A stretch of DNA of 64,000 nt from Candidatus Woesearchaeota archaeon (lineage in GTDB: Archaea; Nanobdellota; Nanobdellia; Woesearchaeales; UBA12501). Made by a program: the position numbers and the translations under genes. The notes under the pieces were generated by a model, which was given only the letters and a program-made list of their open reading frames with translations, had not been told where the DNA came from and made no database searches. Location: the NCBI GenBank assembly GCA_030651375.1, contig JAUSFM010000016.1, forward strand, positions 62,001 through 126,000, given 5' to 3'. This document shows positions 1 through 64,000 of the stretch, one piece after another (position 1 is the stretch's first letter; each line of letters starts with the position of its first letter).

Positions 1-2018
1 GTCTCGATTTCCTTGTTGTGGTACCGTTTGATAAGCATGTCCGCCTCTTCTTCGGCTTGCGCCTTAATGGCATTGATTTTTTCAACTGCTTCCCGAGGAA
101 GATCCATGTCGGAAATTGCCGTCGAGAAACCGTACTTGCTCAAGGTGAACACGGCAAGCTTGCACATTTTTGTCAGCACATCAAGCGTGAAGTGCTCGCC
201 GTACTGCTTGTGCAGGTTGCGCAGCATAAGCCCTGCGCCGTGGCCAAGGTTTGCAGAGTCCATGACTCCCTTGAGGATTTTTCCTTTGCGGATAATGAGG
301 TCGGGCTCTTCTTTTTTCTTGTTTCCTTTGGTGAAGCCGGAAAATCTGAAATCCGCAGGGAGCAGGCAGCTGAACACGTCTTTGCCCGTGACCATGTCTT
401 TGTTCGGCAGGCGGGAAAAATCGTTGATGCCTGACGCGGAAAGCAAGTCAACAGCATCGCGGTGTTTCATGACCGTGTCGTCGTGGGTTAGCACATAGGA
501 TCCTGAAATTGCGTCTTGAATGCAGCCGATAACGCTCAAGCCATACCGCGGGCTAATCATCTGCAGGTCAACCATCATAAGCATTTCTGTTTCAGCGCGT
601 GCTTCTTCAGTTTGAGGAATGTGCAGGTTCATTTCGTCGCCGTCAAAATCCGCGTTGTACGGATGGCACACTGCTGGATTGAGGCGGAATGTTTTGTGCG
701 GCAACACGCGAATGCGGTGCGCCATCATTGACATTCTGTGCAAACTGGGCTGGCGGTTGAAAACAGCAAGGTCACCGTCCATGAGGTGGCGCTCAACAAT
801 GTATCCCGGCTGAATTTCTTCGAGCAGCTGCTCTTTTGTTTCGTCGGTGATTTTCTTTTTCTTGCCATCCGGCCGTGTAATATAATTGGCACCTGGATAG
901 TTTTTCGGGCCGCGCTCAATAAATTGTTTGAGGTACTCCCGGTTCCATTCAGTGACGCGTTCAGGAACCGTCAGTTTGCTGGCAACAATTTTTGGAATGC
1001 CGACCTCATTCATCTTAATCATCGGATCAGGAGAGATGACGGTACGTGAAGAAAAGTTTGTGCGCTTGCCGGCAAGGTTGTGCCTGATGCGGCCTTCCTT
1101 GCTTGTAATGCGCTCGGTAATTGTTTTCAGCGGCTGGCCCGAGCGATGGCGTGCTGGCGGGAGCTGGGCAACATTGTTGTCGAAAAACGTGGTGATGTGG
1201 TATTGTAACAAATCCCAGAGATCTTCGATGATAATTTCAGGAGCACCGGCGTTGATGTTTTCAAACAGGCGTTGGTTGATACGGACAATGTCGCCGAGCT
1301 TGTGGGTTAAGTCATCCTCACTGCGCTCGCCACTTTCAAGAGTGATCGATGGGCGAATGGTGACGGGAGGGATTGCCATGACCGTGAGTATAATCCATTC
1401 CGGCCTGCTCACGTCAGAATTCAGGCCGAACATTCGGCAGTCGTCATCGCTCAATTTTTCAAGTCGTGTTCTGATTTCAATGGGTGAAAGCCGCTTGTCA
1501 TTTTCCATGTAGGTGTACGGCTTGTCGAGTGAAATTTTGTATTGTTTCGCCTTGCAGTGCGGGCATTTGCTGATTGTTTTCAGGCCGGCAATAATTTCCT
1601 TGATTCTTCGGCGCCGCGCTTCAAGGCCGCCTTGTGCTTCTGCTTCAGCCAGCACTTCAGTGTACTGGTCAACCTTGTTTTGTGGAATAAGCACTTTGCC
1701 GCACTCGCGGCACGCGCAGCGGAGCATGGTGAGGATGAGCGGGACAAATTTGATATGGATAATCGGCCGGGCAAGCTCAATGTAGCCGAAGTGGCCGATG
1801 CACTCTTTGAGTTTTGAGCCGCAGGTCTTGCATTTCAATCCGGGATCGATAACGCCGAGGCGAATGTCCATGAGGCCGCCGTCAACCGGGTAGCCCTCTT
1901 TGTCGTAGAGTTCCGGCGTGACAATCTTTGCAGAGGCCATGCTCTTGATCATTTTTGGCGAGAGCAGTCCGAAGGAAATGCTTTCAATTTCTTTGTAGGG
2001 GTAGCGTTCGCGGTCCAT
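1..2018 (-). CDS. rpoA1: DNA-directed RNA polymerase subunit A' (partial, C-terminus outside window)
   Basis: Largest-subunit N-terminal half of the archaeal RNA polymerase, which carries the catalytic Mg-binding loop. Reverse translation from the ATG at 2018 gives 672 codons running off the window edge; the family is usually near 870-900 residues, so roughly the last 200 are missing. A zinc site (C63, C66, C73, H76) lies near the N-terminus, a second CxxC pair follows, and the universal catalytic motif NADFDGDEMN begins near residue 455. The gene starts 29 bases after the rpoB1 stop and is the fourth gene of a rpoH-rpoB2-rpoB1-rpoA1 operon. Identification is certain. Confidence 0.97.
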   Translation of the reverse strand, partial: MDRERYPYKEIESISFGLLSPKMIKSMASAKIVTPELYDKEGYPVDGGLMDIRLGVIDPGLKCKTCGSKLKECIGHFGYIELARPIIHIKFVPLILTMLRCACRECGKVLIPQNKVDQYTEVLAEAEAQGGLEARRRRIKEIIAGLKTISKCPHCKAKQYKISLDKPYTYMENDKRLSPIEIRTRLEKLSDDDCRMFGLNSDVSRPEWIILTVMAIPPVTIRPSITLESGERSEDDLTHKLGDIVRINQRLFENINAGAPEIIIEDLWDLLQYHITTFFDNNVAQLPPARHRSGQPLKTITERITSKEGRIRHNLAGKRTNFSSRTVISPDPMIKMNEVGIPKIVASKLTVPERVTEWNREYLKQFIERGPKNYPGANYITRPDGKKKKITDETKEQLLEEIQPGYIVERHLMDGDLAVFNRQPSLHRMSMMAHRIRVLPHKTFRLNPAVCHPYNADFDGDEMNLHIPQTEEARAETEMLMMVDLQMISPRYGLSVIGCIQDAISGSYVLTHDDTVMKHRDAVDLLSASGINDFSRLPNKDMVTGKDVFSCLLPADFRFSGFTKGNKKKEEPDLIIRKGKILKGVMDSANLGHGAGLMLRNLHKQYGEHFTLDVLTKMCKLAVFTLSKYGFSTAISDMDLPREAVEKINAIKAQAEEEADMLIKRYHNKEIE

Positions 2019-2047
2019 GGTGTATCAGTAGTTTGTGTATGTTGTTG

Positions 2048-3871
2048 TTAGTATTTTGTTTTGAGTTTCAATCGTGGATAAATTCCCAATGACTTGAATT
2101 CGTCAAGGATGAGCTTGAAAGCATAGGACAGTTCAATGTCGCTCACCTCGACGTTATCGCCGCAGAGCGGGCACACTGACTGGTCCTTGAATTCATTGTA
2201 AATCGCAATGGTGCCGCAGCCTTCGCACACCGGCACAATGGTTTTGTCGGAATCAAACCGCTCCTTGAGCAGCAGCGATGCGCCGTGCGCAACAAAGGTG
2301 TCCTTTTCCATTTCTCCCAATCGCAGGCCGCCTTCTTTTGAGCGCCCTTCAGTGGGCTGGCGCGTGAGGAGCTGGATGGGGCCGCGTGCGCGCGAGTGAA
2401 TTTTGTTTGCGACCATGTGTTTGAGTTTGAGGTAGTACATGTTGCCGATGAAAATACGCACGGGGTAGCGTTCTCCGGTTTCTCCGTGGTACATGCTTTC
2501 AGTGCCGTTTTCACGGAAGCCCATAGAAAGGAGTTCCGTCCGCAGCGATTCTTCGGACTCGGCGTCAAACGTGGTACCGTCGACATACCGGCCGCTGAGT
2601 GAACCGACTTTGCCGCCGATCATTTCAATCAAGTGTGAAACAGTCATACGTGATGGAATACCGTGAGGGGTGAACAGGATATCAGGAACAATGCCTGATG
2701 CAGAGCAGGGCATATCAGCGTGGGGCACGAGCAAACCGACAACACCTTTTTGTCCGTGGCGTGATGTAAATTTGTCGCCGATTTCAGGAATGCGCTGGTC
2801 TCTGATACGCACCTGCACGAGCTTGTTGCCCTCTTCGTTTTCGGTGATGGCGACAAAATCAACAATGCCCTCTTCGCCGTGCTTCATTGAAAAGGAACTT
2901 TCACGGCGAGTGGTTGAGGCAAGGCTGTACTCGTTCATGCCGCTCAAGAAGCGTGGAGGAGAGCTTTTTCCAATCACCACATCGCCTTCAGCAACTGGCG
3001 CTTCAGGATAGATAATGCCGTCCTCTTCAAGGAAGCGGTAATCGTGCTCTGACTTGTAGCCCTTGACTTCTTTGTCAGGAACGCAAATACTGTCAGTGAG
3101 TCCGCCGGCGTAGCGCAGCTCCTCGACAATCGCGGGCCGGAAATAAGTGGAACGGCCAAGGCCGCGCTGCACTGAACCAAGGTTTAAGACGATAGCGTCT
3201 TCCATGTTGTATCCCTTATAGGCCATGACTGCAACGACGAGATTTTGACCAGCCGGGTGCTTGTCATATTCAGTAAGATCATTAATGATGGTTTTCACAA
3301 TCGGACGCTGGGGGTGGTGGAGAATGTTAACATCCATGTCGATGCGCACGGGGAAATTCGCTGCGTAAAAGCCGAGCGCCTGTTTCTGGTTTTTCGCGCC
3401 CATGGCAATACGCGCACCGGGCGAGTGGTTGGCAAACGGCACGAGGCCGCCGCAAATGCCGAAAATAATAGTCGGAGAAATTTCAAGATGGGTGTGATCT
3501 TTAGTAAGTTCTTCTTCAGTAAAGGCGATGAGCGTATTTTCTTCCTCGAGCGAGTCGAGGTATTCAATGACGCCCTGCTTGATGAGGTCAGCAAAGGTGA
3601 TTTCGTTTTTTTCGAGCTGTTGCAAATGCTTTTCGAGGAGGAGTGATTTACCATCCTTTGCCACAATCAGGGGCCTGCGAACTCTGCCGCGGTCGCTCTC
3701 GATAAATACCTGATTGCGCTGGGCATCAAACCTGATGTTGAGCGCGCTGCTTAATGCGCCTTTTCGCCTGCTTGAAACGACTTTGTCGACGAATTCTACG
3801 GGATTTTCAATAGTCCCGACAAATTTGTCGTTCAGGTACACTTCAGCGCCGTTGGTTTCAGGTTGAGCCAT
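2048..3871 (-). CDS. rpoB1: DNA-directed RNA polymerase subunit B' (C-terminal half of B)
   Basis: The 607-residue protein matches the C-terminal half of the archaeal/eukaryotic second-largest RNAP subunit. Visible landmarks are YKGYNMEDAIVLN near residue 220, GDKFTSRHGQKGVVG near residue 370, and GGLRLGEMEKD, followed by a C-terminal zinc ribbon (CEGC...CPLC). It works together with the separately encoded B''; the split is a trait of several archaeal lineages. It begins 58 bases after rpoB2 ends, within the same operon. No truncation is evident. Confidence 0.97.
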   Translation of the reverse strand: MAQPETNGAEVYLNDKFVGTIENPVEFVDKVVSSRRKGALSSALNIRFDAQRNQVFIESDRGRVRRPLIVAKDGKSLLLEKHLQQLEKNEITFADLIKQGVIEYLDSLEEENTLIAFTEEELTKDHTHLEISPTIIFGICGGLVPFANHSPGARIAMGAKNQKQALGFYAANFPVRIDMDVNILHHPQRPIVKTIINDLTEYDKHPAGQNLVVAVMAYKGYNMEDAIVLNLGSVQRGLGRSTYFRPAIVEELRYAGGLTDSICVPDKEVKGYKSEHDYRFLEEDGIIYPEAPVAEGDVVIGKSSPPRFLSGMNEYSLASTTRRESSFSMKHGEEGIVDFVAITENEEGNKLVQVRIRDQRIPEIGDKFTSRHGQKGVVGLLVPHADMPCSASGIVPDILFTPHGIPSRMTVSHLIEMIGGKVGSLSGRYVDGTTFDAESEESLRTELLSMGFRENGTESMYHGETGERYPVRIFIGNMYYLKLKHMVANKIHSRARGPIQLLTRQPTEGRSKEGGLRLGEMEKDTFVAHGASLLLKERFDSDKTIVPVCEGCGTIAIYNEFKDQSVCPLCGDNVEVSDIELSYAFKLILDEFKSLGIYPRLKLKTKY

Positions 3872-3929
3872 TGTTGTGTTTCACCGATGAATGTGGTGGA
3901 TGGTAGTATGGATTTGTTAGTTGATACTA

Positions 3930-5417
3930 TTATTTGATAAATTTGAGGCCGCACTCTTTCAGCGACTTGAGGATGGGCGCCTCGGGCTCCTCGGTTGTGA
4001 CTTGGGCAAGCATTGCCAGATTTTTACGCAGGCCGATGTTGGTACCTTCAGGAGTTTCAACCGGGCATAACCTGCCGAGATGCGTCGGATGCAAACCGCG
4101 CGCCTCGAAGTTTTCCTGCGTTGCGCTTAACGGCGACACGACACGCTGGAGGTGACTCATAGTTTCGGTAAAGTTGAGGCGCTGGATACGCTGGCTGATG
4201 CCTTTGCGCGAGCCAACCCAACTGCCGGTTGCCAGCGAGCTGTAAATTCTCGACGTCAAGAGCTTGTCGCGGATAATGACTTTTATCGACGGGAATTTGC
4301 CGCGCTTAACAATGCGCTGGAAATTGTAGAGCAGGTCGCCAATCAGCACTTTGATGTTGGCGCGGAACAAGTCAGCCATGAGGTCGCCGCTCAACTTGAG
4401 GCGTTTGTTCATGTAATGGTCCTTGTCATCCGGCGGGAGCTCTCCACGACTGACAGCGATATATTTGCGCAGGATTTTGCAGAGGTTGAATGATTTTGAA
4501 ACGCGGTCTTTTGCCTCAAGGCCGAGGTGGGGAAGCAGGTATTTGTCGAGGAGTTCGCGCATGCGCTCAATTCTGATTTCGCGCGCCTGCATGATGCCGA
4601 TGTGCTTTGCAAGCCAGTCAAGCGCGTCGTCTTGTGTTTTTGTTGCGACAAATTCATACAAGTTAACAATGATTTCGTCGTTCTGCGTGCCGGTGCTGAT
4701 GGTTTTCATGATTTCATCATCGCGCAGCATGCCGAGCGCCTTGAGCACCATGATGATGGGTACACGCTTGACACGGGTGAAAGTGAGGTAAAACAATCCA
4801 TTTTTCATGCGTTCGAACGTGTGTGGAATTTTGAATGAGCCGCGCTCGGAAAAAAGCCGGCCGACAAACGCGCTGACGCCAACGGTTTCTTTTTCGACGA
4901 GCAGTTTGTTGGCCGCGAGGTCTTCGACGGAGATCAGCACTTTTTCCGTGCCGTTGATAATGAAGTAGCCACCGGGATCGTCCGGGTCTTCGCCCTTTTC
5001 AATGAGCTCGTCCCGGTTAAGCCCTTTAAGGTGGCAGTATTTTGATTTCAGCATGATGGGCATGCTGGCGATTTGGGTGGTGAACATTTCGCGCCGCACA
5101 CCGTTGACGTGCGCGGAAACTTCGATGAAGCACGGCGCCGCGTAAGTTATTTTTCGCAGGCGCGACTCAACCGGAAAAATGTTTTTCTTGGAGCCGTCAG
5201 CTTCAGTAATGGTTGGCTTTTCCAGCCAGATTTTGTCAAGCACAATTTTGAATTCGTCAATGTTATGGGGAATAATGGTGGGAACGATGTCCTTGTTTTC
5301 CTCGACAATGCGCTGGAGCTCAAAATCAAGGAAGTTGTTAAACGACTCAATGTCAGAACCAATCAGGCTGTTTTCCTGAAAGTATTTCGTGAGCAGGACG
5401 TGGCTGTACTTACGCAT
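3930..5417 (-). CDS. rpoB2: DNA-directed RNA polymerase subunit B'' (N-terminal half of B)
   Basis: N-terminal half of the RNAP second subunit, 495 residues from the ATG at 5417. The open frame extends 27 codons further upstream, but that part overlaps rpoH and looks unlike protein, while MRKYSHVLLTKYF is the expected beginning. Typical B'' segments are present, including GGYFIINGTEKVL near residue 150 and a C-terminus ending with the Rif-region-like RRLCPVETPEGTNIGLR type stretch. The start overlaps the rpoH stop by 8 bases, consistent with translational coupling. Confidence 0.96.
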   Translation of the reverse strand: MRKYSHVLLTKYFQENSLIGSDIESFNNFLDFELQRIVEENKDIVPTIIPHNIDEFKIVLDKIWLEKPTITEADGSKKNIFPVESRLRKITYAAPCFIEVSAHVNGVRREMFTTQIASMPIMLKSKYCHLKGLNRDELIEKGEDPDDPGGYFIINGTEKVLISVEDLAANKLLVEKETVGVSAFVGRLFSERGSFKIPHTFERMKNGLFYLTFTRVKRVPIIMVLKALGMLRDDEIMKTISTGTQNDEIIVNLYEFVATKTQDDALDWLAKHIGIMQAREIRIERMRELLDKYLLPHLGLEAKDRVSKSFNLCKILRKYIAVSRGELPPDDKDHYMNKRLKLSGDLMADLFRANIKVLIGDLLYNFQRIVKRGKFPSIKVIIRDKLLTSRIYSSLATGSWVGSRKGISQRIQRLNFTETMSHLQRVVSPLSATQENFEARGLHPTHLGRLCPVETPEGTNIGLRKNLAMLAQVTTEEPEAPILKSLKECGLKFIK

Positions 5418-5667
5418 GCACAACCCCCCGGTAAAAAATCGCATCGCCCGCGGTTGGGCTTTTGCGGAGAATCTTGACGACATCGCCTGGCTTGACACTT
5501 AACGGTTGGATGGCAGGGTCGGTCGGCAGAATTTTTGGCAGGTCTTTCAGCGTGATGTGGTACGTTGCAAAGAGCTCCTGCTTGTCTTTGTCAGAGAGCT
5601 TCTGGTGCTCAGGAATCAGCACGTGATTCGTGACGGAAACGACAGGTGTTTTTTGTTTTCGTAGCAT
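5410..5667 (-). CDS. rpoH: DNA-directed RNA polymerase subunit H (RPB5-like)
   Basis: An 85-residue protein homologous to the C-terminal assembly domain of eukaryotic RPB5. The conserved features are HVLIPEHQKLS near the start, ITLKDLPKIL in the middle, and the signature PGDVVKILRKSPTAG near the end. It heads the polymerase operon, with the two tRNA genes immediately upstream on the same strand. The length is usual for archaeal RpoH. Confidence 0.96.
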   Translation of the reverse strand: MLRKQKTPVVSVTNHVLIPEHQKLSDKDKQELFATYHITLKDLPKILPTDPAIQPLSVKPGDVVKILRKSPTAGDAIFYRGVVHA

Positions 5668-5714
5668 GTGCTTCCTTCCCTATCTTTCTTAAAAATGCAA
5701 CGGGCCGGACGAGA

Positions 5715-5749
5715 CATTCATCAGCAGATGTGCCGTGCACACCACTGAA
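5715..5749 (-). other. Noncanonical T-loop intron (59/60) of tRNA-Lys
   Basis: About 35 bases interrupt the T-loop between A59 and T60 (boundary ambiguous by one T). Removing them restores loop TTCAAAT and a five-pair T-stem GCGAG/CTCGT (one G-T pair). The insert has the inverted pairs ATTCA/TGAAT and TGTGC/GCACA, as expected for a bulge-helix-bulge fold. Confidence 0.85.
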
Positions 5750-5771
5750 TTTGAACTCGCGACCACTGCAT

Positions 5772-5801
5772 CGCTTCCAAAACACCCCTTCGTGTTTTTG
5801 T
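5772..5801 (-). other. Canonical 37/38 intron of tRNA-Lys
   Basis: About 30 bases separate A37 from the 3' anticodon stem; the boundary is ambiguous by one A. The insert contains the inverted arms AAAACAC and GTGTTTT, so it can form the intron hairpin of a bulge-helix-bulge substrate for the archaeal splicing endonuclease. Confidence 0.85.
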
Positions 5802-5856
5802 TAAAAGTGCAGTGCTCTACCAGGCTGAGCTACCGGCCCATAGCATATGAATAAAA

Positions 5857-6003
5857 CGCCCTGGCCGGGACTTCCATTCGGTATGTCGCCGGTAGTCAGT
5901 TGCTTGTCGTCGACAAACGATACCGACCAACGACAAACGGATTTTGAACCCGGGTCGCAACCGTGACAGGGTTGCGTGCTAGACCGGACTACACTACCAG
6001 GGC
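5857..6003 (-). tRNA. tRNA-Asp (anticodon GTC) with a T-loop intron
   Basis: The acceptor is GCCCTGG/CCAGGGC with discriminator G. The anticodon arm CAACC-CTGTCAC-GGTTG is uninterrupted and reads GTC. The T-stem CCGGG pairs with CCCGG only after about 72 bases are removed from the T-loop. CCA is not encoded. It sits upstream of tRNA-Lys in the same orientation; a TATA-like CATATA lies about 15 bases upstream of the 5' end. Confidence 0.93.
5871..5942 (-). other. Noncanonical T-loop intron (59/60) of tRNA-Asp
   Basis: About 72 bases sit between A59 and position 60 of the T-loop (the boundary is ambiguous by one base). The insert contains the inverted arms CGGTAT/ATACCG and TTGTCG/CGACAA, so it is strongly self-complementary. 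The insertion point matches that of the neighbouring tRNA-Lys intron. Confidence 0.85.
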
Positions 6004-6147
6004 ATTTGAACAGTATATGCTTCCGTACAGCCTGCTGACAAGCATTCGAGTGGTTGTCGACAAAAAGCTGTAAGAAAGATTGAGCTCATATAGGTCAAAA
6101 ACAAGGAGGTTATTTATAAAGTTTGTGGTTTTGGCGGTTGGCGTGAT

Positions 6148-6735
6148 TCACTTCAACACATTATATAAGTCAGTATCCTGTTCAAGGATCCTTCGTGCGC
6201 GGTAGACGCGAGACATCACGGTGCCGTCAGGTAGGCTCAACGCTCTGCCCGTTTCGTGATAGTGAGATTCACCAAAAAAAGTGAGCCATGCTGTTGCGCG
6301 AAAATCACCGGGAAGTTCGCCAACCGCACGCTGGGCACGTGCCATGATTTCTCGCCGAGCAACAATGGTTTCAGGTGTCTCTGGATGGCTTGCTGCATGG
6401 AATTCAGGATCTTCATCCGACGTGAAACGCTCCCACTCAATCTTTTTCTGGTGATGATGGTTAAGGAATGAGCGGACAGCAATTTTGTACAGCCACGCGC
6501 GGAGATTAGTGCCAGTTTTGTAGCTATCGTGAAAGCGGGCAACTTTGACAAATGTTTCTGAAAGAATGTCATCTGCATCAGCCCGATGAGCTGTTTGTTT
6601 GAGCAAATAAGCGTAGAGCTCGTCTCGGTACTGGCCAAACACGGCACTCAGAGGTTTGCCGTCTAAGAAAATAGTTTCTTTAGTTTTTGTGGAACGAACC
6701 CGATCATCAAGCGCAGCACATTCATCAGATACCAT
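6148..6735 (-). CDS. ECF-type sigma-70 family protein
   Basis: A 195-residue protein with the two-domain layout of extracytoplasmic-function sigma factors. Residues ~35-105 read as region 2 (YRDELYAYLL, then DADDILSETF, then LRAWLYKIAVRS). Residues ~135-190 read as region 4, with the helix-turn-helix core LPDGTVMSRVYRARRIL. In bacteria such proteins direct RNAP to promoters; archaeal RNAP normally uses TBP and TFB, so the role here is unknown. It lies between hisS and the tRNA/rpoH-rpoB2-rpoB1-rpoA1 group, all on the same strand, which argues against contamination. A TATA box 24 bases upstream implies a leaderless transcript. It could instead act as a DNA-binding regulator. Confidence 0.85.
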   Translation of the reverse strand: MVSDECAALDDRVRSTKTKETIFLDGKPLSAVFGQYRDELYAYLLKQTAHRADADDILSETFVKVARFHDSYKTGTNLRAWLYKIAVRSFLNHHHQKKIEWERFTSDEDPEFHAASHPETPETIVARREIMARAQRAVGELPGDFRATAWLTFFGESHYHETGRALSLPDGTVMSRVYRARRILEQDTDLYNVLK

Positions 6736-6758
6736 CGGGGCGAGAAAGAAAGAGGAGG

Positions 6759-6766
6759 TATAAAAA
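6759..6766 (-). promoter_or_regulatory. TATA box of the sigma-like gene
   Basis: TTTTTATA on the minus strand is centred about 27 bases before the ATG at 6735, the archaeal spacing for a transcript that begins at or next to the start codon. Confidence 0.55.
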
Positions 6767-6787
6767 CATTTTGAATTGGTGATTAGA

Positions 6788-8107
6788 TCATCCCTTCAAT
6801 CGCGTGCAGACCTCATGTACCCCCAGCAGCTCTTCAGTGCCGGACAGCATGTCTTTCAGCTTGACTTTGTTCTGCGCAAGTTCCTGCGCACCGATAATAA
6901 GAACATAGGGAATGCCGAGCGCGTTGGCATAGTCCAAATTTTTGCTGATGCCTCTGCCGATGATATCGATGTCAGCGTTGATGCCCTCTTTACGGAGTGT
7001 GCTCAAGATGGTGAGAGATTCATTGAGCGTTTTGATGGGGATTAAAAAAACCTGCGTCACGGATTTTTTCATAGGCTCTTTTTCCGCGGCACGGATTATT
7101 TTTAGCTGCTCAACAATCGGCTCAATGCCGAAACTGATGCCCACTGCAGGATATTCGCCGCTGCCCAAAAAGGTGCCAATCATTCGGTCGTAGCGCCCAC
7201 CGCCGGCAAGAGAGGATTTCACGTCGCTTTCAGACGAATCTTTGAGGAACACCTCAAACACCGGGCCGGTGTAGTATGCCAATCCGCGGGAAAGCGTCGG
7301 CTCGAATGATACATTTGCCTCGTCACCGAGCCGGTCAACATAGGCAAGGAGCTCTTCAATCTCGCGCAGGCCTTCTTGTGCAGCGGGTGTGGTAATTTTT
7401 TCGCGGAGAATGGCAATCTTGTCACTGTTTTTTCCGGGCAGTGTCAGTAAGGAAAAGAGTTGCTCAACTTGAGTGGGAGAGAGCCCTTTTTGTTTCAGTT
7501 CTTTTTTTACGTCAGCAGACCCAATTTTTTTGAGTTTGTCAACTGCCACGAGCACATCGACATTTTTTTCAGTGAGTCCGAGAAACGCGAGCAAGCCATC
7601 GAGAAATTTTCGGTTGTTGATTTCTATGGTCACATCGAAGTTTATTTGGTGGAAGAATTTTTGGGCAAGCACCACCAGCTCGGCATCAGCCAGCATATTT
7701 TTTGTGCCAACCACATCAACATCACACTGCCAGAATTCGCGGTACCTCCCGAGTTTTATCGGGCCGTCGCGAAATACTGGGCCGATTTGATAGCGCTTAA
7801 ACGGAAGTTTGAGCGTTGGATTCATGCCAAAAAAGCGTGCAAAGGGAACGGTGAGGTCGTATCGAAGGCAGAGATCACGCTCGCCTTGATCTTTGAGAGT
7901 GAATGTTTCTTTCAAAATTTCTGCGCCGCCGGCATATTTTGATGCGAGCACGTCATACCGCTCGAGAATGGGCGTTTCCAGCGGAGAAAAGCCGAACTGC
8001 TCGAACAAGCGAACCAGCGTGGCGATTAGTTCATTGCGCATAATTTTTTCTTCCGGCGGAAAGTCCCGCGTGCCGCGGGCGCGCTGGAGCTCAAGTTTTT
8101 CAGGCAT
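6788..8107 (-). CDS. hisS: Histidyl-tRNA synthetase
   Basis: Class II synthetase that charges tRNA-His. The N-terminus ARGTRDFPPEE, motif 2 region (RYQIGPVFRDGPIKLGR), the histidine-binding segment LSRGLAYYTG (usually LVRGLDYYTG) and motif 3 region (GGRYD, then AVGISFGIEP) are all present, followed by a C-terminal anticodon-binding domain. The ATG at 8107 is preferred over a GTG at 8116 because a TATA box centred at ~8134 predicts transcription starting near 8108. The promoter overlaps the end of the nucleoside hydrolase gene, so hisS can be transcribed on its own as well as with the upstream genes. Confidence 0.95.
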   Translation of the reverse strand: MPEKLELQRARGTRDFPPEEKIMRNELIATLVRLFEQFGFSPLETPILERYDVLASKYAGGAEILKETFTLKDQGERDLCLRYDLTVPFARFFGMNPTLKLPFKRYQIGPVFRDGPIKLGRYREFWQCDVDVVGTKNMLADAELVVLAQKFFHQINFDVTIEINNRKFLDGLLAFLGLTEKNVDVLVAVDKLKKIGSADVKKELKQKGLSPTQVEQLFSLLTLPGKNSDKIAILREKITTPAAQEGLREIEELLAYVDRLGDEANVSFEPTLSRGLAYYTGPVFEVFLKDSSESDVKSSLAGGGRYDRMIGTFLGSGEYPAVGISFGIEPIVEQLKIIRAAEKEPMKKSVTQVFLIPIKTLNESLTILSTLRKEGINADIDIIGRGISKNLDYANALGIPYVLIIGAQELAQNKVKLKDMLSGTEELLGVHEVCTRLKG

Positions 8108-8128
8108 GGTTTTCACGTGGTGTTCTGG

Positions 8129-8139
8129 TTTTTATATAG
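8129..8139 (-). promoter_or_regulatory. TATA box of hisS
   Basis: CTATATAAAAA on the minus strand spans the stop codon of the nucleoside hydrolase gene and lies about 27 bases ahead of the hisS ATG. Confidence 0.6.
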
Positions 8140-9064
8140 TTTGTGATGGGTTCAGTAAGACACGATAAAAGTCGCGCTTAAAGCGTTCCGCGTCAATGCT
8201 TAACACAAGATTGCAGTTTGGTTCTTTAGTCGGCCGTTGGCGCAGGTCAGCAATGGACATGCCTTTCGTGAATTCACCCCGCGTCTCAACGCGCACATAT
8301 GCAGATTGCTGATTGGTAATGTATGTTGGATCAATTCCGATTCCGACAGCAACCGGATCGTACAATACCCCGCCGCCAAGTCCTTCATTGGCGAGATAGT
8401 AGCGAACATAGTCCGCAACAAGCTGACGCAGGCAATTACCCTCATCCGTTGCAGGAAATGAGGCAACCTCAGTAGGAGTCATGACTGCTTGCCTGCATAC
8501 ATTAACAGGGACGAGTGTCTTCGGTGGCCCATCCGCGCTCATCACATAATCAGCGGCTTCTGGATCACAGCAGAAATTAAATTCGCCAACAGCAGTGGTG
8601 TTGCCGTAGGTGTTAATGGCGCCACCCATAATGACAAGATCTTTCAGCTGCGCAAATGCAGACGGCGATTCAGAAGCGAGGTTCGCCACATTCGTCAAGG
8701 GGCCAATGGCAACGAGCGTTATTTCATATGGATTTTTTTGTATTATAGAAATAAGTGCGTCAAGCGCGTCGCCTTGGATGCGGGCTGTTGGTTCTCCCTG
8801 AAAAAAATCAAACCCACCAACCTGAGACTGAGCAACAAGCGGACAGAGTTCTCCGCAGAGTTGTTTTTCAGCACCCTGATACACGGGCACTGTTCCGCCG
8901 AGCATATCTGAAAGTATACGCGCGTTTCTTGTTGTTTGCTCCAGCGAAAGATTGCCAAAGACAGTCGTCAGTGCACGAATGTCAACAGTGCCTAACTGCG
9001 CCGCGTACAATATTGCCAACGCGTCATCAACGCCCGGATCGGTGTCTATAATTATCTTTTTCAT
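8132..9064 (-). CDS. Inosine/uridine-preferring nucleoside hydrolase
   Basis: About 310 residues of the nucleoside hydrolase (IUNH) family, which cleaves the N-glycosidic bond of ribonucleosides. The calcium- and ribose-binding motif DTDPGVDDA is at residues 7-15, and further motifs include VAIGPLTNVA and a distal GEFNFCCDPEAA stretch (usually EFNFYVDPEAA). The ATG at 9064 overlaps the upstream racemase stop by 4 bases (ATGA), so the two are translationally coupled. The substrate cannot be told from sequence; salvage of purine or pyrimidine nucleosides is the usual role. Confidence 0.9.
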   Translation of the reverse strand: MKKIIIDTDPGVDDALAILYAAQLGTVDIRALTTVFGNLSLEQTTRNARILSDMLGGTVPVYQGAEKQLCGELCPLVAQSQVGGFDFFQGEPTARIQGDALDALISIIQKNPYEITLVAIGPLTNVANLASESPSAFAQLKDLVIMGGAINTYGNTTAVGEFNFCCDPEAADYVMSADGPPKTLVPVNVCRQAVMTPTEVASFPATDEGNCLRQLVADYVRYYLANEGLGGGVLYDPVAVGIGIDPTYITNQQSAYVRVETRGEFTKGMSIADLRQRPTKEPNCNLVLSIDAERFKRDFYRVLLNPSQTI

Positions 9065-9810
9065 GGTTTCTCCTCTTGGGTGTTTAAACAATAATTCACC
9101 GCCACAACGGCGTTTACCTTAATCGTATCAATAAGAGGAACGCTCACATCATCCTGCGAAATCAGCAAAGGCAAATCCGTGCAGCCGAGAATAACGGCTT
9201 CAGCACCGTCCAATTTCAGAGAGTCAATTATCAGGAGAAGCGTTGTTTTGTCGCCCTCTGTTTTTTTGCCGTTGAGAATATTCATGATTATTTCGGTAAT
9301 CATCGTTTGCTGCTTTTGTGTTGGCTTGATGATGGCAACATTTTTTTGTTCCAGCTCAATATCAAAAATGCGCGCGTTCATTGTCGCTTCAGTTGCCAGC
9401 AAGCCGACCGACTTGAATGGTAAAGATTTTGCTACTTCCTCTGCAATGCTGAGAATCGGAATGGCTGCGAATTTTCTCAACTCCGGCAAAAAACGCTGGA
9501 CCGTGTTGCAGGCGATAATGACAAAATCTGCGCCGGCAGTGGCGAGCTGTGCAATGCCTTCGTTGAGAAGGATCATGGTTTGCTCCTCATTTTCAACGCG
9601 TTCAACAACATCAGGAATCGGCTTGCTCACGATGATGATTTCGGGAAAATCCGCATCGTATTTCGCTCCGTATCGCTGCTGGAAAATACGAATGATTTCC
9701 AGATAGGTAGCTGCCGTTGCTTCCGGCCCCATGCCACCGAGGATGCCGATGGTTTTGTAGATGTTGCACTTCTTTGTGGACACTTTTGAAAAAGAAAAAA
9801 GAGGAGGCAT
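9061..9810 (-). CDS. Aspartate/glutamate racemase family protein
   Basis: A cofactor-independent Asp/Glu racemase-fold protein of about 249 residues. It shows GGMGPEAT near the N-terminus and both catalytic-cysteine motifs, IACNTV and LGCTDLP, so two-base racemisation is plausible. The start at 9810 (MPPLFSF) shares one base with the TAA of the upstream gene (TAATG); the frame is open further upstream but that part overlaps the neighbour. The substrate could be aspartate, glutamate or a related amino acid. Its co-location with an unknown protein and hisS is unusual. Confidence 0.85.
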   Translation of the reverse strand: MPPLFSFSKVSTKKCNIYKTIGILGGMGPEATAATYLEIIRIFQQRYGAKYDADFPEIIIVSKPIPDVVERVENEEQTMILLNEGIAQLATAGADFVIIACNTVQRFLPELRKFAAIPILSIAEEVAKSLPFKSVGLLATEATMNARIFDIELEQKNVAIIKPTQKQQTMITEIIMNILNGKKTEGDKTTLLLIIDSLKLDGAEAVILGCTDLPLLISQDDVSVPLIDTIKVNAVVAVNYCLNTQEEKP

Positions 9811-10643
9811 TATTTCACCTCCAAAAGATTTTGCATGCGAACCGCACATCCAATCAACGGCTCGTCTGGCTGGCGAAACGGCGCAAGGTATTGCCGCACG
9901 TACGCGGCATATGGTTGGTTGGCAAGCTTCTCCTCCACAACTCCTTCAGCATCTTTTGTGGTGATAGATGATCCATCGTCTGCCAAATAACCTGGCTTGC
10001 CCGTTGGCGGCAAAGGCGAACGAACTGAAAGATAGGGCACACGCATGCATTCAGTTGCGCCAAGAATCACAGCGTCGAAATCACGCTCGCTCTCCGGACC
10101 GAACTTTCCCTGCACAAGCTGTGTTGCAAGAAGGTATAACGCCTCGGCAGTCTCCAGTGGCAGATAAAATCCACGAAAAGGGTTATCAGCCGGCGGACTG
10201 ATTCGCGCAACAAGTTCAGGACATTCTTTGGTTAAGCGATCCACATATTCAAGCGCACCATCAAGTGCGTTCACATACGATTCATCTTGACGAAAGACCA
10301 TTCGCGAGTCAAGATATCGTGCGGTAATACCGCTTGCCTGAATAAGCCGCTGCAAATACTGCGCACGTTGGTCACAATTTTGGCGAATGTCACTGCGTTC
10401 CGGCTGATTTTGCTCGTCAACAAGAATCTCGAGCAGCTGCTTTCCGTTGATTGTTGTTGGCAAACGCTTTTTTGGCGTCTTGTTGACAATCCAATAGCCG
10501 CTGGCATCCCAGATAAACCATTCAGCGCCGGTGAGTTGCTGAATGCGCTTCATCCATGAAAAATAATCCAGCATATCAAGACGCTCGCCACGTTCTGCAA
10601 GGAAACGATTATAACCAAAACCCATAAAAAGTTTCTTAGGCAT
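9810..10643 (-). CDS. Unrecognised protein, 277 residues, first gene of racemase operon
   Basis: I do not recognise this family. It has no obvious membrane span; features include GFGYNRFLAERGERLDM near the start, WFIWDASGYW near residue 45, and KFGPESERDFD near residue 180. The annotated ATG at 10643 has no clear ribosome-binding site. The same frame stays open upstream to about 10778 and reads like real protein (LRPVFIAELRALDFEKNAL), but has no ATG, GTG or TTG start there. A well-spaced GAGGAG lies before an ATG at 10770 in another frame. The gene may therefore be longer and frameshifted. It couples to the racemase by TAATG. Confidence 0.7.
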   Translation of the reverse strand: MPKKLFMGFGYNRFLAERGERLDMLDYFSWMKRIQQLTGAEWFIWDASGYWIVNKTPKKRLPTTINGKQLLEILVDEQNQPERSDIRQNCDQRAQYLQRLIQASGITARYLDSRMVFRQDESYVNALDGALEYVDRLTKECPELVARISPPADNPFRGFYLPLETAEALYLLATQLVQGKFGPESERDFDAVILGATECMRVPYLSVRSPLPPTGKPGYLADDGSSITTKDAEGVVEEKLANQPYAAYVRQYLAPFRQPDEPLIGCAVRMQNLLEVK

Positions 10644-10689
10644 ATCACCGCGTGCGAGGGCATTTTTCTCAAAATCAAGCGCCCGAAGT

Positions 10690-10770
10690 TCAGCAATGAA
10701 GACCGGGCGCAGGGCGCTCCATAATTGATTGCTGTCTGCCTTTTGTTGATTGCTGTTCTGTTTGTTCCAT
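10690..10770 (-). other. Short ORF (26 codons), leader peptide or displaced N-terminus
   Basis: An ATG with GAGGAG nine bases upstream opens a frame ending MERPAPGLHC-stop. The downstream protein's frame overlaps it by one base shift. Either this is a short leader peptide ahead of the operon, or it is the true N-terminus separated from the next gene by a single-base frameshift near the A-run at ~10741. A direct repeat ACAGCAATCAA occurs twice inside it. Confidence 0.4.
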
Positions 10771-10850
10771 CGTTTTCATCTCCTCGTTTAACGCCCGCCG
10801 GCTTTTTTGTTTTTGTTTTTTTGGTTTGATTTTTTTTGCTGTTTGTTTAG

Positions 10851-10922
10851 GTTCACCGCAGGGATTCGCACCCTGTCCTCCAGCTCCACGGGCTGGCGTG
10901 CGGCTGATACACCACGGTGAAC
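10851..10922 (-). tRNA. tRNA-His-like gene with altered loops
   Basis: A 72-base cloverleaf with perfect stems: 8-pair acceptor GTTCACCG/CGGTGAAC including the G(-1):C73 pair diagnostic of tRNA-His, D-stem GTG/CAC, anticodon stem CCAGC/GCTGG and T-stem CAGGG/CCCTG. The anticodon is GTG. Residues nearly invariant in elongator tRNAs differ: position 33 is C instead of U, position 55 is G instead of U, and position 18 appears to be A instead of G. CCA is not encoded. It lies about 80 bases upstream of the operon that ends with hisS. It may be the cell's tRNA-His, a specialised non-ribosomal tRNA, or a regulatory mimic. Confidence 0.75.
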
Positions 10923-10952
10923 ATGAGCATAGCTATCGCTACAGTTTTGTTT

Positions 10953-10963
10953 GAATTTTATCC
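10953..10963 (-). promoter_or_regulatory. Possible TATA box of the tRNA-His-like gene
   Basis: GGATAAAATTC on the minus strand is centred about 36 bases ahead of the tRNA 5' end, giving room for a short leader. It is a weak match. Confidence 0.35.
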
Positions 10964-11220
10964 GATTAGTTTCTGAACAAGTCAGAAAAATTAGGGTGGT
11001 TGAGAATAGGTTGGAGGTCTAGCGCGGCGGCCAGCTATGAAAGAAGCAAAAACTAATAGATGAAAAAACGAGTGATAAAAAAGAAGTGCAACTATCAGAA
11101 AAGCGATTTTTACCGACGATGAAGACAATCACCGAGTGTCAGGTTAGGTATCATTTTAAGAGTGGAAAGTAGAGTAAGTATTTAATCCTTTCGGTTTAGT
11201 AGAGTTTTTATTTGCCAAAC
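10964..11220. other. Gene-free stretch
   Basis: No convincing gene is visible between the tRNA-His-like gene and the next coding region. A 7-bp perfect hairpin (TTTCTGA/TCAGAAA, 5-base loop) sits at 10970-10988 but lacks the T-run of a terminator on either strand. Only frames of about 20 codons or fewer occur. Confidence 0.5.
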
Positions 11221-11610
11221 TTACTCATCCCACACGTGCGACTCCACGCACTGGCCATGCTTGCACTCTGAATCCAGCGGGCATTTCACATCCGATGAGA
11301 TAAGAAAATGCTTTTTGTCTTTTTGGTCGAAGGTGCAGGCGAACAGGCGCAGCGTGCGCTTGGTTACGCAGAGGTCAGACATATACACCGTGCGCAGGTG
11401 GCCTTTGTTCACCACAATTGAAACCTCGCCGGCGCCGAATGTCGAGCGGTCTTTGCAGGAATAGACTTCTTGGTGTTTTGCGCCGCTAAATTCATCGCGT
11501 AAGTTTTGATGCACCTCATCAACAACCGTCCCAGTGAAAGATGATGCACCGAGAAAAAGCATGGTAAAAAAGAGCGAGACAACAAAGAGAGTGATGAGTT
11601 TTTCGCGCAT
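11221..11610 (-). CDS. Secreted hypothetical protein with paired cysteines
   Basis: About 129 residues starting at the ATG at 11610 (a GTG two codons upstream is also open). Residues 1-25 form a signal peptide or membrane anchor (basic MREK then a hydrophobic run to LGASSF). The rest is small and hydrophilic with six cysteines outside the signal, compatible with disulfides in an exported domain. The family is not recognised. It lies 32 bases ahead of pyrF on the same strand but has no evident functional link. Confidence 0.65.
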   Translation of the reverse strand: MREKLITLFVVSLFFTMLFLGASSFTGTVVDEVHQNLRDEFSGAKHQEVYSCKDRSTFGAGEVSIVVNKGHLRTVYMSDLCVTKRTLRLFACTFDQKDKKHFLISSDVKCPLDSECKHGQCVESHVWDE

Positions 11611-11642
11611 GCGCACTACGGATGAAATGGAGAATATAAAGG

Positions 11643-12563
11643 TTATTGAATCGGGCCAATTTCTGTGTTCAGTTTTTTAATTTCACGCACTGCAGCGCCG
11701 GCGTAATCAATCGAACCAAGAAATATAGGATCGATAAAATCGATATTGGCATGCTCTTTTCTCCACGCTTCGGCAATGCCGGATGAAGAGTTGATTCGAC
11801 AAATTCGCAAATCATAGCCAACACGACGAAGAACATCAGCAACTTCAGCAGCCGAGCCGCCCTGCGCACCGACACCTGGAATGAGAAGTGGGATTTCTTT
11901 GCCGAATTGTTTCAGTTCTTGCGCAATAGTTTCAAGGTCGTGGATGCTCGTGGCGCCAACAACCGCACCAACGCCCGGAACATGCCAGTCAGAGCGAATA
12001 AGATTGGCAACTGAATGATACAATGATGCTGGCAATCCGGTTTCTTCGTCTCGGACTGGCAAACCCTGAAGTTCATTCGCACTTGGATTTGAGGTTCTGC
12101 ACAATATATACACTCCCTTACCACCTTTCTCCGGAGCGCAGTATGCAGCAAAGGGTCTGATGCTGTCGCTGCCGAGGTAGGGATTAACCGTGAGCGCATC
12201 AGCACGTTTCAATTCGAAATCACCGTAGGCATATCGTTCTGCGGTCTTGCCGATGTCGCCGCGTTTTGCATCAAGAATGAGCGGGATTCCTGCGTCTTGA
12301 TAATAATCAAGAATCGCGCGAAGAATCCCAAGACCGCGAAGCCAATCGTGCGTTTCGCTCATGCCCTCAAAAAAACCAAGGTTGGGCTTGACTGCCGCAG
12401 GCTGTATTCCCGTCCGCCGGATTTCGTTAAGAATTTGAAAATAAAATTCCCGAACCGATACAGTAGGTGTTGTTGTTTCTGTTGGATCAATGCCCATGCA
12501 AAGAATGCTGCCTGTTTTTTCTGTTTCTGCTTTCAGTTTGTCAACCCAATTCATTTCGCTCAT
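11643..12563 (-). CDS. pyrF: Orotidine 5'-phosphate decarboxylase, type 2
   Basis: Catalyses the last step of UMP synthesis, OMP to UMP. The catalytic D-x-K-x-x-D motif is seen in LILDAKRGDIGKTAERYA near residue 100, and the phosphate-binding region PGVGAQGG follows near residue 215. At 306 residues it is the long subfamily found mainly in bacteria such as mycobacteria, unlike the ~220-residue enzyme usual in archaea. The ATG at 12563 overlaps the pyrE stop by 4 bases, giving a pyrE-pyrF unit. Confidence 0.92.
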   Translation of the reverse strand: MSEMNWVDKLKAETEKTGSILCMGIDPTETTTPTVSVREFYFQILNEIRRTGIQPAAVKPNLGFFEGMSETHDWLRGLGILRAILDYYQDAGIPLILDAKRGDIGKTAERYAYGDFELKRADALTVNPYLGSDSIRPFAAYCAPEKGGKGVYILCRTSNPSANELQGLPVRDEETGLPASLYHSVANLIRSDWHVPGVGAVVGATSIHDLETIAQELKQFGKEIPLLIPGVGAQGGSAAEVADVLRRVGYDLRICRINSSSGIAEAWRKEHANIDFIDPIFLGSIDYAGAAVREIKKLNTEIGPIQ

Positions 12564-13219
12564 GGTGCACCGCCGGAATGAGTCCACCCCGCTGGATTTT
12601 TTTGCCAGTCGCGAACAAGGCGTTCTTGATCGGGAGAAAGATAGTGACGTTCGACGGCAAAGCGCACGAGCGTGGAAAAATCAGTGAGGGTGCTGAGTGC
12701 ACACCGTGCGTCGGTGAAACGACCATCAGCTTCAGCCCATTGATAGGTTGTTATGGCAAGGCACTGCTCAACAATGCCTCCTGCGGCGCGCACCTTTTCT
12801 ACGGCTGCAACTGAACTTTCTCCGGTACTGATGTGATCCTCAATAACAAGTGCCCGCTGTCCGGGTTGGAGATCCCCTTCAACAGCTTGTTTGGTGCCGT
12901 GGCTTTTCGGGTCACGCACATAGGCAAAAGGAAGATGCAATTCTTTGGCAAGAACACGCCCCCATGGAATGCCCGCAGTAGCGACACCGACGATAGTATC
13001 ATACGGTTGGCCAAGATCCCGAGCGCACTGGGCAAAATAGGTATCGATATGGTCGCTCAAAGCAGGGTAGCCCATCACTCTCCGATTGTTACAATAGATC
13101 GGGCTTTTGATGCCTGAACTGAACGTAAACGGCTCATCAGGGCGAAACAGCACGGCGCCTGTTTCAAAAAGAATGCGTGCACTATCTTGTCTGATAAATT
13201 CACGTTGGTTTGGATGCAT
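12560..13219 (-). CDS. pyrE: Orotate phosphoribosyltransferase
   Basis: Transfers ribose 5-phosphate from PRPP to orotate. The PRPP-binding motif appears as ALVIEDHISTGES near residue 125 (usually VEDvxTTG), and FTFSSGIKSPIYCNNR near residue 35 is the orotate-site segment of the family. The length of 219 residues is normal. It leads the pyrE-pyrF pair. Confidence 0.93.
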   Translation of the reverse strand: MHPNQREFIRQDSARILFETGAVLFRPDEPFTFSSGIKSPIYCNNRRVMGYPALSDHIDTYFAQCARDLGQPYDTIVGVATAGIPWGRVLAKELHLPFAYVRDPKSHGTKQAVEGDLQPGQRALVIEDHISTGESSVAAVEKVRAAGGIVEQCLAITTYQWAEADGRFTDARCALSTLTDFSTLVRFAVERHYLSPDQERLVRDWQKNPAGWTHSGGAP

Positions 13220-13271
13220 GTGCCCAATTTTGGCAAGGATGTTTAAAAAGATAGTTGTGAACGAGTAGTGA

Positions 13272-13745
13272 TTATATCAGCCCAAACAATCCTTTTCCTG
13301 ACACGACAACGAGCGTCACAATCGCCCCTGCAAGAAGGCTGCCGGCGAATGCTGACAAAAAGAGTGTTTTCTTTTTCATACCAAGAATGTAGGCAACGAG
13401 CGTACCAGTCCACACGCCGGAGCCAGGAAGGGGCACGCCGATGAAGAGTATCAAACCATATGCACCGTATTTTTTCAGGTACGGCTCGGCTTGACGCTGT
13501 GCTTTGGTAATGTAACGAGTATAGAAGCGCTCAAACCAGCCGAAGACAAGAAAGAGATGCACCATCTTGTCAAGGAAAAGATACACGAGCGGAGCAGCGA
13601 GAAAGTTGGCAACCGAGCAGACGGCGAACACGATTGGCCACGGGAGTTGTGCAACAAGAATGCCGTACGGAATGCTGCCGCGGAGTTCTGCAATCGGCGC
13701 GATGGAGATGAGCACCATCTTGACCAGTGCTGCGACAAGCGCCAT
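13272..13745 (-). CDS. Small multidrug export-like membrane protein (COG2426)
   Basis: A 157-residue integral membrane protein with about four hydrophobic spans. The segment APIAELRGSIPYGI near the N-terminus and GVPLPGSGVWTGTLVAYILG near residue 105 are hallmarks of the Sm_multidrug_ex family, whose transport function is unproven. Its ATG shares a base with the stop of the CCA transferase gene (TAATG), so translation is coupled. Confidence 0.85.
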   Translation of the reverse strand: MALVAALVKMVLISIAPIAELRGSIPYGILVAQLPWPIVFAVCSVANFLAAPLVYLFLDKMVHLFLVFGWFERFYTRYITKAQRQAEPYLKKYGAYGLILFIGVPLPGSGVWTGTLVAYILGMKKKTLFLSAFAGSLLAGAIVTLVVVSGKGLFGLI

Positions 13746-15085
13746 TAGTTGCCTCCGATTATTCGTGCTGAAACAACTTTTTCAGCGACGTACGGTTCTT
13801 TCAGCACCGTTGCAACAAACAGTTCAGGCGTTCTGAAGCGCCGTGGCACGTCTGCAAACATCCTATTATTTTTTTCAAATGTTTTTTTGTGGACTGATTT
13901 GAAATGGGCAACATGCTGCGCAAATGAAAGTGCCGGCCCAGCCATGCAGCGGGTGGGTGGCAGCACTGCCGGATTGAGAATAAAAAAGAAGAGTGCTTTC
14001 GTGTCCTTGTCCCAAATCCAGCCGGTGTCGTAGAGCTCGAATTCATGGTCGCCGAGCTTTTTTTTCAGGTACTCAAATGATTTTAGCAGTTTTGCCCCAA
14101 CCACGTCTTCCTTGCCATGCTGCGCAGTGATATCAATCATGACGAGTTTGTGGGTTCCGGCACGCTGTTTGATGTCCTCAAGTGTCAGGTCTTTTTTGAT
14201 GAAAAAGGCAATGGCTGGTTTTTTGAGGAACTGGTGCGCCGCAATCCTGAATCGTTCCCATTTTGCATAGTCCAACGCAGCGGCTGCATTGCGCTCTTTC
14301 TGGATGGGGTCAACAACAATCAAGGGAGACTGGAGCTTTGATGCATTGAGCGCGTGGAGCGCTTTTCCGCGGTGTTTGTTATAAAAGTCAATGACGTCTT
14401 TCGCTTTCCAGCTCTGTGCTGCTTTCAGGAGAGGAACAAACCCGCCGTAGTAAATCGTCAGGATGTCAACCACATGGCCGGAAAATCCTTTGATGTATGA
14501 TTCAGCGCCGTACACGCCGGCTGCCTTGCAAAAAGATTTTGTCAGCTTGATTTCATCGGCAAGCGATTTCTTTTTTGCAATTTCTTTTTTGACCCACGCG
14601 ACATGCAGCGGACTGCAGTCGGTAATGTTCACCGCGGCACTCGGCTCGTGAATGGCGAGCACGGGGATGATTTCAAACCGGAGATTCGCTGCGGGCTGGG
14701 TGAGCGTCAGCTGGAAATAGTCGCGTGAGCCATGCACGCGGGTTACGGAGACGTGTTTTATTTTTCCAAGAACGTGCCCGAGTTTGGTTGAAATGTCGCT
14801 GGATTTTGATGAGTAATCAAACGCGACAAACACGTCAACATCATGGTCGCCTGGAAGATACGTGTTTTTTGCGAGCGAACCGCCGATAATGACGCGCGCT
14901 TTGAGCTTTTGTTTTTTCAGCTCGTATTCCAGCGCGCCAACAACGTGTTTCACCTGCCCCATAACGGGCTTCATGTCGGCATGGAGGCGTTGTTTGGCGA
15001 GCGAGAGCACGGATGAAAGAGACGCGGACGTAGATGAAGGAGATTTTTTTCGTGCAGCTGCTTTTTTGCGTGCTTTTTTTGCCAT
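13745..15085 (-). CDS. cca: CCA-adding tRNA nucleotidyltransferase (class I, archaeal)
   Basis: Adds or repairs the CCA end of tRNAs, needed here because none of the visible tRNA genes encode CCA. The catalytic site is GGSLAKNTYLPGDHDVDVF near residue 68, giving the G-S and D-x-D of the pol-beta superfamily; the tRNA_NucTran2 and C-terminal domains follow. A lysine/alanine-rich tail of about 20 residues at the N-terminus precedes the fold. At 446 residues it is the usual archaeal length. Confidence 0.95.
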   Translation of the reverse strand: MAKKARKKAAARKKSPSSTSASLSSVLSLAKQRLHADMKPVMGQVKHVVGALEYELKKQKLKARVIIGGSLAKNTYLPGDHDVDVFVAFDYSSKSSDISTKLGHVLGKIKHVSVTRVHGSRDYFQLTLTQPAANLRFEIIPVLAIHEPSAAVNITDCSPLHVAWVKKEIAKKKSLADEIKLTKSFCKAAGVYGAESYIKGFSGHVVDILTIYYGGFVPLLKAAQSWKAKDVIDFYNKHRGKALHALNASKLQSPLIVVDPIQKERNAAAALDYAKWERFRIAAHQFLKKPAIAFFIKKDLTLEDIKQRAGTHKLVMIDITAQHGKEDVVGAKLLKSFEYLKKKLGDHEFELYDTGWIWDKDTKALFFFILNPAVLPPTRCMAGPALSFAQHVAHFKSVHKKTFEKNNRMFADVPRRFRTPELFVATVLKEPYVAEKVVSARIIGGN

Positions 15086-15132
15086 AGCAGAATAATCAGC
15101 AACACGCTATAAAAAAGTTGTGGAAAAAAGAC

Positions 15133-15309
15133 TTAATAGTGTTTTAAAGAAACAGATTTGCCAGTGAGGTATTCTTTTTCAGCTTCTGCAAGGGCTTCTT
15201 CTTCATCACCAGTTAAGGCAGTATCAAGATGCTCTTTGATGTAGCTTACATCTTTTCTGATCGCTTTCAGTTCTGTATAGAGCTCTTCAGTGGTGACTGC
15301 TTCTGCCAT
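15133..15309 (-). CDS. Small antitoxin-like protein, unpaired
   Basis: A 58-residue acidic protein starting MAEAVTTEELYTELKAIRKD, predicted to be helical and coiled; the frame opens 16 codons earlier but those are AT-rich leader sequence. The form resembles small helical antitoxins of archaea, yet no toxin gene adjoins it: the neighbours are cca and ribosomal protein genes. Assignment is tentative. Confidence 0.5.
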   Translation of the reverse strand: MAEAVTTEELYTELKAIRKDVSYIKEHLDTALTGDEEEALAEAEKEYLTGKSVSLKHY

Positions 15310-15388
15310 GGAAAAGAGAAAGGAACGGAAGTATTTAAAGGTTACGGGATTTTTCAATAAAAAAGGTGTGGAAAAAAGAGAAGAAATT

Positions 15389-15604
15389 TTATTGCTTGCT
15401 CATTTCTGTATAATGGCAGTTGCCGCACGTCTGCCGGTCTTTGTGCTTTGCCATCATCACGCCGGGGCCGCACTTGGGGCAGAAGCGATTTGTCCGGTCG
15501 AAGCCGCCGCCTTTGACGGTGTAATGTTTGTAGACTTTGTAGCCGGCGTTTTTGCCTTTTGCTGCGGGTTTTGGTGCTGATTTTGCGGGTGCTTTTTCTG
15601 CCAT
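15389..15604 (-). CDS. rps27ae: 30S ribosomal protein S27ae (eS31)
   Basis: A 71-residue zinc-ribbon ribosomal protein. It has an alanine/lysine-rich N-terminal tail, then FCPKCGPG and QTCGNCHY as the two zinc half-sites. It follows rps24e on the same strand, an arrangement common in archaea. Confidence 0.95.
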   Translation of the reverse strand: MAEKAPAKSAPKPAAKGKNAGYKVYKHYTVKGGGFDRTNRFCPKCGPGVMMAKHKDRQTCGNCHYTEMSKQ

Positions 15605-15622
15605 GATGATTCACCTTGAGTG

Positions 15623-15913
15623 TTATGCAGCGGGCTGTTCAGCTGCTTTTTTGGTTCCTTTTGGTTTTCCTTCGAGAAGCTTGAGGTCTTTTTCGTCGGC
15701 GTAAATGTGTGCAATGATGCGTGCCTTGCGTTTGCCGAAGCGCGTGTAGATGTGCCGCACGCTGACCAGTTTTTCGTCGGCGCCGACTTTTTTTGCAACC
15801 GCTTTGGTGAGGTCAACGCGCGAGGGCGTTGCTGCATCGTACGTTGCTTCGAGTGTTACGCGCTTGCGCGCGAGCAATGGTGTTTCCCGTTCTTTGAGTA
15901 TTGTTACGTCCAT
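15623..15913 (-). CDS. rps24e: 30S ribosomal protein S24e (eS24)
   Basis: A 96-residue protein with the S24e core: NPLL-like ERETPLLARKRV near the start, TPSRVDLTKAVAKK, and VSVRHIYTRFGKRKARIIAHIY. It belongs to the spt4-rps24e-rps27ae block that is conserved in archaea. Confidence 0.95.
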   Translation of the reverse strand: MDVTILKERETPLLARKRVTLEATYDAATPSRVDLTKAVAKKVGADEKLVSVRHIYTRFGKRKARIIAHIYADEKDLKLLEGKPKGTKKAAEQPAA

Positions 15914-15948
15914 GGGTATCGTGTTTTTGTTGTAGTATTTTTTATTTT

Positions 15949-16137
15949 TTATCGTATTTTAATGGCGTATTCGCCCTTTTTGTCAAATCCGCATTTTTTT
16001 GCAATGACTGAGTGTTCAGGATCGAGGATGTGCAGTCGGCCGTGCCATACGGTTGAGACGAGCGCTGATTTGCATGAAGGACATTCGCTTTCCTCGAAGA
16101 GGAGCCGGCATCGTTTGCATGCTTTCTTTTTTCCCAT
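15949..16137 (-). CDS. spt4: Transcription elongation factor Spt4 (RpoE'')
   Basis: A 62-residue zinc protein that pairs with Spt5 to raise RNAP processivity. The sites KACKRCRLLF and CPSCKSAL form the zinc-binding knuckles, and STVWHGRLHILDPEHSVIAK is a typical Spt4 segment. It lies directly downstream of rpoE1. Confidence 0.94.
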   Translation of the reverse strand: MGKKKACKRCRLLFEESECPSCKSALVSTVWHGRLHILDPEHSVIAKKCGFDKKGEYAIKIR

Positions 16138-16152
16138 AGCGCACCTATATAG

Positions 16153-16752
16153 TTATTTTGCTTCCTTGCCGCGCTGTTTTTTTTGCGGAGCTTCTTTTGC
16201 TGCTGGCTTTATCGGGCCTTTGACGTCTTCGTCAATCCATTCAACCCGGCCCAAAAATTTCTGGCGCATCGTGAGCCCGAGTTTCGGGTTCGCGAGGTCC
16301 TTGAAGCTGACCGCGATGATGCGCGCTTTGCATTTGTCGTTCACGCGCAGCACGCGCTTCGTGTCCTTGCCCGCGAGCGTCTTGTCTTTGGCGAATGAAA
16401 CGAAATCATCCATGGTCTGGCTAATGTGAATCATGCCCTCAATGGGGCCGAGGTTGACAAACGCGCCGAAGTCGGCGATGTCGCGGATATTTCCCAGCGC
16501 GACTTCCTGCAGTTCGGGCTTGAAGGTGTAGAGTTCGAACGTGGTATTGAAATACGCGGCGCCGTCAGTTGGAATAACGGTGCCGTCTTGGATGTCATGC
16601 ACGTCGGCAACGTCGACAACAACGCCGAGCTCTTTTGAAATGAATCCGTCGTATTTTTTCTTGATGCGCTTGATGACCGCTTCTTTCGTCGGCAGATGAA
16701 AGAGTTTCGGCGGCACGCGGATGTGGTCGTTGATGGTTACTTTGTAAAACAT
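16153..16752 (-). CDS. rpoE1: DNA-directed RNA polymerase subunit E' (RPB7-like)
   Basis: Stalk subunit of the archaeal RNAP. It starts at the ATG at 16752 (MFYKVTINDHIRVPP); three upstream codons are open but unlikely to be used. Residues ~1-80 are the RNP-like tip domain and residues ~80-170 an S1 RNA-binding domain (GNIRDIADFGAFVNLGPIEG). A basic tail of ~25 residues follows. It precedes spt4, as in most archaea. Confidence 0.95.
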   Translation of the reverse strand: MFYKVTINDHIRVPPKLFHLPTKEAVIKRIKKKYDGFISKELGVVVDVADVHDIQDGTVIPTDGAAYFNTTFELYTFKPELQEVALGNIRDIADFGAFVNLGPIEGMIHISQTMDDFVSFAKDKTLAGKDTKRVLRVNDKCKARIIAVSFKDLANPKLGLTMRQKFLGRVEWIDEDVKGPIKPAAKEAPQKKQRGKEAK

Positions 16753-16798
16753 GTATAGCACCGGATTTATAATAATTTATAACATTATAACATCATAA

Positions 16799-17212
16799 TT
16801 ATAACATCATAAGGTATTTTTTTTGTCGAAGGACAATGACGCTGATGCCTGCTTTTTTCAGGCGGCTGCGCAACGCCAAATCTTGGGTTGCGACAACACA
16901 ATTGCCCTGTTTTTGAGCAACTGCAACGATGGCATCGTCGGTATGTTTAACCGCTGTTGGGAGGGTATTTATATTTTTTGCCTTTATGAGGCTCAAGGCG
17001 AGCTTTGCAGCCGACGCCTGTTTTCCCGGCCTGCCCTTGATGATTTCCAGCTCGGCGAGCGTCGGGCCAACAACAGCAAACTGGTGTTTAAGCGGGTATA
17101 TCCGCTGAATTTCGCTGAAGATGTCCACGCCAAAGGTTGCGGGAATGAGCAAAAAGTTGGTATCAAGGATGACGGTTGCGGGTGTGGTGGCCTGATGTTC
17201 CATTTCTCTCAT
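16799..17212 (-). CDS. PIN-domain nuclease (FCF1/Utp24-like)
   Basis: A PIN-fold ribonuclease of about 137 residues. The acidic active-site positions are seen in VILDTNFLL (D), LAELEII (E), and HTDDAIVAVA / VATQDLALR (D). Similar archaeal proteins are linked to rRNA processing rather than to toxin-antitoxin pairs, and no antitoxin is adjacent. A second ATG at 17203 may be the true start, because the TATA box at 17218-17225 predicts transcription beginning close to it. Confidence 0.82.
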   Translation of the reverse strand: MREMEHQATTPATVILDTNFLLIPATFGVDIFSEIQRIYPLKHQFAVVGPTLAELEIIKGRPGKQASAAKLALSLIKAKNINTLPTAVKHTDDAIVAVAQKQGNCVVATQDLALRSRLKKAGISVIVLRQKKYLMML

Positions 17213-17217
17213 TTCTC

Positions 17218-17225
17218 TTTATAAA
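17218..17225 (-). promoter_or_regulatory. TATA box of the PIN gene and rpoE1 block
   Basis: A perfect TTTATAAA lies 15-20 bases before two closely spaced ATGs, suggesting a leaderless mRNA that begins near the second ATG. Confidence 0.5.
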
Positions 17226-17237
17226 TCAATGGGGGGT

Positions 17238-18200
17238 TTAAATAGGTTTTGGTCGATAGACCAAAAACAGGGCATTAAACAGCAGCACCAGCACGAGCAC
17301 CGACGGCACCGGCGCAAGCAGGAGCAGAGCAAGCGCAGCAGCACGCGGAGGCGCAACTGTTGATGCAAGCGCGTGGCCCGCGTGAGGAACAAAAAGAAAT
17401 GCAACATATCGCAGCACCAACACTCCAGCAAAAAGCGCGAGGCACAGCACGGCAAAGGACAACGTAAAGGGGAGTGGTATCAAAAATCCTGCAAGCAAAA
17501 ATACCACGAGCGACGCTGCGTTAGTGAAATGACCCATGAATAAAGCAACCGCTGTTTTTTCTTTCAGCGACACCGTGCCAAACAGCACGCCGAATGCGGT
17601 GACCGCAAACAGGCCGCTGCCGCCGAGCTGGTGGGCAAGCACAAAGGTGAGAAGCAGTGCAGCAACAACTGCCAACGGCGACCAGAGATGCGAATGTACC
17701 GCACGCATAAACCGAAACGTGAGTAGGCACACAAACAGGGCGACACCAAGGCTTGCCACAACTTTGAGCAGTAGTGCAGGCAGGCCAAGGGGCATCAACA
17801 GTGCGACCAGCACGGCAAAAATACTTACTGCGGGCGCGGCGTCATGCGCGTGCGCAACAGCCGTGATGATGACCGCTGCAACAAGCGCCGCAGGAGTTGA
17901 TTTTCCCGTTGCAAAATAAAAAGGAATCGAGATGAGAACAACGCTGACGAACCACGGAAGAATGCCACGAACAAAACCACTCACGTGCTTTTTCAGCGAA
18001 ACCGATGAGGCGGCGCCAAAAAAAACGAGCGCAGCGAGCAGCAAAATCAGTGAGTGAAGCGACGCAGCAGGAATAGCCAATGAGGGCGAAAGAACCGCAC
18101 GAAGAATAATTCCCAGCACGACAAGGCCGAGCAAAAGAGCGGATTGTTGAGCGGATTGTTTTTTGCCGTGAAGCACTGTGGATGATGCCATTGATGCCAT
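17238..18200 (-). CDS. Multi-span membrane protein, cation/proton antiporter-like
   Basis: About 320 residues, almost entirely hydrophobic, with about ten predicted spans. The ATG at 18200 is chosen because the open frame upstream overlaps the preceding gene and reads as noise. The segment LGGSGLFAVTAFGVLFG near residue 210 resembles the CPA1 sodium/proton exchanger family, but the protein is shorter than usual and I do not see a clear ion-binding acidic pair. Treat as a probable transporter of unknown substrate. Confidence 0.6.
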   Translation of the reverse strand: MASMASSTVLHGKKQSAQQSALLLGLVVLGIILRAVLSPSLAIPAASLHSLILLLAALVFFGAASSVSLKKHVSGFVRGILPWFVSVVLISIPFYFATGKSTPAALVAAVIITAVAHAHDAAPAVSIFAVLVALLMPLGLPALLLKVVASLGVALFVCLLTFRFMRAVHSHLWSPLAVVAALLLTFVLAHQLGGSGLFAVTAFGVLFGTVSLKEKTAVALFMGHFTNAASLVVFLLAGFLIPLPFTLSFAVLCLALFAGVLVLRYVAFLFVPHAGHALASTVAPPRAAALALLLLAPVPSVLVLVLLFNALFLVYRPKPI

Positions 18201-18226
18201 ACCTGTTTTTGAGTGGGCAGGATTTA

Positions 18227-19159
18227 TTAATGTTGTTCTCGGCGCCAACCAAGCCAGCCAACAAATCCCCACACAAGAAAATATCCAATAATCACAAAGT
18301 GAAACACAAAGCCAGTGGCAATGGCAACTTCTTTTGAAAGCCCGAGCATGACAAACGCGAGCGCCCACGCAGCTTCAATCGAGCCAAAGCCAGCAATGCC
18401 CTGCACCGGCAACACCGTCGATAAAATCGGAAACAGAGAGCCAATCAGAATGTACCAGCCGCTGACTGGCAGCATGTGCCAGAAGATAAAATAAATCATC
18501 AGAAATTGGGAAATCCAGAGCACGATGCTTGACAGCGAAAGCATGATAATCTTCGAGCAGGTGTGCTCGCGGCGAAATGAGTGAACAAATGAATGGAGCA
18601 TGCGAAGAATTTGTAAACGTGAATCAGCAAACCGCCGGAGCCATGGCTCGCAGAGAATGAGAGTGATACTGCCGACAATGAGCACCCCGAGCACCACCCA
18701 TACTACTGGAATCAGATTTTTGAAAAATACTGGCAGTGTTGCACGCGCCATGAACAGCGCGACAAGAAACAGAATGATGAGCGCAATGAGGTCAAAAATT
18801 CTGGTCAGCACAAGCCCGGCGGTGCTCTGGGCTAATGGAATGTTTTTTTTCTTGACGAGATACACATAGGAGAGTTCTCCGAGTCGTGCAGGGAGCAGTG
18901 AGTTAATCATGTTGTGAATGCATACGACGAAAAACAGCACGCGTAATCCAAGCTTTTTGTCGAGGAGATAATAAAACCGAACCGCTCGAATCAGATAGCC
19001 CAATGCATACAACACAAACCCCAGCGCAACCCCGATGAGCGTGACGCGGGAGAACGCATCAGCAAGGTCACTGATGTTGATGGAGTGAAAGAGAAGCCAT
19101 ACTAACAAAACAGAGATACTGGTGAACAAGGCACCTTTGATTAATTTTGTATGGTCCAT
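18227..19159 (-). CDS. Lysylphosphatidylglycerol synthase TM-like protein (UPF0104/AglD type)
   Basis: A 310-residue membrane protein with about eight spans. The segments INSLLPARLGELSYVYLVKK near residue 90 and PVQGIAGFGSIEAAW near residue 250 are signatures of the LPG_synthase_TM family (UPF0104), often present in glycosyltransferase operons and thought to handle polyprenyl-linked sugars. It follows the GT-C gene on the same strand with a 36-base gap. Confidence 0.82.
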   Translation of the reverse strand: MDHTKLIKGALFTSISVLLVWLLFHSINISDLADAFSRVTLIGVALGFVLYALGYLIRAVRFYYLLDKKLGLRVLFFVVCIHNMINSLLPARLGELSYVYLVKKKNIPLAQSTAGLVLTRIFDLIALIILFLVALFMARATLPVFFKNLIPVVWVVLGVLIVGSITLILCEPWLRRFADSRLQILRMLHSFVHSFRREHTCSKIIMLSLSSIVLWISQFLMIYFIFWHMLPVSGWYILIGSLFPILSTVLPVQGIAGFGSIEAAWALAFVMLGLSKEVAIATGFVFHFVIIGYFLVWGFVGWLGWRREQH

Positions 19160-19195
19160 GATGAATAAAGAAGAGAGGGAGTTATTAAAGGTTGT

Positions 19196-20947
19196 TCAAC
19201 TCGCCACATTCGCGTACATCAGGCGTTGGGTGTTGCCACCGGTGAACTCATAGTCGACGAAATTCTGCTGCGAATGGGCAACTGCTTCGTTAAGCGAGCT
19301 TTCATTGAACGTGCCGCCGCGCTTGAGCAGAAGATAGACGGGCGCAATGCCGTTGCCCGTCGGCACATACGCAAATTGCGCAACATGGTAGTGCTGCTGG
19401 AGATACTCCCAGATGTCTTTTTCCTGCATATATTTCATGCCCCACTGGTACAGGAACACCCACTGGCCATTTCGCTTCTCTTCGACTTCCTTAAACTGGG
19501 TGACGTTTTTAGTCATGTAATAGCCCGTGCGGTCAGCATGCCACAGCACGCCATAGCTCTGGTGGCTGGGATGGAAAATAGTTTCATTGGGAACGGAATG
19601 CGTCCGGATGTAATCGCCAGCGAGGTCGAGACCGACAAATTGTGTGTTGAACTGACGTTCCCATGCCGGCTTTGCAGCAAAAAAGTACATAACGACAAAA
19701 GCAACCAGCAGTGCAACGCGCACTGCGGTGAGCCAGTGTGCATTCTTGACGCCCATAAAAGTGAGCAGCTTTGCAATACTCGACGCTGCAAATACCACAC
19801 CAAATGCAACGAGGACGGCAAACAAGAATACCAGTGGATATTGGTGGTAGCTGTGCCCCTTGAGCTTAAAGGACATGACGGCAAACCAGACAACAGCGCC
19901 GAGGATATACGATACGATAAATCGGCCGGCAAAACTGTCGTTGAGTTCTGCCGATATGCGCCTGCTTTTTTTTGTATACAGGAACAAGAAGAGCAGGGAA
20001 CTGAGCAGTGCAACAGCCACGCCGCCGAGCGTGTAGTTGTCCGCAGCAAACGCTTTCATCGTTGCCCAGAATTCGCTGGTAAACAGCACGCTGAAATTAA
20101 TGAGGCGAACCTGTTTGCCGACGTTAAGCGTACCGAGCTTTTCTGTGTACGAGTTGGTGTAGCCAACCCAGATAAAAAGCATGGAAAAAATGATCGCAAA
20201 AACAACCAACTGTTTCCAATATTTTTTAAATTCTTCTTTCTTCATGAGCCGGTGCCAGGGAAACACTGCCGCCATCGGAATGCCGATGAGTGCATTGGGA
20301 TATTTGCTCATGACGCCCAGCGTCACGCTGAGAGAAAACACAACAAGATTTTTCCATGATGGTTTCTCAATCCAGCAGAGGTAGTAATACACGCCAACGA
20401 GGATGAAGAAGAAGCCTGGATTGATTATATCTGCGCCGGTTCTGCCGAAAAAAACAAGGAGTGGATTCAGCGCAAGCAATGCTGCAGTTGCCAACGCGAG
20501 GTCGGTCCGGCGGAACAATTTTTGCACAATTAAAAATCCAAACACCACGGCGCCGAGCACGAAAAAGATGCTGACGAGCCGAGCCAGAGCAAGCGAGGGG
20601 CCGAAGAGCATGAACAAAAACCCAGTAACAATCGGCCCGGTCGGAAGTGTATCTCCATGCACGCCTGATGCAGGGTCGTTAATGCTGGGATAATCCCAGT
20701 GCGGCACGAACAGGCCTTCGTAAAGGAAACCATGTTTGGCAAAGTTACGCGCTTCGGTCAAGTAGTGCGTTTCTTTCCAGTTGTGATAGCCCACAACAGG
20801 ATACGAAAGATGATACACGCGAACATACAATCCAAAAAGAAGAATAATGCCGAGAATAATCCACACGCGGTTTTTTTGGATGAATGAAATGGCCTGGCGA
20901 AGGTCTGCTTCAGGTGCTGCGGATTGGGGATGTGAATCGTCAGTCAT
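19196..20947 (-). CDS. GT-C family membrane glycosyltransferase (PMT/ArnT-like)
   Basis: A 583-residue protein with a cytosolic N-tail, one span at residues ~28-48, a large first external loop carrying YHNWKETHYLTEARNF, then 10 or more spans and a soluble C-terminal domain. This layout and the acidic loop match GT39/GT83-type enzymes that use polyprenyl-phosphate sugars. No acceptor can be inferred. It heads a minus-strand unit with the flippase-like and antiporter-like genes. Confidence 0.82.
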   Translation of the reverse strand: MTDDSHPQSAAPEADLRQAISFIQKNRVWIILGIILLFGLYVRVYHLSYPVVGYHNWKETHYLTEARNFAKHGFLYEGLFVPHWDYPSINDPASGVHGDTLPTGPIVTGFLFMLFGPSLALARLVSIFFVLGAVVFGFLIVQKLFRRTDLALATAALLALNPLLVFFGRTGADIINPGFFFILVGVYYYLCWIEKPSWKNLVVFSLSVTLGVMSKYPNALIGIPMAAVFPWHRLMKKEEFKKYWKQLVVFAIIFSMLFIWVGYTNSYTEKLGTLNVGKQVRLINFSVLFTSEFWATMKAFAADNYTLGGVAVALLSSLLFLFLYTKKSRRISAELNDSFAGRFIVSYILGAVVWFAVMSFKLKGHSYHQYPLVFLFAVLVAFGVVFAASSIAKLLTFMGVKNAHWLTAVRVALLVAFVVMYFFAAKPAWERQFNTQFVGLDLAGDYIRTHSVPNETIFHPSHQSYGVLWHADRTGYYMTKNVTQFKEVEEKRNGQWVFLYQWGMKYMQEKDIWEYLQQHYHVAQFAYVPTGNGIAPVYLLLKRGGTFNESSLNEAVAHSQQNFVDYEFTGGNTQRLMYANVAS

Positions 20948-20995
20948 GCGTCACCATGATTTGTTAAAACAGTTTTAAAACAATTAAAAAAACAA

Positions 20996-22006
20996 TTAAA
21001 ACATTTTGTCAGTCCATGTTTTTGGTGTTTTGTCGTTGATAATTTCGAGGTCGATGTGGTACTTGAATTTTTTCGGGCCGCGCTGTTTAATCCACGCAAT
21101 CATTTCAGCAAGGCCCTGCTTGAGTTCGTATTTGGTCTGGTAGCCAAGCAATTTTCGCGCCTTGGCGGCACTGCAGGTTGCCAACTTGACTTCCTGCGGC
21201 CGGTCAGGAACATGCTGGATGTTGAGCTTGAAGTCAAGGAGGTCAGCAATAATCTGCGCGAGCTGGTTCACGGTAATCGGCTGCTCGTCCGGGCCAATGT
21301 TGATAACTTCGCCCACTACATTTTTTTCAAATGCCATTTTTTCAAGGCACTGGATGCAGTCCTGCACAAAGCTGAAACAGCGCATTTGTTCGCCGTCCCC
21401 GTAGATAATCGGCTGCCTGCCTTGGAGCATCATGTTAGCAAAAATAGAGGCAACATTTCGGTAGGGGTCGTCGTATTTCTGGCGCGCGCCGATGATGTTG
21501 TGCGGCACGGCAATAGTATATTCCATGCCGTGCGTTTCGGCAAGGTTGCGCAGGAGGAGTTCAGACGCATACTTGCTAATGCCGTAGGGATCCTGCGGCT
21601 TCGGCGTCATGTCCTCGGTAAACGGAATGCGGTCTTGGGTGCCGTAGCGCGCCATGCTCGAGCACATGACAAAGCGCTTGACGCCGTTGGCCACTGCAGC
21701 GCCAATCATTGAGGCGCTGCACTGGTAAATATTTTTCGTGACAAAGTACGGGCTAAACACGCTCAATCCTTCGTACGCGGTTGCGGCGCAGTGGTACACC
21801 ACGTCAACATTTTTGGTGATTTTCACCATGGAATTGAAAAAATTGCAGTCGTACTGGTAGAACTCAACTTCCGCCGGAACATTGTCCAGATACCCACCAA
21901 GCAGGTTGTCGCAGCCAATGACTTCATGGCCCTGTTTTAAGAAAGCATCAGCAAGATGGCTGCCCAAAAATCCTGCTACCCCGCTGATGAACACACGTTT
22001 TTTCAT
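20996..22006 (-). CDS. NAD-dependent nucleotide-sugar epimerase/dehydratase
   Basis: An extended short-chain dehydrogenase of about 336 residues. It has the Rossmann motif GVAGFLGSHLAD at the N-terminus, the catalytic S (CSSMARYG) and the YGISK (Y-x3-K) pair near residue 142. The profile is closest to UDP-glucose 4-epimerase or UDP-glucuronate-modifying enzymes; the exact reaction is not determinable. The ATG at 22006 (MKKRVFISG) is preferred over one three codons upstream. It diverges from the GT2 gene at 22103. Confidence 0.85.
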   Translation of the reverse strand: MKKRVFISGVAGFLGSHLADAFLKQGHEVIGCDNLLGGYLDNVPAEVEFYQYDCNFFNSMVKITKNVDVVYHCAATAYEGLSVFSPYFVTKNIYQCSASMIGAAVANGVKRFVMCSSMARYGTQDRIPFTEDMTPKPQDPYGISKYASELLLRNLAETHGMEYTIAVPHNIIGARQKYDDPYRNVASIFANMMLQGRQPIIYGDGEQMRCFSFVQDCIQCLEKMAFEKNVVGEVINIGPDEQPITVNQLAQIIADLLDFKLNIQHVPDRPQEVKLATCSAAKARKLLGYQTKYELKQGLAEMIAWIKQRGPKKFKYHIDLEIINDKTPKTWTDKMF

Positions 22007-22050
22007 GCAGTGCATCCGATTTGTAGGGGGTATAAAAAGTTTGTTTTCTC

Positions 22051-22060
22051 AATATATAAA
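22051..22060 (+). promoter_or_regulatory. TATA box of the GT2 gene
   Basis: AATATATAAA lies about 45 bases before the ATG at 22103, implying a leader of roughly 20 bases that contains a CAGGA element close to the start. Confidence 0.45.
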
Positions 22061-22102
22061 GGCACGCATAAAAATATAAATGAGCAGGCACTTGAAACAG
22101 GA

Positions 22103-22804
22103 ATGAAAACAGGAATGAACACGTTCATCGTCATCGCCGCGTACAACGAAGAAAAAAGCATTGTTCGGGTAGTTGATGGCCTAGTCAGCGAGGGCTACCA
22201 AAATGTAGTGGTGGTCGATGATGGCAGCAGCGATGCAACCAAAGAAGCAGTTGCAGAAAAAGCACAGCACACATCAAGTATTCACCTGCTCACTCACTTC
22301 ATCAACCGCGGACAAGGCGCTGCGCTAAAAACAGGAATTGATTATGCACTCGCACAGGGAGCAGACATCATCGTGACGTTCGATGCCGATGGCCAGCACA
22401 ATCCGAAAGAAATCAAGCAGCTTATTGCGCCGATAAAAAAAGGCGAAGTCGACGCTGTTCTCGGCTCCCGCTTTCTTGGGAAAAAATCAGATGTTCCACC
22501 CCTCAAGCGCGCCGTTCTCAAGGGAGGCATTCTGTTTACCTGGCTTTTTTCAGGCAAGAAACTCTCGGACACGCACAACGGCTTTCGCGCCCTCTCGAGA
22601 AAAGCAGCGCAGCAGATTCAAATTCGCCAAGACCGTATGGAGCACGCGTCAGAGATTATCGACGAGATTTGCAAAAAAAACATCCCCTTCACTGAAGTGC
22701 CGGTCACGATACAGTATTCAGAGTACGCGCGCAGAAAAGGGCAGAGCGTGTTCAACAGTTTCAAGATTGCAACAAAGCTCATTCTGCGAAGAATGATGCG
22801 ATAA
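22103..22804 (+). CDS. GT2 glycosyltransferase, dolichol-phosphate mannose synthase-like
   Basis: About 233 residues with the GT-A hallmarks VIAAYNEEKSI, VVDDGSSDAT, NRGQGAALKTGI and the DADGQ metal-binding motif. This form usually makes polyprenyl-phosphate mannose or glucose, the donor used by GT-C enzymes such as those nearby. A second ATG at 22115 is an equally possible start. A DUF2304 gene follows after 12 bases, a frequent partner of this GT2 type. Confidence 0.88.
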   Translation: MKTGMNTFIVIAAYNEEKSIVRVVDGLVSEGYQNVVVVDDGSSDATKEAVAEKAQHTSSIHLLTHFINRGQGAALKTGIDYALAQGADIIVTFDADGQHNPKEIKQLIAPIKKGEVDAVLGSRFLGKKSDVPPLKRAVLKGGILFTWLFSGKKLSDTHNGFRALSRKAAQQIQIRQDRMEHASEIIDEICKKNIPFTEVPVTIQYSEYARRKGQSVFNSFKIATKLILRRMMR

Positions 22805-22816
22805 TTCGGTGAACCT

Positions 22817-23149
22817 ATGATACTCGACCCGTTGAGCATTGCAATTTTGTTTTTCGTGCTGTTCGCCTGGAGCAGGGCTGTGCTGCGCTTCAAGGAAGGC
22901 GGCATCGGCTTCAAAGAATTTTTTGTCTGGACTAGTATCTGGGGCATGGTGGTTGCACTGATTCTCTTCCGTGACCGGCTTGGATTTTTGACGCGGTTTA
23001 CCACACTGCAACGCCCCATTGACGTTATTCTGGCAGGGAGTATTATTCTTCTGTTTTACCTGCTGTTCCGCATCTACGTCAAGATTGATACGATGGACCA
23101 GAACGTGACGAAGATAGTGCGGGAATTGACGCTGCAAAAGAAAAAGTGA
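22817..23149 (+). CDS. DUF2304 membrane protein
   Basis: A 110-residue protein with three hydrophobic spans and the motif EGGIGFKEFFVW between spans 1 and 2, characteristic of DUF2304. Such proteins accompany polyprenyl-phosphate glycosyltransferases and may anchor them to the membrane; a biochemical role is unproven. Confidence 0.82.
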   Translation: MILDPLSIAILFFVLFAWSRAVLRFKEGGIGFKEFFVWTSIWGMVVALILFRDRLGFLTRFTTLQRPIDVILAGSIILLFYLLFRIYVKIDTMDQNVTKIVRELTLQKKK

Positions 23150-23173
23150 ACAACAAGTAAAAAAGAGCAAGGA

Positions 23174-23728
23174 TTATTTCTTTTTCTTATACACTACCAC
23201 ATACGTCACAATACCTGACAGAATTAAAATGCCAACAATCGCAAAGAAACTCTGAAGCCCATGAAGCGACGCGCCAAGATACGCAAGAAGAAAGCACCTG
23301 ATGTAGGAGGTAATAAACGTAATCGGCAAAAACTTTTTTTTGTGAAATTGCATCATGCCGGCAGCGTAGCAGATGATGTCAGATGGATTATTCGGAAGCA
23401 CGCGAATCCATAAGATGGCAGTCTCGTAGTGCTGGAGCCGGTGCATGATATGCTTGACTTTTTTCTTCTCGAAAAAACGGGAAAAACGCCCATGCAGATA
23501 AAAGCCGATGTAATATGCCACCACTGAACCGATGAACAGCCCGGTACCGCCAACAAGGGTCGCCAGCAAAACACCATAGATTTTCCCTGCGCTGATGACC
23601 AGAAGCTCTGCAGGAATTGGCGGAATAATCACTTGGACAATCATCGAAAAAAAGAGAGTAATCAGCCCCAGCAGATAGTACCATGCCATGGCACAGAAAA
23701 AGAACAAGAGGTATTTAAATATGCCCAT
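23174..23728 (-). CDS. VTT/DedA-like (SNARE-associated Golgi) membrane protein
   Basis: A 184-residue protein with about five spans. The segments PPIPAELLVISAGKIYG, GGTGLFIGSVVAYYIG and RVLPNNPSDIICYAAGMM match the VTT/DedA family, whose members scramble or flip lipids such as undecaprenyl phosphate. That would suit a surface-glycan region. It converges with the DUF2304 gene. Confidence 0.83.
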   Translation of the reverse strand: MGIFKYLLFFFCAMAWYYLLGLITLFFSMIVQVIIPPIPAELLVISAGKIYGVLLATLVGGTGLFIGSVVAYYIGFYLHGRFSRFFEKKKVKHIMHRLQHYETAILWIRVLPNNPSDIICYAAGMMQFHKKKFLPITFITSYIRCFLLAYLGASLHGLQSFFAIVGILILSGIVTYVVVYKKKK

Positions 23729-23807
23729 CGGTTAAAGACGCAGAACCAACAAAGATTTATATATCTCCCGCATACGCAAAAATGAGGGGCATAGACGAGG
23801 GAACGGC

Positions 23808-24956
23808 ATGAACATTTGCATCATCACGGAGTATTTCAGCACGGCAGACGGCACTGCAACTGGTGGCGTGGAAGCGAGAGCATTTCACGTCGCGAAAGCT
23901 CTTGCAAAAAAGCATGATGTCACGGTTATTACTTCGTGGCGCGTCGGCATGCCGCGGCAGGAAACGATTCAGGAAATCGCGGTGCATCACGTCGGCCCAC
24001 ACCACCCGTATACGAACGTAGGTGCAGTCATATCACGGCTCCGCTTTGCGCAAGCAGCGTATGCTGCAGCATGTCGATTTGGAAAAGAAAAAAAGTTTGA
24101 CGTGATTGATGGATACAATTTTGTTTGTTATCTTCCAGCGTATTCCGCAGCAAAAAAAATCGGCGCAAAAAGTATTGCGACGTACCATGAAGTGTGGCTG
24201 GGTGCGTGGATAAAAAACAAAGGAATTCTCACCGGCAGTCTGGGAAGTATGTGGGAACGTGCCGTCCTGAAAAAAGCATGGGATCGGATTGTTTCAGTGA
24301 GCGCGTACACGAAAAAAAAGCTGGAACAGCACACGCAAAGCCCGATAACAATTATTCCGAATGGAGTGGTGATTAGTGCAGAAAAAACACCTGCGCCAAA
24401 ACAAAAACAGCCGACCATTTGTTTTGTCGGCCGGCTCACGCCGCAGAAGCGTGTCGATGATCTGCTTGAGGCACTCGCACTATTGAAACAACATAAAAAA
24501 CTGAAAAACGTGCGCTGCATCATCGTCGGCACCGGACCTGAAGAGGCGTCGCTGAAACAAAAAGCACGCCAGCTCGGCTTGGAAAATGTCTCATTTCGTG
24601 GTTTTGTAAAGGAGCAAAAAGAGGTGCAAAAAATAATTGGCACCAGCCACCTGCTCTGCAATCCAAGCATTCTCGAAGGGTTTGGCATGGTGCTCATTGA
24701 GGCCATGGCGCACGGCACGCCGTATGTGTGTTCAGACATTGACGTGTTCAAGGAAGTAACAAAAAATGGAAAAGGCGGCCTGCTGTTCGAGCAGAAAAAT
24801 ACGGCAGACCTTACCGAAAAAATAGCGGTTCTGCTAACTGATGAAAAAAAGTATGCGGCAAAAGTAAAAGAAGCGCGTGCACTGGCACAGGAGTATGATT
24901 GGAAACGCATCGCCGCACAGGTTGAAAAAGTCTATCAGGAAGTGGTTGGCGCATGA
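23808..24956 (+). CDS. GT4 family glycosyltransferase
   Basis: A 382-residue GT-B enzyme. The N-terminal domain holds the GGVEARAFHVAKAL acceptor-side loop, and the C-terminal domain has FVGRLTPQKRVDDLLEAL and the ILEGFGMVLIEAMAHGTP nucleotide-sugar motif with its E-x7-E. The next gene overlaps by 4 bases (ATGA), so both are made together. Donor and acceptor are unknown. Confidence 0.88.
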   Translation: MNICIITEYFSTADGTATGGVEARAFHVAKALAKKHDVTVITSWRVGMPRQETIQEIAVHHVGPHHPYTNVGAVISRLRFAQAAYAAACRFGKEKKFDVIDGYNFVCYLPAYSAAKKIGAKSIATYHEVWLGAWIKNKGILTGSLGSMWERAVLKKAWDRIVSVSAYTKKKLEQHTQSPITIIPNGVVISAEKTPAPKQKQPTICFVGRLTPQKRVDDLLEALALLKQHKKLKNVRCIIVGTGPEEASLKQKARQLGLENVSFRGFVKEQKEVQKIIGTSHLLCNPSILEGFGMVLIEAMAHGTPYVCSDIDVFKEVTKNGKGGLLFEQKNTADLTEKIAVLLTDEKKYAAKVKEARALAQEYDWKRIAAQVEKVYQEVVGA

Positions 24957-26242
24957 AAAATGCAAAAAAAGTACTGCTAGTCACTGAATATTATCCTCCT
25001 GTAATTTATGGTGGCGGAGAAATCGGCGCGCAGATGCTTGCCCGAGGATTGTCTCTGCAGGGCATGCAGGTAACCGTGCTGACCAGCGCAGCGCCGGGAA
25101 AAAATAATGAAGCGAGTGAAAAGAATGAAAACGGCATTCGTGTGCTGCGCCTCCTCGAAACCGGCAATCCGCGCACCATGCTCGGCAACATCAAGCGGAG
25201 GCTGGTATTTGGAGCATCGGCCAAAAAGCATATCAAGAAAATCGATGGGCAGGAACACTTTGAGGTCATTCATTTTCTTAACAACACCAGCATTGTTGGC
25301 CTTGGCGAGGCAAACAAAAAAACCGTTGCCACCATCAACAGCTACAATGCGCTGTGCCCAAAGGCAAATCTTTTTTACAAGGAAAAAACAGTATGCACGG
25401 GCTGCTCACCCGGAAAGTATGTTGGATGTATCACCTGCTCGAGTTCGGTCGGCCGCGTCCTGCTGCCGTGGTTTTTGAGGTATAATCCGCTGTTTTGGTT
25501 TTGGAATTACCGGTCGTATGTCAAACAACGAGAACACCTGCGAAACGTGGGGAAAAAAATTGTGTTCAGCGAGTACGCTGCCGGCATCCTCAAGCGATAC
25601 GGCATGAACGGGCAGATACTGCCTAATTTCACCATCCCCCTGCCTCTGCACGCACACACAAAAAAGGAAAAAGAAATAAAAAAAACAGAAAAACAAAAAG
25701 AACAACCACTCACCATCGGATATATTGGCAGCCTCGAAAAAATGAAAGGTGTTGCAGCACTGCTCAAGGCATATGCGATTTTGAAAGCGAAAAAACAAGA
25801 CGTGCGCATGGTGTTTGTTGGCAGCGGCAGGTATGAAATAGTGCTGCAGGCTCTTGCCAGGCACGATGAGAATATTATCTTTAAGGGGCCGCTCTCTCCC
25901 GAAGATACTCAAAAAGTATATGCAGAAATTGATGCAGTGGCCATTCCATCGCTCTGGCCCGAGCCGTTCAGCCGCGTACTTCTCGAAGCGTATTACCACG
26001 GCAAACCAGTCATTGCAACAGCGGTTGGCGGCAATGCAGATTATGTCGTTGATGGAGTCACTGGGTATCTGGTTTCACCTGACCATGCTGCTGAAGAATT
26101 AGCAGCAGCAATCACAACATTGAAAAATAGGAAGCAGTTGGCTGTGTTGGGGCGAAACGCGCGCAGTTATTATGACGCCAACCTCGCACCCGAAAAAACA
26201 CTGCTAAAAATATGTGACGTGTATGAAAAAACACTGGATTAA
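24953..26242 (+). CDS. GT4 family glycosyltransferase with cysteine cluster
   Basis: A 429-residue GT-B enzyme with the N-terminal GGGEIGAQMLARGL loop and the C-terminal PSLWPEPFSRVLLEAYYHGKP motif. Between residues ~135 and ~170 there is a run of cysteines (LCPKAN, VCTGCSPG, GCITC) that probably binds a metal; a similar cluster occurs in some other GT4 enzymes. It is translationally coupled to the preceding GT4 gene and overlaps the following gene by 20 bases. Confidence 0.86.
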   Translation: MKNAKKVLLVTEYYPPVIYGGGEIGAQMLARGLSLQGMQVTVLTSAAPGKNNEASEKNENGIRVLRLLETGNPRTMLGNIKRRLVFGASAKKHIKKIDGQEHFEVIHFLNNTSIVGLGEANKKTVATINSYNALCPKANLFYKEKTVCTGCSPGKYVGCITCSSSVGRVLLPWFLRYNPLFWFWNYRSYVKQREHLRNVGKKIVFSEYAAGILKRYGMNGQILPNFTIPLPLHAHTKKEKEIKKTEKQKEQPLTIGYIGSLEKMKGVAALLKAYAILKAKKQDVRMVFVGSGRYEIVLQALARHDENIIFKGPLSPEDTQKVYAEIDAVAIPSLWPEPFSRVLLEAYYHGKPVIATAVGGNADYVVDGVTGYLVSPDHAAEELAAAITTLKNRKQLAVLGRNARSYYDANLAPEKTLLKICDVYEKTLD

Positions 26243-26912
26243 CCACCTCCTGTTTCTTGTTTTTGTTATTGGCATAGTTGGAATCATTAGTCTTTTTGTG
26301 AGTGCTGCACGGATACTTCCCATACGGCAGACAACGATTGCGATTGCGACCATTGGAAATAGTGAACCGCCGTATGATCAAGCACGCTCCTACGTTACAA
26401 AAAATGAATTTGATAAAGTGTATGAATTAGAACGGTATTGGAACTTTGACCGGCTCCAATATATGGAAAAAGTTTTCCTTCCGCGCAAAATTTTCGCCAT
26501 GATTGGTGAAAAGTATAGTTTGAGTGCCACGCCGCAGGAAATCAGGCAGCGCATACTTGAAGAGCAGCACCGTGCAGGAAGAACGCTGGATGCGTGGAAA
26601 AAGCTTCTTGCAATTAATGAAGTCTCACCGTCTGACGTTGACCTGCTGTTTCGGGAAAAAATACTTGCCGAGAAAATGATGAACGCGATGCCCAACGTGC
26701 AAATTTCTGATGAAGAAGTTCTTTCATTTTACCGTGCCGCACTCAAAAATATTTCTGGCTGGGAATCGTTTGATGTGGTAAAAGAATCAGCAGAACGTGA
26801 AACTCTGCAGTACAAGAAATTTGCAGTGGTGGTAGCCCAAGCTATGACCGGAACGTACTATCGGATGGTACAACTCATTCCGAGCCCGTACCTGTGTAGA
26901 AAAAGCAGTTAG
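26223..26912 (+). CDS. Membrane-anchored SurA N-domain-like protein
   Basis: About 229 residues: a basic start, one hydrophobic anchor at residues ~8-30, then an extracellular helical domain. Residues ~95-170 (QEIRQRILEEQHRAG, LLFREKILAEKMM, ISDEEVLSFYRAAL) resemble the SurA/PpiD chaperone N-domain, without a prolyl isomerase domain. In bacteria such domains bind unfolded secreted proteins. The gene overlaps the GT4 gene upstream and lies 7 bases before a GT-C-like gene, so it belongs to the glycan operon. Assignment is by pattern only. Confidence 0.6.
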   Translation: MKKHWINHLLFLVFVIGIVGIISLFVSAARILPIRQTTIAIATIGNSEPPYDQARSYVTKNEFDKVYELERYWNFDRLQYMEKVFLPRKIFAMIGEKYSLSATPQEIRQRILEEQHRAGRTLDAWKKLLAINEVSPSDVDLLFREKILAEKMMNAMPNVQISDEEVLSFYRAALKNISGWESFDVVKESAERETLQYKKFAVVVAQAMTGTYYRMVQLIPSPYLCRKSS

Positions 26913-26919
26913 GTGACAC

Positions 26920-28653
26920 ATGAAAACGCATACGAACCTGAAGATTTTTTTTCTCTATCTGCTCATTGCCAGCATTGCAACGTATCCACTTATCCTCAAG
27001 CTTGAGGAACCGCTTGGCGTCAATCCACAGGATAATCTGTCGTTTATGTGGAATTTCTGGTGGATGAAAAAAGTGTTTACCGAAGGAAAAAATCCGCTGT
27101 ACACCGATGCTTTGTTTTATCCAACTGGCATCAACATGGCGTTCACGGATATGACATTTTTTAACTCAATTATCGGCATGGTAATTGGTGAGGCAACAGA
27201 TTATGTTACAGCGTTTAACCTGATTGCCTTCTTGACCTGTGTTTTTGGGGCGTTCACAATGTATCTTTTGCTGGTGTACCTGCTGAAAAATAGATACGCG
27301 GCGTTTTTTGGGGGTTATATCTACGCATTCGGCCCATGGCATATCTACAAGATTAATAGTTCGCTCATCTGGGCGAGCATCGAGTTTGTGCCGCTGTTTC
27401 TGCTGTTTTTGTTCAAGACAACTGAAGAGCCGACCAAAAAAAATGCGCTGCTGATGGGGTTGTTTTTGGCGCTGACCTTTTACACGAGCATTCCATTTGC
27501 ATTTGTTATGGTACTGTTCTCGTTGATATATACAGCATGGCTCCTGGTAACGAAGAAAGCAACAAAAAAGCTGGCGGCATGCCTTGGCCTTGGCGCACTG
27601 CTATTCACCGCGCTGGTGAGCCCAATTGTGATATCGATGATTATTGCTCGAGGAGAATATATTGCAACAACAAATCCAGGCCAGGACCTTTCTATGTATA
27701 GTGTGCGCACCTCGGCCCATCTGATAGCAACAGGAGTCCATACGAAAACGGTGATTGGTGTAACCACAATTATCTTAGGCCTTGCAGGCAGTCTTCTCCT
27801 GTTCAAAAAGAAAAAAGGTGAGGCAGTGCTCTGGCTCTCTTCACTCCTGATTTTTTTTGTGCTGAACCTTGGTGATCAGGGAATAAAAGTAGGAAAGCAG
27901 ATCTACGCTGAAAATCTGTTGATGCCAGCGTATTTTTTACGCCAGCTTCCCCTCCTTAACTCGTTTGATTTTACCAAAACAGTCTTTGTAGTGGTTCTTA
28001 TCACCAGCATTCTTGCAGGGTATGGGTGCGTACCGCTCGTTGAGTTCCTCCGAAAGAATACTGACCGCAAGAGCTTTGCCGCCGGAATCATGTTGCTTTT
28101 TTTTATTATTGCCGCAGACATCACCACAGCAGTGGTGCCCTCGGACAAGGAGTTGTTTTCTGAGAAGCGCAACGATGCATACAAGATACTTGCCCAACGG
28201 GGAACGCCAGATGACGTGGTGATGAATCTGCCTATCCCGTGGTGGGTAAATAAGACGGCCGTAATAAAGCCAGAACTCATCAGCGTACGGAACATGATGG
28301 GGCAGACGGTGTTCAACAAAAAGATAATGAGCGGCTACCGTTCACGCATTTCAGATGGCCTTATTCAGCGGGCGCGACTGCTGTACCTGACTGATCCGGA
28401 AAAAATAAAGGACACCAGTCGATTTGTGGTTATCTATAAAAGTTATGTGTTCCCAACCAAATCTTCCAATTCGGCGTTCAGCTGTGACATTCCACTCGAC
28501 CCAAAAGGAAAAGAATTTATAGACAAGGTTATGGTGCGGTTTGCACGCGCGAAAATATATGAGGATCATGCGTTTATTATATATGATCTTGCAGAAGATG
28601 AGGAAGAACAGCGCGGACAAAATGATGAACAATATGAACACAAAAAAACTTAA
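26920..28653 (+). CDS. Multi-span GT-C-like membrane protein
   Basis: A 577-residue protein with about 11-12 spans. The first external loop contains NPQDNLSFMWNFWWMKK, and YIYAFGPWHIYKIN occurs near residue 135; both patterns occur in YfhO-like or related GT-C membrane glycosyltransferases. The C-terminal ~150 residues are soluble and probably external. It overlaps the methyltransferase gene downstream. A transferase role is likely but not provable here. Confidence 0.68.
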   Translation: MKTHTNLKIFFLYLLIASIATYPLILKLEEPLGVNPQDNLSFMWNFWWMKKVFTEGKNPLYTDALFYPTGINMAFTDMTFFNSIIGMVIGEATDYVTAFNLIAFLTCVFGAFTMYLLLVYLLKNRYAAFFGGYIYAFGPWHIYKINSSLIWASIEFVPLFLLFLFKTTEEPTKKNALLMGLFLALTFYTSIPFAFVMVLFSLIYTAWLLVTKKATKKLAACLGLGALLFTALVSPIVISMIIARGEYIATTNPGQDLSMYSVRTSAHLIATGVHTKTVIGVTTIILGLAGSLLLFKKKKGEAVLWLSSLLIFFVLNLGDQGIKVGKQIYAENLLMPAYFLRQLPLLNSFDFTKTVFVVVLITSILAGYGCVPLVEFLRKNTDRKSFAAGIMLLFFIIAADITTAVVPSDKELFSEKRNDAYKILAQRGTPDDVVMNLPIPWWVNKTAVIKPELISVRNMMGQTVFNKKIMSGYRSRISDGLIQRARLLYLTDPEKIKDTSRFVVIYKSYVFPTKSSNSAFSCDIPLDPKGKEFIDKVMVRFARAKIYEDHAFIIYDLAEDEEEQRGQNDEQYEHKKT

Positions 28654-29173
28654 CTTCGGCTGCGGCAAAGATGTCAAACAGGGTTGGACCAATGCAGACA
28701 TTGCGAAACTGCTGGGTGTGGACGTGCACTTTGACTTTGACCAGTTTCCCTACCCGTTCAAGAACAATGAATTTGATGAGGTGTACTGCCGCCACGTGCT
28801 TGAGCACACACGCAACCTGATTGCGACTATGGAAGAGCTCCACCGCATTACCAAGCCCTGCGGCACGATAAAAGTCATCTGCCCGTATTTTGCCGGACAG
28901 GGCGCGTACAATGACCCGACGCACACCCGCTTTTTTGCCTACCGCACATTTGAGTATTTCAATGAAAACGGCTTTTATTCAAAAGCAGTGTTCAGCACAA
29001 AGCAGCGAAGAATTTTCTTTTTTTCATCAAAAGGGTTTATGAAAAGCGCCTGGTTTTCCTGGCCGCTTGACCGGCTGATAAACTTTGCGCCCATGCTGTA
29101 CCAACGATTCTTCTGTTATCTGCTGCCCAGTTCTGAAATTCATTATGAATTGGAAGTTGTTAAAATAAAGTAA
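28622..29173 (+). CDS. SAM-dependent methyltransferase (short, glycan-associated)
   Basis: About 183 residues of the class I Rossmann type. The SAM-binding motif is KLNFGCGKD; DFDQFPYPFKNNEFDEVYCRHVLEHT and ITKPCGTIKVICPYF are the post-motifs typical of methyltransferase_11 proteins found in polysaccharide clusters. ATGs at 28622, 28625 and 28634 are all possible starts; the earlier part of the frame lies inside the preceding gene. Confidence 0.82.
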   Translation: MMNNMNTKKLNFGCGKDVKQGWTNADIAKLLGVDVHFDFDQFPYPFKNNEFDEVYCRHVLEHTRNLIATMEELHRITKPCGTIKVICPYFAGQGAYNDPTHTRFFAYRTFEYFNENGFYSKAVFSTKQRRIFFFSSKGFMKSAWFSWPLDRLINFAPMLYQRFFCYLLPSSEIHYELEVVKIK

Positions 29174-29185
29174 ATTGTTTCACAA
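29174..29185 (+). promoter_or_regulatory. TATA box of the 29256 gene
   Basis: AATATTTATATA is followed by a leader containing the strong Shine-Dalgarno sequence GGAGGGG seven bases before the ATG at 29256. Confidence 0.5.
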
Positions 29186-29255
29186 TATTTATATACGAGA
29201 AGCGTTCTTCTGGTTTTACTGATATTATTCATAAGCTAAACGGAGGGGTGTGAAC

Positions 29256-29747
29256 ATGAATAAACGATTAATAATCTTGAGTGTAAGTATGGTAACGATG
29301 CTGCTCCTGATGGCAGGTTTGGCAATCGCAGCACGAGAACCATCTCGTGTTATTGGAAGCTACCAAAAAGATAGCTCGGTACTGACTAAAGGAAAGTATT
29401 ATCAAGTGACACAGGGAAATTACCGGAGCGAAAAGAATGTTGTTCCTATTGACGGAAAAACTCGAGTAGAAGGATCGAGTAGCACATGGCATGCGAAGCA
29501 AACAGGCTCGCCACCCATAAAACAGCCATTCCGCATGCGAGCACGCGCGCAACGAGGCCTGCATTATGGCACATCGGTTACCCAGAAACAAGAGGACAGA
29601 CCGCGCCAGAACATGTATGCACGCAGAACACTGGGTGGAAATCAGGTAAAAGACCCAGTCAGGCGAGTAGGCAGATTCTACAAGTCAACTGGCACAAATG
29701 ATCCGGTGTTTACTGACCTCGTGACGGGAAAGACGATGAGGCACTAA
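29256..29747 (+). CDS. Secreted hypothetical protein
   Basis: About 163 residues with a signal peptide (MNKRLIILS, then a hydrophobic run to GLAIAA). The mature part is basic and low in hydrophobic residues (repeated R, K, Q, T), so probably poorly folded or binding an anionic partner. No family is recognised. It has its own TATA box and ribosome-binding site and is thus an independent unit. Confidence 0.6.
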   Translation: MNKRLIILSVSMVTMLLLMAGLAIAAREPSRVIGSYQKDSSVLTKGKYYQVTQGNYRSEKNVVPIDGKTRVEGSSSTWHAKQTGSPPIKQPFRMRARAQRGLHYGTSVTQKQEDRPRQNMYARRTLGGNQVKDPVRRVGRFYKSTGTNDPVFTDLVTGKTMRH

Positions 29748-29793
29748 GTTTATTTTTGTCTTTTTATTCTGTTTTTTTTCTTACTTTCTTTTT

Positions 29794-30417
29794 CTATTGT
29801 TTTTTTTCTGCTTTGATGATATAGTGAGAAACACTATTGCCAAGATCAGTGTAGGTGCTGGTGTCTAGTGTCAATTTTTTGAGGGGTGCAAACAGGTGGT
29901 TGATATCCTCGCGGGTATACAGATGCAGAACACCCTTGCCATCGAAGGGGTTAGTAGTTTCTACAAACCGGCTCTGTGTGTTGATAAGCATGCTGAATAG
30001 TTTACCGCCCGGTTTGAGCACGCGCAGGACTTCTTGAAGAATAGAGTGAGCATGGTTGAGCGTGTTGTGTTGAATGGCGCAGATATCAATCACTGCGTCG
30101 AAAAAACCAGATGGATAGGGTAAGGCGACCATATCTCCCACGGTAAAAGTGCCTGAAAGCCCATCCTGGTTAAAACGTTCCCGGGCCCGAGAGATGGCAC
30201 TGGGCGAACCGTCGATGCCAAAGGCAGAAAAACCTTCCCGCGCAACATACCATGTTGCCGCGCCACTGCCACAGCCAAGGTCAAGGATTCTGATATCCTT
30301 GTGGTCAGGTATTGCATAAAAAGTCCGTGCAATGAACCGGATAAGCTCTTCAGGAGGGTATTTTCCCCACTCACGCGATGCGTAGATATCTTCCCAGACC
30401 GGATCCCAACTGTTCAT
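29794..30417 (-). CDS. Class I SAM-dependent methyltransferase
   Basis: About 207 residues beginning MNSWDPVWEDIYASREWG at the ATG at 30417; the upstream open frame is hydrophobic noise. Motif I is ILDLGCGSGAATWYVA, followed by the acidic position in GIDGSPSAI and VLKPGGKLFSMLIN, as in methyltransferase_11/25 proteins. The substrate is unknown. It diverges from the gene at 30491. Confidence 0.86.
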   Translation of the reverse strand: MNSWDPVWEDIYASREWGKYPPEELIRFIARTFYAIPDHKDIRILDLGCGSGAATWYVAREGFSAFGIDGSPSAISRARERFNQDGLSGTFTVGDMVALPYPSGFFDAVIDICAIQHNTLNHAHSILQEVLRVLKPGGKLFSMLINTQSRFVETTNPFDGKGVLHLYTREDINHLFAPLKKLTLDTSTYTDLGNSVSHYIIKAEKKQ

Positions 30418-30490
30418 GTCCCTAGGGGCAAATGGCGGCTTAATAAAGGTTATGTTAAGATATTTAAATAACCAGTGAACACAGAAGCAT

Positions 30491-32197
30491 ATGAGTATTG
30501 CTGATAAAAAAGAAGGATTGTACCAGTGCACAGAAAAGCTCAATGATATTGACGCACTGACGAGTATCACATATGATGGCGTTCCGCTCTGGTGGTTTTA
30601 TCAAATTCGGTTTATGCGGGACGCACTACCCGAGCAATTTGATAATTTTGAGCAGATAGTAAAGATGCAGGGAAAAAGTGCGCTTACCCGAAAACTGCAC
30701 CACCTTCGCCAGACAGCAGGAGCGCTCATGCTTGCACGTTTTTTGAAAATAAATGAGCGTATGAAACAGCGCATGACAAAAGGGCAGCCGACAGCCCCAT
30801 TCACTGAACAAAACACTGAACAAAAAAATAAAAAGAGGGCGCTATTTCTGGTGCACACCATCGCGCTCGATCTTGCGCAGAAACCATTTGCCATCGACCG
30901 CATGCAAACTGTGTATGAACAACTCCGCAAAGATCGCGCACTGGCAACGGACATTCTTGTTGTTGACCCGCTTTCAGCGCGGTTCAGGCCTGGTTTGCGC
31001 AGATTTCCGAATCTTATCTATCCATGGATAACAAAGAGCATGCAAGCAAAAACAGAAACAGCAGCACGGCAGTTACATGCGACATGGAAAAAGAGAAAAC
31101 AAGATGTGCTAAACGCAACAGCACACGCTACTGATTTTGAGCCGGCACTCGATTTCTTTTTCTCAAAAGAGATGATATATGCAACCATTTTGTATTATGA
31201 AACATTCAAACGAGTACTGCAGGAAACAAACACTCGCGCTCTGTTGATATATTCTCCAGCCGGTGTCATTGACCGCTGTGCCATACAGGCAGCCCATCAA
31301 TGTGGAATTCCAACGATTCGCCTGACACACGGTATGGGCATTTCAACGACACTGTGGACCTATCCGGAAACATTCCATGTTCTTGCAAACAGCGACATTG
31401 AAAAGGAACGGTATATCCAACTTGGCGCACCGCCAGAAAACGTGCGCGTTATCGGACCGGTGTTTTTGGAGGGCATACAGGAGTATATTGCGCGGAGCAA
31501 ACAACAGAAGTATAACAAGAAGAAAAACAAGAACAAGAAACCAACCATTCTTTTCTGTACGGCGCCGATTGTCCAAGAGAATATTGTCAAGAAAGAACGC
31601 TATTTCGATGTTATCAGAAAAATGCTGGATGATCTCAGCAGCGTCAACAACAATGTATGTGAAGTGCAGGTGAAGTTACACCCGATTGAAAAATACTATG
31701 ATGAGTACGAAAAGATCATAGCCGAGATGCCGAATAAGAACATCACAGTTATTCGAGGTACATTAGGAAAGAAGCAGTTGTATGATTTGATTGAAAGATG
31801 TGATGTGTTCGTATCATTCTTTTCAACAACACTCTTTGAGGCAAATCTTCTCAACAAACCAACGATTCTCGTCGAGCTGTATGACCGAAACGTTGTTGAT
31901 AATGAGGGAATCTTCTATGGTTCAAGTGATGCGGTGCTGAAAATTGAGCCAGACTACCATAACCATGAACTCCGCACCACGCTGGAACGGGTGCTCACTG
32001 ATACCAAGCTCCAGAAAACACTGAGCTATAAACGAAAAGAGTTTATACAAAAATTTTTCTACAAAGTGGACGGCAAGGCGCCGCAGCGAGCAGCACAGGA
32101 AATACGCGCAATTGTGCAATCATATCAGAAAAATAAGAAGCATCAGAAAAACATCAGAAGCGGCCGCGAAGATGTCGATGGCGAAGTGCGTAGCTGA
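30491..32197 (+). CDS. GT-B-fold glycosyl/glycerophosphate transferase-like protein
   Basis: A 568-residue protein with no spans. The N-terminal third is distinct; residues ~235-500 resemble CDP-glycerol glycerophosphotransferase and capsule transferases (TIRLTHGMGISTTLW, VQVKLHPIEKYYDEYEK, CDVFVSFFSTTLFEANLLNKPTI). The likely role is transfer onto a surface polymer. The last 44 bases overlap the 3' end of the convergent gene at 32154. Confidence 0.68.
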   Translation: MSIADKKEGLYQCTEKLNDIDALTSITYDGVPLWWFYQIRFMRDALPEQFDNFEQIVKMQGKSALTRKLHHLRQTAGALMLARFLKINERMKQRMTKGQPTAPFTEQNTEQKNKKRALFLVHTIALDLAQKPFAIDRMQTVYEQLRKDRALATDILVVDPLSARFRPGLRRFPNLIYPWITKSMQAKTETAARQLHATWKKRKQDVLNATAHATDFEPALDFFFSKEMIYATILYYETFKRVLQETNTRALLIYSPAGVIDRCAIQAAHQCGIPTIRLTHGMGISTTLWTYPETFHVLANSDIEKERYIQLGAPPENVRVIGPVFLEGIQEYIARSKQQKYNKKKNKNKKPTILFCTAPIVQENIVKKERYFDVIRKMLDDLSSVNNNVCEVQVKLHPIEKYYDEYEKIIAEMPNKNITVIRGTLGKKQLYDLIERCDVFVSFFSTTLFEANLLNKPTILVELYDRNVVDNEGIFYGSSDAVLKIEPDYHNHELRTTLERVLTDTKLQKTLSYKRKEFIQKFFYKVDGKAPQRAAQEIRAIVQSYQKNKKHQKNIRSGREDVDGEVRS

Positions 32198-33443
32198 TGG
32201 TGGCATAGGCACGCCGCAGTTGGCGTGAACGCAGCACATCATAGCGCATGATGGGCTTGAAAGATAATTTATTCTTGTTCAAAAAGTCAACCTGCTGTTT
32301 AAAGAGCGTGGCACGGTGGATGGCAAGGCGCAGATAATTTGAATCAAGAGATGAAAACGCACGGTGGACAGCATCTGGAGAATTGCCGTGAAGAATGTCC
32401 ATGGTTACTTTTTTCTGCGGCAAGAACGATTTTGGAAGGATGGAAATAATTTCTGATGTTTTTTTGTAGAGTGCAATAGACGCAGGGATAGAGCGTACGC
32501 CCCAACGGTCAACATACACCACCGCGTGGTCTTTGTTGAGGTAAAATGTGTCCGGCGCATTTGTTGGCGCGCAACGCTTCAACAAGGCCGCAGTCTCGCC
32601 GATGAGCAGGAGGCAGAAAGAAATGCTTTCTTTGAGAAGCGTCAAGAGCTCAGCATATTTTGTATTTGGATTAGCTTGCTGAAACCATGATGTTCGCAGC
32701 GCTTGCACCCGGCGAACAAATACTTCAGCAGCAGGATAGCGTTTTTTGGTGAGTGAGCTCAACATCCGGAGGGGATATTTAAGTGAATTGAGGCGGCAGA
32801 GCGTCACCCGAACCGGAATGTCAAGCGTGCCGCCCAATCGAACATTGAGCGTGCGCGCAGCTTCATTAAGCGCATAGCTCCAAAAGCCGCCGCGCTGGAG
32901 CCGCTGACGATGCAGAAACAGGCGCAAAAATTCCTGCGGCCAGTGAATATCGATATAGTCGTGAAGAATGACCAGCTCGAGCATATGCTTGTCCGCAGGC
33001 GGCAGGCGCACGAGAGGAATATTTTTTCCATAGACGCATTTCAGCGAGAAAAAAGGAAAGAGAAAAGGCAGAGAAGGAAAAAGCTGTTCAGGAAGAACAT
33101 GGGGATAATGGATAATCACGTCAGCCTGCCGCGCAAGCACTGCGCGCGTGCGCTGCTCAAAATCAGGAATGTGAAGGGGTGCATCGCGGAGCACGACGAT
33201 AAAGTCCAAGTCAGAAAATCCGGGCGCAGACACTTCACCGATTTTGTAGATGGCCACAACGTCGGCAGAGCCGGATATGGTTGAAATAAAATCTGCTTCG
33301 GCCTGTTGATAATGAGTGATGGTAAGCTGTTTTGGAAAATTCCGTAGGGTGCAGTCTGCAAGCGTAACATGAGGGAAAAAGTCAGCGGAATTTGCTGTTT
33401 TTGTTTGCTTGGTTGTTTTGTTAGTTTTATTTTGTGCGTTCAT
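32154..33443 (-). CDS. Nucleotidyltransferase-fold protein of unknown function (a)
   Basis: About 429 residues. Residues ~55-90 hold a minimal pol-beta nucleotidyltransferase pattern, G-S-A...K-I-G-E...SDLDFIVVL, with the paired aspartates of the catalytic site; the remainder is helical and unmatched. It overlaps its upstream neighbour (33427-34593) by 17 bases, and that neighbour carries the same type of motif. Lying inside a glycan cluster, it could modify a sugar, lipid or protein, but no substrate is evident. Confidence 0.62.
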   Translation of the reverse strand: MNAQNKTNKTTKQTKTANSADFFPHVTLADCTLRNFPKQLTITHYQQAEADFISTISGSADVVAIYKIGEVSAPGFSDLDFIVVLRDAPLHIPDFEQRTRAVLARQADVIIHYPHVLPEQLFPSLPFLFPFFSLKCVYGKNIPLVRLPPADKHMLELVILHDYIDIHWPQEFLRLFLHRQRLQRGGFWSYALNEAARTLNVRLGGTLDIPVRVTLCRLNSLKYPLRMLSSLTKKRYPAAEVFVRRVQALRTSWFQQANPNTKYAELLTLLKESISFCLLLIGETAALLKRCAPTNAPDTFYLNKDHAVVYVDRWGVRSIPASIALYKKTSEIISILPKSFLPQKKVTMDILHGNSPDAVHRAFSSLDSNYLRLAIHRATLFKQQVDFLNKNKLSFKPIMRYDVLRSRQLRRAYATISYALRHRHLRGRF

Positions 33444-34593
33444 GTAGTTTCGCCTCAAGGGTGCGGGCAAGCAGCGCCGCGTGGCTCAGGAAAAATGGAG
33501 GTACCCGTCGGAGGTTTAAATACGTGCCGATTTTAGGAAGAAACGGATTGCCCAACAGTCCGAGAAGCCGAGCAGACCAGCAAGAGAACCAGCACGCAGG
33601 CCATTCTTTTCTCAGTGTGCTGTATGAATCCAGCAAATGGATAAGGTCAGGAGAAAGATGTTTTTGGATGGCGTGAAAGGAATCTTTTTTGAGCGACGGC
33701 GTGCCCTGTGCCTGAAGAAAGAGCGTCGGCAGGAGCAGCACTTTTGCCACTACCAGCTTGAATGTATAGATGCTCATCCAGCGCGGATTTTTGTTGGCAA
33801 GAGCTGAAAAATATGCTGCATTTTTTTCAACACGTGCAATGCGTTCTTCTGCATCATCACGTACAAAAACAGTAGAAGATGAAGAAGAAAAAGGAACAAC
33901 AGGAACAGCATCACGAAGCACTGCAAGGGGAAAATAATGCTCAGGATAATACTCAAGCTCGCTTTCATAGAGCACGGGAATGCCATGGTGCTGTGCAGGG
34001 TCAACCGCATACATGAGGGCATAGGCACGAAGCAGTTTTTTTCTCAACAAAACAAGCTCGTTTGGTATGGTGTTTTTTTTGATGATGAGGATACTATCGA
34101 AATCGCTGAAGTTTTTTTCGTAGTCAAGCGTTGCAAGGCTGCCATGGACAAAGAAGCCGGCGATAGCAGAGGTAGAAAAATCCGTGAGGGGAGAAATAAC
34201 ACGCATTGTTTTTTTGAAAAGTCCAGCATCTTTCTCTGCAAAAGCGCGCCCCCATGCAGCAACAGGAATTGTTGGACGGGGCATGGCTGTTTTTTTTCTG
34301 TTTAGTTTTTGAAATGGAACCGTGCCATAAAAATCGGCCAGCAATGTGCAGAGGAGCGTGGCGTAAGCCACGGTCGATAGTGTTTTTTTTGAAGCGTGTG
34401 CAGCAAGAATCTGTCGTGAATCAGCAAGTGGATACGGAAACTGTTCAAGTAATGCAAGAAGGCGATGTGTTGGATTCCGATGCTGGTCAAAGAATGGATA
34501 CAAAAATCGTGTTGGGGGTGTGACTGACTCAAATTCCATAAACCCACGCAATGCAGCATGGAGTGCGTTCTGGTAGTTGTGTAATGGCTGCAT
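33427..34593 (-). CDS. Nucleotidyltransferase-fold protein of unknown function (b)
   Basis: A 388-residue protein with a helical N-terminal ~130 residues, then HGSLATLDYEKNFSDFDSILII, matching the hG-S...D-h-D pattern of pol-beta nucleotidyltransferases, and a long helical C-terminus. It is co-transcribed with the 32154-33443 gene, with a 17-base overlap. The two share layout but little overall sequence. No toxin-antitoxin HEPN partner is present. Confidence 0.62.
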   Translation of the reverse strand: MQPLHNYQNALHAALRGFMEFESVTPPTRFLYPFFDQHRNPTHRLLALLEQFPYPLADSRQILAAHASKKTLSTVAYATLLCTLLADFYGTVPFQKLNRKKTAMPRPTIPVAAWGRAFAEKDAGLFKKTMRVISPLTDFSTSAIAGFFVHGSLATLDYEKNFSDFDSILIIKKNTIPNELVLLRKKLLRAYALMYAVDPAQHHGIPVLYESELEYYPEHYFPLAVLRDAVPVVPFSSSSSTVFVRDDAEERIARVEKNAAYFSALANKNPRWMSIYTFKLVVAKVLLLPTLFLQAQGTPSLKKDSFHAIQKHLSPDLIHLLDSYSTLRKEWPACWFSCWSARLLGLLGNPFLPKIGTYLNLRRVPPFFLSHAALLARTLEAKLHERTK

Positions 34594-34630
34594 ATAAACC
34601 CCCGAATCAGTGCTTAAAAGGGCAATGACA

Positions 34631-34643
34631 AATATTTATAAAT
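34631..34643 (+). promoter_or_regulatory. TATA box of the 34665 GT4 gene
   Basis: AATATTTATAAAT is centred about 28 bases before the ATG at 34665, consistent with a leaderless mRNA. The divergent gene at 34593 shares this short intergenic space. Confidence 0.55.
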
Positions 34644-34664
34644 GTTTGTGTTTCCTGTCAGCCA

Positions 34665-35825
34665 ATGAAAGCCATGAATATCCTCCTTATGAGCCCGACG
34701 TTTTTTCCGGTACGCGGCGGCACGGAACAAGTACTTGCGGAGATAGCGAAGCGGCTGGCCAAAAAAAACGGTGTCACGCTTATCACTCCATGGCTCAAAG
34801 GGGCAAATGATACACGGTATGAAAAAGAATTGAGCACCCATATCATCAGGATTCCGAGCATCAACATAACCGGCCTGAATGTGGTCATCCCGCAATTCGC
34901 ATTGCTGTTTTATTTGCCGTATTTTTTCCTCAAACAACGGCTTAGCGGGAAAAAGATTGATGTTGTACACCTATTCCACATCTATAATCTCGGTGGTATT
35001 GTGGCGCTGTGGGAAAAAATCATGCGTTTTCCGCTCGTCATTTCGCTCACTGGGTGGGACACGTATGACCCTGTCAAGCCGCTGCCAAAAGCGATTAACC
35101 CCTATCTCGCATGGGTGATGAACAGCGCTGATGCAGTCACCACGATGTGCACGCATATGAAGAAAAGCGCAGAAGCACAGGGGTGCAGAAAAGAAATAGC
35201 GCTTATTCCCCACGGCACCACGATGCCGGAGCTGAAAGAAAAAAAAGGGTTTGACCTGCGGAAAAAGTATGGCATTGAACAAGACCGAAAAATAGTTTTT
35301 TCACTTCAGCGCCTGTTTCCCCGCAAAGGGATGGAGTATCTCATCAGGGCAATTCCACTGGTGATCCAAAAAAATTCGAATGTGACATTCGTCATCGGCG
35401 GCAAGGGACCTGAAAAAGAAAGATTAGAAACTCTTTCCAGAGAATTAGGCGTCGAGACGCATATTGTCTTTGCTGGTTTTATCCCTGACGACGAGCTCAA
35501 GAATTATTATGCTGCAGCAAACTTGTTTGCCCTGCCAAGTTTATACGAGGGCTTTGGAGTGGTGTATGTGGATGCGCTGTCCTGTGGTGTGCCAGTGGTA
35601 ACAACGCGCTGTGGCGGACCGGAAGACATCATCACTCATGATAATGGAATTCTGGTGCCAATCCGCGACGAACAGGCGTTTGCCGACGCTCTGATTTGTG
35701 CGCTTGAAAAACAGTGGGACAAAAAGAAGATAAGTAAAAGCGCGCAGCAATATGATTGGAAGAAAATTGTTGAACAGTATCAAGAAATATACCAAAAAGG
35801 GTGTGGCGGACAAGGAATCAGATAG
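34665..35825 (+). CDS. GT4 family glycosyltransferase
   Basis: A 386-residue GT-B enzyme. It has the N-terminal loop PVRGGTEQVLAEIAKRL, and the donor-site segments FSLQRLFPRKGMEYLIRAI and PSLYEGFGVVYVDALSCGVP containing the usual acidic residues. Start by leaderless rule at 34665. It converges with the dehydratase gene, separated by two bases. Confidence 0.88.
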   Translation: MKAMNILLMSPTFFPVRGGTEQVLAEIAKRLAKKNGVTLITPWLKGANDTRYEKELSTHIIRIPSINITGLNVVIPQFALLFYLPYFFLKQRLSGKKIDVVHLFHIYNLGGIVALWEKIMRFPLVISLTGWDTYDPVKPLPKAINPYLAWVMNSADAVTTMCTHMKKSAEAQGCRKEIALIPHGTTMPELKEKKGFDLRKKYGIEQDRKIVFSLQRLFPRKGMEYLIRAIPLVIQKNSNVTFVIGGKGPEKERLETLSRELGVETHIVFAGFIPDDELKNYYAAANLFALPSLYEGFGVVYVDALSCGVPVVTTRCGGPEDIITHDNGILVPIRDEQAFADALICALEKQWDKKKISKSAQQYDWKKIVEQYQEIYQKGCGGQGIR

Positions 35826-35827
35826 GA

Positions 35828-36850
35828 TTAGTTCAGCAAATTTTCTTTTCGAAGTAATTCTCGTATCTCGTCTTTGGTGAGATGCAGGGTGTGTTGGGAT
35901 GAAAATGAGCCCTGCGCAAGGCCATGATGGTGTTCCTCAACCGCTTCAGTGAAATGTGGAACGTTTGACTTTGATTGTACGACAAACATATCGTCAAGAA
36001 TTTTCAGATAGGGCAACTCGTCGGCAACCATAAGGCTTTCGTGGAGCTTTTCGCCGGGGCGGATACCTATTTCTTTGAGCACGATTGACGAAGAAGCGTG
36101 TCCGTGTTTTGGCGCAAGCTCTTCAATCAATACGTCGGCAAGATCCTTGACCTTGAGCGCTTTCATTTTGAGGATAAAAATTTCTTTTCCCTGCATAATC
36201 GGCGGCACGCGCAAAATTAATGAGACGGCCTCAGAGAGTGACATGCAGAATCGTGTCATGTGAGGTGATGTTAAGGTCACGGGGCCTCCTTTCTGGATTT
36301 GGCGCTTGAAAATCGGAATGACTGAACCACTTGAGCCGAGCACATTGCCGAAACGCACGCAGGCAAACTTGGTAACGGTTGGACCGAGGTCTGCGGTCAG
36401 GGTTAATTTTTCGCCGAGCAGTTTTGTGGCGCCCATGGTGTTGATGGGATTGACCGCTTTGTCAGTAGAGATAAAAACAAAGTGCTTGACGTTGTGCTCG
36501 CGTGCAGAATCAAGAGCGTTTTGTGTGCCGATGACATTCGTCTGAAGCGCCTCGAATGGGTTGTACTCGCATAATGGAACATGCTTCAGCGCAGCAGCGT
36601 GGAATATAATGTCCACATTTTTCATGGCAAAATCAAGGCGCTGTTTGCTGCGCACATCGCCGATAAGGTGGCGGATTTTTTCTGACGGAAGGTCATGCTG
36701 GAGATTGAAGTGGCCTTCCTCGTCGTTGTCAAACACCTTGACAATGCGCGCGCCCAATCCAATGAGCTGGCGGACAATTTCAGAACCAATCGAGCCGCAG
36801 CCGCCGGTAACGAGTACTTCCTTGTCCTGATAAAATGATGCGTTGGTCAT
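35828..36850 (-). CDS. UDP-N-acetylhexosamine 4,6-dehydratase (CapD/PglF/LegB-like)
   Basis: A 340-residue extended SDR. The NAD site is TGGCGSIGSEIVRQL; catalytic residues lie in ISTDKAVNPINTMGATK, with Met in the usual Tyr place, giving the T-M-K triad seen in this dehydratase branch. It would convert a UDP-GlcNAc-type sugar into a 4-keto-6-deoxy intermediate, the first step toward bacillosamine, legionaminic or pseudaminic sugars. The ATG overlaps the aminotransferase stop by 4 bases. Confidence 0.88.
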   Translation of the reverse strand: MTNASFYQDKEVLVTGGCGSIGSEIVRQLIGLGARIVKVFDNDEEGHFNLQHDLPSEKIRHLIGDVRSKQRLDFAMKNVDIIFHAAALKHVPLCEYNPFEALQTNVIGTQNALDSAREHNVKHFVFISTDKAVNPINTMGATKLLGEKLTLTADLGPTVTKFACVRFGNVLGSSGSVIPIFKRQIQKGGPVTLTSPHMTRFCMSLSEAVSLILRVPPIMQGKEIFILKMKALKVKDLADVLIEELAPKHGHASSSIVLKEIGIRPGEKLHESLMVADELPYLKILDDMFVVQSKSNVPHFTEAVEEHHHGLAQGSFSSQHTLHLTKDEIRELLRKENLLN

Positions 36851-38013
36851 ACTGCCCCCGGTACATCCTGTGGTACATTCGGTACATCCTGCTGCCGTGC
36901 TTCGGCAATCGATGCAGTCAGCGCTGCCACGACGGTGTTTATATCCTTTTCGGTCATCTGCGCATAGAGCGGGAGAATGAGCGTTGTTCTGCTGATTTTT
37001 TCAGCGATGGGAAAGTCACCTTCTTTGAAGCCAAATGTTTTGTAGAACGGCTGGAGGTGAATGCACGGCGAAAAGTATGCCTTGCTCGCAACGCCGCGGG
37101 CGTGCAGCCCTTCAATGACTTTGTCCCTGCTGATTCCGTCAGCAACCCGCACCGGAAATACAAACCAAGTGTGGGTATTGCCCTGTGCGGTTTTCGGAAG
37201 AATGATGCCGGAAATAGTTTTTAATTTTTTCAGGTATTTTTGCGCAATACGAATTCGCTTGGCAAGCAGCATATCGAGCTTCGCAAGCTGGGAGCAACCG
37301 AGCGCGGCGCTCATCTCGGTCATGCGGTAATTATATCCCAATCGGTGGTGCGTGAGCCATTGCATATTTTTGACGTCTCTGCCTTGATTGCGCATGCTGT
37401 TGCAGAGCTCTGCAATGGCCGCGTCGTTGGTAACCACCATGCCGCCTTCGCCCGTCGTCATTTGCTTGTTTGGGTAGAACGCGAATACTGCAGCGTCACC
37501 GAATGTACCCACTTTTTTTCCGTGGTACGTTGCGTCGAGCGCCTCGCATGCATCTTCGATAACTTTGAGATGATGGGAACGGGCAATCGCCATGAGCTCG
37601 TCCATGGCACAGCTCTGACCAAAGATATGCACGGGCAGCAGGGCTTTTGTTTTTTCGGTGATTGCGTTTTTCACGAGCGCAGGATTGAGGTTGAAGGTTT
37701 CTTCATCAACGTCAACAAACACCGGCTTTGCTTTTTCAAACAGAATACAGTTTGCCGAGGCAACAAATGAAAAAGGAGTGGTAATAACTTCATCTCTTTC
37801 GCCAATGCCGCACGCGCGCAGCGCAAGATGTAACCCTGACGTGCCCGAGTTAACCGCAAGCGCGTGCGCTGTTCCGATGCGACCGGCAAACTGGCGCTCA
37901 AACTGTTCAGTCTTGGTGCCCATGCTAAGCTGGCCGGACTTGAGCACCTGCACAACACCGCGAATGTCAGCAGGGGTGATGTGTGGTTTGGAAAGGGGAA
38001 TCATAGGGACCAT
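36847..38013 (-). CDS. DegT/DnrJ/EryC1 family sugar aminotransferase
   Basis: About 388 residues. PLP-binding features are VEDACEALDATY (Asp) and AFYPNKQMTTGEGGMV (Lys), and the substrate region HHRLGYNYRMTEMSAA is typical. It should aminate the 4-keto sugar made by the overlapping dehydratase gene. The ATG at 38013 is preferred over a TTG at 38025; a TATA box at 38041-38052 places transcription start close to it. Confidence 0.88.
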   Translation of the reverse strand: MVPMIPLSKPHITPADIRGVVQVLKSGQLSMGTKTEQFERQFAGRIGTAHALAVNSGTSGLHLALRACGIGERDEVITTPFSFVASANCILFEKAKPVFVDVDEETFNLNPALVKNAITEKTKALLPVHIFGQSCAMDELMAIARSHHLKVIEDACEALDATYHGKKVGTFGDAAVFAFYPNKQMTTGEGGMVVTNDAAIAELCNSMRNQGRDVKNMQWLTHHRLGYNYRMTEMSAALGCSQLAKLDMLLAKRIRIAQKYLKKLKTISGIILPKTAQGNTHTWFVFPVRVADGISRDKVIEGLHARGVASKAYFSPCIHLQPFYKTFGFKEGDFPIAEKISRTTLILPLYAQMTEKDINTVVAALTASIAEARQQDVPNVPQDVPGAV

Positions 38014-38040
38014 AGACGTCTGCAATAAGAGGCTCTTTAA

Positions 38041-38052
38041 AAATATTTATAC
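38041..38052 (-). promoter_or_regulatory. TATA box of the aminotransferase-dehydratase operon
   Basis: GTATAAATATTT on the minus strand sits about 33 bases before the ATG at 38013. Confidence 0.5.
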
Positions 38053-38171
38053 GTTTTGAACATAGATATTCAAGAAGTAGTGTCGTGTAGGGTGGTTTAT
38101 AAATGAGCAGGCAATATTTTTAAATAAACGGTTATTTTCAACAACTAGGGGAATCAACAACAGGAGGAACA

Positions 38172-40436
38172 ATGCACACGGTTAGAATTGGCACCAGACT
38201 CATCGGCAACGGACAGCCCGCTTTTATCATCGCTGAAGCAGGGGTGAACCATGACGGCAGTCTCGAGAAAGCAAAAAAACTGGTGGACATTGCGAAAGAG
38301 GCAGGCGTTGATGCGGTCAAGTTTCAGACCTGGAAAACTGAAGCCCTGATTTTGCAGGGAACAAAAAAGGCAGCGTATCAAGAAGAGAATACAAAGGCCG
38401 GCAAAGAAGAATCACAATTTGACATGATAAAAAAACTGGAGCTTTCCTACAACGATTTCCGTGAGATTAAAAGATACTGCGACAAAAAAGATGTTCTTTT
38501 TTTATCGACGCCGGATGAAGAGGAAAGTGCAGAGTTTCTGAACGGTCTAGGCGTTCCGTGTTTCAAAATTGGTTCAGGAGAATTGACTAACTACCTTCTG
38601 TTGAGATACATCGCAAAATTCGGCAAGCCAATCATTCTCTCAACCGGTATGGGAACAATTGAAGAGTGCAGAAAAGCGCGTGATGCCATTTTCAGCACGG
38701 GCAACAAAAACCTTATCATGCTGCACTGCACGTCTGATTATCCAACGCCGTTTTCAGATGTCAACCTGCGCACTATGGAAACGCTGGGCACGGAAATGAA
38801 CCATGATGCTAATGTCCCCGTTCTCATCGGCTATTCCGACCACACCGAAGGAATTACCGTACCGGTTGTTGCCGTGGCGCAGGGTGCAGCAGTCATTGAA
38901 AAACATTTTACCTACGACAAAAGCGCAGCAGGCCCTGACCACAAAGCATCGTTGAGCCCAAAAGAGTTACACGACATGGTCAAAAAAATCCGTGAAACAG
39001 AAACAATTCTCGGCAGCCAAAAAAAACAGCCAACCCTGCGCGAGCAGGAAACAAAAAAAGTCGTGCGCAAATCGCTTGTTGCAAAGGTCCCAATTGCGCA
39101 GGGAGAAATAATCACTGAAGAAAAAATAACAGCGAAGCGCGCTGATGCACGAGGATTCACCGCAGACCAATGTGATGAAGTCATTGGAAAGCGTGCGGCA
39201 AAAAACAGCGGTGTTGATGAAATTATCGACGAAAAGAGCATTGAAATACCACCACACGTCAGCGCACCACCAAAAACAAAACGGAAAATCTGTGTGGTGA
39301 CAGGCACACGGGCAGAATATGGTATTCTTCGGCCAGTCATTGCAGCAATCAAAAAACATCCCCACCTTGAGCTCCAGCTCATTGCAGCGGGCATGCATTT
39401 AAGCGACGAATTCGGCATGACAAAAAATGATATTGAACAGGACGGACATCAAATTGATGCTGCTGTTGCAATGCTGCCGGAAACTGATGATGACGGGGCA
39501 ATGGCAGTTGCAGCAGCACGGGGCATCACTGGATTTGTTGATGCATTCAAAAAAATAAGTCCGGGCATTGTGGTGGTGCTTGGCGACCGCATTGAGGCAT
39601 TCGCCGCAACCATTGCCGCATCTTTTCTGAATATTCCGGTTGCCCATGTTTCGGGCGGCGACAAAACACGCGCAGGCAGAGACGAGGAAATGCGCCATGC
39701 CATTACCAAATTTGCAAAGATTCATTTTCCAGCAACCAAAACCAGCGGCGAACGCATCACCAAAATGGGCGAAGATGCATGGCGGGTGTTTGTCGTCGGG
39801 GAGCCAAGCATTGATACCATGCTGCAGGAACGGCTGCTGGAAAAAGAAGAGCTTAAAAAATATGCCCTTTCTCTTGATTTCACCAAGCAGTATGCTGTTG
39901 TAGTGCAGCATCCTGTCACCACCGAAGCTGAAAAAGCAGGAGAACAGATGCGCGCCACGCTCGAAGCAGTGCACAAGGAAAAAATCCCTGCGCTTATCTT
40001 TTATCCCAACGCAGACAGCGGCGGCAGACGAATGATTGAGGTCATTAAAGAATATGAAAAGATACAAGGATTCTTGGTGGCAAAAAGTCTCCCGCATACT
40101 GCCTATCTTAGCGTGCTGAAGCATGCAGCGTTCATCATCGGCAACTCAAGCAGTGGCATTGTCGAAGCGCCGACGCTCAAAGTGGCTGCAATAAATATCG
40201 GCATCCGACAGGAAGGCCGCGAATGTGCGTCGAATGTGGTTCATGTCGATGACAATGAAGACAATGAACAACAAATTCGCCGTGCAATTACAACAGTTTT
40301 TTCCCTGTCATTCAGGGAACAGCTGAAAAACTGCATCAATCCCTACGGCAGCGGTGACACCAGCACAAAGATTGCTGAAGTGCTCGCCACGATTCCGGTC
40401 AACGACCGGCTGTTAAAAAAAACAATTACCTACTGA
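38172..40436 (+). CDS. Fused NeuB-like nonulosonate synthase and NeuC-like UDP-sugar 2-epimerase
   Basis: A 754-residue fusion. Residues ~1-295 are the NeuB TIM barrel (FIIAEAGVNHDGS, AVKFQTWK, GSGELTN, GYSDHTEG, EKHFTYDK), and ~295-357 the C-terminal SAF/antifreeze-like domain. After a short linker, residues ~370-750 are a hydrolysing UDP-GlcNAc 2-epimerase (VTGTRAEYGILRPV, VLGDRIEAFAA, ISGGD-like HVSGGDKTRAG, GNSSSGIVEAPTL). One chain thus combines the step that releases the free hexosamine and the step that condenses it with phosphoenolpyruvate. An AGGAGG lies five bases before the ATG. Confidence 0.93.
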   Translation: MHTVRIGTRLIGNGQPAFIIAEAGVNHDGSLEKAKKLVDIAKEAGVDAVKFQTWKTEALILQGTKKAAYQEENTKAGKEESQFDMIKKLELSYNDFREIKRYCDKKDVLFLSTPDEEESAEFLNGLGVPCFKIGSGELTNYLLLRYIAKFGKPIILSTGMGTIEECRKARDAIFSTGNKNLIMLHCTSDYPTPFSDVNLRTMETLGTEMNHDANVPVLIGYSDHTEGITVPVVAVAQGAAVIEKHFTYDKSAAGPDHKASLSPKELHDMVKKIRETETILGSQKKQPTLREQETKKVVRKSLVAKVPIAQGEIITEEKITAKRADARGFTADQCDEVIGKRAAKNSGVDEIIDEKSIEIPPHVSAPPKTKRKICVVTGTRAEYGILRPVIAAIKKHPHLELQLIAAGMHLSDEFGMTKNDIEQDGHQIDAAVAMLPETDDDGAMAVAAARGITGFVDAFKKISPGIVVVLGDRIEAFAATIAASFLNIPVAHVSGGDKTRAGRDEEMRHAITKFAKIHFPATKTSGERITKMGEDAWRVFVVGEPSIDTMLQERLLEKEELKKYALSLDFTKQYAVVVQHPVTTEAEKAGEQMRATLEAVHKEKIPALIFYPNADSGGRRMIEVIKEYEKIQGFLVAKSLPHTAYLSVLKHAAFIIGNSSSGIVEAPTLKVAAINIGIRQEGRECASNVVHVDDNEDNEQQIRRAITTVFSLSFREQLKNCINPYGSGDTSTKIAEVLATIPVNDRLLKKTITY

Positions 40437-40438
40437 CC

Positions 40439-41470
40439 ATGACACGCGAAATTGGAAGTGATTTTCATCTGCCTCTGGGGCTGGTGGTTTCAGGGAAGAA
40501 AACGGTGTGGAGTACTGGCCAAACGCTGCTCGCAAGCGGCCGCGCGTGTCTCAAAGCGATTATCAGACAAGAATCGCTTGCAGAAAAAACAATTTTGATT
40601 CCTGCATATCTGTGCGATTCAGTTCTTCTGCCGTTACAGCAAGAAAATATGAAAATTATTTTTTACACGGTGACAAAAAAGTTGGAGATTGACGAAAAAG
40701 ACCTGCTCAAAAAAATAAAAAAAGAAAACCCCTCCGCAGTCCTTATCATCCATTACTTTGGGTGGATACAGCCGAATATACAAACTATCTGCGCAGAAAT
40801 AAAAAAACAAACAAAACAACAGTGCATCATTATTGAGGATCTCGTGCAAACGTATCTCACTGAATATAGCCCGTCAGGTGATTACTGGTTTAACAGCTAC
40901 CGCAAGTTTCTGCCGGTTGCTGACGGCGCATTTCTTGGCGGGAAAAAAATCCCCACCCCACTGCCCTGCTTCCCGGCAGCACGCATACTCGCATTGCTGT
41001 TAAAAAATAGTCGCGCACTCAAGCCGCTGTACCGTGCATTGTTTACCCACCATGAGCAAAAAGCAGTGAATGGAAAAAAAGTTGAGGGAATGTCGCGTTT
41101 TTCAAAATATGTGCTGGCACGGATTAATGAAAGTGCAGTAAAAAATATCCGGCGAGCGAATTATGAGTATCTGGCGCAACGGCTCGGCGCCGAAACAACG
41201 GCGAAAATGTTCCATCAAAAGCTCCCCGCAATGGTGTGCCCGCTGGGCCTTCCCATCATCGCCAAAAACAGAAATACTCGAGATGCACTCCAAAAATATT
41301 TAATAGGCCAAAGAATATACTGTCCGGTGCACTGGAAGCTTCCACCTGAAATACGAAAAAAAGAGTTTCCCGAAAGCCATGCAGTCAGCGAGCAGATACT
41401 CACGATTCCGATTGATCAGCGGTATACACAAAAAGATATGGAGCGGATTGCCCAATGCCTCAAGAAATAA
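40439..41470 (+). CDS. PLP-dependent aminotransferase-like protein (DegT type, divergent)
   Basis: A 343-residue divergent relative of DegT aminotransferases. It shows IPAYLCDSVLLPL, the cofactor aspartate region IIEDLVQTYLTE, and a putative PLP lysine in NSYRKFLPVADGAFLGG. Much of the C-terminal region is atypical, so the reaction is uncertain. It begins two bases after the NeuB-NeuC stop and overlaps the following gene by 16 bases, so it is part of the nonulosonate operon. Confidence 0.72.
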   Translation: MTREIGSDFHLPLGLVVSGKKTVWSTGQTLLASGRACLKAIIRQESLAEKTILIPAYLCDSVLLPLQQENMKIIFYTVTKKLEIDEKDLLKKIKKENPSAVLIIHYFGWIQPNIQTICAEIKKQTKQQCIIIEDLVQTYLTEYSPSGDYWFNSYRKFLPVADGAFLGGKKIPTPLPCFPAARILALLLKNSRALKPLYRALFTHHEQKAVNGKKVEGMSRFSKYVLARINESAVKNIRRANYEYLAQRLGAETTAKMFHQKLPAMVCPLGLPIIAKNRNTRDALQKYLIGQRIYCPVHWKLPPEIRKKEFPESHAVSEQILTIPIDQRYTQKDMERIAQCLKK

Positions 41471-42573
41471 AAAAAACAAAAAAAGAAAAAAAGATACAAG
41501 AAGTAAGTGTGTACACCACGGCGGATGCTGGATGGAACCAGTATGTTGATGCAGCTCCGGCTCCTGACATTTATTTTCGTGCAGAATACGCGCGCATCTA
41601 TGAAACCAGCTACACGCAGGCAGTTGATAGCACGTTCGGCGGCAAGGCGCTTCTGTTTGTGCTGGGCACCAAAAAAGAATTTGTTGCACTCCCCGTATTG
41701 AAGCGCCCGATTCCCGGCACAGAACTGTTTGATCTTTGCTCGCCGTACGGCTACTCCGGCCCGCTTGTTAAAGCAGAAAATCCGGCAGCAGTGGTTGCTG
41801 AATTTTATGCAGCGCTGGAGAGGTATGCGCAGGCAGAGGGAATTGTCAGCGCGTTTGTGCGGTTCAACCCTGTGCTGAACAATCATCGCGAGGAGCAGGG
41901 TGCAGAACGGATCAATACGACCGTTATCGTTGACCTGCGCAAAACAGCACAAGAATTAGTTATGGAGATGGACAAAAAAGCGCGCACCGCCATGCGCAAG
42001 GCGCAGCGCGAAGGAGTAATTGTTGAAACCATTCCCTGCGGTAAGGGAAGCGAGAAAGAGCAGACCGCAGTCCACGAATTGACACTCTTGTATATCGCAT
42101 CCATGCGAAAAAGAAATGCCGCGCCCCACTATTTTTTCCCCCAGATATTTTTTGAAAATACCGTTGAAATGCTCGGCAAAAGCGCAGTTATTTTTGTTGC
42201 GCGCTACCGGAACCAGCCCATCAGCGCGGCAATTTTCATGCACGCGTATGGAAACATGCATTATCATTTTTCAGGCATTGATCCGGAATATCAGCGGCTC
42301 TATCCCACGAACCTGCTCTTGATGGAGGCGGCAATGTGGGGAAAAAAGAATGGATGCACAGTCCTTCATCTCGGCGGCGGTACGAGCAGCAGCGACCAGG
42401 ATCCACTGTTCCGTTTCAAAGCAGCATTTGCCCGCGGCCGTAGTGAATATTATGTTAAAAAAATTATTTTTGATCAAAAAAAGTATGATGCACTGGCAAA
42501 CAAGCGGAAAGAAGAATTACGCCAGCAGGGCAAAGAGCCAAAGCAGGCATTTTTCCCGGCATATCGCGGATGA
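41455..42573 (+). CDS. FemAB/GNAT-fold acyltransferase-like protein
   Basis: A 372-residue protein with the tandem GNAT layout of FemAB/acetyltransferase_6 proteins: KARTAMRKAQREGVIVE near residue 175 and YHFSGIDPEYQRLYPTNLLLMEAAMWGKKNGC near residues 270-300 are typical. Within this operon it may acylate an amino group of the nonulosonate precursor; the bacterial FemAB relatives instead use aminoacyl-tRNA. A lysine-rich tail opens the protein. Confidence 0.75.
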   Translation: MPQEIKKTKKEKKIQEVSVYTTADAGWNQYVDAAPAPDIYFRAEYARIYETSYTQAVDSTFGGKALLFVLGTKKEFVALPVLKRPIPGTELFDLCSPYGYSGPLVKAENPAAVVAEFYAALERYAQAEGIVSAFVRFNPVLNNHREEQGAERINTTVIVDLRKTAQELVMEMDKKARTAMRKAQREGVIVETIPCGKGSEKEQTAVHELTLLYIASMRKRNAAPHYFFPQIFFENTVEMLGKSAVIFVARYRNQPISAAIFMHAYGNMHYHFSGIDPEYQRLYPTNLLLMEAAMWGKKNGCTVLHLGGGTSSSDQDPLFRFKAAFARGRSEYYVKKIIFDQKKYDALANKRKEELRQQGKEPKQAFFPAYRG

Positions 42574-42582
42574 TGTTGATAC

Positions 42583-43404
42583 TTACCAGCAGCTTAATCC
42601 GCCATCAACAAAAATATTCTGGCCAGTGATGTAGGTCGACGCGCCTGATGCAAGAAATACCACAATGCCGGCGAGCTCTTCTTTCTGTGCCATGCGCCCC
42701 ATCGGCACACGGCGTGAATAATTCTGAACAAACGCAGCATCTTGATTGGTGAACACCCCGCCGGGGCTGACGCAGTTCACGCGAATGCCTTTGCCGCCGT
42801 AATACGCTGCGAGATATTTGGTGAGCGCAATAATGCCGCCCTTGGTTGCGGAGTACACCGCTGGGCTGGGGGAAAGTGATTTTTTCATGCCATCAAAATA
42901 AATGCGCTGGTCAGGCGCGTAGGCACCATAGATGGATGAGATGTTGATGATGACGCCCTTTTCAGAGCCCGATTTGGTGCCTGAATTTTTCAGCATGTGC
43001 TTGCCCACTTCCTGTGTGCACAAAAAAGTGCCCCGAAGATTCACATTCGACGTGAAATCCCAGTGCTCTGGCAGGTACTCTTCAAAGGTTTCTTTTTCAT
43101 CCTTGGGAACGCCTTGCGCATTGTTGATGAGGATGTCAATTTTGCCAAATGTGTTCACTACAAAAGAAACAGCATCGCGAATGGACGCCTGTTCAAGAAG
43201 ATTCAAATGAATACCCACACATGGTGTGCCGTGCTCTGCTGAAATTTTTTTTGCTTCTTCTTCCACTTTTTCCGTGAGAATATCAGCAAGGACAACGGTT
43301 GCGCCGGATGCGGCAAGCGCACGCGCATAGACTGGCCCTAACAGACCAGCCCCGCCGGTAATGAGCGCTACTTTTCCGGTGATGTCAAAATGGTTTTTAA
43401 GCAT
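42583..43404 (-). CDS. Short-chain dehydrogenase/reductase (PtmA-like)
   Basis: About 273 residues with the SDR motifs TGGAGLLGPVYARAL, NNAQG, the Ser in NISSIYG and Y-x3-K in YSATKGG, and GGL near the end. Related SDRs occur in sialic/legionaminic acid loci of bacteria (for example PtmA). The open frame extends 24 codons upstream, but the ATG at 43404 gives the usual N-terminus. It diverges from the NeuA fusion gene. Confidence 0.85.
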   Translation of the reverse strand: MLKNHFDITGKVALITGGAGLLGPVYARALAASGATVVLADILTEKVEEEAKKISAEHGTPCVGIHLNLLEQASIRDAVSFVVNTFGKIDILINNAQGVPKDEKETFEEYLPEHWDFTSNVNLRGTFLCTQEVGKHMLKNSGTKSGSEKGVIINISSIYGAYAPDQRIYFDGMKKSLSPSPAVYSATKGGIIALTKYLAAYYGGKGIRVNCVSPGGVFTNQDAAFVQNYSRRVPMGRMAQKEELAGIVVFLASGASTYITGQNIFVDGGLSCW

Positions 43405-43503
43405 GAAACTCCAGAGAAATGGGTAGTATTTAAACTTATCCCGGCATTTGCCAGTGCGGAAATCGTATATAGTCAAGCAACATAATTAATTTAAAGGAGG
43501 GCA

Positions 43504-43539
43504 GGGTACCTTTAAAAATTCACCCTTTTAAAAGGCACC
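43504..43539. promoter_or_regulatory. Imperfect palindrome at the 43542 start
   Basis: GGTACCTTTAAAA and TTTTAAAAGGCACC face each other across a 7-8 base spacer directly upstream of the ATG of the NeuA fusion. The AT-rich centre could hold the TATA element, so the repeat may be an operator. Confidence 0.35.
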
Positions 43540-43541
43540 TT

Positions 43542-45668
43542 ATGAACGAATACAAACCACGGCTCCGGAAAACACTCTGTATCATTCCTGCACGCGGCGG
43601 CTCAAAAGGCATTCCCCGCAAAAATATTCGCCTGTTGGCAGGCAAACCGCTGATTGCCTACACGATTGAAACCGCAAAAAAATGCCCCTCAATACACAAA
43701 ACAATTGTCACGACTGATGATGCTGAGATTGCAGAAATTGCATCTCGCTTCGGCGCTGAAGTTCCGTTCCTGCGGCCAAAAGAGCTGGCAGACGACAACA
43801 CGCCCATCATGCCGGTACTCCGCCATGCGATTTCATTTCTTGAGCAGCGCGGAGAACAGTACGACACTATTGTGCTGCTCGAGCCGACCTCGCCATTGCG
43901 GTCAGTTGACGATGTGGAACAGGCAATTCAGAAATTAGCAGAGGGCGATGTTGATACGGTTGTTGGCGTTTCGCCATTTGAAATTGATTTTTCAGATATC
44001 ATGATTCCTGAATCCGGTTACATCGAGCCGTTCATCGAACAAAAAGAGGTGACATTCAGGCGCCAGCACACCAAAGACCTCAACCTTATCCAGCTGAACG
44101 GGCTGGTGTATGTGGCGAAGCGCGACATCATCATGAACCCGAGCACCATCATCCTGAATCCGTTTGGCGACAATAGAATAAAAACAAGATATGTCACGAT
44201 TCCAAAAAGCAGATGCCTTGAAATTGACGAGCCGCTCGATTTTGAGTTTGCAGAGTTTATGATCCGGCGGCAGATGAATCGGAGTATGGCACAGTACAAC
44301 GGGAGTAATGGAGCAGGGGGTACACGCATGAACCAATCACCACAAACACCATCAATGATAAAGCCAAGAATTCTTGCAAAATCAGAAGAGTTTTGGAAGC
44401 GCGCGTGCAAAGTGACTCCCGCAGGCACCCAGTGCTACAGTCACGGCCCAACACAATTCGTCGGCGGCGCATCCCCTAAATTTATCGTGCGCGGCAAAGG
44501 CTGCACGGTCTGGGATGTTGATGGCAATGAATATCTTGACCTCACCAGCGGCGGCTACCCGTCCATTTTAGGCTACGCATATGAGCCGGTCAATGACGCG
44601 GTGCGCAAGCAGATGGAGTGTGGAACATTATTTCCCATGATGCACCCGCTTGAAGTTGAAGTTGCAGAGCTGCTCACTGAAACTATACCCTGCGCAAAAG
44701 TAACCCGCTTTGCAAAAAATGGCTCTGATGTAACGGCAATGGCAGTGCGCGCTGCACGCTCGTTCACGAAACGGGAAAAAATTGCGTGCTGCGGCTATCA
44801 CGGCATTCACGACTGGTATATATCGACGACAACAAGAAATGATGGCATTCCAAAATTTAATTCGCTGCTCACACACCCCTTTGAGTACAACAACATCGAA
44901 AGCCTCAAGAAAATTTTTGATGACAACCCTGGGCAAATTGCAGGAGTGATTATGGAAGCAGTGCAGTTGACGCCGCCCAAGGATGGATTCCTTGAAAAAG
45001 TGAAAAAGCTCGCGCATGAGAACGGCGCGCTGCTGATTTTCGACGAGGTTATCACCGGATTCAGGTTTGGTATGGGAGGCGCGCAGGAATACTTCGGTGT
45101 GGTGCCTGACCTCGCGTGCTTTGGCAAGAGCATGTCAAACGGCTATCCTCTTTCTGCGCTGACGGGCAGAGAAGATATCATGCGCGTGTTTGAAAAAAAC
45201 ACATTTTTCTCATCGACCTACGGCGGTGAAACAACGACACTTGCCGCAGGCAAGGCAACCATCAACGAGCTGCGCGACAAGAAAGTGCACCCCTTTTTAT
45301 GGCAGCAGGGAGAAAAGCTCAAGGACGGATTCAACAAAATTGCGCGGGAACATGGCATGCACGAGCATGTTGAATGCATCGGCTATCCGGCATGGAGCGT
45401 ATTAAGTTTCAAGAATTCAAAAGAAGGAACCTCATTCGAGAAAAAAAGCTTGTTCCAGCAAGAAGGCATGAAGCGCGGTCTGCTTACCGGCTGTTACCAT
45501 GGATTGGGATATGCGCACAAGGATGAATTCATTGACCGAGCACTTGCCATCTACAACGACGCCATGAAAATTTTTGCCCAGCATATTGAAAAAACAAAGC
45601 AAGGCGAGAACATCCTGAAGTTTATCGAAGGCGACATTGTGAAGCCGGTGTTCAGGCCGGTGAATTGA
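43542..45668 (+). CDS. Fused CMP-nonulosonate synthetase (NeuA/LegF-like) and class III aminotransferase
   Basis: A 708-residue fusion. Residues ~1-240 form a cytidylyltransferase (IIPARGGSKGIPRKNIR, TTDD, EPTSPLR) that activates a nonulosonic acid with CTP. A Ser/Gly/Asn-rich linker (~245-270) leads to residues ~272-700, a glutamate-1-semialdehyde aminomutase-like class III aminotransferase with LIFDEVITGFR and the PLP lysine K529 in CFGKSMSNGYP. The aminotransferase substrate may be a keto-sugar or the nonulosonate chain. Neighbouring genes supply the other pathway steps. Confidence 0.92.
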   Translation: MNEYKPRLRKTLCIIPARGGSKGIPRKNIRLLAGKPLIAYTIETAKKCPSIHKTIVTTDDAEIAEIASRFGAEVPFLRPKELADDNTPIMPVLRHAISFLEQRGEQYDTIVLLEPTSPLRSVDDVEQAIQKLAEGDVDTVVGVSPFEIDFSDIMIPESGYIEPFIEQKEVTFRRQHTKDLNLIQLNGLVYVAKRDIIMNPSTIILNPFGDNRIKTRYVTIPKSRCLEIDEPLDFEFAEFMIRRQMNRSMAQYNGSNGAGGTRMNQSPQTPSMIKPRILAKSEEFWKRACKVTPAGTQCYSHGPTQFVGGASPKFIVRGKGCTVWDVDGNEYLDLTSGGYPSILGYAYEPVNDAVRKQMECGTLFPMMHPLEVEVAELLTETIPCAKVTRFAKNGSDVTAMAVRAARSFTKREKIACCGYHGIHDWYISTTTRNDGIPKFNSLLTHPFEYNNIESLKKIFDDNPGQIAGVIMEAVQLTPPKDGFLEKVKKLAHENGALLIFDEVITGFRFGMGGAQEYFGVVPDLACFGKSMSNGYPLSALTGREDIMRVFEKNTFFSSTYGGETTTLAAGKATINELRDKKVHPFLWQQGEKLKDGFNKIAREHGMHEHVECIGYPAWSVLSFKNSKEGTSFEKKSLFQQEGMKRGLLTGCYHGLGYAHKDEFIDRALAIYNDAMKIFAQHIEKTKQGENILKFIEGDIVKPVFRPVN

Positions 45669-45721
45669 TGCTTATTAAAGCCGCCGTAAAGTTTAAAAAC
45701 AAAGACCAGCGTTGACGTCGT

Positions 45722-46753
45722 ATGAAACCAAACAACAGCTCCGCTGGCTCAAGCAGGCCGCTGGTCTCAGTTATTATTCTCAACTGGAACCAACCGGACT
45801 ACACGGTTGCGTGTGTGAAGTCAGTGCTTACCCAGCAGCTTTCTGCAGGGGAGTTTGAAGTTTTTTTGGTGGACAATGGCTCCAACGACGATTCGTATCT
45901 GCGATTTAAAAAAGAATTTGGCAGCAATAAAAAGATAACGATTATTGAAACAGGGAAAAATCTTGGCTACACCGGCGGCAACAACATAGCGGCGAAACAA
46001 ACGCGGGGAAAATACATTGTCATTTTGAACAATGACACTGAAGTTGAGCCGGGATGGCTTGAGGCGCTGGTTCGTGTGATACAGTCAGATGAAAAGATTG
46101 GTGCAGTGAACTCGTATGAAATTCGTGCAGGCAAAAAAGTGCCGCTGGAAACATACGCAGCATACGAATTTCCCCTGAATGTATTGCAATATGGGGTAAA
46201 AGTGTTACGGAAAAAGAAACTCGATGTTAAAAAATTGAAAAAGGGAATGCCCGTTGAAGTATCTGCTATCAAAGGATGCTCGTTTATTTACCGCAAAGAG
46301 CTTGCGCCGGTGCCGTTTGACGATGATTATTTTATTTATGCAGAGGAAACAAAGTTGTCATGGCTGCTGCGGAGCCGTGGCTACAAAATAATGCTTGCGC
46401 CGACGTCAATAGTGAACCATTACCATAACGTGGTGCGAAAATCAAACAAAGAGTTTTCAAAATTCGCCGTGTATCTCGGAGAGAGAAACCGGCTGATGAA
46501 TCTCCTCACGTTTTACCAATGGGGAACTACGCTGAAGATGCTGCCACTCTTCAAACTGCAATCGTTGGCATCAAATATTATTCAATGGCGCAAAATTCCA
46601 TATCGGTTTAAGGCGTATTGGTATATTATGACGCATCTGAAAATGGTGTGGAAAAAAAGAAAAGAAATCCAATCAGCGCGCAGCGTGCCTGACAAGGCAC
46701 TGCTTGAGCATGCATGGCGGCTGTATCCGCGGGCTGCTGCAGAATTTGATTGA
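45722..46753 (+). CDS. GT2 family glycosyltransferase
   Basis: A 343-residue enzyme with the GT-A motifs VIILNWNQPDYT, LVDNGSNDDS, NLGYTGGNN and the metal-binding ILNNDTEVE, resembling rhamnosyl-type transferases. The C-terminal ~100 residues are hydrophobic/basic and may touch the membrane. It lies 53 bases after the NeuA fusion and ahead of the CDP-alcohol phosphotransferase. Confidence 0.87.
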   Translation: MKPNNSSAGSSRPLVSVIILNWNQPDYTVACVKSVLTQQLSAGEFEVFLVDNGSNDDSYLRFKKEFGSNKKITIIETGKNLGYTGGNNIAAKQTRGKYIVILNNDTEVEPGWLEALVRVIQSDEKIGAVNSYEIRAGKKVPLETYAAYEFPLNVLQYGVKVLRKKKLDVKKLKKGMPVEVSAIKGCSFIYRKELAPVPFDDDYFIYAEETKLSWLLRSRGYKIMLAPTSIVNHYHNVVRKSNKEFSKFAVYLGERNRLMNLLTFYQWGTTLKMLPLFKLQSLASNIIQWRKIPYRFKAYWYIMTHLKMVWKKRKEIQSARSVPDKALLEHAWRLYPRAAAEFD

Positions 46754-46785
46754 TTTGATTAGAGACATGATGGTATGGTGAAACA

Positions 46786-47490
46786 ATGTTAAGCTTTCGT
46801 GAAATAAACCAAAAACGGAAAAAGAATTACCAAGAATCGTACTTGTTCGACCTGACACGGCTCTGGTCACTGCCGTTTACGTATCTATTTTACCACACGC
46901 CGTTGACACCAAATATGATTAGTATGTTGAGCTTTGTCGTCCTGCTGGTAGCGTGTGGATTCATTGTCGTCACAACCCCGATCGCAACCATGATTGGTGG
47001 CATCCTCTGCTGGTTCAGCTGGGTGTTTGACTGTGTTGACGGCGAGATTGCGCGGCTGAAAGGGCTGTCGTCTGATTTTGGCGCATGGTTTGACGGCGCA
47101 CTTGACCGGCTCGGGGATATTGTCTTGTTTGGTGCAATAACGATTAACCTCTATCAGCATTCAGCGAGTCTTATCGTCGTCATTGTCGGCCTGCTCGCAA
47201 CCGTGAGCACCACGCTCTGGCGGCTGAATGCACTCTACACAAAAACAACCTTACATCTGCCGCTCACTGAAAAAGAGCCGCTGAAGCGATTCGGATTTGA
47301 CACAGCGGCGATGTATGTGATTATTAGTCTCGGATTGATATTCAGCACTATCGGATTTAAAGCAGCCATTGCAGGATGGCACATTAACATCACGGCACTT
47401 TTTGCAGTTATGCTCTTTTTTGCAGTAATAATTAATGTAGTCACGTTGAAAAATATTATAACAACGTATGTGAGGCATGCGCGCCAATGA
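46786..47490 (+). CDS. CDP-alcohol phosphatidyltransferase family protein
   Basis: A 234-residue membrane protein with about six spans. The signature D-G-x2-A-R-x8-G-x3-D-x3-D is seen in DCVDGEIARLKGL followed by DFGAWFDGALDRLGD. Such enzymes join a CDP-activated alcohol to a second alcohol, as in inositol phospholipid or di-myo-inositol phosphate synthesis. It overlaps the phosphodiesterase gene by 4 bases. Confidence 0.88.
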   Translation: MLSFREINQKRKKNYQESYLFDLTRLWSLPFTYLFYHTPLTPNMISMLSFVVLLVACGFIVVTTPIATMIGGILCWFSWVFDCVDGEIARLKGLSSDFGAWFDGALDRLGDIVLFGAITINLYQHSASLIVVIVGLLATVSTTLWRLNALYTKTTLHLPLTEKEPLKRFGFDTAAMYVIISLGLIFSTIGFKAAIAGWHINITALFAVMLFFAVIINVVTLKNIITTYVRHARQ

Positions 47491-49103
47491 AACCGACACA
47501 CGGTGCCACACAACGTGTCATTATTCTCGGCGTTGACGGCGTGCCGCACACGCAAATAAAGCGGCTGGCACAAGAAGGAAAGTTGCCGAATTTCAGGAAA
47601 CTCATGAACGCGGGGCAGTTTCACCCGCTCAAAACCGAAGTGCCGCCGATTACTGCGATGGGCTGGCCAACGATTTATACTGGCGTGAATCCCGGCAGGC
47701 ACGGACTCTACGATTTCGGGCCGGTTGATAAAAACGCGCTCAATGTGGTACGCTTCCACAACCCTGCTGATTGCCAGGCAGAATTTCTGTGGGAGATTCT
47801 TGAGCGCAATGGCATCAAATCAGGAGTGGTCGGCGTACCGATGAGCAGTCCGTTCCGGAACAAGCCAACCTTTGGCGAAGGTGACCACCTGCGCGGCGAC
47901 TGGGTGCATTTTGACGAGTGGAAAAACAAAGACAATTTCGCGCGCGTCATCCACACCCACCCGGCATTTAATGAACGAATTTATTCGATGATGCACAACA
48001 AGTTTGACCAGCTGGAGTACGCGCTTGAGACAAAAATGCCGGCAGAAGGCGTGCAGTTTCTGGCGCTAACCGTGTATGTAATTGACCCACTCCAGCACTT
48101 CCGGTGGACCAATTTTCCGGTCGTAGAAAAAGGGTTTAAGCTTATTGATGAGCGCATGGGAAAAATTATGAAAAAACTGAAGCCGAATGACACGCTCATT
48201 GTTGTTTCAGACCATGGGATGACGCGGCTTGAAAAAATGTTCTTCACCAACAAGTGGCTTGAGCACCGCGGGTATTTGGTGCTCAAGAAAAAACAGGAAA
48301 AGAAAGCCATTGAAAAAATCGGTGAAAAAAGTTTCATTAATGTCCAGACATTTGAAAAAATTACCATGCCCATAATTAATATGTTGATTACTACGAACAT
48401 GATTAAGCACATGCCAAAGTCTCTTGCTCGGCTGTATGATTATATCCGCAAAAAAGTGCTTCCCTCAAAAAAACGGGATTCCGTCGGTTGGGACAAAATA
48501 CTGCCGGATGTTGACTGGAAAAAAACAAAGGCCTACAGCGTCGGCTGTGTGGGAAATATATATTTAAACATCAAAGAACGCGAAAAGTACGGCAGTGTTG
48601 CGAAAAAAGAGGCGCACAAACTCGCTGAAAAAATACGACAGGAATTGATTGCTGACGCTGAAAAAAACGAGATGAAAGCAGAGGTTCATTTCCGCGAGGA
48701 GATTTATTCAGGAAACGGGCTTGAGCATTGCCCTGATATCATTCCGTTGATTGACGGCGGCAGTGTGTTGACAACGAGTGGATATCCTCTGGCAGATACT
48801 TGGGTGCGCGCGGTTGCAGCAGAGGAGGCGCAGACCGCAACCCATGATATGTTTGGCATTTTTGGAGCGTATGGCAAGAACGTGACTGGTATTCCTGGAG
48901 AAAAAGTGTTGAGTGTTCGTGATATTACGCCGACGGTGCTTCGCTTGTTTGGACTGACGAAAGAGATCAAAGGAATGGATGGTAGAGTGCTGGACGAGTT
49001 TTTTACTAAACTAAGTACGCCAGGAACACCTGAAGCGCCTGGATCAGTTGCAGTGCGTGAAGAAGAAAAAATTACAGACGCGCTGGCAGGAATACAGTTT
49101 TAA
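47487..49103 (+). CDS. Type I phosphodiesterase/nucleotide pyrophosphatase family protein
   Basis: A 538-residue alkaline phosphatase superfamily protein. Metal-site elements include LGVDGVPH near the start, the nucleophile region PPITAMGWPTIYTG (Thr), VVSDHGM and a late H in a TATHDMFGIF segment. No signal peptide is seen, so it acts in the cytosol. It is coupled to the CDP-alcohol transferase gene (ATGA overlap). The C-terminal ~50 residues are extra and proline-rich. Confidence 0.86.
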   Translation: MKPTHGATQRVIILGVDGVPHTQIKRLAQEGKLPNFRKLMNAGQFHPLKTEVPPITAMGWPTIYTGVNPGRHGLYDFGPVDKNALNVVRFHNPADCQAEFLWEILERNGIKSGVVGVPMSSPFRNKPTFGEGDHLRGDWVHFDEWKNKDNFARVIHTHPAFNERIYSMMHNKFDQLEYALETKMPAEGVQFLALTVYVIDPLQHFRWTNFPVVEKGFKLIDERMGKIMKKLKPNDTLIVVSDHGMTRLEKMFFTNKWLEHRGYLVLKKKQEKKAIEKIGEKSFINVQTFEKITMPIINMLITTNMIKHMPKSLARLYDYIRKKVLPSKKRDSVGWDKILPDVDWKKTKAYSVGCVGNIYLNIKEREKYGSVAKKEAHKLAEKIRQELIADAEKNEMKAEVHFREEIYSGNGLEHCPDIIPLIDGGSVLTTSGYPLADTWVRAVAAEEAQTATHDMFGIFGAYGKNVTGIPGEKVLSVRDITPTVLRLFGLTKEIKGMDGRVLDEFFTKLSTPGTPEAPGSVAVREEEKITDALAGIQF

Positions 49104-49126
49104 GTGAGTTTTGAGCAGTACTGTTC

Positions 49127-49237
49127 TCAATGTTCTCCCCGGCAGCATTCATCAACATTCGCGCCGCAGTTCGCACATTGTCCATGGCCGTGCACCCAGA
49201 TGAGTTCTGTTTTTTTGCCGCAGTACGGACAGTCCAT
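49127..49237 (-). CDS. Small zinc-ribbon protein (36 residues)
   Basis: Starts MDCPYCGKKTELIW with a CxxC, followed by GQCANCGANVDECC, which gives two half-sites for a zinc ribbon. The start ATG is at 49237. Similar tiny proteins with a WVHGHGQC core are widespread, but no function is known. It sits in the gap between the phosphodiesterase and the flippase. Confidence 0.72.
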   Translation of the reverse strand: MDCPYCGKKTELIWVHGHGQCANCGANVDECCRGEH

Positions 49238-49285
49238 GCTCAACCGATGGATAGAACTATTTTTTAATATTCACTTTTTTACTAT

Positions 49286-50863
49286 TCAGTTTTTCCGTAT
49301 GCGGTGCCAGAGTTGGAAGAGCTCTTCTTTTGAAACAATCCGCGCCACAAAAAGCGCGATGAAGTAGAACAGGGTTGACGAAGATACGACGATAATTGCG
49401 GTCGGCCAGAAGCTCAGCATCGTGCTCAACAGCCGGCCAACAAGGAAAATGAAACCCGCGTACAGGGTGTTGACTGCGGTGATTTTGAAAAAGAGCAGCC
49501 ATGAAAATGATATATGGATGTATTTTTTGACGTACCAGCCCGATAGCACCATGAGAAGCGCAAAGTTAACGACCGTGGTGAGAACGGCACCCATCATGCC
49601 AAATGCGGGAATGAACACCAGATTGCCGATGACATCCCACACGGCAACACCCATGGTGAGTTTGGTGACGAGCAGCGGATGGCCTATACCAAGGAGTGTG
49701 GTCATGTTAAGCTGGGCAATGGTGTAAAAGATGGCGCCAAAGACGAGGAAACGCAGGGCGTTTGCAGCAGGCACATAGGCGCTGCCGAAAAAAACTTGGA
49801 TGATGGTTTCAGCATAAAAGAAAATCAAAATTGCCAAGGGAAACACGGTGATGAGCGCGTACTTTTGCATGCGCGTAAGCCCGCTGTTGAGCCGCACTGT
49901 ATCTTTGCGTGCCCACAGTTCAGACGCCATCGGAAAAAACACTGTGGTGAGCGTGGTGGTGATTCTCCAGAGCATTTTTGAAATCGGCAGGGCGATGTTG
50001 TACAAGCCGACCTGTGCAAGGCTGAAATATGCCAGCACAAGCGTATCGGAATAGCCGAGGATAATGCCCGCGCCTTCACCGAGAATTAAGGGTAGGCCAA
50101 ACAAGAATATTTTTTTGCAGAGTGATGGGGAGAGCTCCATTTTTGCAGCGAGAACCTTGGGTGTGTGGCGAAGTTTACGCAACAGCAACGGAAGATATAC
50201 GCCGAGCGGAAGCACAAGATACGCAACAAGATATGCAATCATCGGCGCAGAAACACCAAAACCATACGGCAAAAGAAGCGCGGTGAGAATGAGGATGGTA
50301 GTTATTTTCAGAAAGTCAACAAGGGAATAGAGCGTGTGAAACTGAAATCCTTGGAACGTCGGCTTGAACATGGAATGCAGCGAATGAATCATGAAGCCGA
50401 TGGAGTAAATAATGAGCGGTGCATACGCAGCTTGAGTATGGAAATAATGAGTTGAAAGAAATGAGCCGAGGAGAATCACGACAAGGCCAATGAGAATTGA
50501 AAGCGCGACCTGGACGAGCAGCACAAAAAAAAATGCACCTTTTATTTTTCCGTACTCTTTTGAAACGACAAATGACGCGATAAATTTGCTCAACGCTGGC
50601 CGGAGGCCAAATTCATTTGCCACGAGGAGCACACCAAAGAGAGAGAAGATTGCATAGACCAGTCCAAAGTCGTTAGGTGAGAGGGCGCGTGCAAGCAGCA
50701 CTTGGAGGAGATACCCCGAAAATGAGGCAAGAATGCCCATGACAAAAAGAACTGATGCACCATGCACCATGCGGCGCGTATAGTTGTGCTCTGTAGTGTG
50801 CCCTGTTTTTTTAGCACTGTTTTTTTTGATTGATTTAATTTGGTTAGTTGATTTTCGAGGCAT
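49286..50863 (-). CDS. Polysaccharide flippase (Wzx/MATE/MurJ superfamily)
   Basis: About 525 residues with 14 predicted spans after a basic N-tail (MPRKSTNQIKSIKKNS). The first half carries LARALSPNDFGLVYAIFSLFG and the second LGYSDTLVLAYFSLAQVGLYNIA, signatures of oligosaccharide-lipid exporters. It would move the lipid-linked glycan assembled by the neighbouring transferases across the membrane. The ATG at 50863 is chosen over an upstream open stretch that is leader-like. Confidence 0.88.
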   Translation of the reverse strand: MPRKSTNQIKSIKKNSAKKTGHTTEHNYTRRMVHGASVLFVMGILASFSGYLLQVLLARALSPNDFGLVYAIFSLFGVLLVANEFGLRPALSKFIASFVVSKEYGKIKGAFFFVLLVQVALSILIGLVVILLGSFLSTHYFHTQAAYAPLIIYSIGFMIHSLHSMFKPTFQGFQFHTLYSLVDFLKITTILILTALLLPYGFGVSAPMIAYLVAYLVLPLGVYLPLLLRKLRHTPKVLAAKMELSPSLCKKIFLFGLPLILGEGAGIILGYSDTLVLAYFSLAQVGLYNIALPISKMLWRITTTLTTVFFPMASELWARKDTVRLNSGLTRMQKYALITVFPLAILIFFYAETIIQVFFGSAYVPAANALRFLVFGAIFYTIAQLNMTTLLGIGHPLLVTKLTMGVAVWDVIGNLVFIPAFGMMGAVLTTVVNFALLMVLSGWYVKKYIHISFSWLLFFKITAVNTLYAGFIFLVGRLLSTMLSFWPTAIIVVSSSTLFYFIALFVARIVSKEELFQLWHRIRKN

Positions 50864-50915
50864 ACAATCCGCAGACTGTGGCCGTTTAATAAAGTTGTAT
50901 ATTCTTGAGCAGCAC

Positions 50916-50930
50916 AATATTTATAAATAA
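50916..50930 (+). promoter_or_regulatory. TATA box of the sulfate-activation operon
   Basis: TTTATAAA within an AT run is centred near 50923, which places transcription start at about 50949. Confidence 0.55.
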
Positions 50931-50943
50931 ACAGAGGGCGTAA

Positions 50944-50980
50944 TGACACCTAATTACATTTAATTAACTTTGGGGTGTCA
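50944..50980. promoter_or_regulatory. 7-bp perfect inverted repeat at transcription start, putative operator
   Basis: TGACACC (50944-50950) and GGTGTCA (50974-50980) flank a 23-base AT-rich spacer. The left arm falls on the predicted start of transcription and the right arm covers the GGGGTG ribosome-binding site. It could bind the ribbon-helix-helix protein encoded immediately downstream, or form an RNA hairpin that hides the ribosome-binding site. Confidence 0.5.
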
Positions 50981-50983
50981 ATG

Positions 50984-51295
50984 ATGGCAAAAGAAAAAGA
51001 CGAAAAAAATACAGCAAACGGCGAAACTGAAAGCACGCACAATTACAGCACCATTTCTCTTCCCAAGCCGCTGGTTGAAAAAATAAAAAAACGATGTGAA
51101 GGCACTGGCTTTAATTCAGTCAGCAGTTATGTCACCTATGTCCTGCGCCAGCTTATTTCAAACATGGAACAAAAAGAGCCGGCAAATCCCCGGCCAGCGA
51201 ACCCCGAATACCGAGCGCCGGCAAAAGAGGCCTTTTCAAAAGATGACGAAGAAAAAGTCAAGGAGCGCCTCAAGGCATTAGGGTATATACAATAA
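50984..51295 (+). CDS. Ribbon-helix-helix (CopG-type) transcription regulator
   Basis: About 103 residues with an acidic N-tail, then a ribbon-helix-helix core: beta strand HNYSTISLPKPLVEKIKKR and helices to about residue 60 (SVSSYVTYVLRQLISNM), followed by a proline-rich linker and a charged tail ending ERLKALGYIQ. GGGGTG lies six bases before the ATG at 50984 (ATG at 50981 also possible). It heads the cysD-permease-cysN operon and probably controls it. Confidence 0.82.
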   Translation: MAKEKDEKNTANGETESTHNYSTISLPKPLVEKIKKRCEGTGFNSVSSYVTYVLRQLISNMEQKEPANPRPANPEYRAPAKEAFSKDDEEKVKERLKALGYIQ

Positions 51296-51327
51296 ATAAG
51301 TAGATGATACAATAAATAGGTAGATGA
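51288..51327 (+). repeat. Two tandem 20-base repeats after the regulator gene
   Basis: TACAATAAATAAGTAGATGA is followed directly by a copy with one change; a degraded third copy continues to about 51345. The first copy contains the regulator's stop codon. Confidence 0.6.
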
Positions 51328-51372
51328 ATAGAATAAGTAAATGGACAGAATAGATAATATCGGTGACATGAC

Positions 51373-52176
51373 ATGGACTACCTCGACGAACTGGAAAACA
51401 AAAGCGTGTACATAATTAGAGAAGCATACAAACAGTATCGAAAACTGGGCATGCTCTGGTCCATTGGCAAAGATTCTACCACACTCCTTTGGCTCTGCAG
51501 AAAAGCATTCTTTGGAAAAATTCCGTTCCCTGTCATGCACATTGACACGACATTTAAATTTCCTGAAATGTACACCTTTCGCGACCATTGGGCACAGCAA
51601 TGGGGGCTGAAACTAATTGTTGAAAAAAATGAGGATGCTGTTGCCCGCGGCATCGGCTATGCAACGCATGACGCATTCACCTGCTGCCACGAACTGAAAA
51701 CCATCGCGCTCCAAAAAGCAATTGCGAAACACAAATTCGAAGCACTCCTCGTCGGCATCCGGCGGGACGAACACGGCATCCGCGCCAAAGAGCGATATTT
51801 CTCGCCGAGAAATGAGGAATTTAAGTGGGACTACAAAAACCAGCCGGCAGAACTCTGGGATCAATTCAAAAATAAAGCAGAGCACGGCAACCATCTCCGT
51901 GTTCACCCACTACTGCACTGGACAGAGCTGGACATCTGGAAATATATCGAACGCGAAGGCATTCCGATTAACGAATTATATTTTGCAAAAGAAGGAAAAC
52001 GCTATCGCAGTCTCGGCTGCATGCCAATTACCAAACCGATTATCTCAACAGCAGCGACGGTTCAAGAAATTATCCACGAGCTTGAAACAACTAACACGCC
52101 GGAACGTGCCGGCAGGGCGCAAGACAAAGAACAAGCATACACCATGCAAAAACTCCGCGCGTTAGGATATATGTAA
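51373..52176 (+). CDS. cysD: Sulfate adenylyltransferase subunit 2 (CysD-like)
   Basis: A 267-residue PP-loop enzyme that makes adenosine 5'-phosphosulfate (APS) from ATP and sulfate together with the GTPase subunit CysN. It opens with LDELENKSVYIIREAYKQ, the PP-loop is WSIGKDSTTLL, and later CysD blocks are GIRRDEHGIRAKERYFSPR and LHWTELDIWKYI. It starts at the ATG at 51373 behind GGTGA. The C-terminus ends KLRALGYM. CysN is two genes downstream. Confidence 0.9.
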   Translation: MDYLDELENKSVYIIREAYKQYRKLGMLWSIGKDSTTLLWLCRKAFFGKIPFPVMHIDTTFKFPEMYTFRDHWAQQWGLKLIVEKNEDAVARGIGYATHDAFTCCHELKTIALQKAIAKHKFEALLVGIRRDEHGIRAKERYFSPRNEEFKWDYKNQPAELWDQFKNKAEHGNHLRVHPLLHWTELDIWKYIEREGIPINELYFAKEGKRYRSLGCMPITKPIISTAATVQEIIHELETTNTPERAGRAQDKEQAYTMQKLRALGYM

Positions 52177-52194
52177 TAGATGTAGGCTACAACT

Positions 52195-53025
52195 ATGGAA
52201 CCATTTTTTTCACTGATCATCATTGGCTTCGTCGCGCTTGTTATGGAAATGGTCGACGCAGGCATGGGTATGGGCTACGGCACGATACTCACGCCGGTTG
52301 CGATCGCCGCAGGATACGAACCAGCGATGATAGTGCCGGTTATTCTGTTGTCACAAGCAGTCGGCGGCTTCACCGCGTCACTGTTTCATCACCGGCTGGG
52401 AAATGTCAATTTCAAGCCCAAGACCGCAAACCCGAAAAGAATTGCCAAGGCGCTCCGAAAGCTGGGAGTTGTTGAATCATTCAAGCAGGGATTTACCCAT
52501 GAATTCAAGGGCACGCTCATGCTCACGCTTCTCGGCGTGCTCGCGACATTTGGTGGGGCAGTCATCGCGACAAAACTGCCGGGCACAGCGCTGAAAGTAT
52601 ATATTGGCGCACTGGTGCTGGCAATGGGACTGTTACTCATCTTCAAGAAAAAGCCGTGGGTTTTTTCGTGGAAAAAAATGCTCGGCATCGGTGTACTCGC
52701 GTCGTTTAACAAGGGCGCGACCGGCGGCGGTTTTGGGCCACTGGCCACGGGCGGCCAAGTGGTCATTGGCAACGACCACAAAAAAGCAATTGGCAGCACC
52801 ACGCTCGCTGAAGCACCTATATGTCTCACCGCGTTCCTCACCTATATCGGCCTTCAAGGAATTCCGAATGTGCCGCTCCTCATCGCCGCATGCGTCGGCG
52901 CCATGCTCGGCGCGCCGCTCGGTGCTCTGTGCACAAAAAAACTGAATGAAACAAAGATGAAAAAGAGTATTGCAGTTGCTATGGTACTGCTCGGCCTCTG
53001 GACGCTGCTGAAACTCGTGTGGTGA
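52195..53025 (+). CDS. TauE/SafE-family permease
   Basis: A 276-residue membrane protein with about eight spans. The two family repeats begin [18 protein letters not shown] and [20 protein letters not shown]. Members export or import sulfur oxyanions and sulfonates; because it lies between cysD and cysN, sulfate uptake is the likeliest role. Confidence 0.85.
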
Positions 53026-53029
53026 AACA

Positions 53030-54256
53030 ATGCAAAACATCATGAACATCGTCATCGTCGGCCATGTGGACCACGGCAAGTCAACACTTATTGGCAGACT
53101 ATTTTATGATACCGACTCACTGCCAGTTGGGGTGATTGAGGAGATCAGAAAGACCTGCGAAATGCTCGGCAGAGACATGGAATTTGCGTATCTCCTTGAC
53201 AGCCTGTCAGAAGAGCGCGAACAAAACATCACGATTGACACCACTCAAAGCTTTTTCAAAACCGCGAAGCGAAAGTATGCTATCATTGACGCGCCGGGGC
53301 ACAAGGAATTCCTGCGCAACATGATTACCGGCGCAGCGCAGGCAGATGCCGGCGTGCTGATTGTTTCAGCAGAAGAGGGCGTGCAGGAACAGTCAAAGCG
53401 CCACGCCTATCTATTGTCGCTGCTTGGACTCAAGCAAGTTATCGTCGTCATCAACAAGATGGACAAATTTGAATACGGCCAAACACGGTTTGACGAGCTA
53501 AAAAATGAGATGAGCGTTTTTTTAGCAAAGCTCGGCATGGCGCCGCAGCAAGTCATCCCCATCTCGGCGCGCGAAGGCGACAATGTCGCGCAAAAATCAA
53601 AGAATATGCCATGGTATCAGGGCGCAACCGTGCTTGAAGCGCTTGACGGCTTTGTCGCCAAAGACGAAGAAACACAAAAACCACTCCGCCTGCCGGTGCA
53701 GGATGTGTACAAAATTGACGACAAGCGCATTCTTGTTGGCCGCGTGGAAAGCGGCACCATTTCAACGGGCGATGCAATCGTGTTCCTGCCATCAGGCAAG
53801 GCCACCATGGTGAAATCAGTTGAATCATTTTTGAAAAACACAACAACCGCGTACCGCGGCGAATGCATCGGCATTACCACCACTGACCCGCTCTTTGTCG
53901 AGCGCGGCGAAATTGCCATCAAACAAACAGAGCAGAAACTCGTGCCCACAACAACGCTGAATGCTGTCGTGTTTTGGATGGCGCGCAAGCCTGTGATGTG
54001 CAACCAAAAAATACTTCTCCGCTGTGCAACACAAGAAGTGTCGTGTGTCATTGAGCGAATTCACAAACGAATTGATTCATCAAATGTCACGGTGATTGAA
54101 GAAAATGCTGTACAGCTCAATGAAACAGAAGTGGGAGAAGTTACTATTATAACAACTGCGCCGATTGTCGTTGAAAACCGCACTGAAGGCGAAGAACTCG
54201 GCCGATTTGTGCTGGTCGCGGACAATGATGTAGCCGGCGGCGGACTCGTTTCGTAG
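53030..54256 (+). CDS. cysN: Sulfate adenylyltransferase subunit 1 (CysN-like GTPase)
   Basis: A 408-residue translational-type GTPase that drives CysD. G1 [10 protein letters not shown]3 DAPGH, G4 NKMD and G5 SAREG are intact, followed by the two beta-barrel domains of the EF-Tu family. The start is 4 bases after the permease stop, behind GGTGA. There is no fused APS kinase domain (NodQ-type fusions are longer). Confidence 0.9.
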
Positions 54257-54265
54257 GTGATTATC

Positions 54266-55009
54266 ATGGTGTATGTTATTCTTGGTTATGATGCACTTGA
54301 ACATGAGTGTGTGATGAAATTTAAAAATAAAACTCTTATGCAGGAGCGCTTCGGCACAACAAACCTTGATGGTTTTTCAGAACCGCGCACTATGGTTATT
54401 TGGTCATCTTTTCTTGCAGGAAAAAATCTGGAAAAGGAAATTCTTGCCGGAGACTTATGGAGTTTTAAATTGAAATTCGAAGACACCTTTTTTTCACAGT
54501 TCAAAAGCCACGCCGCCATCGACGTGCCCGGTTACACATACGATGATGATGACCATGCGCTGAATCGGAAGCTTATGAAAGAGACCATGGAAAAAACGTG
54601 CAGCATTGAGGACTATGACAAGCAATGCTTTGACCACCACAAAAAAGTCAAACAGCAGTTTTTTTCTGCATTGGATACTGCATGTAAAAATAAGCAGGAA
54701 GGAAAAGAACACACCGAAATGGTCATGGGCTATTTTGCGTTGCCGGACACCGTTGGACATATCAGTTTCGGCGTTGAGCCGAAGATGCGGCTCGTCTATG
54801 ATGAGATGGAGCGGATTACCAAAGAGGTTTCATCAAGAAAAGAAGTTGACACCATTCTGATTATTTCAGACCATGGCATGTATCCGATTGGACGGTTTGG
54901 TGACCATTCACGCTACGGATTTTGGTCGCTGAATAAAGACGTCGACGTGGGCACGCCGAATCCAGTTGACTTTCGTGAAATTATTCTGAAGATGTGTGGA
55001 AAAAAATGA
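54266..55009 (+). CDS. Alkaline phosphatase superfamily phosphodiesterase-like protein (short)
   Basis: About 247 residues with VYVILGYDALEHE near the start and ILIISDHGMYPIGRFGDHSRYG near the end, the latter being a metal-site segment of type I phosphodiesterases. The nucleophile region (Thr/Ser with metal ligands) is not clear, so activity is uncertain. It begins 9 bases after cysN and may hydrolyse APS or a related nucleotide. Confidence 0.65.
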   Translation: MVYVILGYDALEHECVMKFKNKTLMQERFGTTNLDGFSEPRTMVIWSSFLAGKNLEKEILAGDLWSFKLKFEDTFFSQFKSHAAIDVPGYTYDDDDHALNRKLMKETMEKTCSIEDYDKQCFDHHKKVKQQFFSALDTACKNKQEGKEHTEMVMGYFALPDTVGHISFGVEPKMRLVYDEMERITKEVSSRKEVDTILIISDHGMYPIGRFGDHSRYGFWSLNKDVDVGTPNPVDFREIILKMCGKK

Positions 55010-55059
55010 GTGATGGGCACTATAAATATTTATAAGATCGATAGATACTCTCGAATGAC

Positions 55060-55503
55060 ATGCCCTCCTTGTACCTCGTGCATACAACGATATCACCAAC
55101 ATTCTTGAATCAACGCGAAACGCGGCACGCACCTGCATGGAACAGCCATGGAGCGTTTGTGAGAAAAATAAGGGATCAGTGTCCTGATGCGCACCTTCCG
55201 TATCTTGCACTGTTTGCGCATGGTAATGGTATAATTCCGGATTGTGTTGAAGCAGGAAGTATGGTCTACGCCAACGGAGGCGTAGTGGTGCCGATCATCG
55301 ATCAATCGGTAAAGATAAATGAATCTGGAAGTATTACGCTTGATGATTTTATTAAAACGTGTATTGAAGGACAGCCGATTCCATCGCTCGTAACCACGCC
55401 GCGCATCGGCGGCATTGTCGAATTCTCGCCAACAGAGTTGTATCCGGCAGTGATGGAGCGGCTGGCGGAGCGATATGAGATACGACGAATAACCATCGAA
55501 TAA
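55060..55503 (+). CDS. Unrecognised 147-residue protein
   Basis: I do not recognise this protein. It is soluble, has no cysteine cluster, and is rich in glycine/proline turns (FAHGNGIIPDC, YANGGVVVPIID, TTPRIGGIVEFSP). It begins at the ATG at 55060, 50 bases after the phosphatase gene, behind a TATA-like TATAAATATTTATAA. No functional clue from neighbours other than position between the sulfur operon and the helicase gene. Confidence 0.5.
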   Translation: MPSLYLVHTTISPTFLNQRETRHAPAWNSHGAFVRKIRDQCPDAHLPYLALFAHGNGIIPDCVEAGSMVYANGGVVVPIIDQSVKINESGSITLDDFIKTCIEGQPIPSLVTTPRIGGIVEFSPTELYPAVMERLAERYEIRRITIE

Positions 55504-55544
55504 AAACCCAAACCCTTAAATACCCTTTATTCTCATACAAATCT

Positions 55545-57473
55545 ATGGAATACAAAGGCAAGATTTTAGACAAGTTTCAGGAAGACGCGATTGCCGCCAT
55601 TGAAAAAAACCATTCTGTTGTTGTGTCAGCGCCAACCGGCTCGGGCAAGACGCTGATTGCCGATTACATCATCAACACGGACCATGCTCGTGGCATCCGT
55701 GTTGTGTACACCGCTCCCATCAAAGCTCTTTCAAACCAAAAGTACAAAGAATTCTGCGCTGATTACGGCGAGAAAAATGTGGGCATGCTCACCGGCGATG
55801 TGGTCAAAAATCCTGACGCGCCGATTCTGATTATGACCACGGAAATTTACCGGAACATGGCCATCATCCGCGACCCGATGCTTGACAATGTCTCGTATGT
55901 GGTGTTTGATGAGATTCACTACATCAATGACATTGAGCGCGGCTATGTGTGGGAAGAGTCGGTTATTTTTTCACCGCCGGAAGTGCGGTTTGTCTGCCTG
56001 TCCGCAACGATTCCAAACGCCGACGAATTTGCGCAGTGGATTGAATCTATCAGCAAGCATCCGGTGAAAGTTATTCGCCATGAGCACCGCAGCGTTCCGT
56101 TGGAGAAAAAGTTTTTTGATGTTGAGTTGGGCGTCACCACATTGGAACACATTCGCGATGTCAAGGATGTGCCTGATTACAAGCACGTATTTGGCAAGCA
56201 GCGGAATCGCCGCGAGCGTGTGCCCGGACCTTCACACGTTGACTTGGTGAGTGAACTGCTGGAAAAGGAACAAGTGCCGTGCTTTTTTTTCGTGTTCTCC
56301 CGTAAGAAAACCCAGGAGTGGGCGCACGAATTATCAAAAAAAAATTGGTTCAAAATTAACCCGGATATCATCCACCGCATTCGCGTAAAGCTTGAGAATG
56401 TGTCGCCGGAAGTAAAAAATCTTGAGTCAACACGGCTTCTTCGCCATGTCCTGCCGATGGGCATCGGCTTCCACCACGCTGGCCTGATTCCAATACAAAA
56501 AGAGCTGGTTGAAGAATTGTTTGGCGATGGTTTGCTGAAAATTCTGTACACCACCGAGACATTCGCCGTCGGCATCAACATGCCGGCAAAGACCGTCTGT
56601 TTTGAATCGCTGCGCAAGTTTGACGGCATCCAGTTCCGGCTGTTGAACTCCAAGGAATATTTCCAGATTGCCGGCCGCGCAGGGCGGCGAGGCATTGACA
56701 AGGAGGGATTTGCATATGCTATGGTTGACCGCCGTGAATTTGATTATGCTGCACTCAAGCGGATTACACTGGTTGATACTGAACCAATTAAATCACAGTT
56801 CCGGCTCTCCATCAACACCACGCTGAATTTGATTAAGCGCCACTCGCCGCAGGAAATCGACCTGATACTCTGCAAGAATTTTTACACCTACCAAAAATAT
56901 AAACAAAATTTTGACACGACGCATAAAGGCGTTGTCCACCACACGTTTGGCAACCTCAAAAAAAAGCTGGAGAAACTAGGGTATGTTGATGGAAACACGC
57001 TCACTGAGAAAGGCGATTTTGGCGCAAACATTTACTCGGAAGAAATTTTGACCACTGAAATATTTTCAACGTCGTTCTACCCGCGGCTTGATGAGTATCA
57101 GACGTTATTGATGGTTGCCTCAATTTGCTATGAGCACCGCGAGCGCACCCAATTCCGCCAACTCTATCCGTCTCCGCCGTATCAGGACCTTATGCACAAA
57201 ATCAATACCGATCCGTATTTATCAAAAGAAAAACGTTTTGGCCACCTAAAAGAATTAACCGCGTTTGTGCATCCCTGCTACCACGGCGACACAATTTTTG
57301 ACATTCTTTTAAATACGAATTTGCAGGAAGGCGATTTAATTCGGCTGTTCCGCCAGATGATGGACCGCATGAACCAAATCAAAATGGCAACCCGCGATAT
57401 GCAGCTGCGCGACCGCATGGAAAACTGCCAGCGCATGGTTATTGCGTGCCTGAAGGATATTGATGCGGTTTAG
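55545..57473 (+). CDS. Ski2/Mtr4-type RNA helicase
   Basis: A 642-residue DExH helicase. Walker A APTGSGKT at residues ~29-36, DEIHYI, SATIPN, and motif VI QIAGRAGRRG near residue 380 are all present, followed by a helical DSHCT/rRNA-processing-like C-terminus (~420-642). Relatives unwind RNA for the exosome or in ribosome maturation; the archaeal Hel308 DNA helicase family is longer and differs. No arch domain is seen. Confidence 0.85.
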   Translation: MEYKGKILDKFQEDAIAAIEKNHSVVVSAPTGSGKTLIADYIINTDHARGIRVVYTAPIKALSNQKYKEFCADYGEKNVGMLTGDVVKNPDAPILIMTTEIYRNMAIIRDPMLDNVSYVVFDEIHYINDIERGYVWEESVIFSPPEVRFVCLSATIPNADEFAQWIESISKHPVKVIRHEHRSVPLEKKFFDVELGVTTLEHIRDVKDVPDYKHVFGKQRNRRERVPGPSHVDLVSELLEKEQVPCFFFVFSRKKTQEWAHELSKKNWFKINPDIIHRIRVKLENVSPEVKNLESTRLLRHVLPMGIGFHHAGLIPIQKELVEELFGDGLLKILYTTETFAVGINMPAKTVCFESLRKFDGIQFRLLNSKEYFQIAGRAGRRGIDKEGFAYAMVDRREFDYAALKRITLVDTEPIKSQFRLSINTTLNLIKRHSPQEIDLILCKNFYTYQKYKQNFDTTHKGVVHHTFGNLKKKLEKLGYVDGNTLTEKGDFGANIYSEEILTTEIFSTSFYPRLDEYQTLLMVASICYEHRERTQFRQLYPSPPYQDLMHKINTDPYLSKEKRFGHLKELTAFVHPCYHGDTIFDILLNTNLQEGDLIRLFRQMMDRMNQIKMATRDMQLRDRMENCQRMVIACLKDIDAV

Positions 57474-57527
57474 ATAACGATAATAACCGAAAAGTTTAAA
57501 TAGTTCTTTGTAGTTATTAGTGTTAAC

Positions 57528-57875
57528 ATGGCTGAAAAAGAAGTTATTCAAAAGAATTTTGAGGAATATTGGGAGATAGCAGAGTATTCAATGAGTAAGG
57601 GAAAATACAACGCGGCAGTCATTCTCTATTACAAAGCGCTGGTTGAGATATGCGATCGTGAGCTTCTGAAAGCAGTACACAAAATTGGCGCAAACCACAC
57701 CGAACGATTCGCCTTGTTAGAAAAAAATGCCCCGGAGCTGTACGGTATCGCGTCACGATTGTTTCGCTTCTATCGCGATTCATACAACAAGGAGATAACG
57801 GAGACCGTGGCAAAACTCGTTAAAAATGAGGTGGAACATGCTCAAAGAATTAGCACCACTGTTCAAAAAAATTGA
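57528..57875 (+). CDS. HEPN-like helical protein
   Basis: A 115-residue helical protein with the HEPN layout (AEYSMSKGKYNAAVILYYKALVEICDR at residues ~18-45). Where nuclease HEPN proteins have R-x4-6-H, this one reads RFYRDSYNKE, with no histidine in the expected place, so RNase activity is doubtful. It overlaps the nucleotidyltransferase gene by 38 bases, forming a HEPN-MNT pair. Confidence 0.7.
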   Translation: MAEKEVIQKNFEEYWEIAEYSMSKGKYNAAVILYYKALVEICDRELLKAVHKIGANHTERFALLEKNAPELYGIASRLFRFYRDSYNKEITETVAKLVKNEVEHAQRISTTVQKN

Positions 57876-58401
57876 GCGGTGGATGGTACACGAGAAGGCA
57901 TTAGATGTTATCCTCTTTGGCTCTGCTGCCCGCGGAAAAATGCAGCCGCAGGACATTGACCTCTGCATTTTGATATCAGATACCGATGAAGAAAAAAGCA
58001 TCGAATTAGTTGATTCATTGGGGAAAATAACAGAAAAAGATGTTAAAACACATATCACGATTCTCACTGCAACAGCGTTGGTGAAAGGAAACACGCTGAC
58101 CAGAACGCTCTTGAGTGAAGGGGTTAGCATTAAACACAAAACAGATTTTTCCCGCAGAGGGGGATATGAGAAAAAGACATTGTTTGTCTATTCGCTTAAA
58201 CACTTTTCCGCATCACAACGTGTCCGCTTTCATTATCTGCTCAGGGGAAGATATGGTATGCGAGGCATACTTGCTGAGGTTGAAGGAAAACTTATGGGCA
58301 CCGGCACGATGGCTGTGCCAACCGAAAAAGAAGACATCCTGAAAGAGGTTTTTGACCAGTGGAAGGTACCGTACACGATGCACCGAGTACTCTGGAGTTA
58401 A
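57838..58401 (+). CDS. MNT-type nucleotidyltransferase
   Basis: About 187 residues. The MNT motif GSAARGKMQPQDIDLCIL near residue 30 has the G-S and D-x-D of antitoxin AMPylases that modify HEPN toxins. Residues ~100-187 are an extra domain with a basic first part (RRGGYEKK) and SLKHFSASQRVRFHYLLRGRYGMRG. The ATG at 57838 follows a GAGGTGG; the ATG at 57826 lies within the same overlap. Confidence 0.75.
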   Translation: MLKELAPLFKKIERWMVHEKALDVILFGSAARGKMQPQDIDLCILISDTDEEKSIELVDSLGKITEKDVKTHITILTATALVKGNTLTRTLLSEGVSIKHKTDFSRRGGYEKKTLFVYSLKHFSASQRVRFHYLLRGRYGMRGILAEVEGKLMGTGTMAVPTEKEDILKEVFDQWKVPYTMHRVLWS

Positions 58402-58498
58402 TAATGATAACCATCAAGTTCATTTAGAAGTTAAAAGTTAGCACCATTAACCAGAGCCACTGAAAGGTTTAAATACAGCCCGAATTTCCCAGCAATCA

Positions 58499-60235
58499 AT
58501 GACTCTATTCCGAAACGCTTTACTCGCCGGCCTTTTAGCTATTGTACCCGGTTGCTTAGATTTGCCAAAATGGCATGACGCACCACGAGATGCAGGAACA
58601 TCAGAAAAATATGACGCAGATAAAAAGGAGGATGTGTACCAGCCAAGAGACGCCTATCAGTTCGCAGATGGAGTGCAAGAGAGCGGAACAGACGCAACAC
58701 CACCTGCACAAGACGCAGGCACCGTGCCAAAATACGACGCAGAAAAAAAAGAAGATGTACACCAACTACAGGACATCGAACACCAAGCGGATATCCAGCT
58801 GGATACAGGTCAAGAAGAACATGACGCACGAACACTGGAAGATGTCGTGAGTGACGCTCGCATATCTTTACCTGATTCTGAAGGAGATGTGTATGATGCT
58901 GGCCCAGCAGATATGGGCACACCGGATGTTAGAATAGTACCTGAATGCGTTATTACCGGAAATCTTGAACCATTTTATACTGGACTTATAGAAACAGCAG
59001 GTCGTGGAGAATGTAAAATTGGGGAACGATTATGTATTGATAATAATGGCCGACCAACGTATGTTACGGTAACGCCGGAAGTAACTCCTTTACCTGAAAG
59101 TTGTAATAATAAAGATGATGATTGTGATGGTAACATTGATAACGGGTATGATGTTGGTGCAGCATGTGAAGTCGGACAAGGCATCTGCCATTCTCAAAGA
59201 ACAAAAGAATGTGCACCTAATGGATTAGAAACACGATGCAACGCACCAGTGATTCAGCCGCAGGATGAAATATGTGATAATGGTATTGATGAAAATTGTG
59301 ATGGTGAAATAGATGATCAAGTGATATGTAGAAGGTTAATAGCGTATATTTGTAAGGAAAATGATAATAAGGATGTTTGTCTTATAACAATTGAGGGCAA
59401 TGATAAAATAAATATTACCCAAGGAGGAACTAATTGGAACGGTATTCAGGGTGATGGCAGCCTGGGGTACACCATTCCTGTTTCTTGGTCTCCGAACAGA
59501 AGAAAAATTGCGTTTATTTCTGCAGAACAAAATGGGGTTGTTTTGTATGATATTGTTAATGAAACAGGAGAAAGAGTAGACAATACCCAAGATGTTTCAC
59601 AGATTCTGTATTCACCAACAACCGGAACAAAAATGGTGTACAAAACAAATGATAATCATCTGGGGATTTTAGATTTAGAGACTGGAGAAAAGAGAATTAT
59701 GACAGTTGGAGTAACACCAGCATGGTTTCCGAACGAACAAAGTTTTGTGTATGGTGCAGCAAACTCGTTAGATAGAATCTATTTAGATGGAAGAGTTCAG
59801 ACGATTTTTAATGATGTTGGCACCATGCCGGATGTTTCATCTAACGGGGAAAATGTTTTGTTTATTAATCACACCAGAAACGGAGTATACGGCATACAGA
59901 ATGGATATGTAGAAACCGGAGAGGTACGTGGAGAACGGGAGGAAAATAATCTTCTTCCACGATGGTTTACTGATAATCAGCGGTTCGTTTTTGGTTCAAA
60001 TGGTGAAGTTTTTTTTAAAACAATGGAAGTAGGTGATACAACAAACCTCACCAACAACCCTGCACGGGATGAAATGCCCGCAGTCTCCCCCGATGGAGCA
60101 TACGTCGTATTCGTCACCGACCGTAATGGCACCAAAGATTTGTACAAAGTAGAAGTAGCAACCGGTATCCAAACCCGCCTCACCGACGACCCGGGCGACG
60201 AAGAAGCACCAGTGTTTGCGCCGGCGCACCAATAA
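58499..60235 (+). CDS. Lipoprotein with MopE-like metal-binding motifs and TolB-like propeller
   Basis: A 578-residue exported protein. Residues 1-19 are a lipoprotein signal peptide with lipobox VPGC (C19). Residues ~25-140 are an acidic linker with two similar units around DAGTSEKYDADKKEDV and DAGTVPKYDAEKKEDV. Residues ~195-280 hold paired cysteine motifs (ESCNNKDDDCDGNIDN, EICDNGIDENCDGEID), typical of MopE-like proteins of myxobacteria. Residues ~290-578 are TolB/PD40-like propeller blades (SWSPNRRKIAF, AVSPDGAYVVFVTDRNGT). The AT-rich sequence and the bacterial style suggest transfer. Confidence 0.85.
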   Translation: MTLFRNALLAGLLAIVPGCLDLPKWHDAPRDAGTSEKYDADKKEDVYQPRDAYQFADGVQESGTDATPPAQDAGTVPKYDAEKKEDVHQLQDIEHQADIQLDTGQEEHDARTLEDVVSDARISLPDSEGDVYDAGPADMGTPDVRIVPECVITGNLEPFYTGLIETAGRGECKIGERLCIDNNGRPTYVTVTPEVTPLPESCNNKDDDCDGNIDNGYDVGAACEVGQGICHSQRTKECAPNGLETRCNAPVIQPQDEICDNGIDENCDGEIDDQVICRRLIAYICKENDNKDVCLITIEGNDKINITQGGTNWNGIQGDGSLGYTIPVSWSPNRRKIAFISAEQNGVVLYDIVNETGERVDNTQDVSQILYSPTTGTKMVYKTNDNHLGILDLETGEKRIMTVGVTPAWFPNEQSFVYGAANSLDRIYLDGRVQTIFNDVGTMPDVSSNGENVLFINHTRNGVYGIQNGYVETGEVRGEREENNLLPRWFTDNQRFVFGSNGEVFFKTMEVGDTTNLTNNPARDEMPAVSPDGAYVVFVTDRNGTKDLYKVEVATGIQTRLTDDPGDEEAPVFAPAHQ

Positions 60236-60267
60236 AGAATTCTTTGAGGGATATAGAAAAGCTTATA

Positions 60268-60281
60268 TATAAGTTATCTAT
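60268..60281 (+). promoter_or_regulatory. TATA box of the 60316 gene
   Basis: GCTTATATATAAGT lies about 35-45 bases before the ATG at 60316; the following leader contains TGACACTTAAGTTTGGTGTTGA, an imperfect inverted repeat. Confidence 0.4.
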
Positions 60282-60315
60282 TGTGAAGTGGTGACACTTA
60301 AGTTTGGTGTTGATT

Positions 60316-60870
60316 ATGGGTAAAACAAGTTATGTTGTTGGCGGAATAATCTTTCTTATAGCAGCAAGCATATTAGTGTTTGCTATTCCTTTTCCTTATA
60401 GTGCAGTTGAAGCATACACTGTACAAGAACCTTATACAGCTACAGAAACTTATCTTGATTGGGAACCGTATATGGATAAAGAATATTACACTGAGGAAGT
60501 ACCTTATACAGACAAAGAGCATTATACTGATCAAGTCCCTTACACAGACGAAGATTGCCGTAAAGAACTTCCGACAAGTACTGGTGAATTAGTTGTGAGG
60601 GGAATAACTGCCTTGTTTAGTGGCGATGAAAATGCTCTTTATCGAGAAGAATGTCAAAGCGTTTTAAAATATAAAACACAACAGAAAGAAAGAGATGTTC
60701 TGAAATATAGAACAGAACAAAAAACAAAAGATGTTTTGAAGTACAGACAAGTGCCCAAACAGAGAGAAATAACAAAGCATAGAAACGTACAAAAAGAAAG
60801 ATCAGTTACTAAGCAAGCTACCGTGTATAATAAATGGGCTGGAAATGTTCAATATTATTACGCTGCTTAA
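60316..60870 (+). CDS. Membrane-anchored repeat protein (tyrosine/proline-rich)
   Basis: About 184 residues: an N-terminal span (residues ~5-30), then repeats of Y-x-x-x-x-PYT or EPYT/VPYTD (residues ~35-80) and, in the C-terminal half, the repeats VLKYKTQQKERD, VLKYRTEQKTKD and VLKYRQVPKQRE. The N-terminal repeats are acidic and tyrosine-rich, the C-terminal ones basic. The family is not recognised. A nested TTG start at 60304 is less likely. Confidence 0.6.
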   Translation: MGKTSYVVGGIIFLIAASILVFAIPFPYSAVEAYTVQEPYTATETYLDWEPYMDKEYYTEEVPYTDKEHYTDQVPYTDEDCRKELPTSTGELVVRGITALFSGDENALYREECQSVLKYKTQQKERDVLKYRTEQKTKDVLKYRQVPKQREITKHRNVQKERSVTKQATVYNKWAGNVQYYYAA

Positions 60871-60915
60871 TCCAATTAGTAAAATTTTAATACTTAAAAA
60901 GATTAGGAGGAGAAT

Positions 60916-61200
60916 ATGGGACTCGGTTCATGGATAGCAGGCTTGGGTGTTACAGCTGGAGTATTTTTTGGAATTATCGGTTTGATGTTGTTAATGATCC
61001 CATTAATTGGTTGGTTATTTGCCGTTCCATTCTTTGCTGTTGGTATAGCTGCAATAATTGCAGGACTCACTGGAGGAGCTACTGCAGGAGTAGCAAAGAA
61101 AGTTTACCATTCAACGAATTCAACCGCATATTGCGAACAATGTGGCAATCAGGTGAATAAGTCAGCTAAATATTGCGGGGAATGTGGGGAGAAGGTATAA
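60916..61200 (+). CDS. Two-span membrane protein with C-terminal zinc ribbon
   Basis: A 94-residue protein: glycine-rich N-terminus, two hydrophobic spans (~10-55), then a zinc ribbon YCEQCGNQVNKSAKYCGECG. AGGAGG lies before the ATG at 60916. A zinc-finger gene follows after two bases. Confidence 0.7.
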   Translation: MGLGSWIAGLGVTAGVFFGIIGLMLLMIPLIGWLFAVPFFAVGIAAIIAGLTGGATAGVAKKVYHSTNSTAYCEQCGNQVNKSAKYCGECGEKV

Positions 61201-61202
61201 AG

Positions 61203-61340
61203 ATGACCAAAGTGTGTTGTAGCTGTGATAGTGAGCTAAAAGAAGGAGACGAATATGTGTGTAAACGTTGCCGAAAGTATGTGTGTGAAAAGTGTGTAAG
61301 AGAAACTGGGCGGAATAATTATTGCAGGGATTGTTATTAA
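61203..61340 (+). CDS. Small cysteine-rich zinc-finger protein (45 residues)
   Basis: A 45-residue protein beginning MTKVCCSCDSEL with several further CxxC pairs (YVCKRCRKYVCEKC, NYCRDCY), enough for two or more zinc sites. It begins two bases after the preceding zinc-ribbon gene and its TAA is followed in the same frame by a relic of the lipoprotein tail. Confidence 0.7.
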   Translation: MTKVCCSCDSELKEGDEYVCKRCRKYVCEKCVRETGRNNYCRDCY

Positions 61341-61388
61341 ACCCCCAGCGACGAAGAAGCACCCATCTTCGCGCCGATACAGAGATAA
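61341..61388 (+). pseudogene. Decayed 3' end of a TolB-like lipoprotein (copy 2)
   Basis: The frame reads TPSDEEAPIFAPIQR-stop, matching the lipoprotein's end PGDEEAPVFAPAHQ. It has no start of its own. Confidence 0.65.
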
Positions 61389-61436
61389 GCGTAAAAACCG
61401 AATTATTTAAATAGGCTGATTCTTTAGAAAGAGAAT

Positions 61437-61841
61437 ATGGTCAAATTGATATACCCCAGCGCTGAAAGAATTGTTGAATATAATCTTCTCGTACTTGCGT
61501 TGGTTAAAGTTAAAAAAGCAGATAAAGGCCAAGTATTAGATATGGCTGGAATTAGAAGAATAGTGAGCGAGTGTGAAGAAAAAGAAGGAGATCTGTATGA
61601 TAAAGCAGTGGTTTTAGTAAAGGGTTTGGTTAAAAAACATCCGTTTGCGAGTGGCAATAGAAGAACAGCGTTCATTGTGACAAAAGAGTTTATAGCAATA
61701 AACAAAGGAACGTGGGGAATTAAGGATGAACCCTCCTCTGCAACAATTATGCGAGGGATTCGGGAAGGATATTATTCAGACGAAGAAATAAAGGAGTGGA
61801 TTAACTATGGCAAAATCAGAGAATTTAGACGATACCATTAG
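61437..61841 (+). CDS. Fic/Doc-family protein
   Basis: A 134-residue protein of the Fic/Doc fold. The loop HPFASGNRRTAF matches HxFx(x)GN(G/K)R; such proteins AMPylate or phosphorylate targets and often act as toxins. The helical N-terminal segment VEYNLLVLALVKVKKADKGQV and C-terminal EEIKEWINYGKIREFRRY are typical. It overlaps the next short gene by 35 bases. Confidence 0.78.
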   Translation: MVKLIYPSAERIVEYNLLVLALVKVKKADKGQVLDMAGIRRIVSECEEKEGDLYDKAVVLVKGLVKKHPFASGNRRTAFIVTKEFIAINKGTWGIKDEPSSATIMRGIREGYYSDEEIKEWINYGKIREFRRYH

Positions 61842-61929
61842 ATTGAAGATCGTACGGGAAGAACTTGAACGGTTTAACAAGTTAGTACACGGAAATGAAA
61901 AATTATTAAGAGCGATTGGAGAACTTTGA
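61807..61929 (+). CDS. Short partner of the Fic gene (40 residues)
   Basis: A 40-residue helical, charged protein overlapping the Fic gene by 35 bases. Its position and size fit an antitoxin or regulator, but no Fic inhibition motif (S/T-x-x-x-E/D-G) is seen. Function is a guess. Confidence 0.5.
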   Translation: MAKSENLDDTIRLKIVREELERFNKLVHGNEKLLRAIGEL

Positions 61930-61933
61930 AGAC

Positions 61934-61993
61934 CAAACCAGTTTCACCTCCGGCAACGAAGAAGCGCCCGTGTTTGCGCCAATCCAGAGATAA
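61934..61993 (+). pseudogene. Decayed 3' end of a TolB-like lipoprotein (copy 3)
   Basis: The frame reads QTSFTSGNEEAPVFAPIQR-stop, aligning with QTRLTDDPGDEEAPVFAPAHQ at the end of the lipoprotein gene, with a two-codon gap. It has no start of its own. Confidence 0.65.
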
Positions 61994-61994
61994 A

Positions 61995-62297
61995 TTAAGC
62001 CGGCACCATTTTAATTCCGTCTTTATCAGGAATCAGAATTAATTCTTCGTTGTTTTTTAGCTTATATTTTTCTGCAAGCTCTTTGGGAATGCGCACGCCG
62101 AGGCTCATGCCCCATTTTGAAATTTTGACGTGATACTTTTTGAGAGTGCGGTAGATGGTGGCGACCTCGTGGAGCTGTTCCATATTCACGATGCCTTCAC
62201 CACAGCGTGCGCAGTGAAAATAGCGGTACGGAATATTGTCTGGCGTGAATGTTCGCCGTTCTTTCATTATTCCGCCGCAGTCATGGCATTTTTTCAT
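61995..62297 (-). CDS. YgiT-like zinc finger plus AbrB-type DNA-binding protein (antitoxin)
   Basis: A 100-residue protein. Residues 1-35 form a zinc finger (KKCHDCGGIM, FHCARCGEG), and residues ~60-100 a SpoVT/AbrB swapped-hairpin domain (GMSLGVRIPKELAEKYKLKNNEELILI). It follows the DUF4258-type gene with a single base between them, an arrangement of a toxin-antitoxin pair. Confidence 0.75.
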   Translation of the reverse strand: MKKCHDCGGIMKERRTFTPDNIPYRYFHCARCGEGIVNMEQLHEVATIYRTLKKYHVKISKWGMSLGVRIPKELAEKYKLKNNEELILIPDKDGIKMVPA

Positions 62298-62298
62298 G

Positions 62299-62526
62299 TT
62301 AGTTTCCTTGTTCTATAGTGAAAATGACGAGTTTGGTGCTGATAATCTGCCCAACACAGATAATAGTTCGCTTTCCTTGACTGATAAATTTAACTCCATG
62401 TTTGCCGTATCGTTCAACACGCCCTTTATAGAGTGTATCTTGAATAAGATCAGGATCTATTCCGCGTTGAATTGCGCGATCCAATACATGCCATCGAAGT
62501 TCAAGAGTATAACGGGAAATGTCCAT
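62299..62526 (-). CDS. DUF4258-like toxin
   Basis: A 75-residue protein with the H/R pattern of DUF4258 (WHVLDRAIQRGIDPDLIQDTL, then GKRTIICVGQ), a RelE-like fold found with YgiT-type antitoxins. It is first of the two-gene unit; a TATA box (TTTATATAT) lies about 40 bases upstream. Confidence 0.7.
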   Translation of the reverse strand: MDISRYTLELRWHVLDRAIQRGIDPDLIQDTLYKGRVERYGKHGVKFISQGKRTIICVGQIISTKLVIFTIEQGN

Positions 62527-62630
62527 GACTGGACTCCCGCAACGAGAGATAGTAAATGATATCTTTTGATATATAAATGTTTGTAGTTAGAGAGTATACA
62601 GTTCATAGAAAAGAGCGCATGATTTTTTAT

Positions 62631-63941
62631 CTATCTCCCAACCCCCACATACTTAAATCCCTTCTCCTTCATCGTGGTTGGTTCCCACACATTTCTGCCG
62701 TCAACAACACAGTGCTGTTTCATCATCTGTTTCATCTTCTCAAAGTCCGGTTCTCTAAATTCATCCCATTCAGTCATCTCAACCAGGCAGTCAGCGCCGG
62801 AAAGCGCGTCATATGGGTCAGTTCCATATCGTATTTTGTCGCCGTATATTTTTTTGACATGTTCCATGGCTTCAGGGTCAAAGACAGAAACAGAAGCGCC
62901 TTCTTTCAAGAGTTGGTCAATCAAAACAAGTGATGGCGCTTCACGAATATCATCTGTTTTCGGCTTAAACGCCAATCCCCATACTGCAATTTTTTTGCCG
63001 CGTACATCGCCAACGAGTTCCTTAATCTTCGGCAATAAGCTTTGTTTTTGCTCCTCATTCACCGCATCAACTGCCTTCAATAATTTGAAATCAACATCGT
63101 GCGAACGCGCCATATCAATAATGCCACGCACGTCTTTCGGAAAACACGAGCCACCGTAGCCCGCACCGGCCTGCAAAAACCGTGAACCAATGCGGGTATC
63201 CAGCCCCATGCCGCGGGCAACTTCTTTGACATCAGCCCCGACCTTCTCGCACAGCCGTGAAATCTCATTCATAAAAGAAATACGCGTAGCTAACATGGCG
63301 TTTGACGCATATTTTATCATCTCTGCGGTTGGAATGTCAGTAAAAATAATCGGTTTCCCCACCCGCTCAATGGCGGAATACAGCTGTTTCATAAGCTCAC
63401 GTGCAGTATCAGAATCAGAGCCAATAACAACGCGGTCGGGGTTTTGGAAATCATGCACCGCTGCGCCTTCGCGTAAAAATTCTGGATTGGAAACAACATC
63501 AAACGAATAGGAAGAGCCCATGTCTTTTTGTTTTTCTTGAATGAGCTTTTTAACTCGTGCAGCCGTGCCCACTGGTACTGTGCTTTTATTCACAACAACC
63601 TTGTATTCGTTGATATAGACTCCAATGTCAGCAGCAACCGCATCCACAAACCGCAGGTCAACACTGCCGTCAAGATTTGACGGCGTTCCAACCGCAACAA
63701 AAATAACGTCGCCGTGCTCAATGGCCTGCTGTTTATTTGTGGTGAATACCAGACGGTTCTTCTGGACATTGGCAAGGACCAAATCCTTCAGCCCAGGCTC
63801 GTAGATAGGAATCACACCGGAATTCAGTTTCGCAATTTTGTCAGCGTCAATATCTAAACACACAACATCGTTGCCGAAGTTTGCCAAGCACGCTCCCGAA
63901 ACCAGTCCAACGTAGCCCGTGCCGATAATTGTAATTTTCAT
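62631..63941 (-). CDS. UDP-glucose/GDP-mannose 6-dehydrogenase family protein
   Basis: A 436-residue enzyme that oxidises a UDP- or GDP-sugar to its uronic acid. The NAD site GTGYVGLVSGACLA at the N-terminus, NKSTVPVGTA, NPEFLREGAA and the catalytic cysteine motif GYGGSCFPKD near residue 260 are all intact. It is most similar in pattern to UDP-glucose 6-dehydrogenase. The start overlaps the stop of the preceding partial gene by 4 bases (ATGA). Uronic acids would feed the surface glycan. Confidence 0.93.
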   Translation of the reverse strand: MKITIIGTGYVGLVSGACLANFGNDVVCLDIDADKIAKLNSGVIPIYEPGLKDLVLANVQKNRLVFTTNKQQAIEHGDVIFVAVGTPSNLDGSVDLRFVDAVAADIGVYINEYKVVVNKSTVPVGTAARVKKLIQEKQKDMGSSYSFDVVSNPEFLREGAAVHDFQNPDRVVIGSDSDTARELMKQLYSAIERVGKPIIFTDIPTAEMIKYASNAMLATRISFMNEISRLCEKVGADVKEVARGMGLDTRIGSRFLQAGAGYGGSCFPKDVRGIIDMARSHDVDFKLLKAVDAVNEEQKQSLLPKIKELVGDVRGKKIAVWGLAFKPKTDDIREAPSLVLIDQLLKEGASVSVFDPEAMEHVKKIYGDKIRYGTDPYDALSGADCLVEMTEWDEFREPDFEKMKQMMKQHCVVDGRNVWEPTTMKEKGFKYVGVGR

Positions 63942-64000
63942 TCGTGCACCATGCTGTTTTTAACAAAGTCACTGCCCATGTTCATTAAATATTCTGCTTG
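63938..64000 (-). CDS. C-terminal end of an upstream gene (partial)
   Basis: The last 20 codons (ending DFVKNSMVHE-stop) read into the window edge. The ATGA overlap with the dehydrogenase gene indicates translational coupling. Too little is visible to name it; a nucleotide-sugar or glycan gene is likely from context. Confidence 0.6.
   Translation of the reverse strand, partial: QAEYLMNMGSDFVKNSMVHE

Follow-up and report, generated by a model that had tools for sequence, protein, structure and literature searches.

Sigma factors described in bacteria and archaea

The closest described systems are the bacterial ECF sigma factors of the SigH/SigR type (group 4), exemplified by M. tuberculosis SigH and S. 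coelicolor SigR. The archaeal protein analysed here is like them in its sigma-2 and sigma-4 architecture, the order of these domains, its size, its fold and its -35 recognition helix. It differs from them in three respects: identity to its bacterial matches is only 30-38%; a zinc-type anti-sigma neighbour is lacking; and the region 2 residues Q59, N88 and R95 are replaced. The cell also differs, as it has no bacterial RNA polymerase and its enzyme carries an archaeal clamp and flap.

The archaeal polymerase is taught as using TBP and TFB only. In this cell the initiation role is filled by TFB, encoded by a separate single gene, and the ECF protein matches sigma profiles rather than TFB. One proposal holds the helix-turn-helix units of TFB and sigma to be homologous (PMC8131849). 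The bacterial docking sites are the beta' coiled coil for sigma-2 and the beta flap-tip helix for sigma-4; holoenzyme formation is impaired by a single change at E. coli beta' R275, E295 or A302, and archaea commonly lack the flap-tip helix (PMC8321222).

The first description of sigma factors in archaea is that of Rinke et al. 2013 (as cited in PMC6126073). The accessible part of Castelle et al. 2021 reports that sigma-70 genes (fam00359) are prevalent in Woesearchaeota, that mis-binning was excluded, and that no anti-sigma factor was found. Going by these descriptions, the DPANN sigma-70 proteins resemble the present one in the kind of organism, the superfamily and the lack of a detected anti-sigma factor; that part of the 2021 report gives presence at the level of the family and singles out neither ECF-type members nor RNA polymerase docking sites. 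In light of both reports, the protein adds to archaeal sigmas that are already known, and the novelty that the original prediction implied for a sigma factor in archaea falls away. What is new is the residue comparison of polymerase and sigma proteins: the clamp is without the three docking residues, and the flap-tip helix is missing, regardless of whether a sigma is present.

The ECF gene and its surroundings

The window, meaning the whole 64,000-nucleotide stretch that was analysed, is part of contig C16 of a Woesearchaeales-type DPANN genome of 1.30 Mb, rated 100% complete and 0.91% contaminated; the Woesearchaeales type is judged from its gene content and from agreement with published work. 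This genome holds one TBP, one TFB and a single archaeal Rpb1 (A') gene; it has no second, bacterial-type RNA polymerase. The features at the locus are:

1..2018, minus strand: rpoA1 (A'), running past the window edge, with the archaeal clamp coiled coil
2048..3871, minus strand: rpoB1 (B'), from Pfam and alignment to P. furiosus / T. kodakarensis RNAP
3930..5420, minus strand: rpoB2 (B''), from Pfam
5410..5667, minus strand: rpoH (Rpb5 C-terminal type), from Pfam
5930..5999, minus strand: tRNA-Asp(GTC), between the ECF gene and rpoH, from ARAGORN (Rfam tRNA 24.4 bits, below gathering)
6148..6735, minus strand: ECF-type sigma-70 family protein, 195 aa, from profiles, PDB sequence match and predicted fold
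6190..6336, minus strand: sigma region 4 (residues 134-182), -35 recognition helix PxGTVxSRxxRAR intact, from Pfam Sigma70_r4_2, the SigR region 4 fold match and residue counts
6445..6639, minus strand: sigma region 2 (residues 33-97), from Pfam Sigma70_r2 and residue counts
6759..6766, minus strand: TATA-like box TTTTTATA, -31 to -24 from the ECF ATG, placed against the upstream-region profile
6788..8116, minus strand: hisS, histidyl-tRNA synthetase, 52 bp upstream of the ECF gene on the same strand, from Pfam

The frame at 6148-6735 (minus strand) is complete, with an ATG start, and its product is confirmed as a genuine ECF-type sigma factor, an identification far beyond chance. Sigma regions 2 and 4 had been proposed in the correct order and size from three motifs, now placed at residues 53-62 (DADDILSETF), 79-86 (LRAWLYKI) and 168-182 (LPDGTVMSRVYRARR), and the profile searches bear this out. 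Pfam Sigma70_r2 matches at 44.2 bits (E 1.7e-11; cut-off 24) and the NCBIfam sigma70-ECF model TIGR02937 at 63.8 bits (cut-off 42.9); Sigma70_r4_2 alone scores under its own cut-off (18.6 against 25.7 bits). The top-scoring NCBIfam model is of the SigH type, and the closest PDB sequence is an M. tuberculosis SigH chimera (E 3.5e-20, residues 37-184).

Eleven archaeal ECFs went into an AlphaFold2 model with a mean pLDDT of 80.8 and a pTM of 0.45, which makes the relative placement of its two domains uncertain. The first structural matches of the whole model are SigH chains. Taken domain by domain, the model fits SigR region 2 (1h3l) with a TM of 0.80 and rmsd of 1.1, and SigR region 4 (5fgm) with a TM of 0.82. 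The protein therefore has the make-up of the ECF group: only sigma-2 and sigma-4, in that order, in about 180-200 aa, together with the fold, the Sigma70_r2 and TIGR02937 scores over cut-off and a -35 helix of the form PxGTVxSRxxRxR. Taken in aggregate, the profiles, the PDB match and the predicted fold indicate that the identification is correct.

The position of TTTTTATA coincides with the -30 to -20 peak of TATA-like sites across 46 upstream regions of the same genome, as expected from the archaeal TATA box noted ahead of the gene in the original prediction, and fits a leaderless archaeal promoter. The GC content of the gene (0.485) and its codon use are within the range of neighbouring genes.

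The same prediction set the gene among rpoH-rpoB2-rpoB1-rpoA1, tRNA and hisS genes. These neighbours are present, and the ECF gene is outside the RNA polymerase operon, being separated from rpoH by about 480 bp that hold the tRNA gene(s). The arrangement is not conserved: each of six relatives (three from the same family) has a different set of genes flanking rpoH/rpoB, with neither an ECF gene nor hisS among them. This indicates that adjacency to the polymerase genes is accidental, and a functional linkage of the ECF gene with the operon is rejected. No zinc-type anti-sigma neighbour (HxxxCxxC, the one type searched for) is found at this ECF gene or at 15 other archaeal ECF loci.

Two further observations concern the window itself. 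At 5730-5841 on the minus strand, a tRNA-Lys-like gene whose anticodon loop contains an intron can be made out by eye, and neither ARAGORN nor Rfam reports one. At 35828-49103, inspection by eye finds NeuB-like and CMP-sugar-transferase-like proteins clustered with sugar epimerases, which suggests that this archaeon has nonulosonic (sialic-type) acids among its surface sugars.

Distribution and acquisition of sigma genes

Of 371 genomes across the phylum with a completeness of 80% or more, 121 match Pfam region 2 over its cut-off. TIGR02937 is passed in 123 of 292 genomes of the order, and none of four archaeal control genomes exceeds the Sigma70_r2 or TIGR02937 cut-off. Mis-assembly or contamination is rejected as the source of the ECF gene: archaeal genes lie on both sides, composition is host-like, and sigma genes occur in closed or near-closed relatives (G019 and G364, one contig each; G174, two contigs).

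In 353 genomes of the order the ECF finds 17 relatives, 24-34% identical to it, and the nine other genomes of its own family hold no orthologue. When bacterial and archaeal genomes are scanned, bacteria supply each of the best 80 relatives, at 30-38% identity. One scan of viral contigs returned no relative, and a viral origin is set aside on that result. A bacterial acquisition retained in an archaeon, as originally proposed, is well supported by the exclusively bacterial best 80 matches, the archaeal flanks, the ordinary GC content and codon use, and the TATA box.

The archaeal copies do not fall into one clade in a tree that joins 18 of them with 60 bacterial ECF sequences. Parsimony gives 8 changes of domain, at least 3 of which are forced by well-supported branches. 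The AU test rejects a single archaeal clade by a small margin (p 0.038), a result to be read with the long branches in mind. Archaeal RpoD-like proteins are likewise interspersed with bacterial ones, on longer branches. The picture that these trees suggest is of repeated acquisition and then faster evolution.

The host genome encodes four sigma-70 proteins: the window ECF and three more. On contig C3 (L005:6781-9003) lies an RpoD-like paralogue of 740 aa with regions 1.2, 2, 3 and 4. In the parts that read the -10 and -35 elements it is almost identical to E. coli RpoD, and it shares 62-66% identity with proteobacterial RpoD over regions 2-4. It also carries an extra C-terminal XRE-type helix-turn-helix (HTH_3/HTH_31, slightly under cut-offs). 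Contig C9 (L006:5819-14001) holds a tandem sigma-70 pair of 450 and 432 aa. By eye, this pair and a 609-aa neighbour appear to have a common N-terminal domain of ~150 aa, and G008 (L034) has a similar N-terminus. The next protein is at least 1198 aa long; neither it nor the 609-aa protein has a Pfam match, and a ParA-like gene is nearby.

Two observations concern other loci. In G176 and G177 (L091:4812-5925, L097:928-2011), an ECF gene overlaps an O-methyltransferase-like gene, and the two may form a functional pair. In some archaeal proteins (L029:1147-2820, L013:1378-2775), a single chain seemingly combines two sigma modules or bears additional region-4-like ones.

Residues, docking surfaces and possible functions

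The -35 helix of the window ECF has all of its characteristic residues: P169, G171, T172, V173, S175, R176, R179 and R181. In region 2, A54, D56 and W81 are retained, and three near-invariant residues are replaced: Q59S, N88R and R95H, which are the Q of DLxQE, the N of IxxN and the R at the RRK end. Among 117 bacterial ECF sequences, these positions carry Q in 115, N in 110 and R in 114. Position 59 aligns with sigma70 Q406. The glutamine is also missing in 8 of 17 other archaeal ECFs, hence in half of the archaeal set as a whole, with differing replacements (S, H, A, N), as against 2 of 117 bacterial ones (Fisher p 1.1e-5, a plain count that ignores kinship, the tree having given too few supported independent pairs). 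Judged from these residues, region 2 may be partly decayed where it contacts bacterial polymerase and reads the -10 strand. The losses bear on sigma-like working and not on descent.

The polymerase was compared in 30 genomes: 16 picked because they match sigma strongly and 14 in which sigma region 2 has no match. The clamp hairpin could be read in 15 of the former (the motif search missed G028) and all 14 of the latter, and the flap in all but G159. The archaeal hairpin aligns with that of E. coli free of gaps. At the positions equivalent to beta' R275, E295 and A302 it carries I, L and H, identically in the 15 genomes with sigma and the 14 without, so that no clamp adaptation is seen in the sigma-bearing set. 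The flap-tip helix is absent from every genome in which the flap was read, and the window rpoB1 aligns to the P. furiosus / T. kodakarensis RNAP through the flap with no such helix added. Apparent in-frame stops in rpoA1 of G021, G265 and G266 are merely alignment overrun at the gene ends. The same clamp and flap with or without sigma point to a polymerase without adaptation to sigma.

Together, the unadapted polymerase and the loss of near-invariant ECF residues lean toward a DNA-binding regulator, the first of the two roles that the original prediction had left side by side. The reading that ranks first, at a probability of roughly 45%, is that the ECF is a bacterial sigma of the SigH/SigR kind that was acquired horizontally and has settled as a resident gene of the archaeon, with sequence-specific DNA-binding regulation through region 4 as its most likely job. 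Its direct basis comprises the identity and fold of the protein, its archaeal context, the promoter position, the residue changes and a polymerase without bacterial docking features. We infer DNA binding in the cell, target sites and a direction of regulation as follows: the gene would be transcribed from its own TATA promoter in the archaeal host; the intact region 4 helix would read a short -35-like element at archaeal promoters; and the ECF on such an element would help or hinder recruitment of TBP, TFB and RNA polymerase. Against this reading, an ECF region 4 on its own usually binds DNA weakly, and the SigR-type motif GGGAAT-N16-19-GTT shows no excess in the window (1 match against 2.3 expected).

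Ranked second is a working alternative initiation factor, possible but doubtful, in which region 2 would sit on the archaeal clamp coiled coil, region 4 on a -35-like element, and a few promoters would be opened without TBP/TFB. The gap-free alignment of the clamp hairpin is consistent with this, as is W81, at the promoter-melting position, which the window ECF shares with 14 of 17 other archaeal ECFs and which fits real initiation better than DNA-binding regulation. The I/L/H docking positions common to both sets of genomes, the absent flap-tip helix and the missing Q59, N88 and R95 argue against it. Pairs of -35/-10 elements upstream of genes (16 against 9.5 +/- 3.1) are not clearly enriched either.

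Further evidence for initiation comes from 37 archaeal RpoD-like relatives, which lie on long branches. The residues counted in them have core-binding, melting, -10 and -35 roles that we take from general knowledge of sigma70. Core-binding residues are kept at 92% (D403), 86% (E407 and N409) and 78% (Q406); the melting/-10 residues F427, Y430, W433, W434 and Q437 at 81-97%; and the -35 residues R584, E585, R588 and Q589 at 92%. Average columns of the same regions are kept at roughly 30-70%. Melting residues contact only opened DNA, and their retention thus favours real initiation somewhere in this archaeal group; from the counts, these proteins still look selected for promoter opening. The region 3.2 finger, in contrast, is poorly kept in the same relatives (G520 19%), which weighs against initiation. 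For the RpoD-like paralogue, initiation would come ahead of DNA-binding regulation, the reverse of the order for the window ECF.

A third reading, an unlikely one, takes the ECF as a recent import with no settled function, drifting toward loss. Its absence from nine other family genomes and from the rpoH flanks of six relatives, the sporadic distribution with several independent acquisitions, and the lost near-invariant residues would all be expected of such a gene. The intact 195-aa frame, host-like composition, full -35 helix and well-positioned TATA box would not, and sigma genes are retained in 121 of 371 genomes of the phylum. It is very improbable that the target of the ECF is a bacterial partner's polymerase and not that of its host: such partners have been proposed for some Woesearchaeota (PMC8204110), and RpoD-like relatives keep bacterial core-binding and promoter residues for which their own polymerase has no matching sites, but reading the ECF sequence reveals no obvious export signal, and its region 2 losses should weaken binding to a bacterial polymerase too.

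Beyond this one gene, a tentative proposal is dual initiation in Woesearchaeales, with TBP/TFB serving most genes and acquired RpoD-like, FliA-like and ECF sigmas, re-adapted to the clamp without the flap-tip contact, possibly serving a subset. About one third of the sampled genomes of the phylum hold bacterial sigmas, some of them near-perfect RpoD copies, beside a polymerase without the known docking sites. The residue data make both the sigma-initiation and the regulator readings testable with purified proteins. If the regulator reading applies, sigma became a plain DNA-binding regulator many times over. Alternatively, if sigma drives the archaeal polymerase, ideas on the divergence of the two initiation systems would have to change; and if dual initiation is true, the sole polymerase of the cell would be served by initiation factors of both domains.
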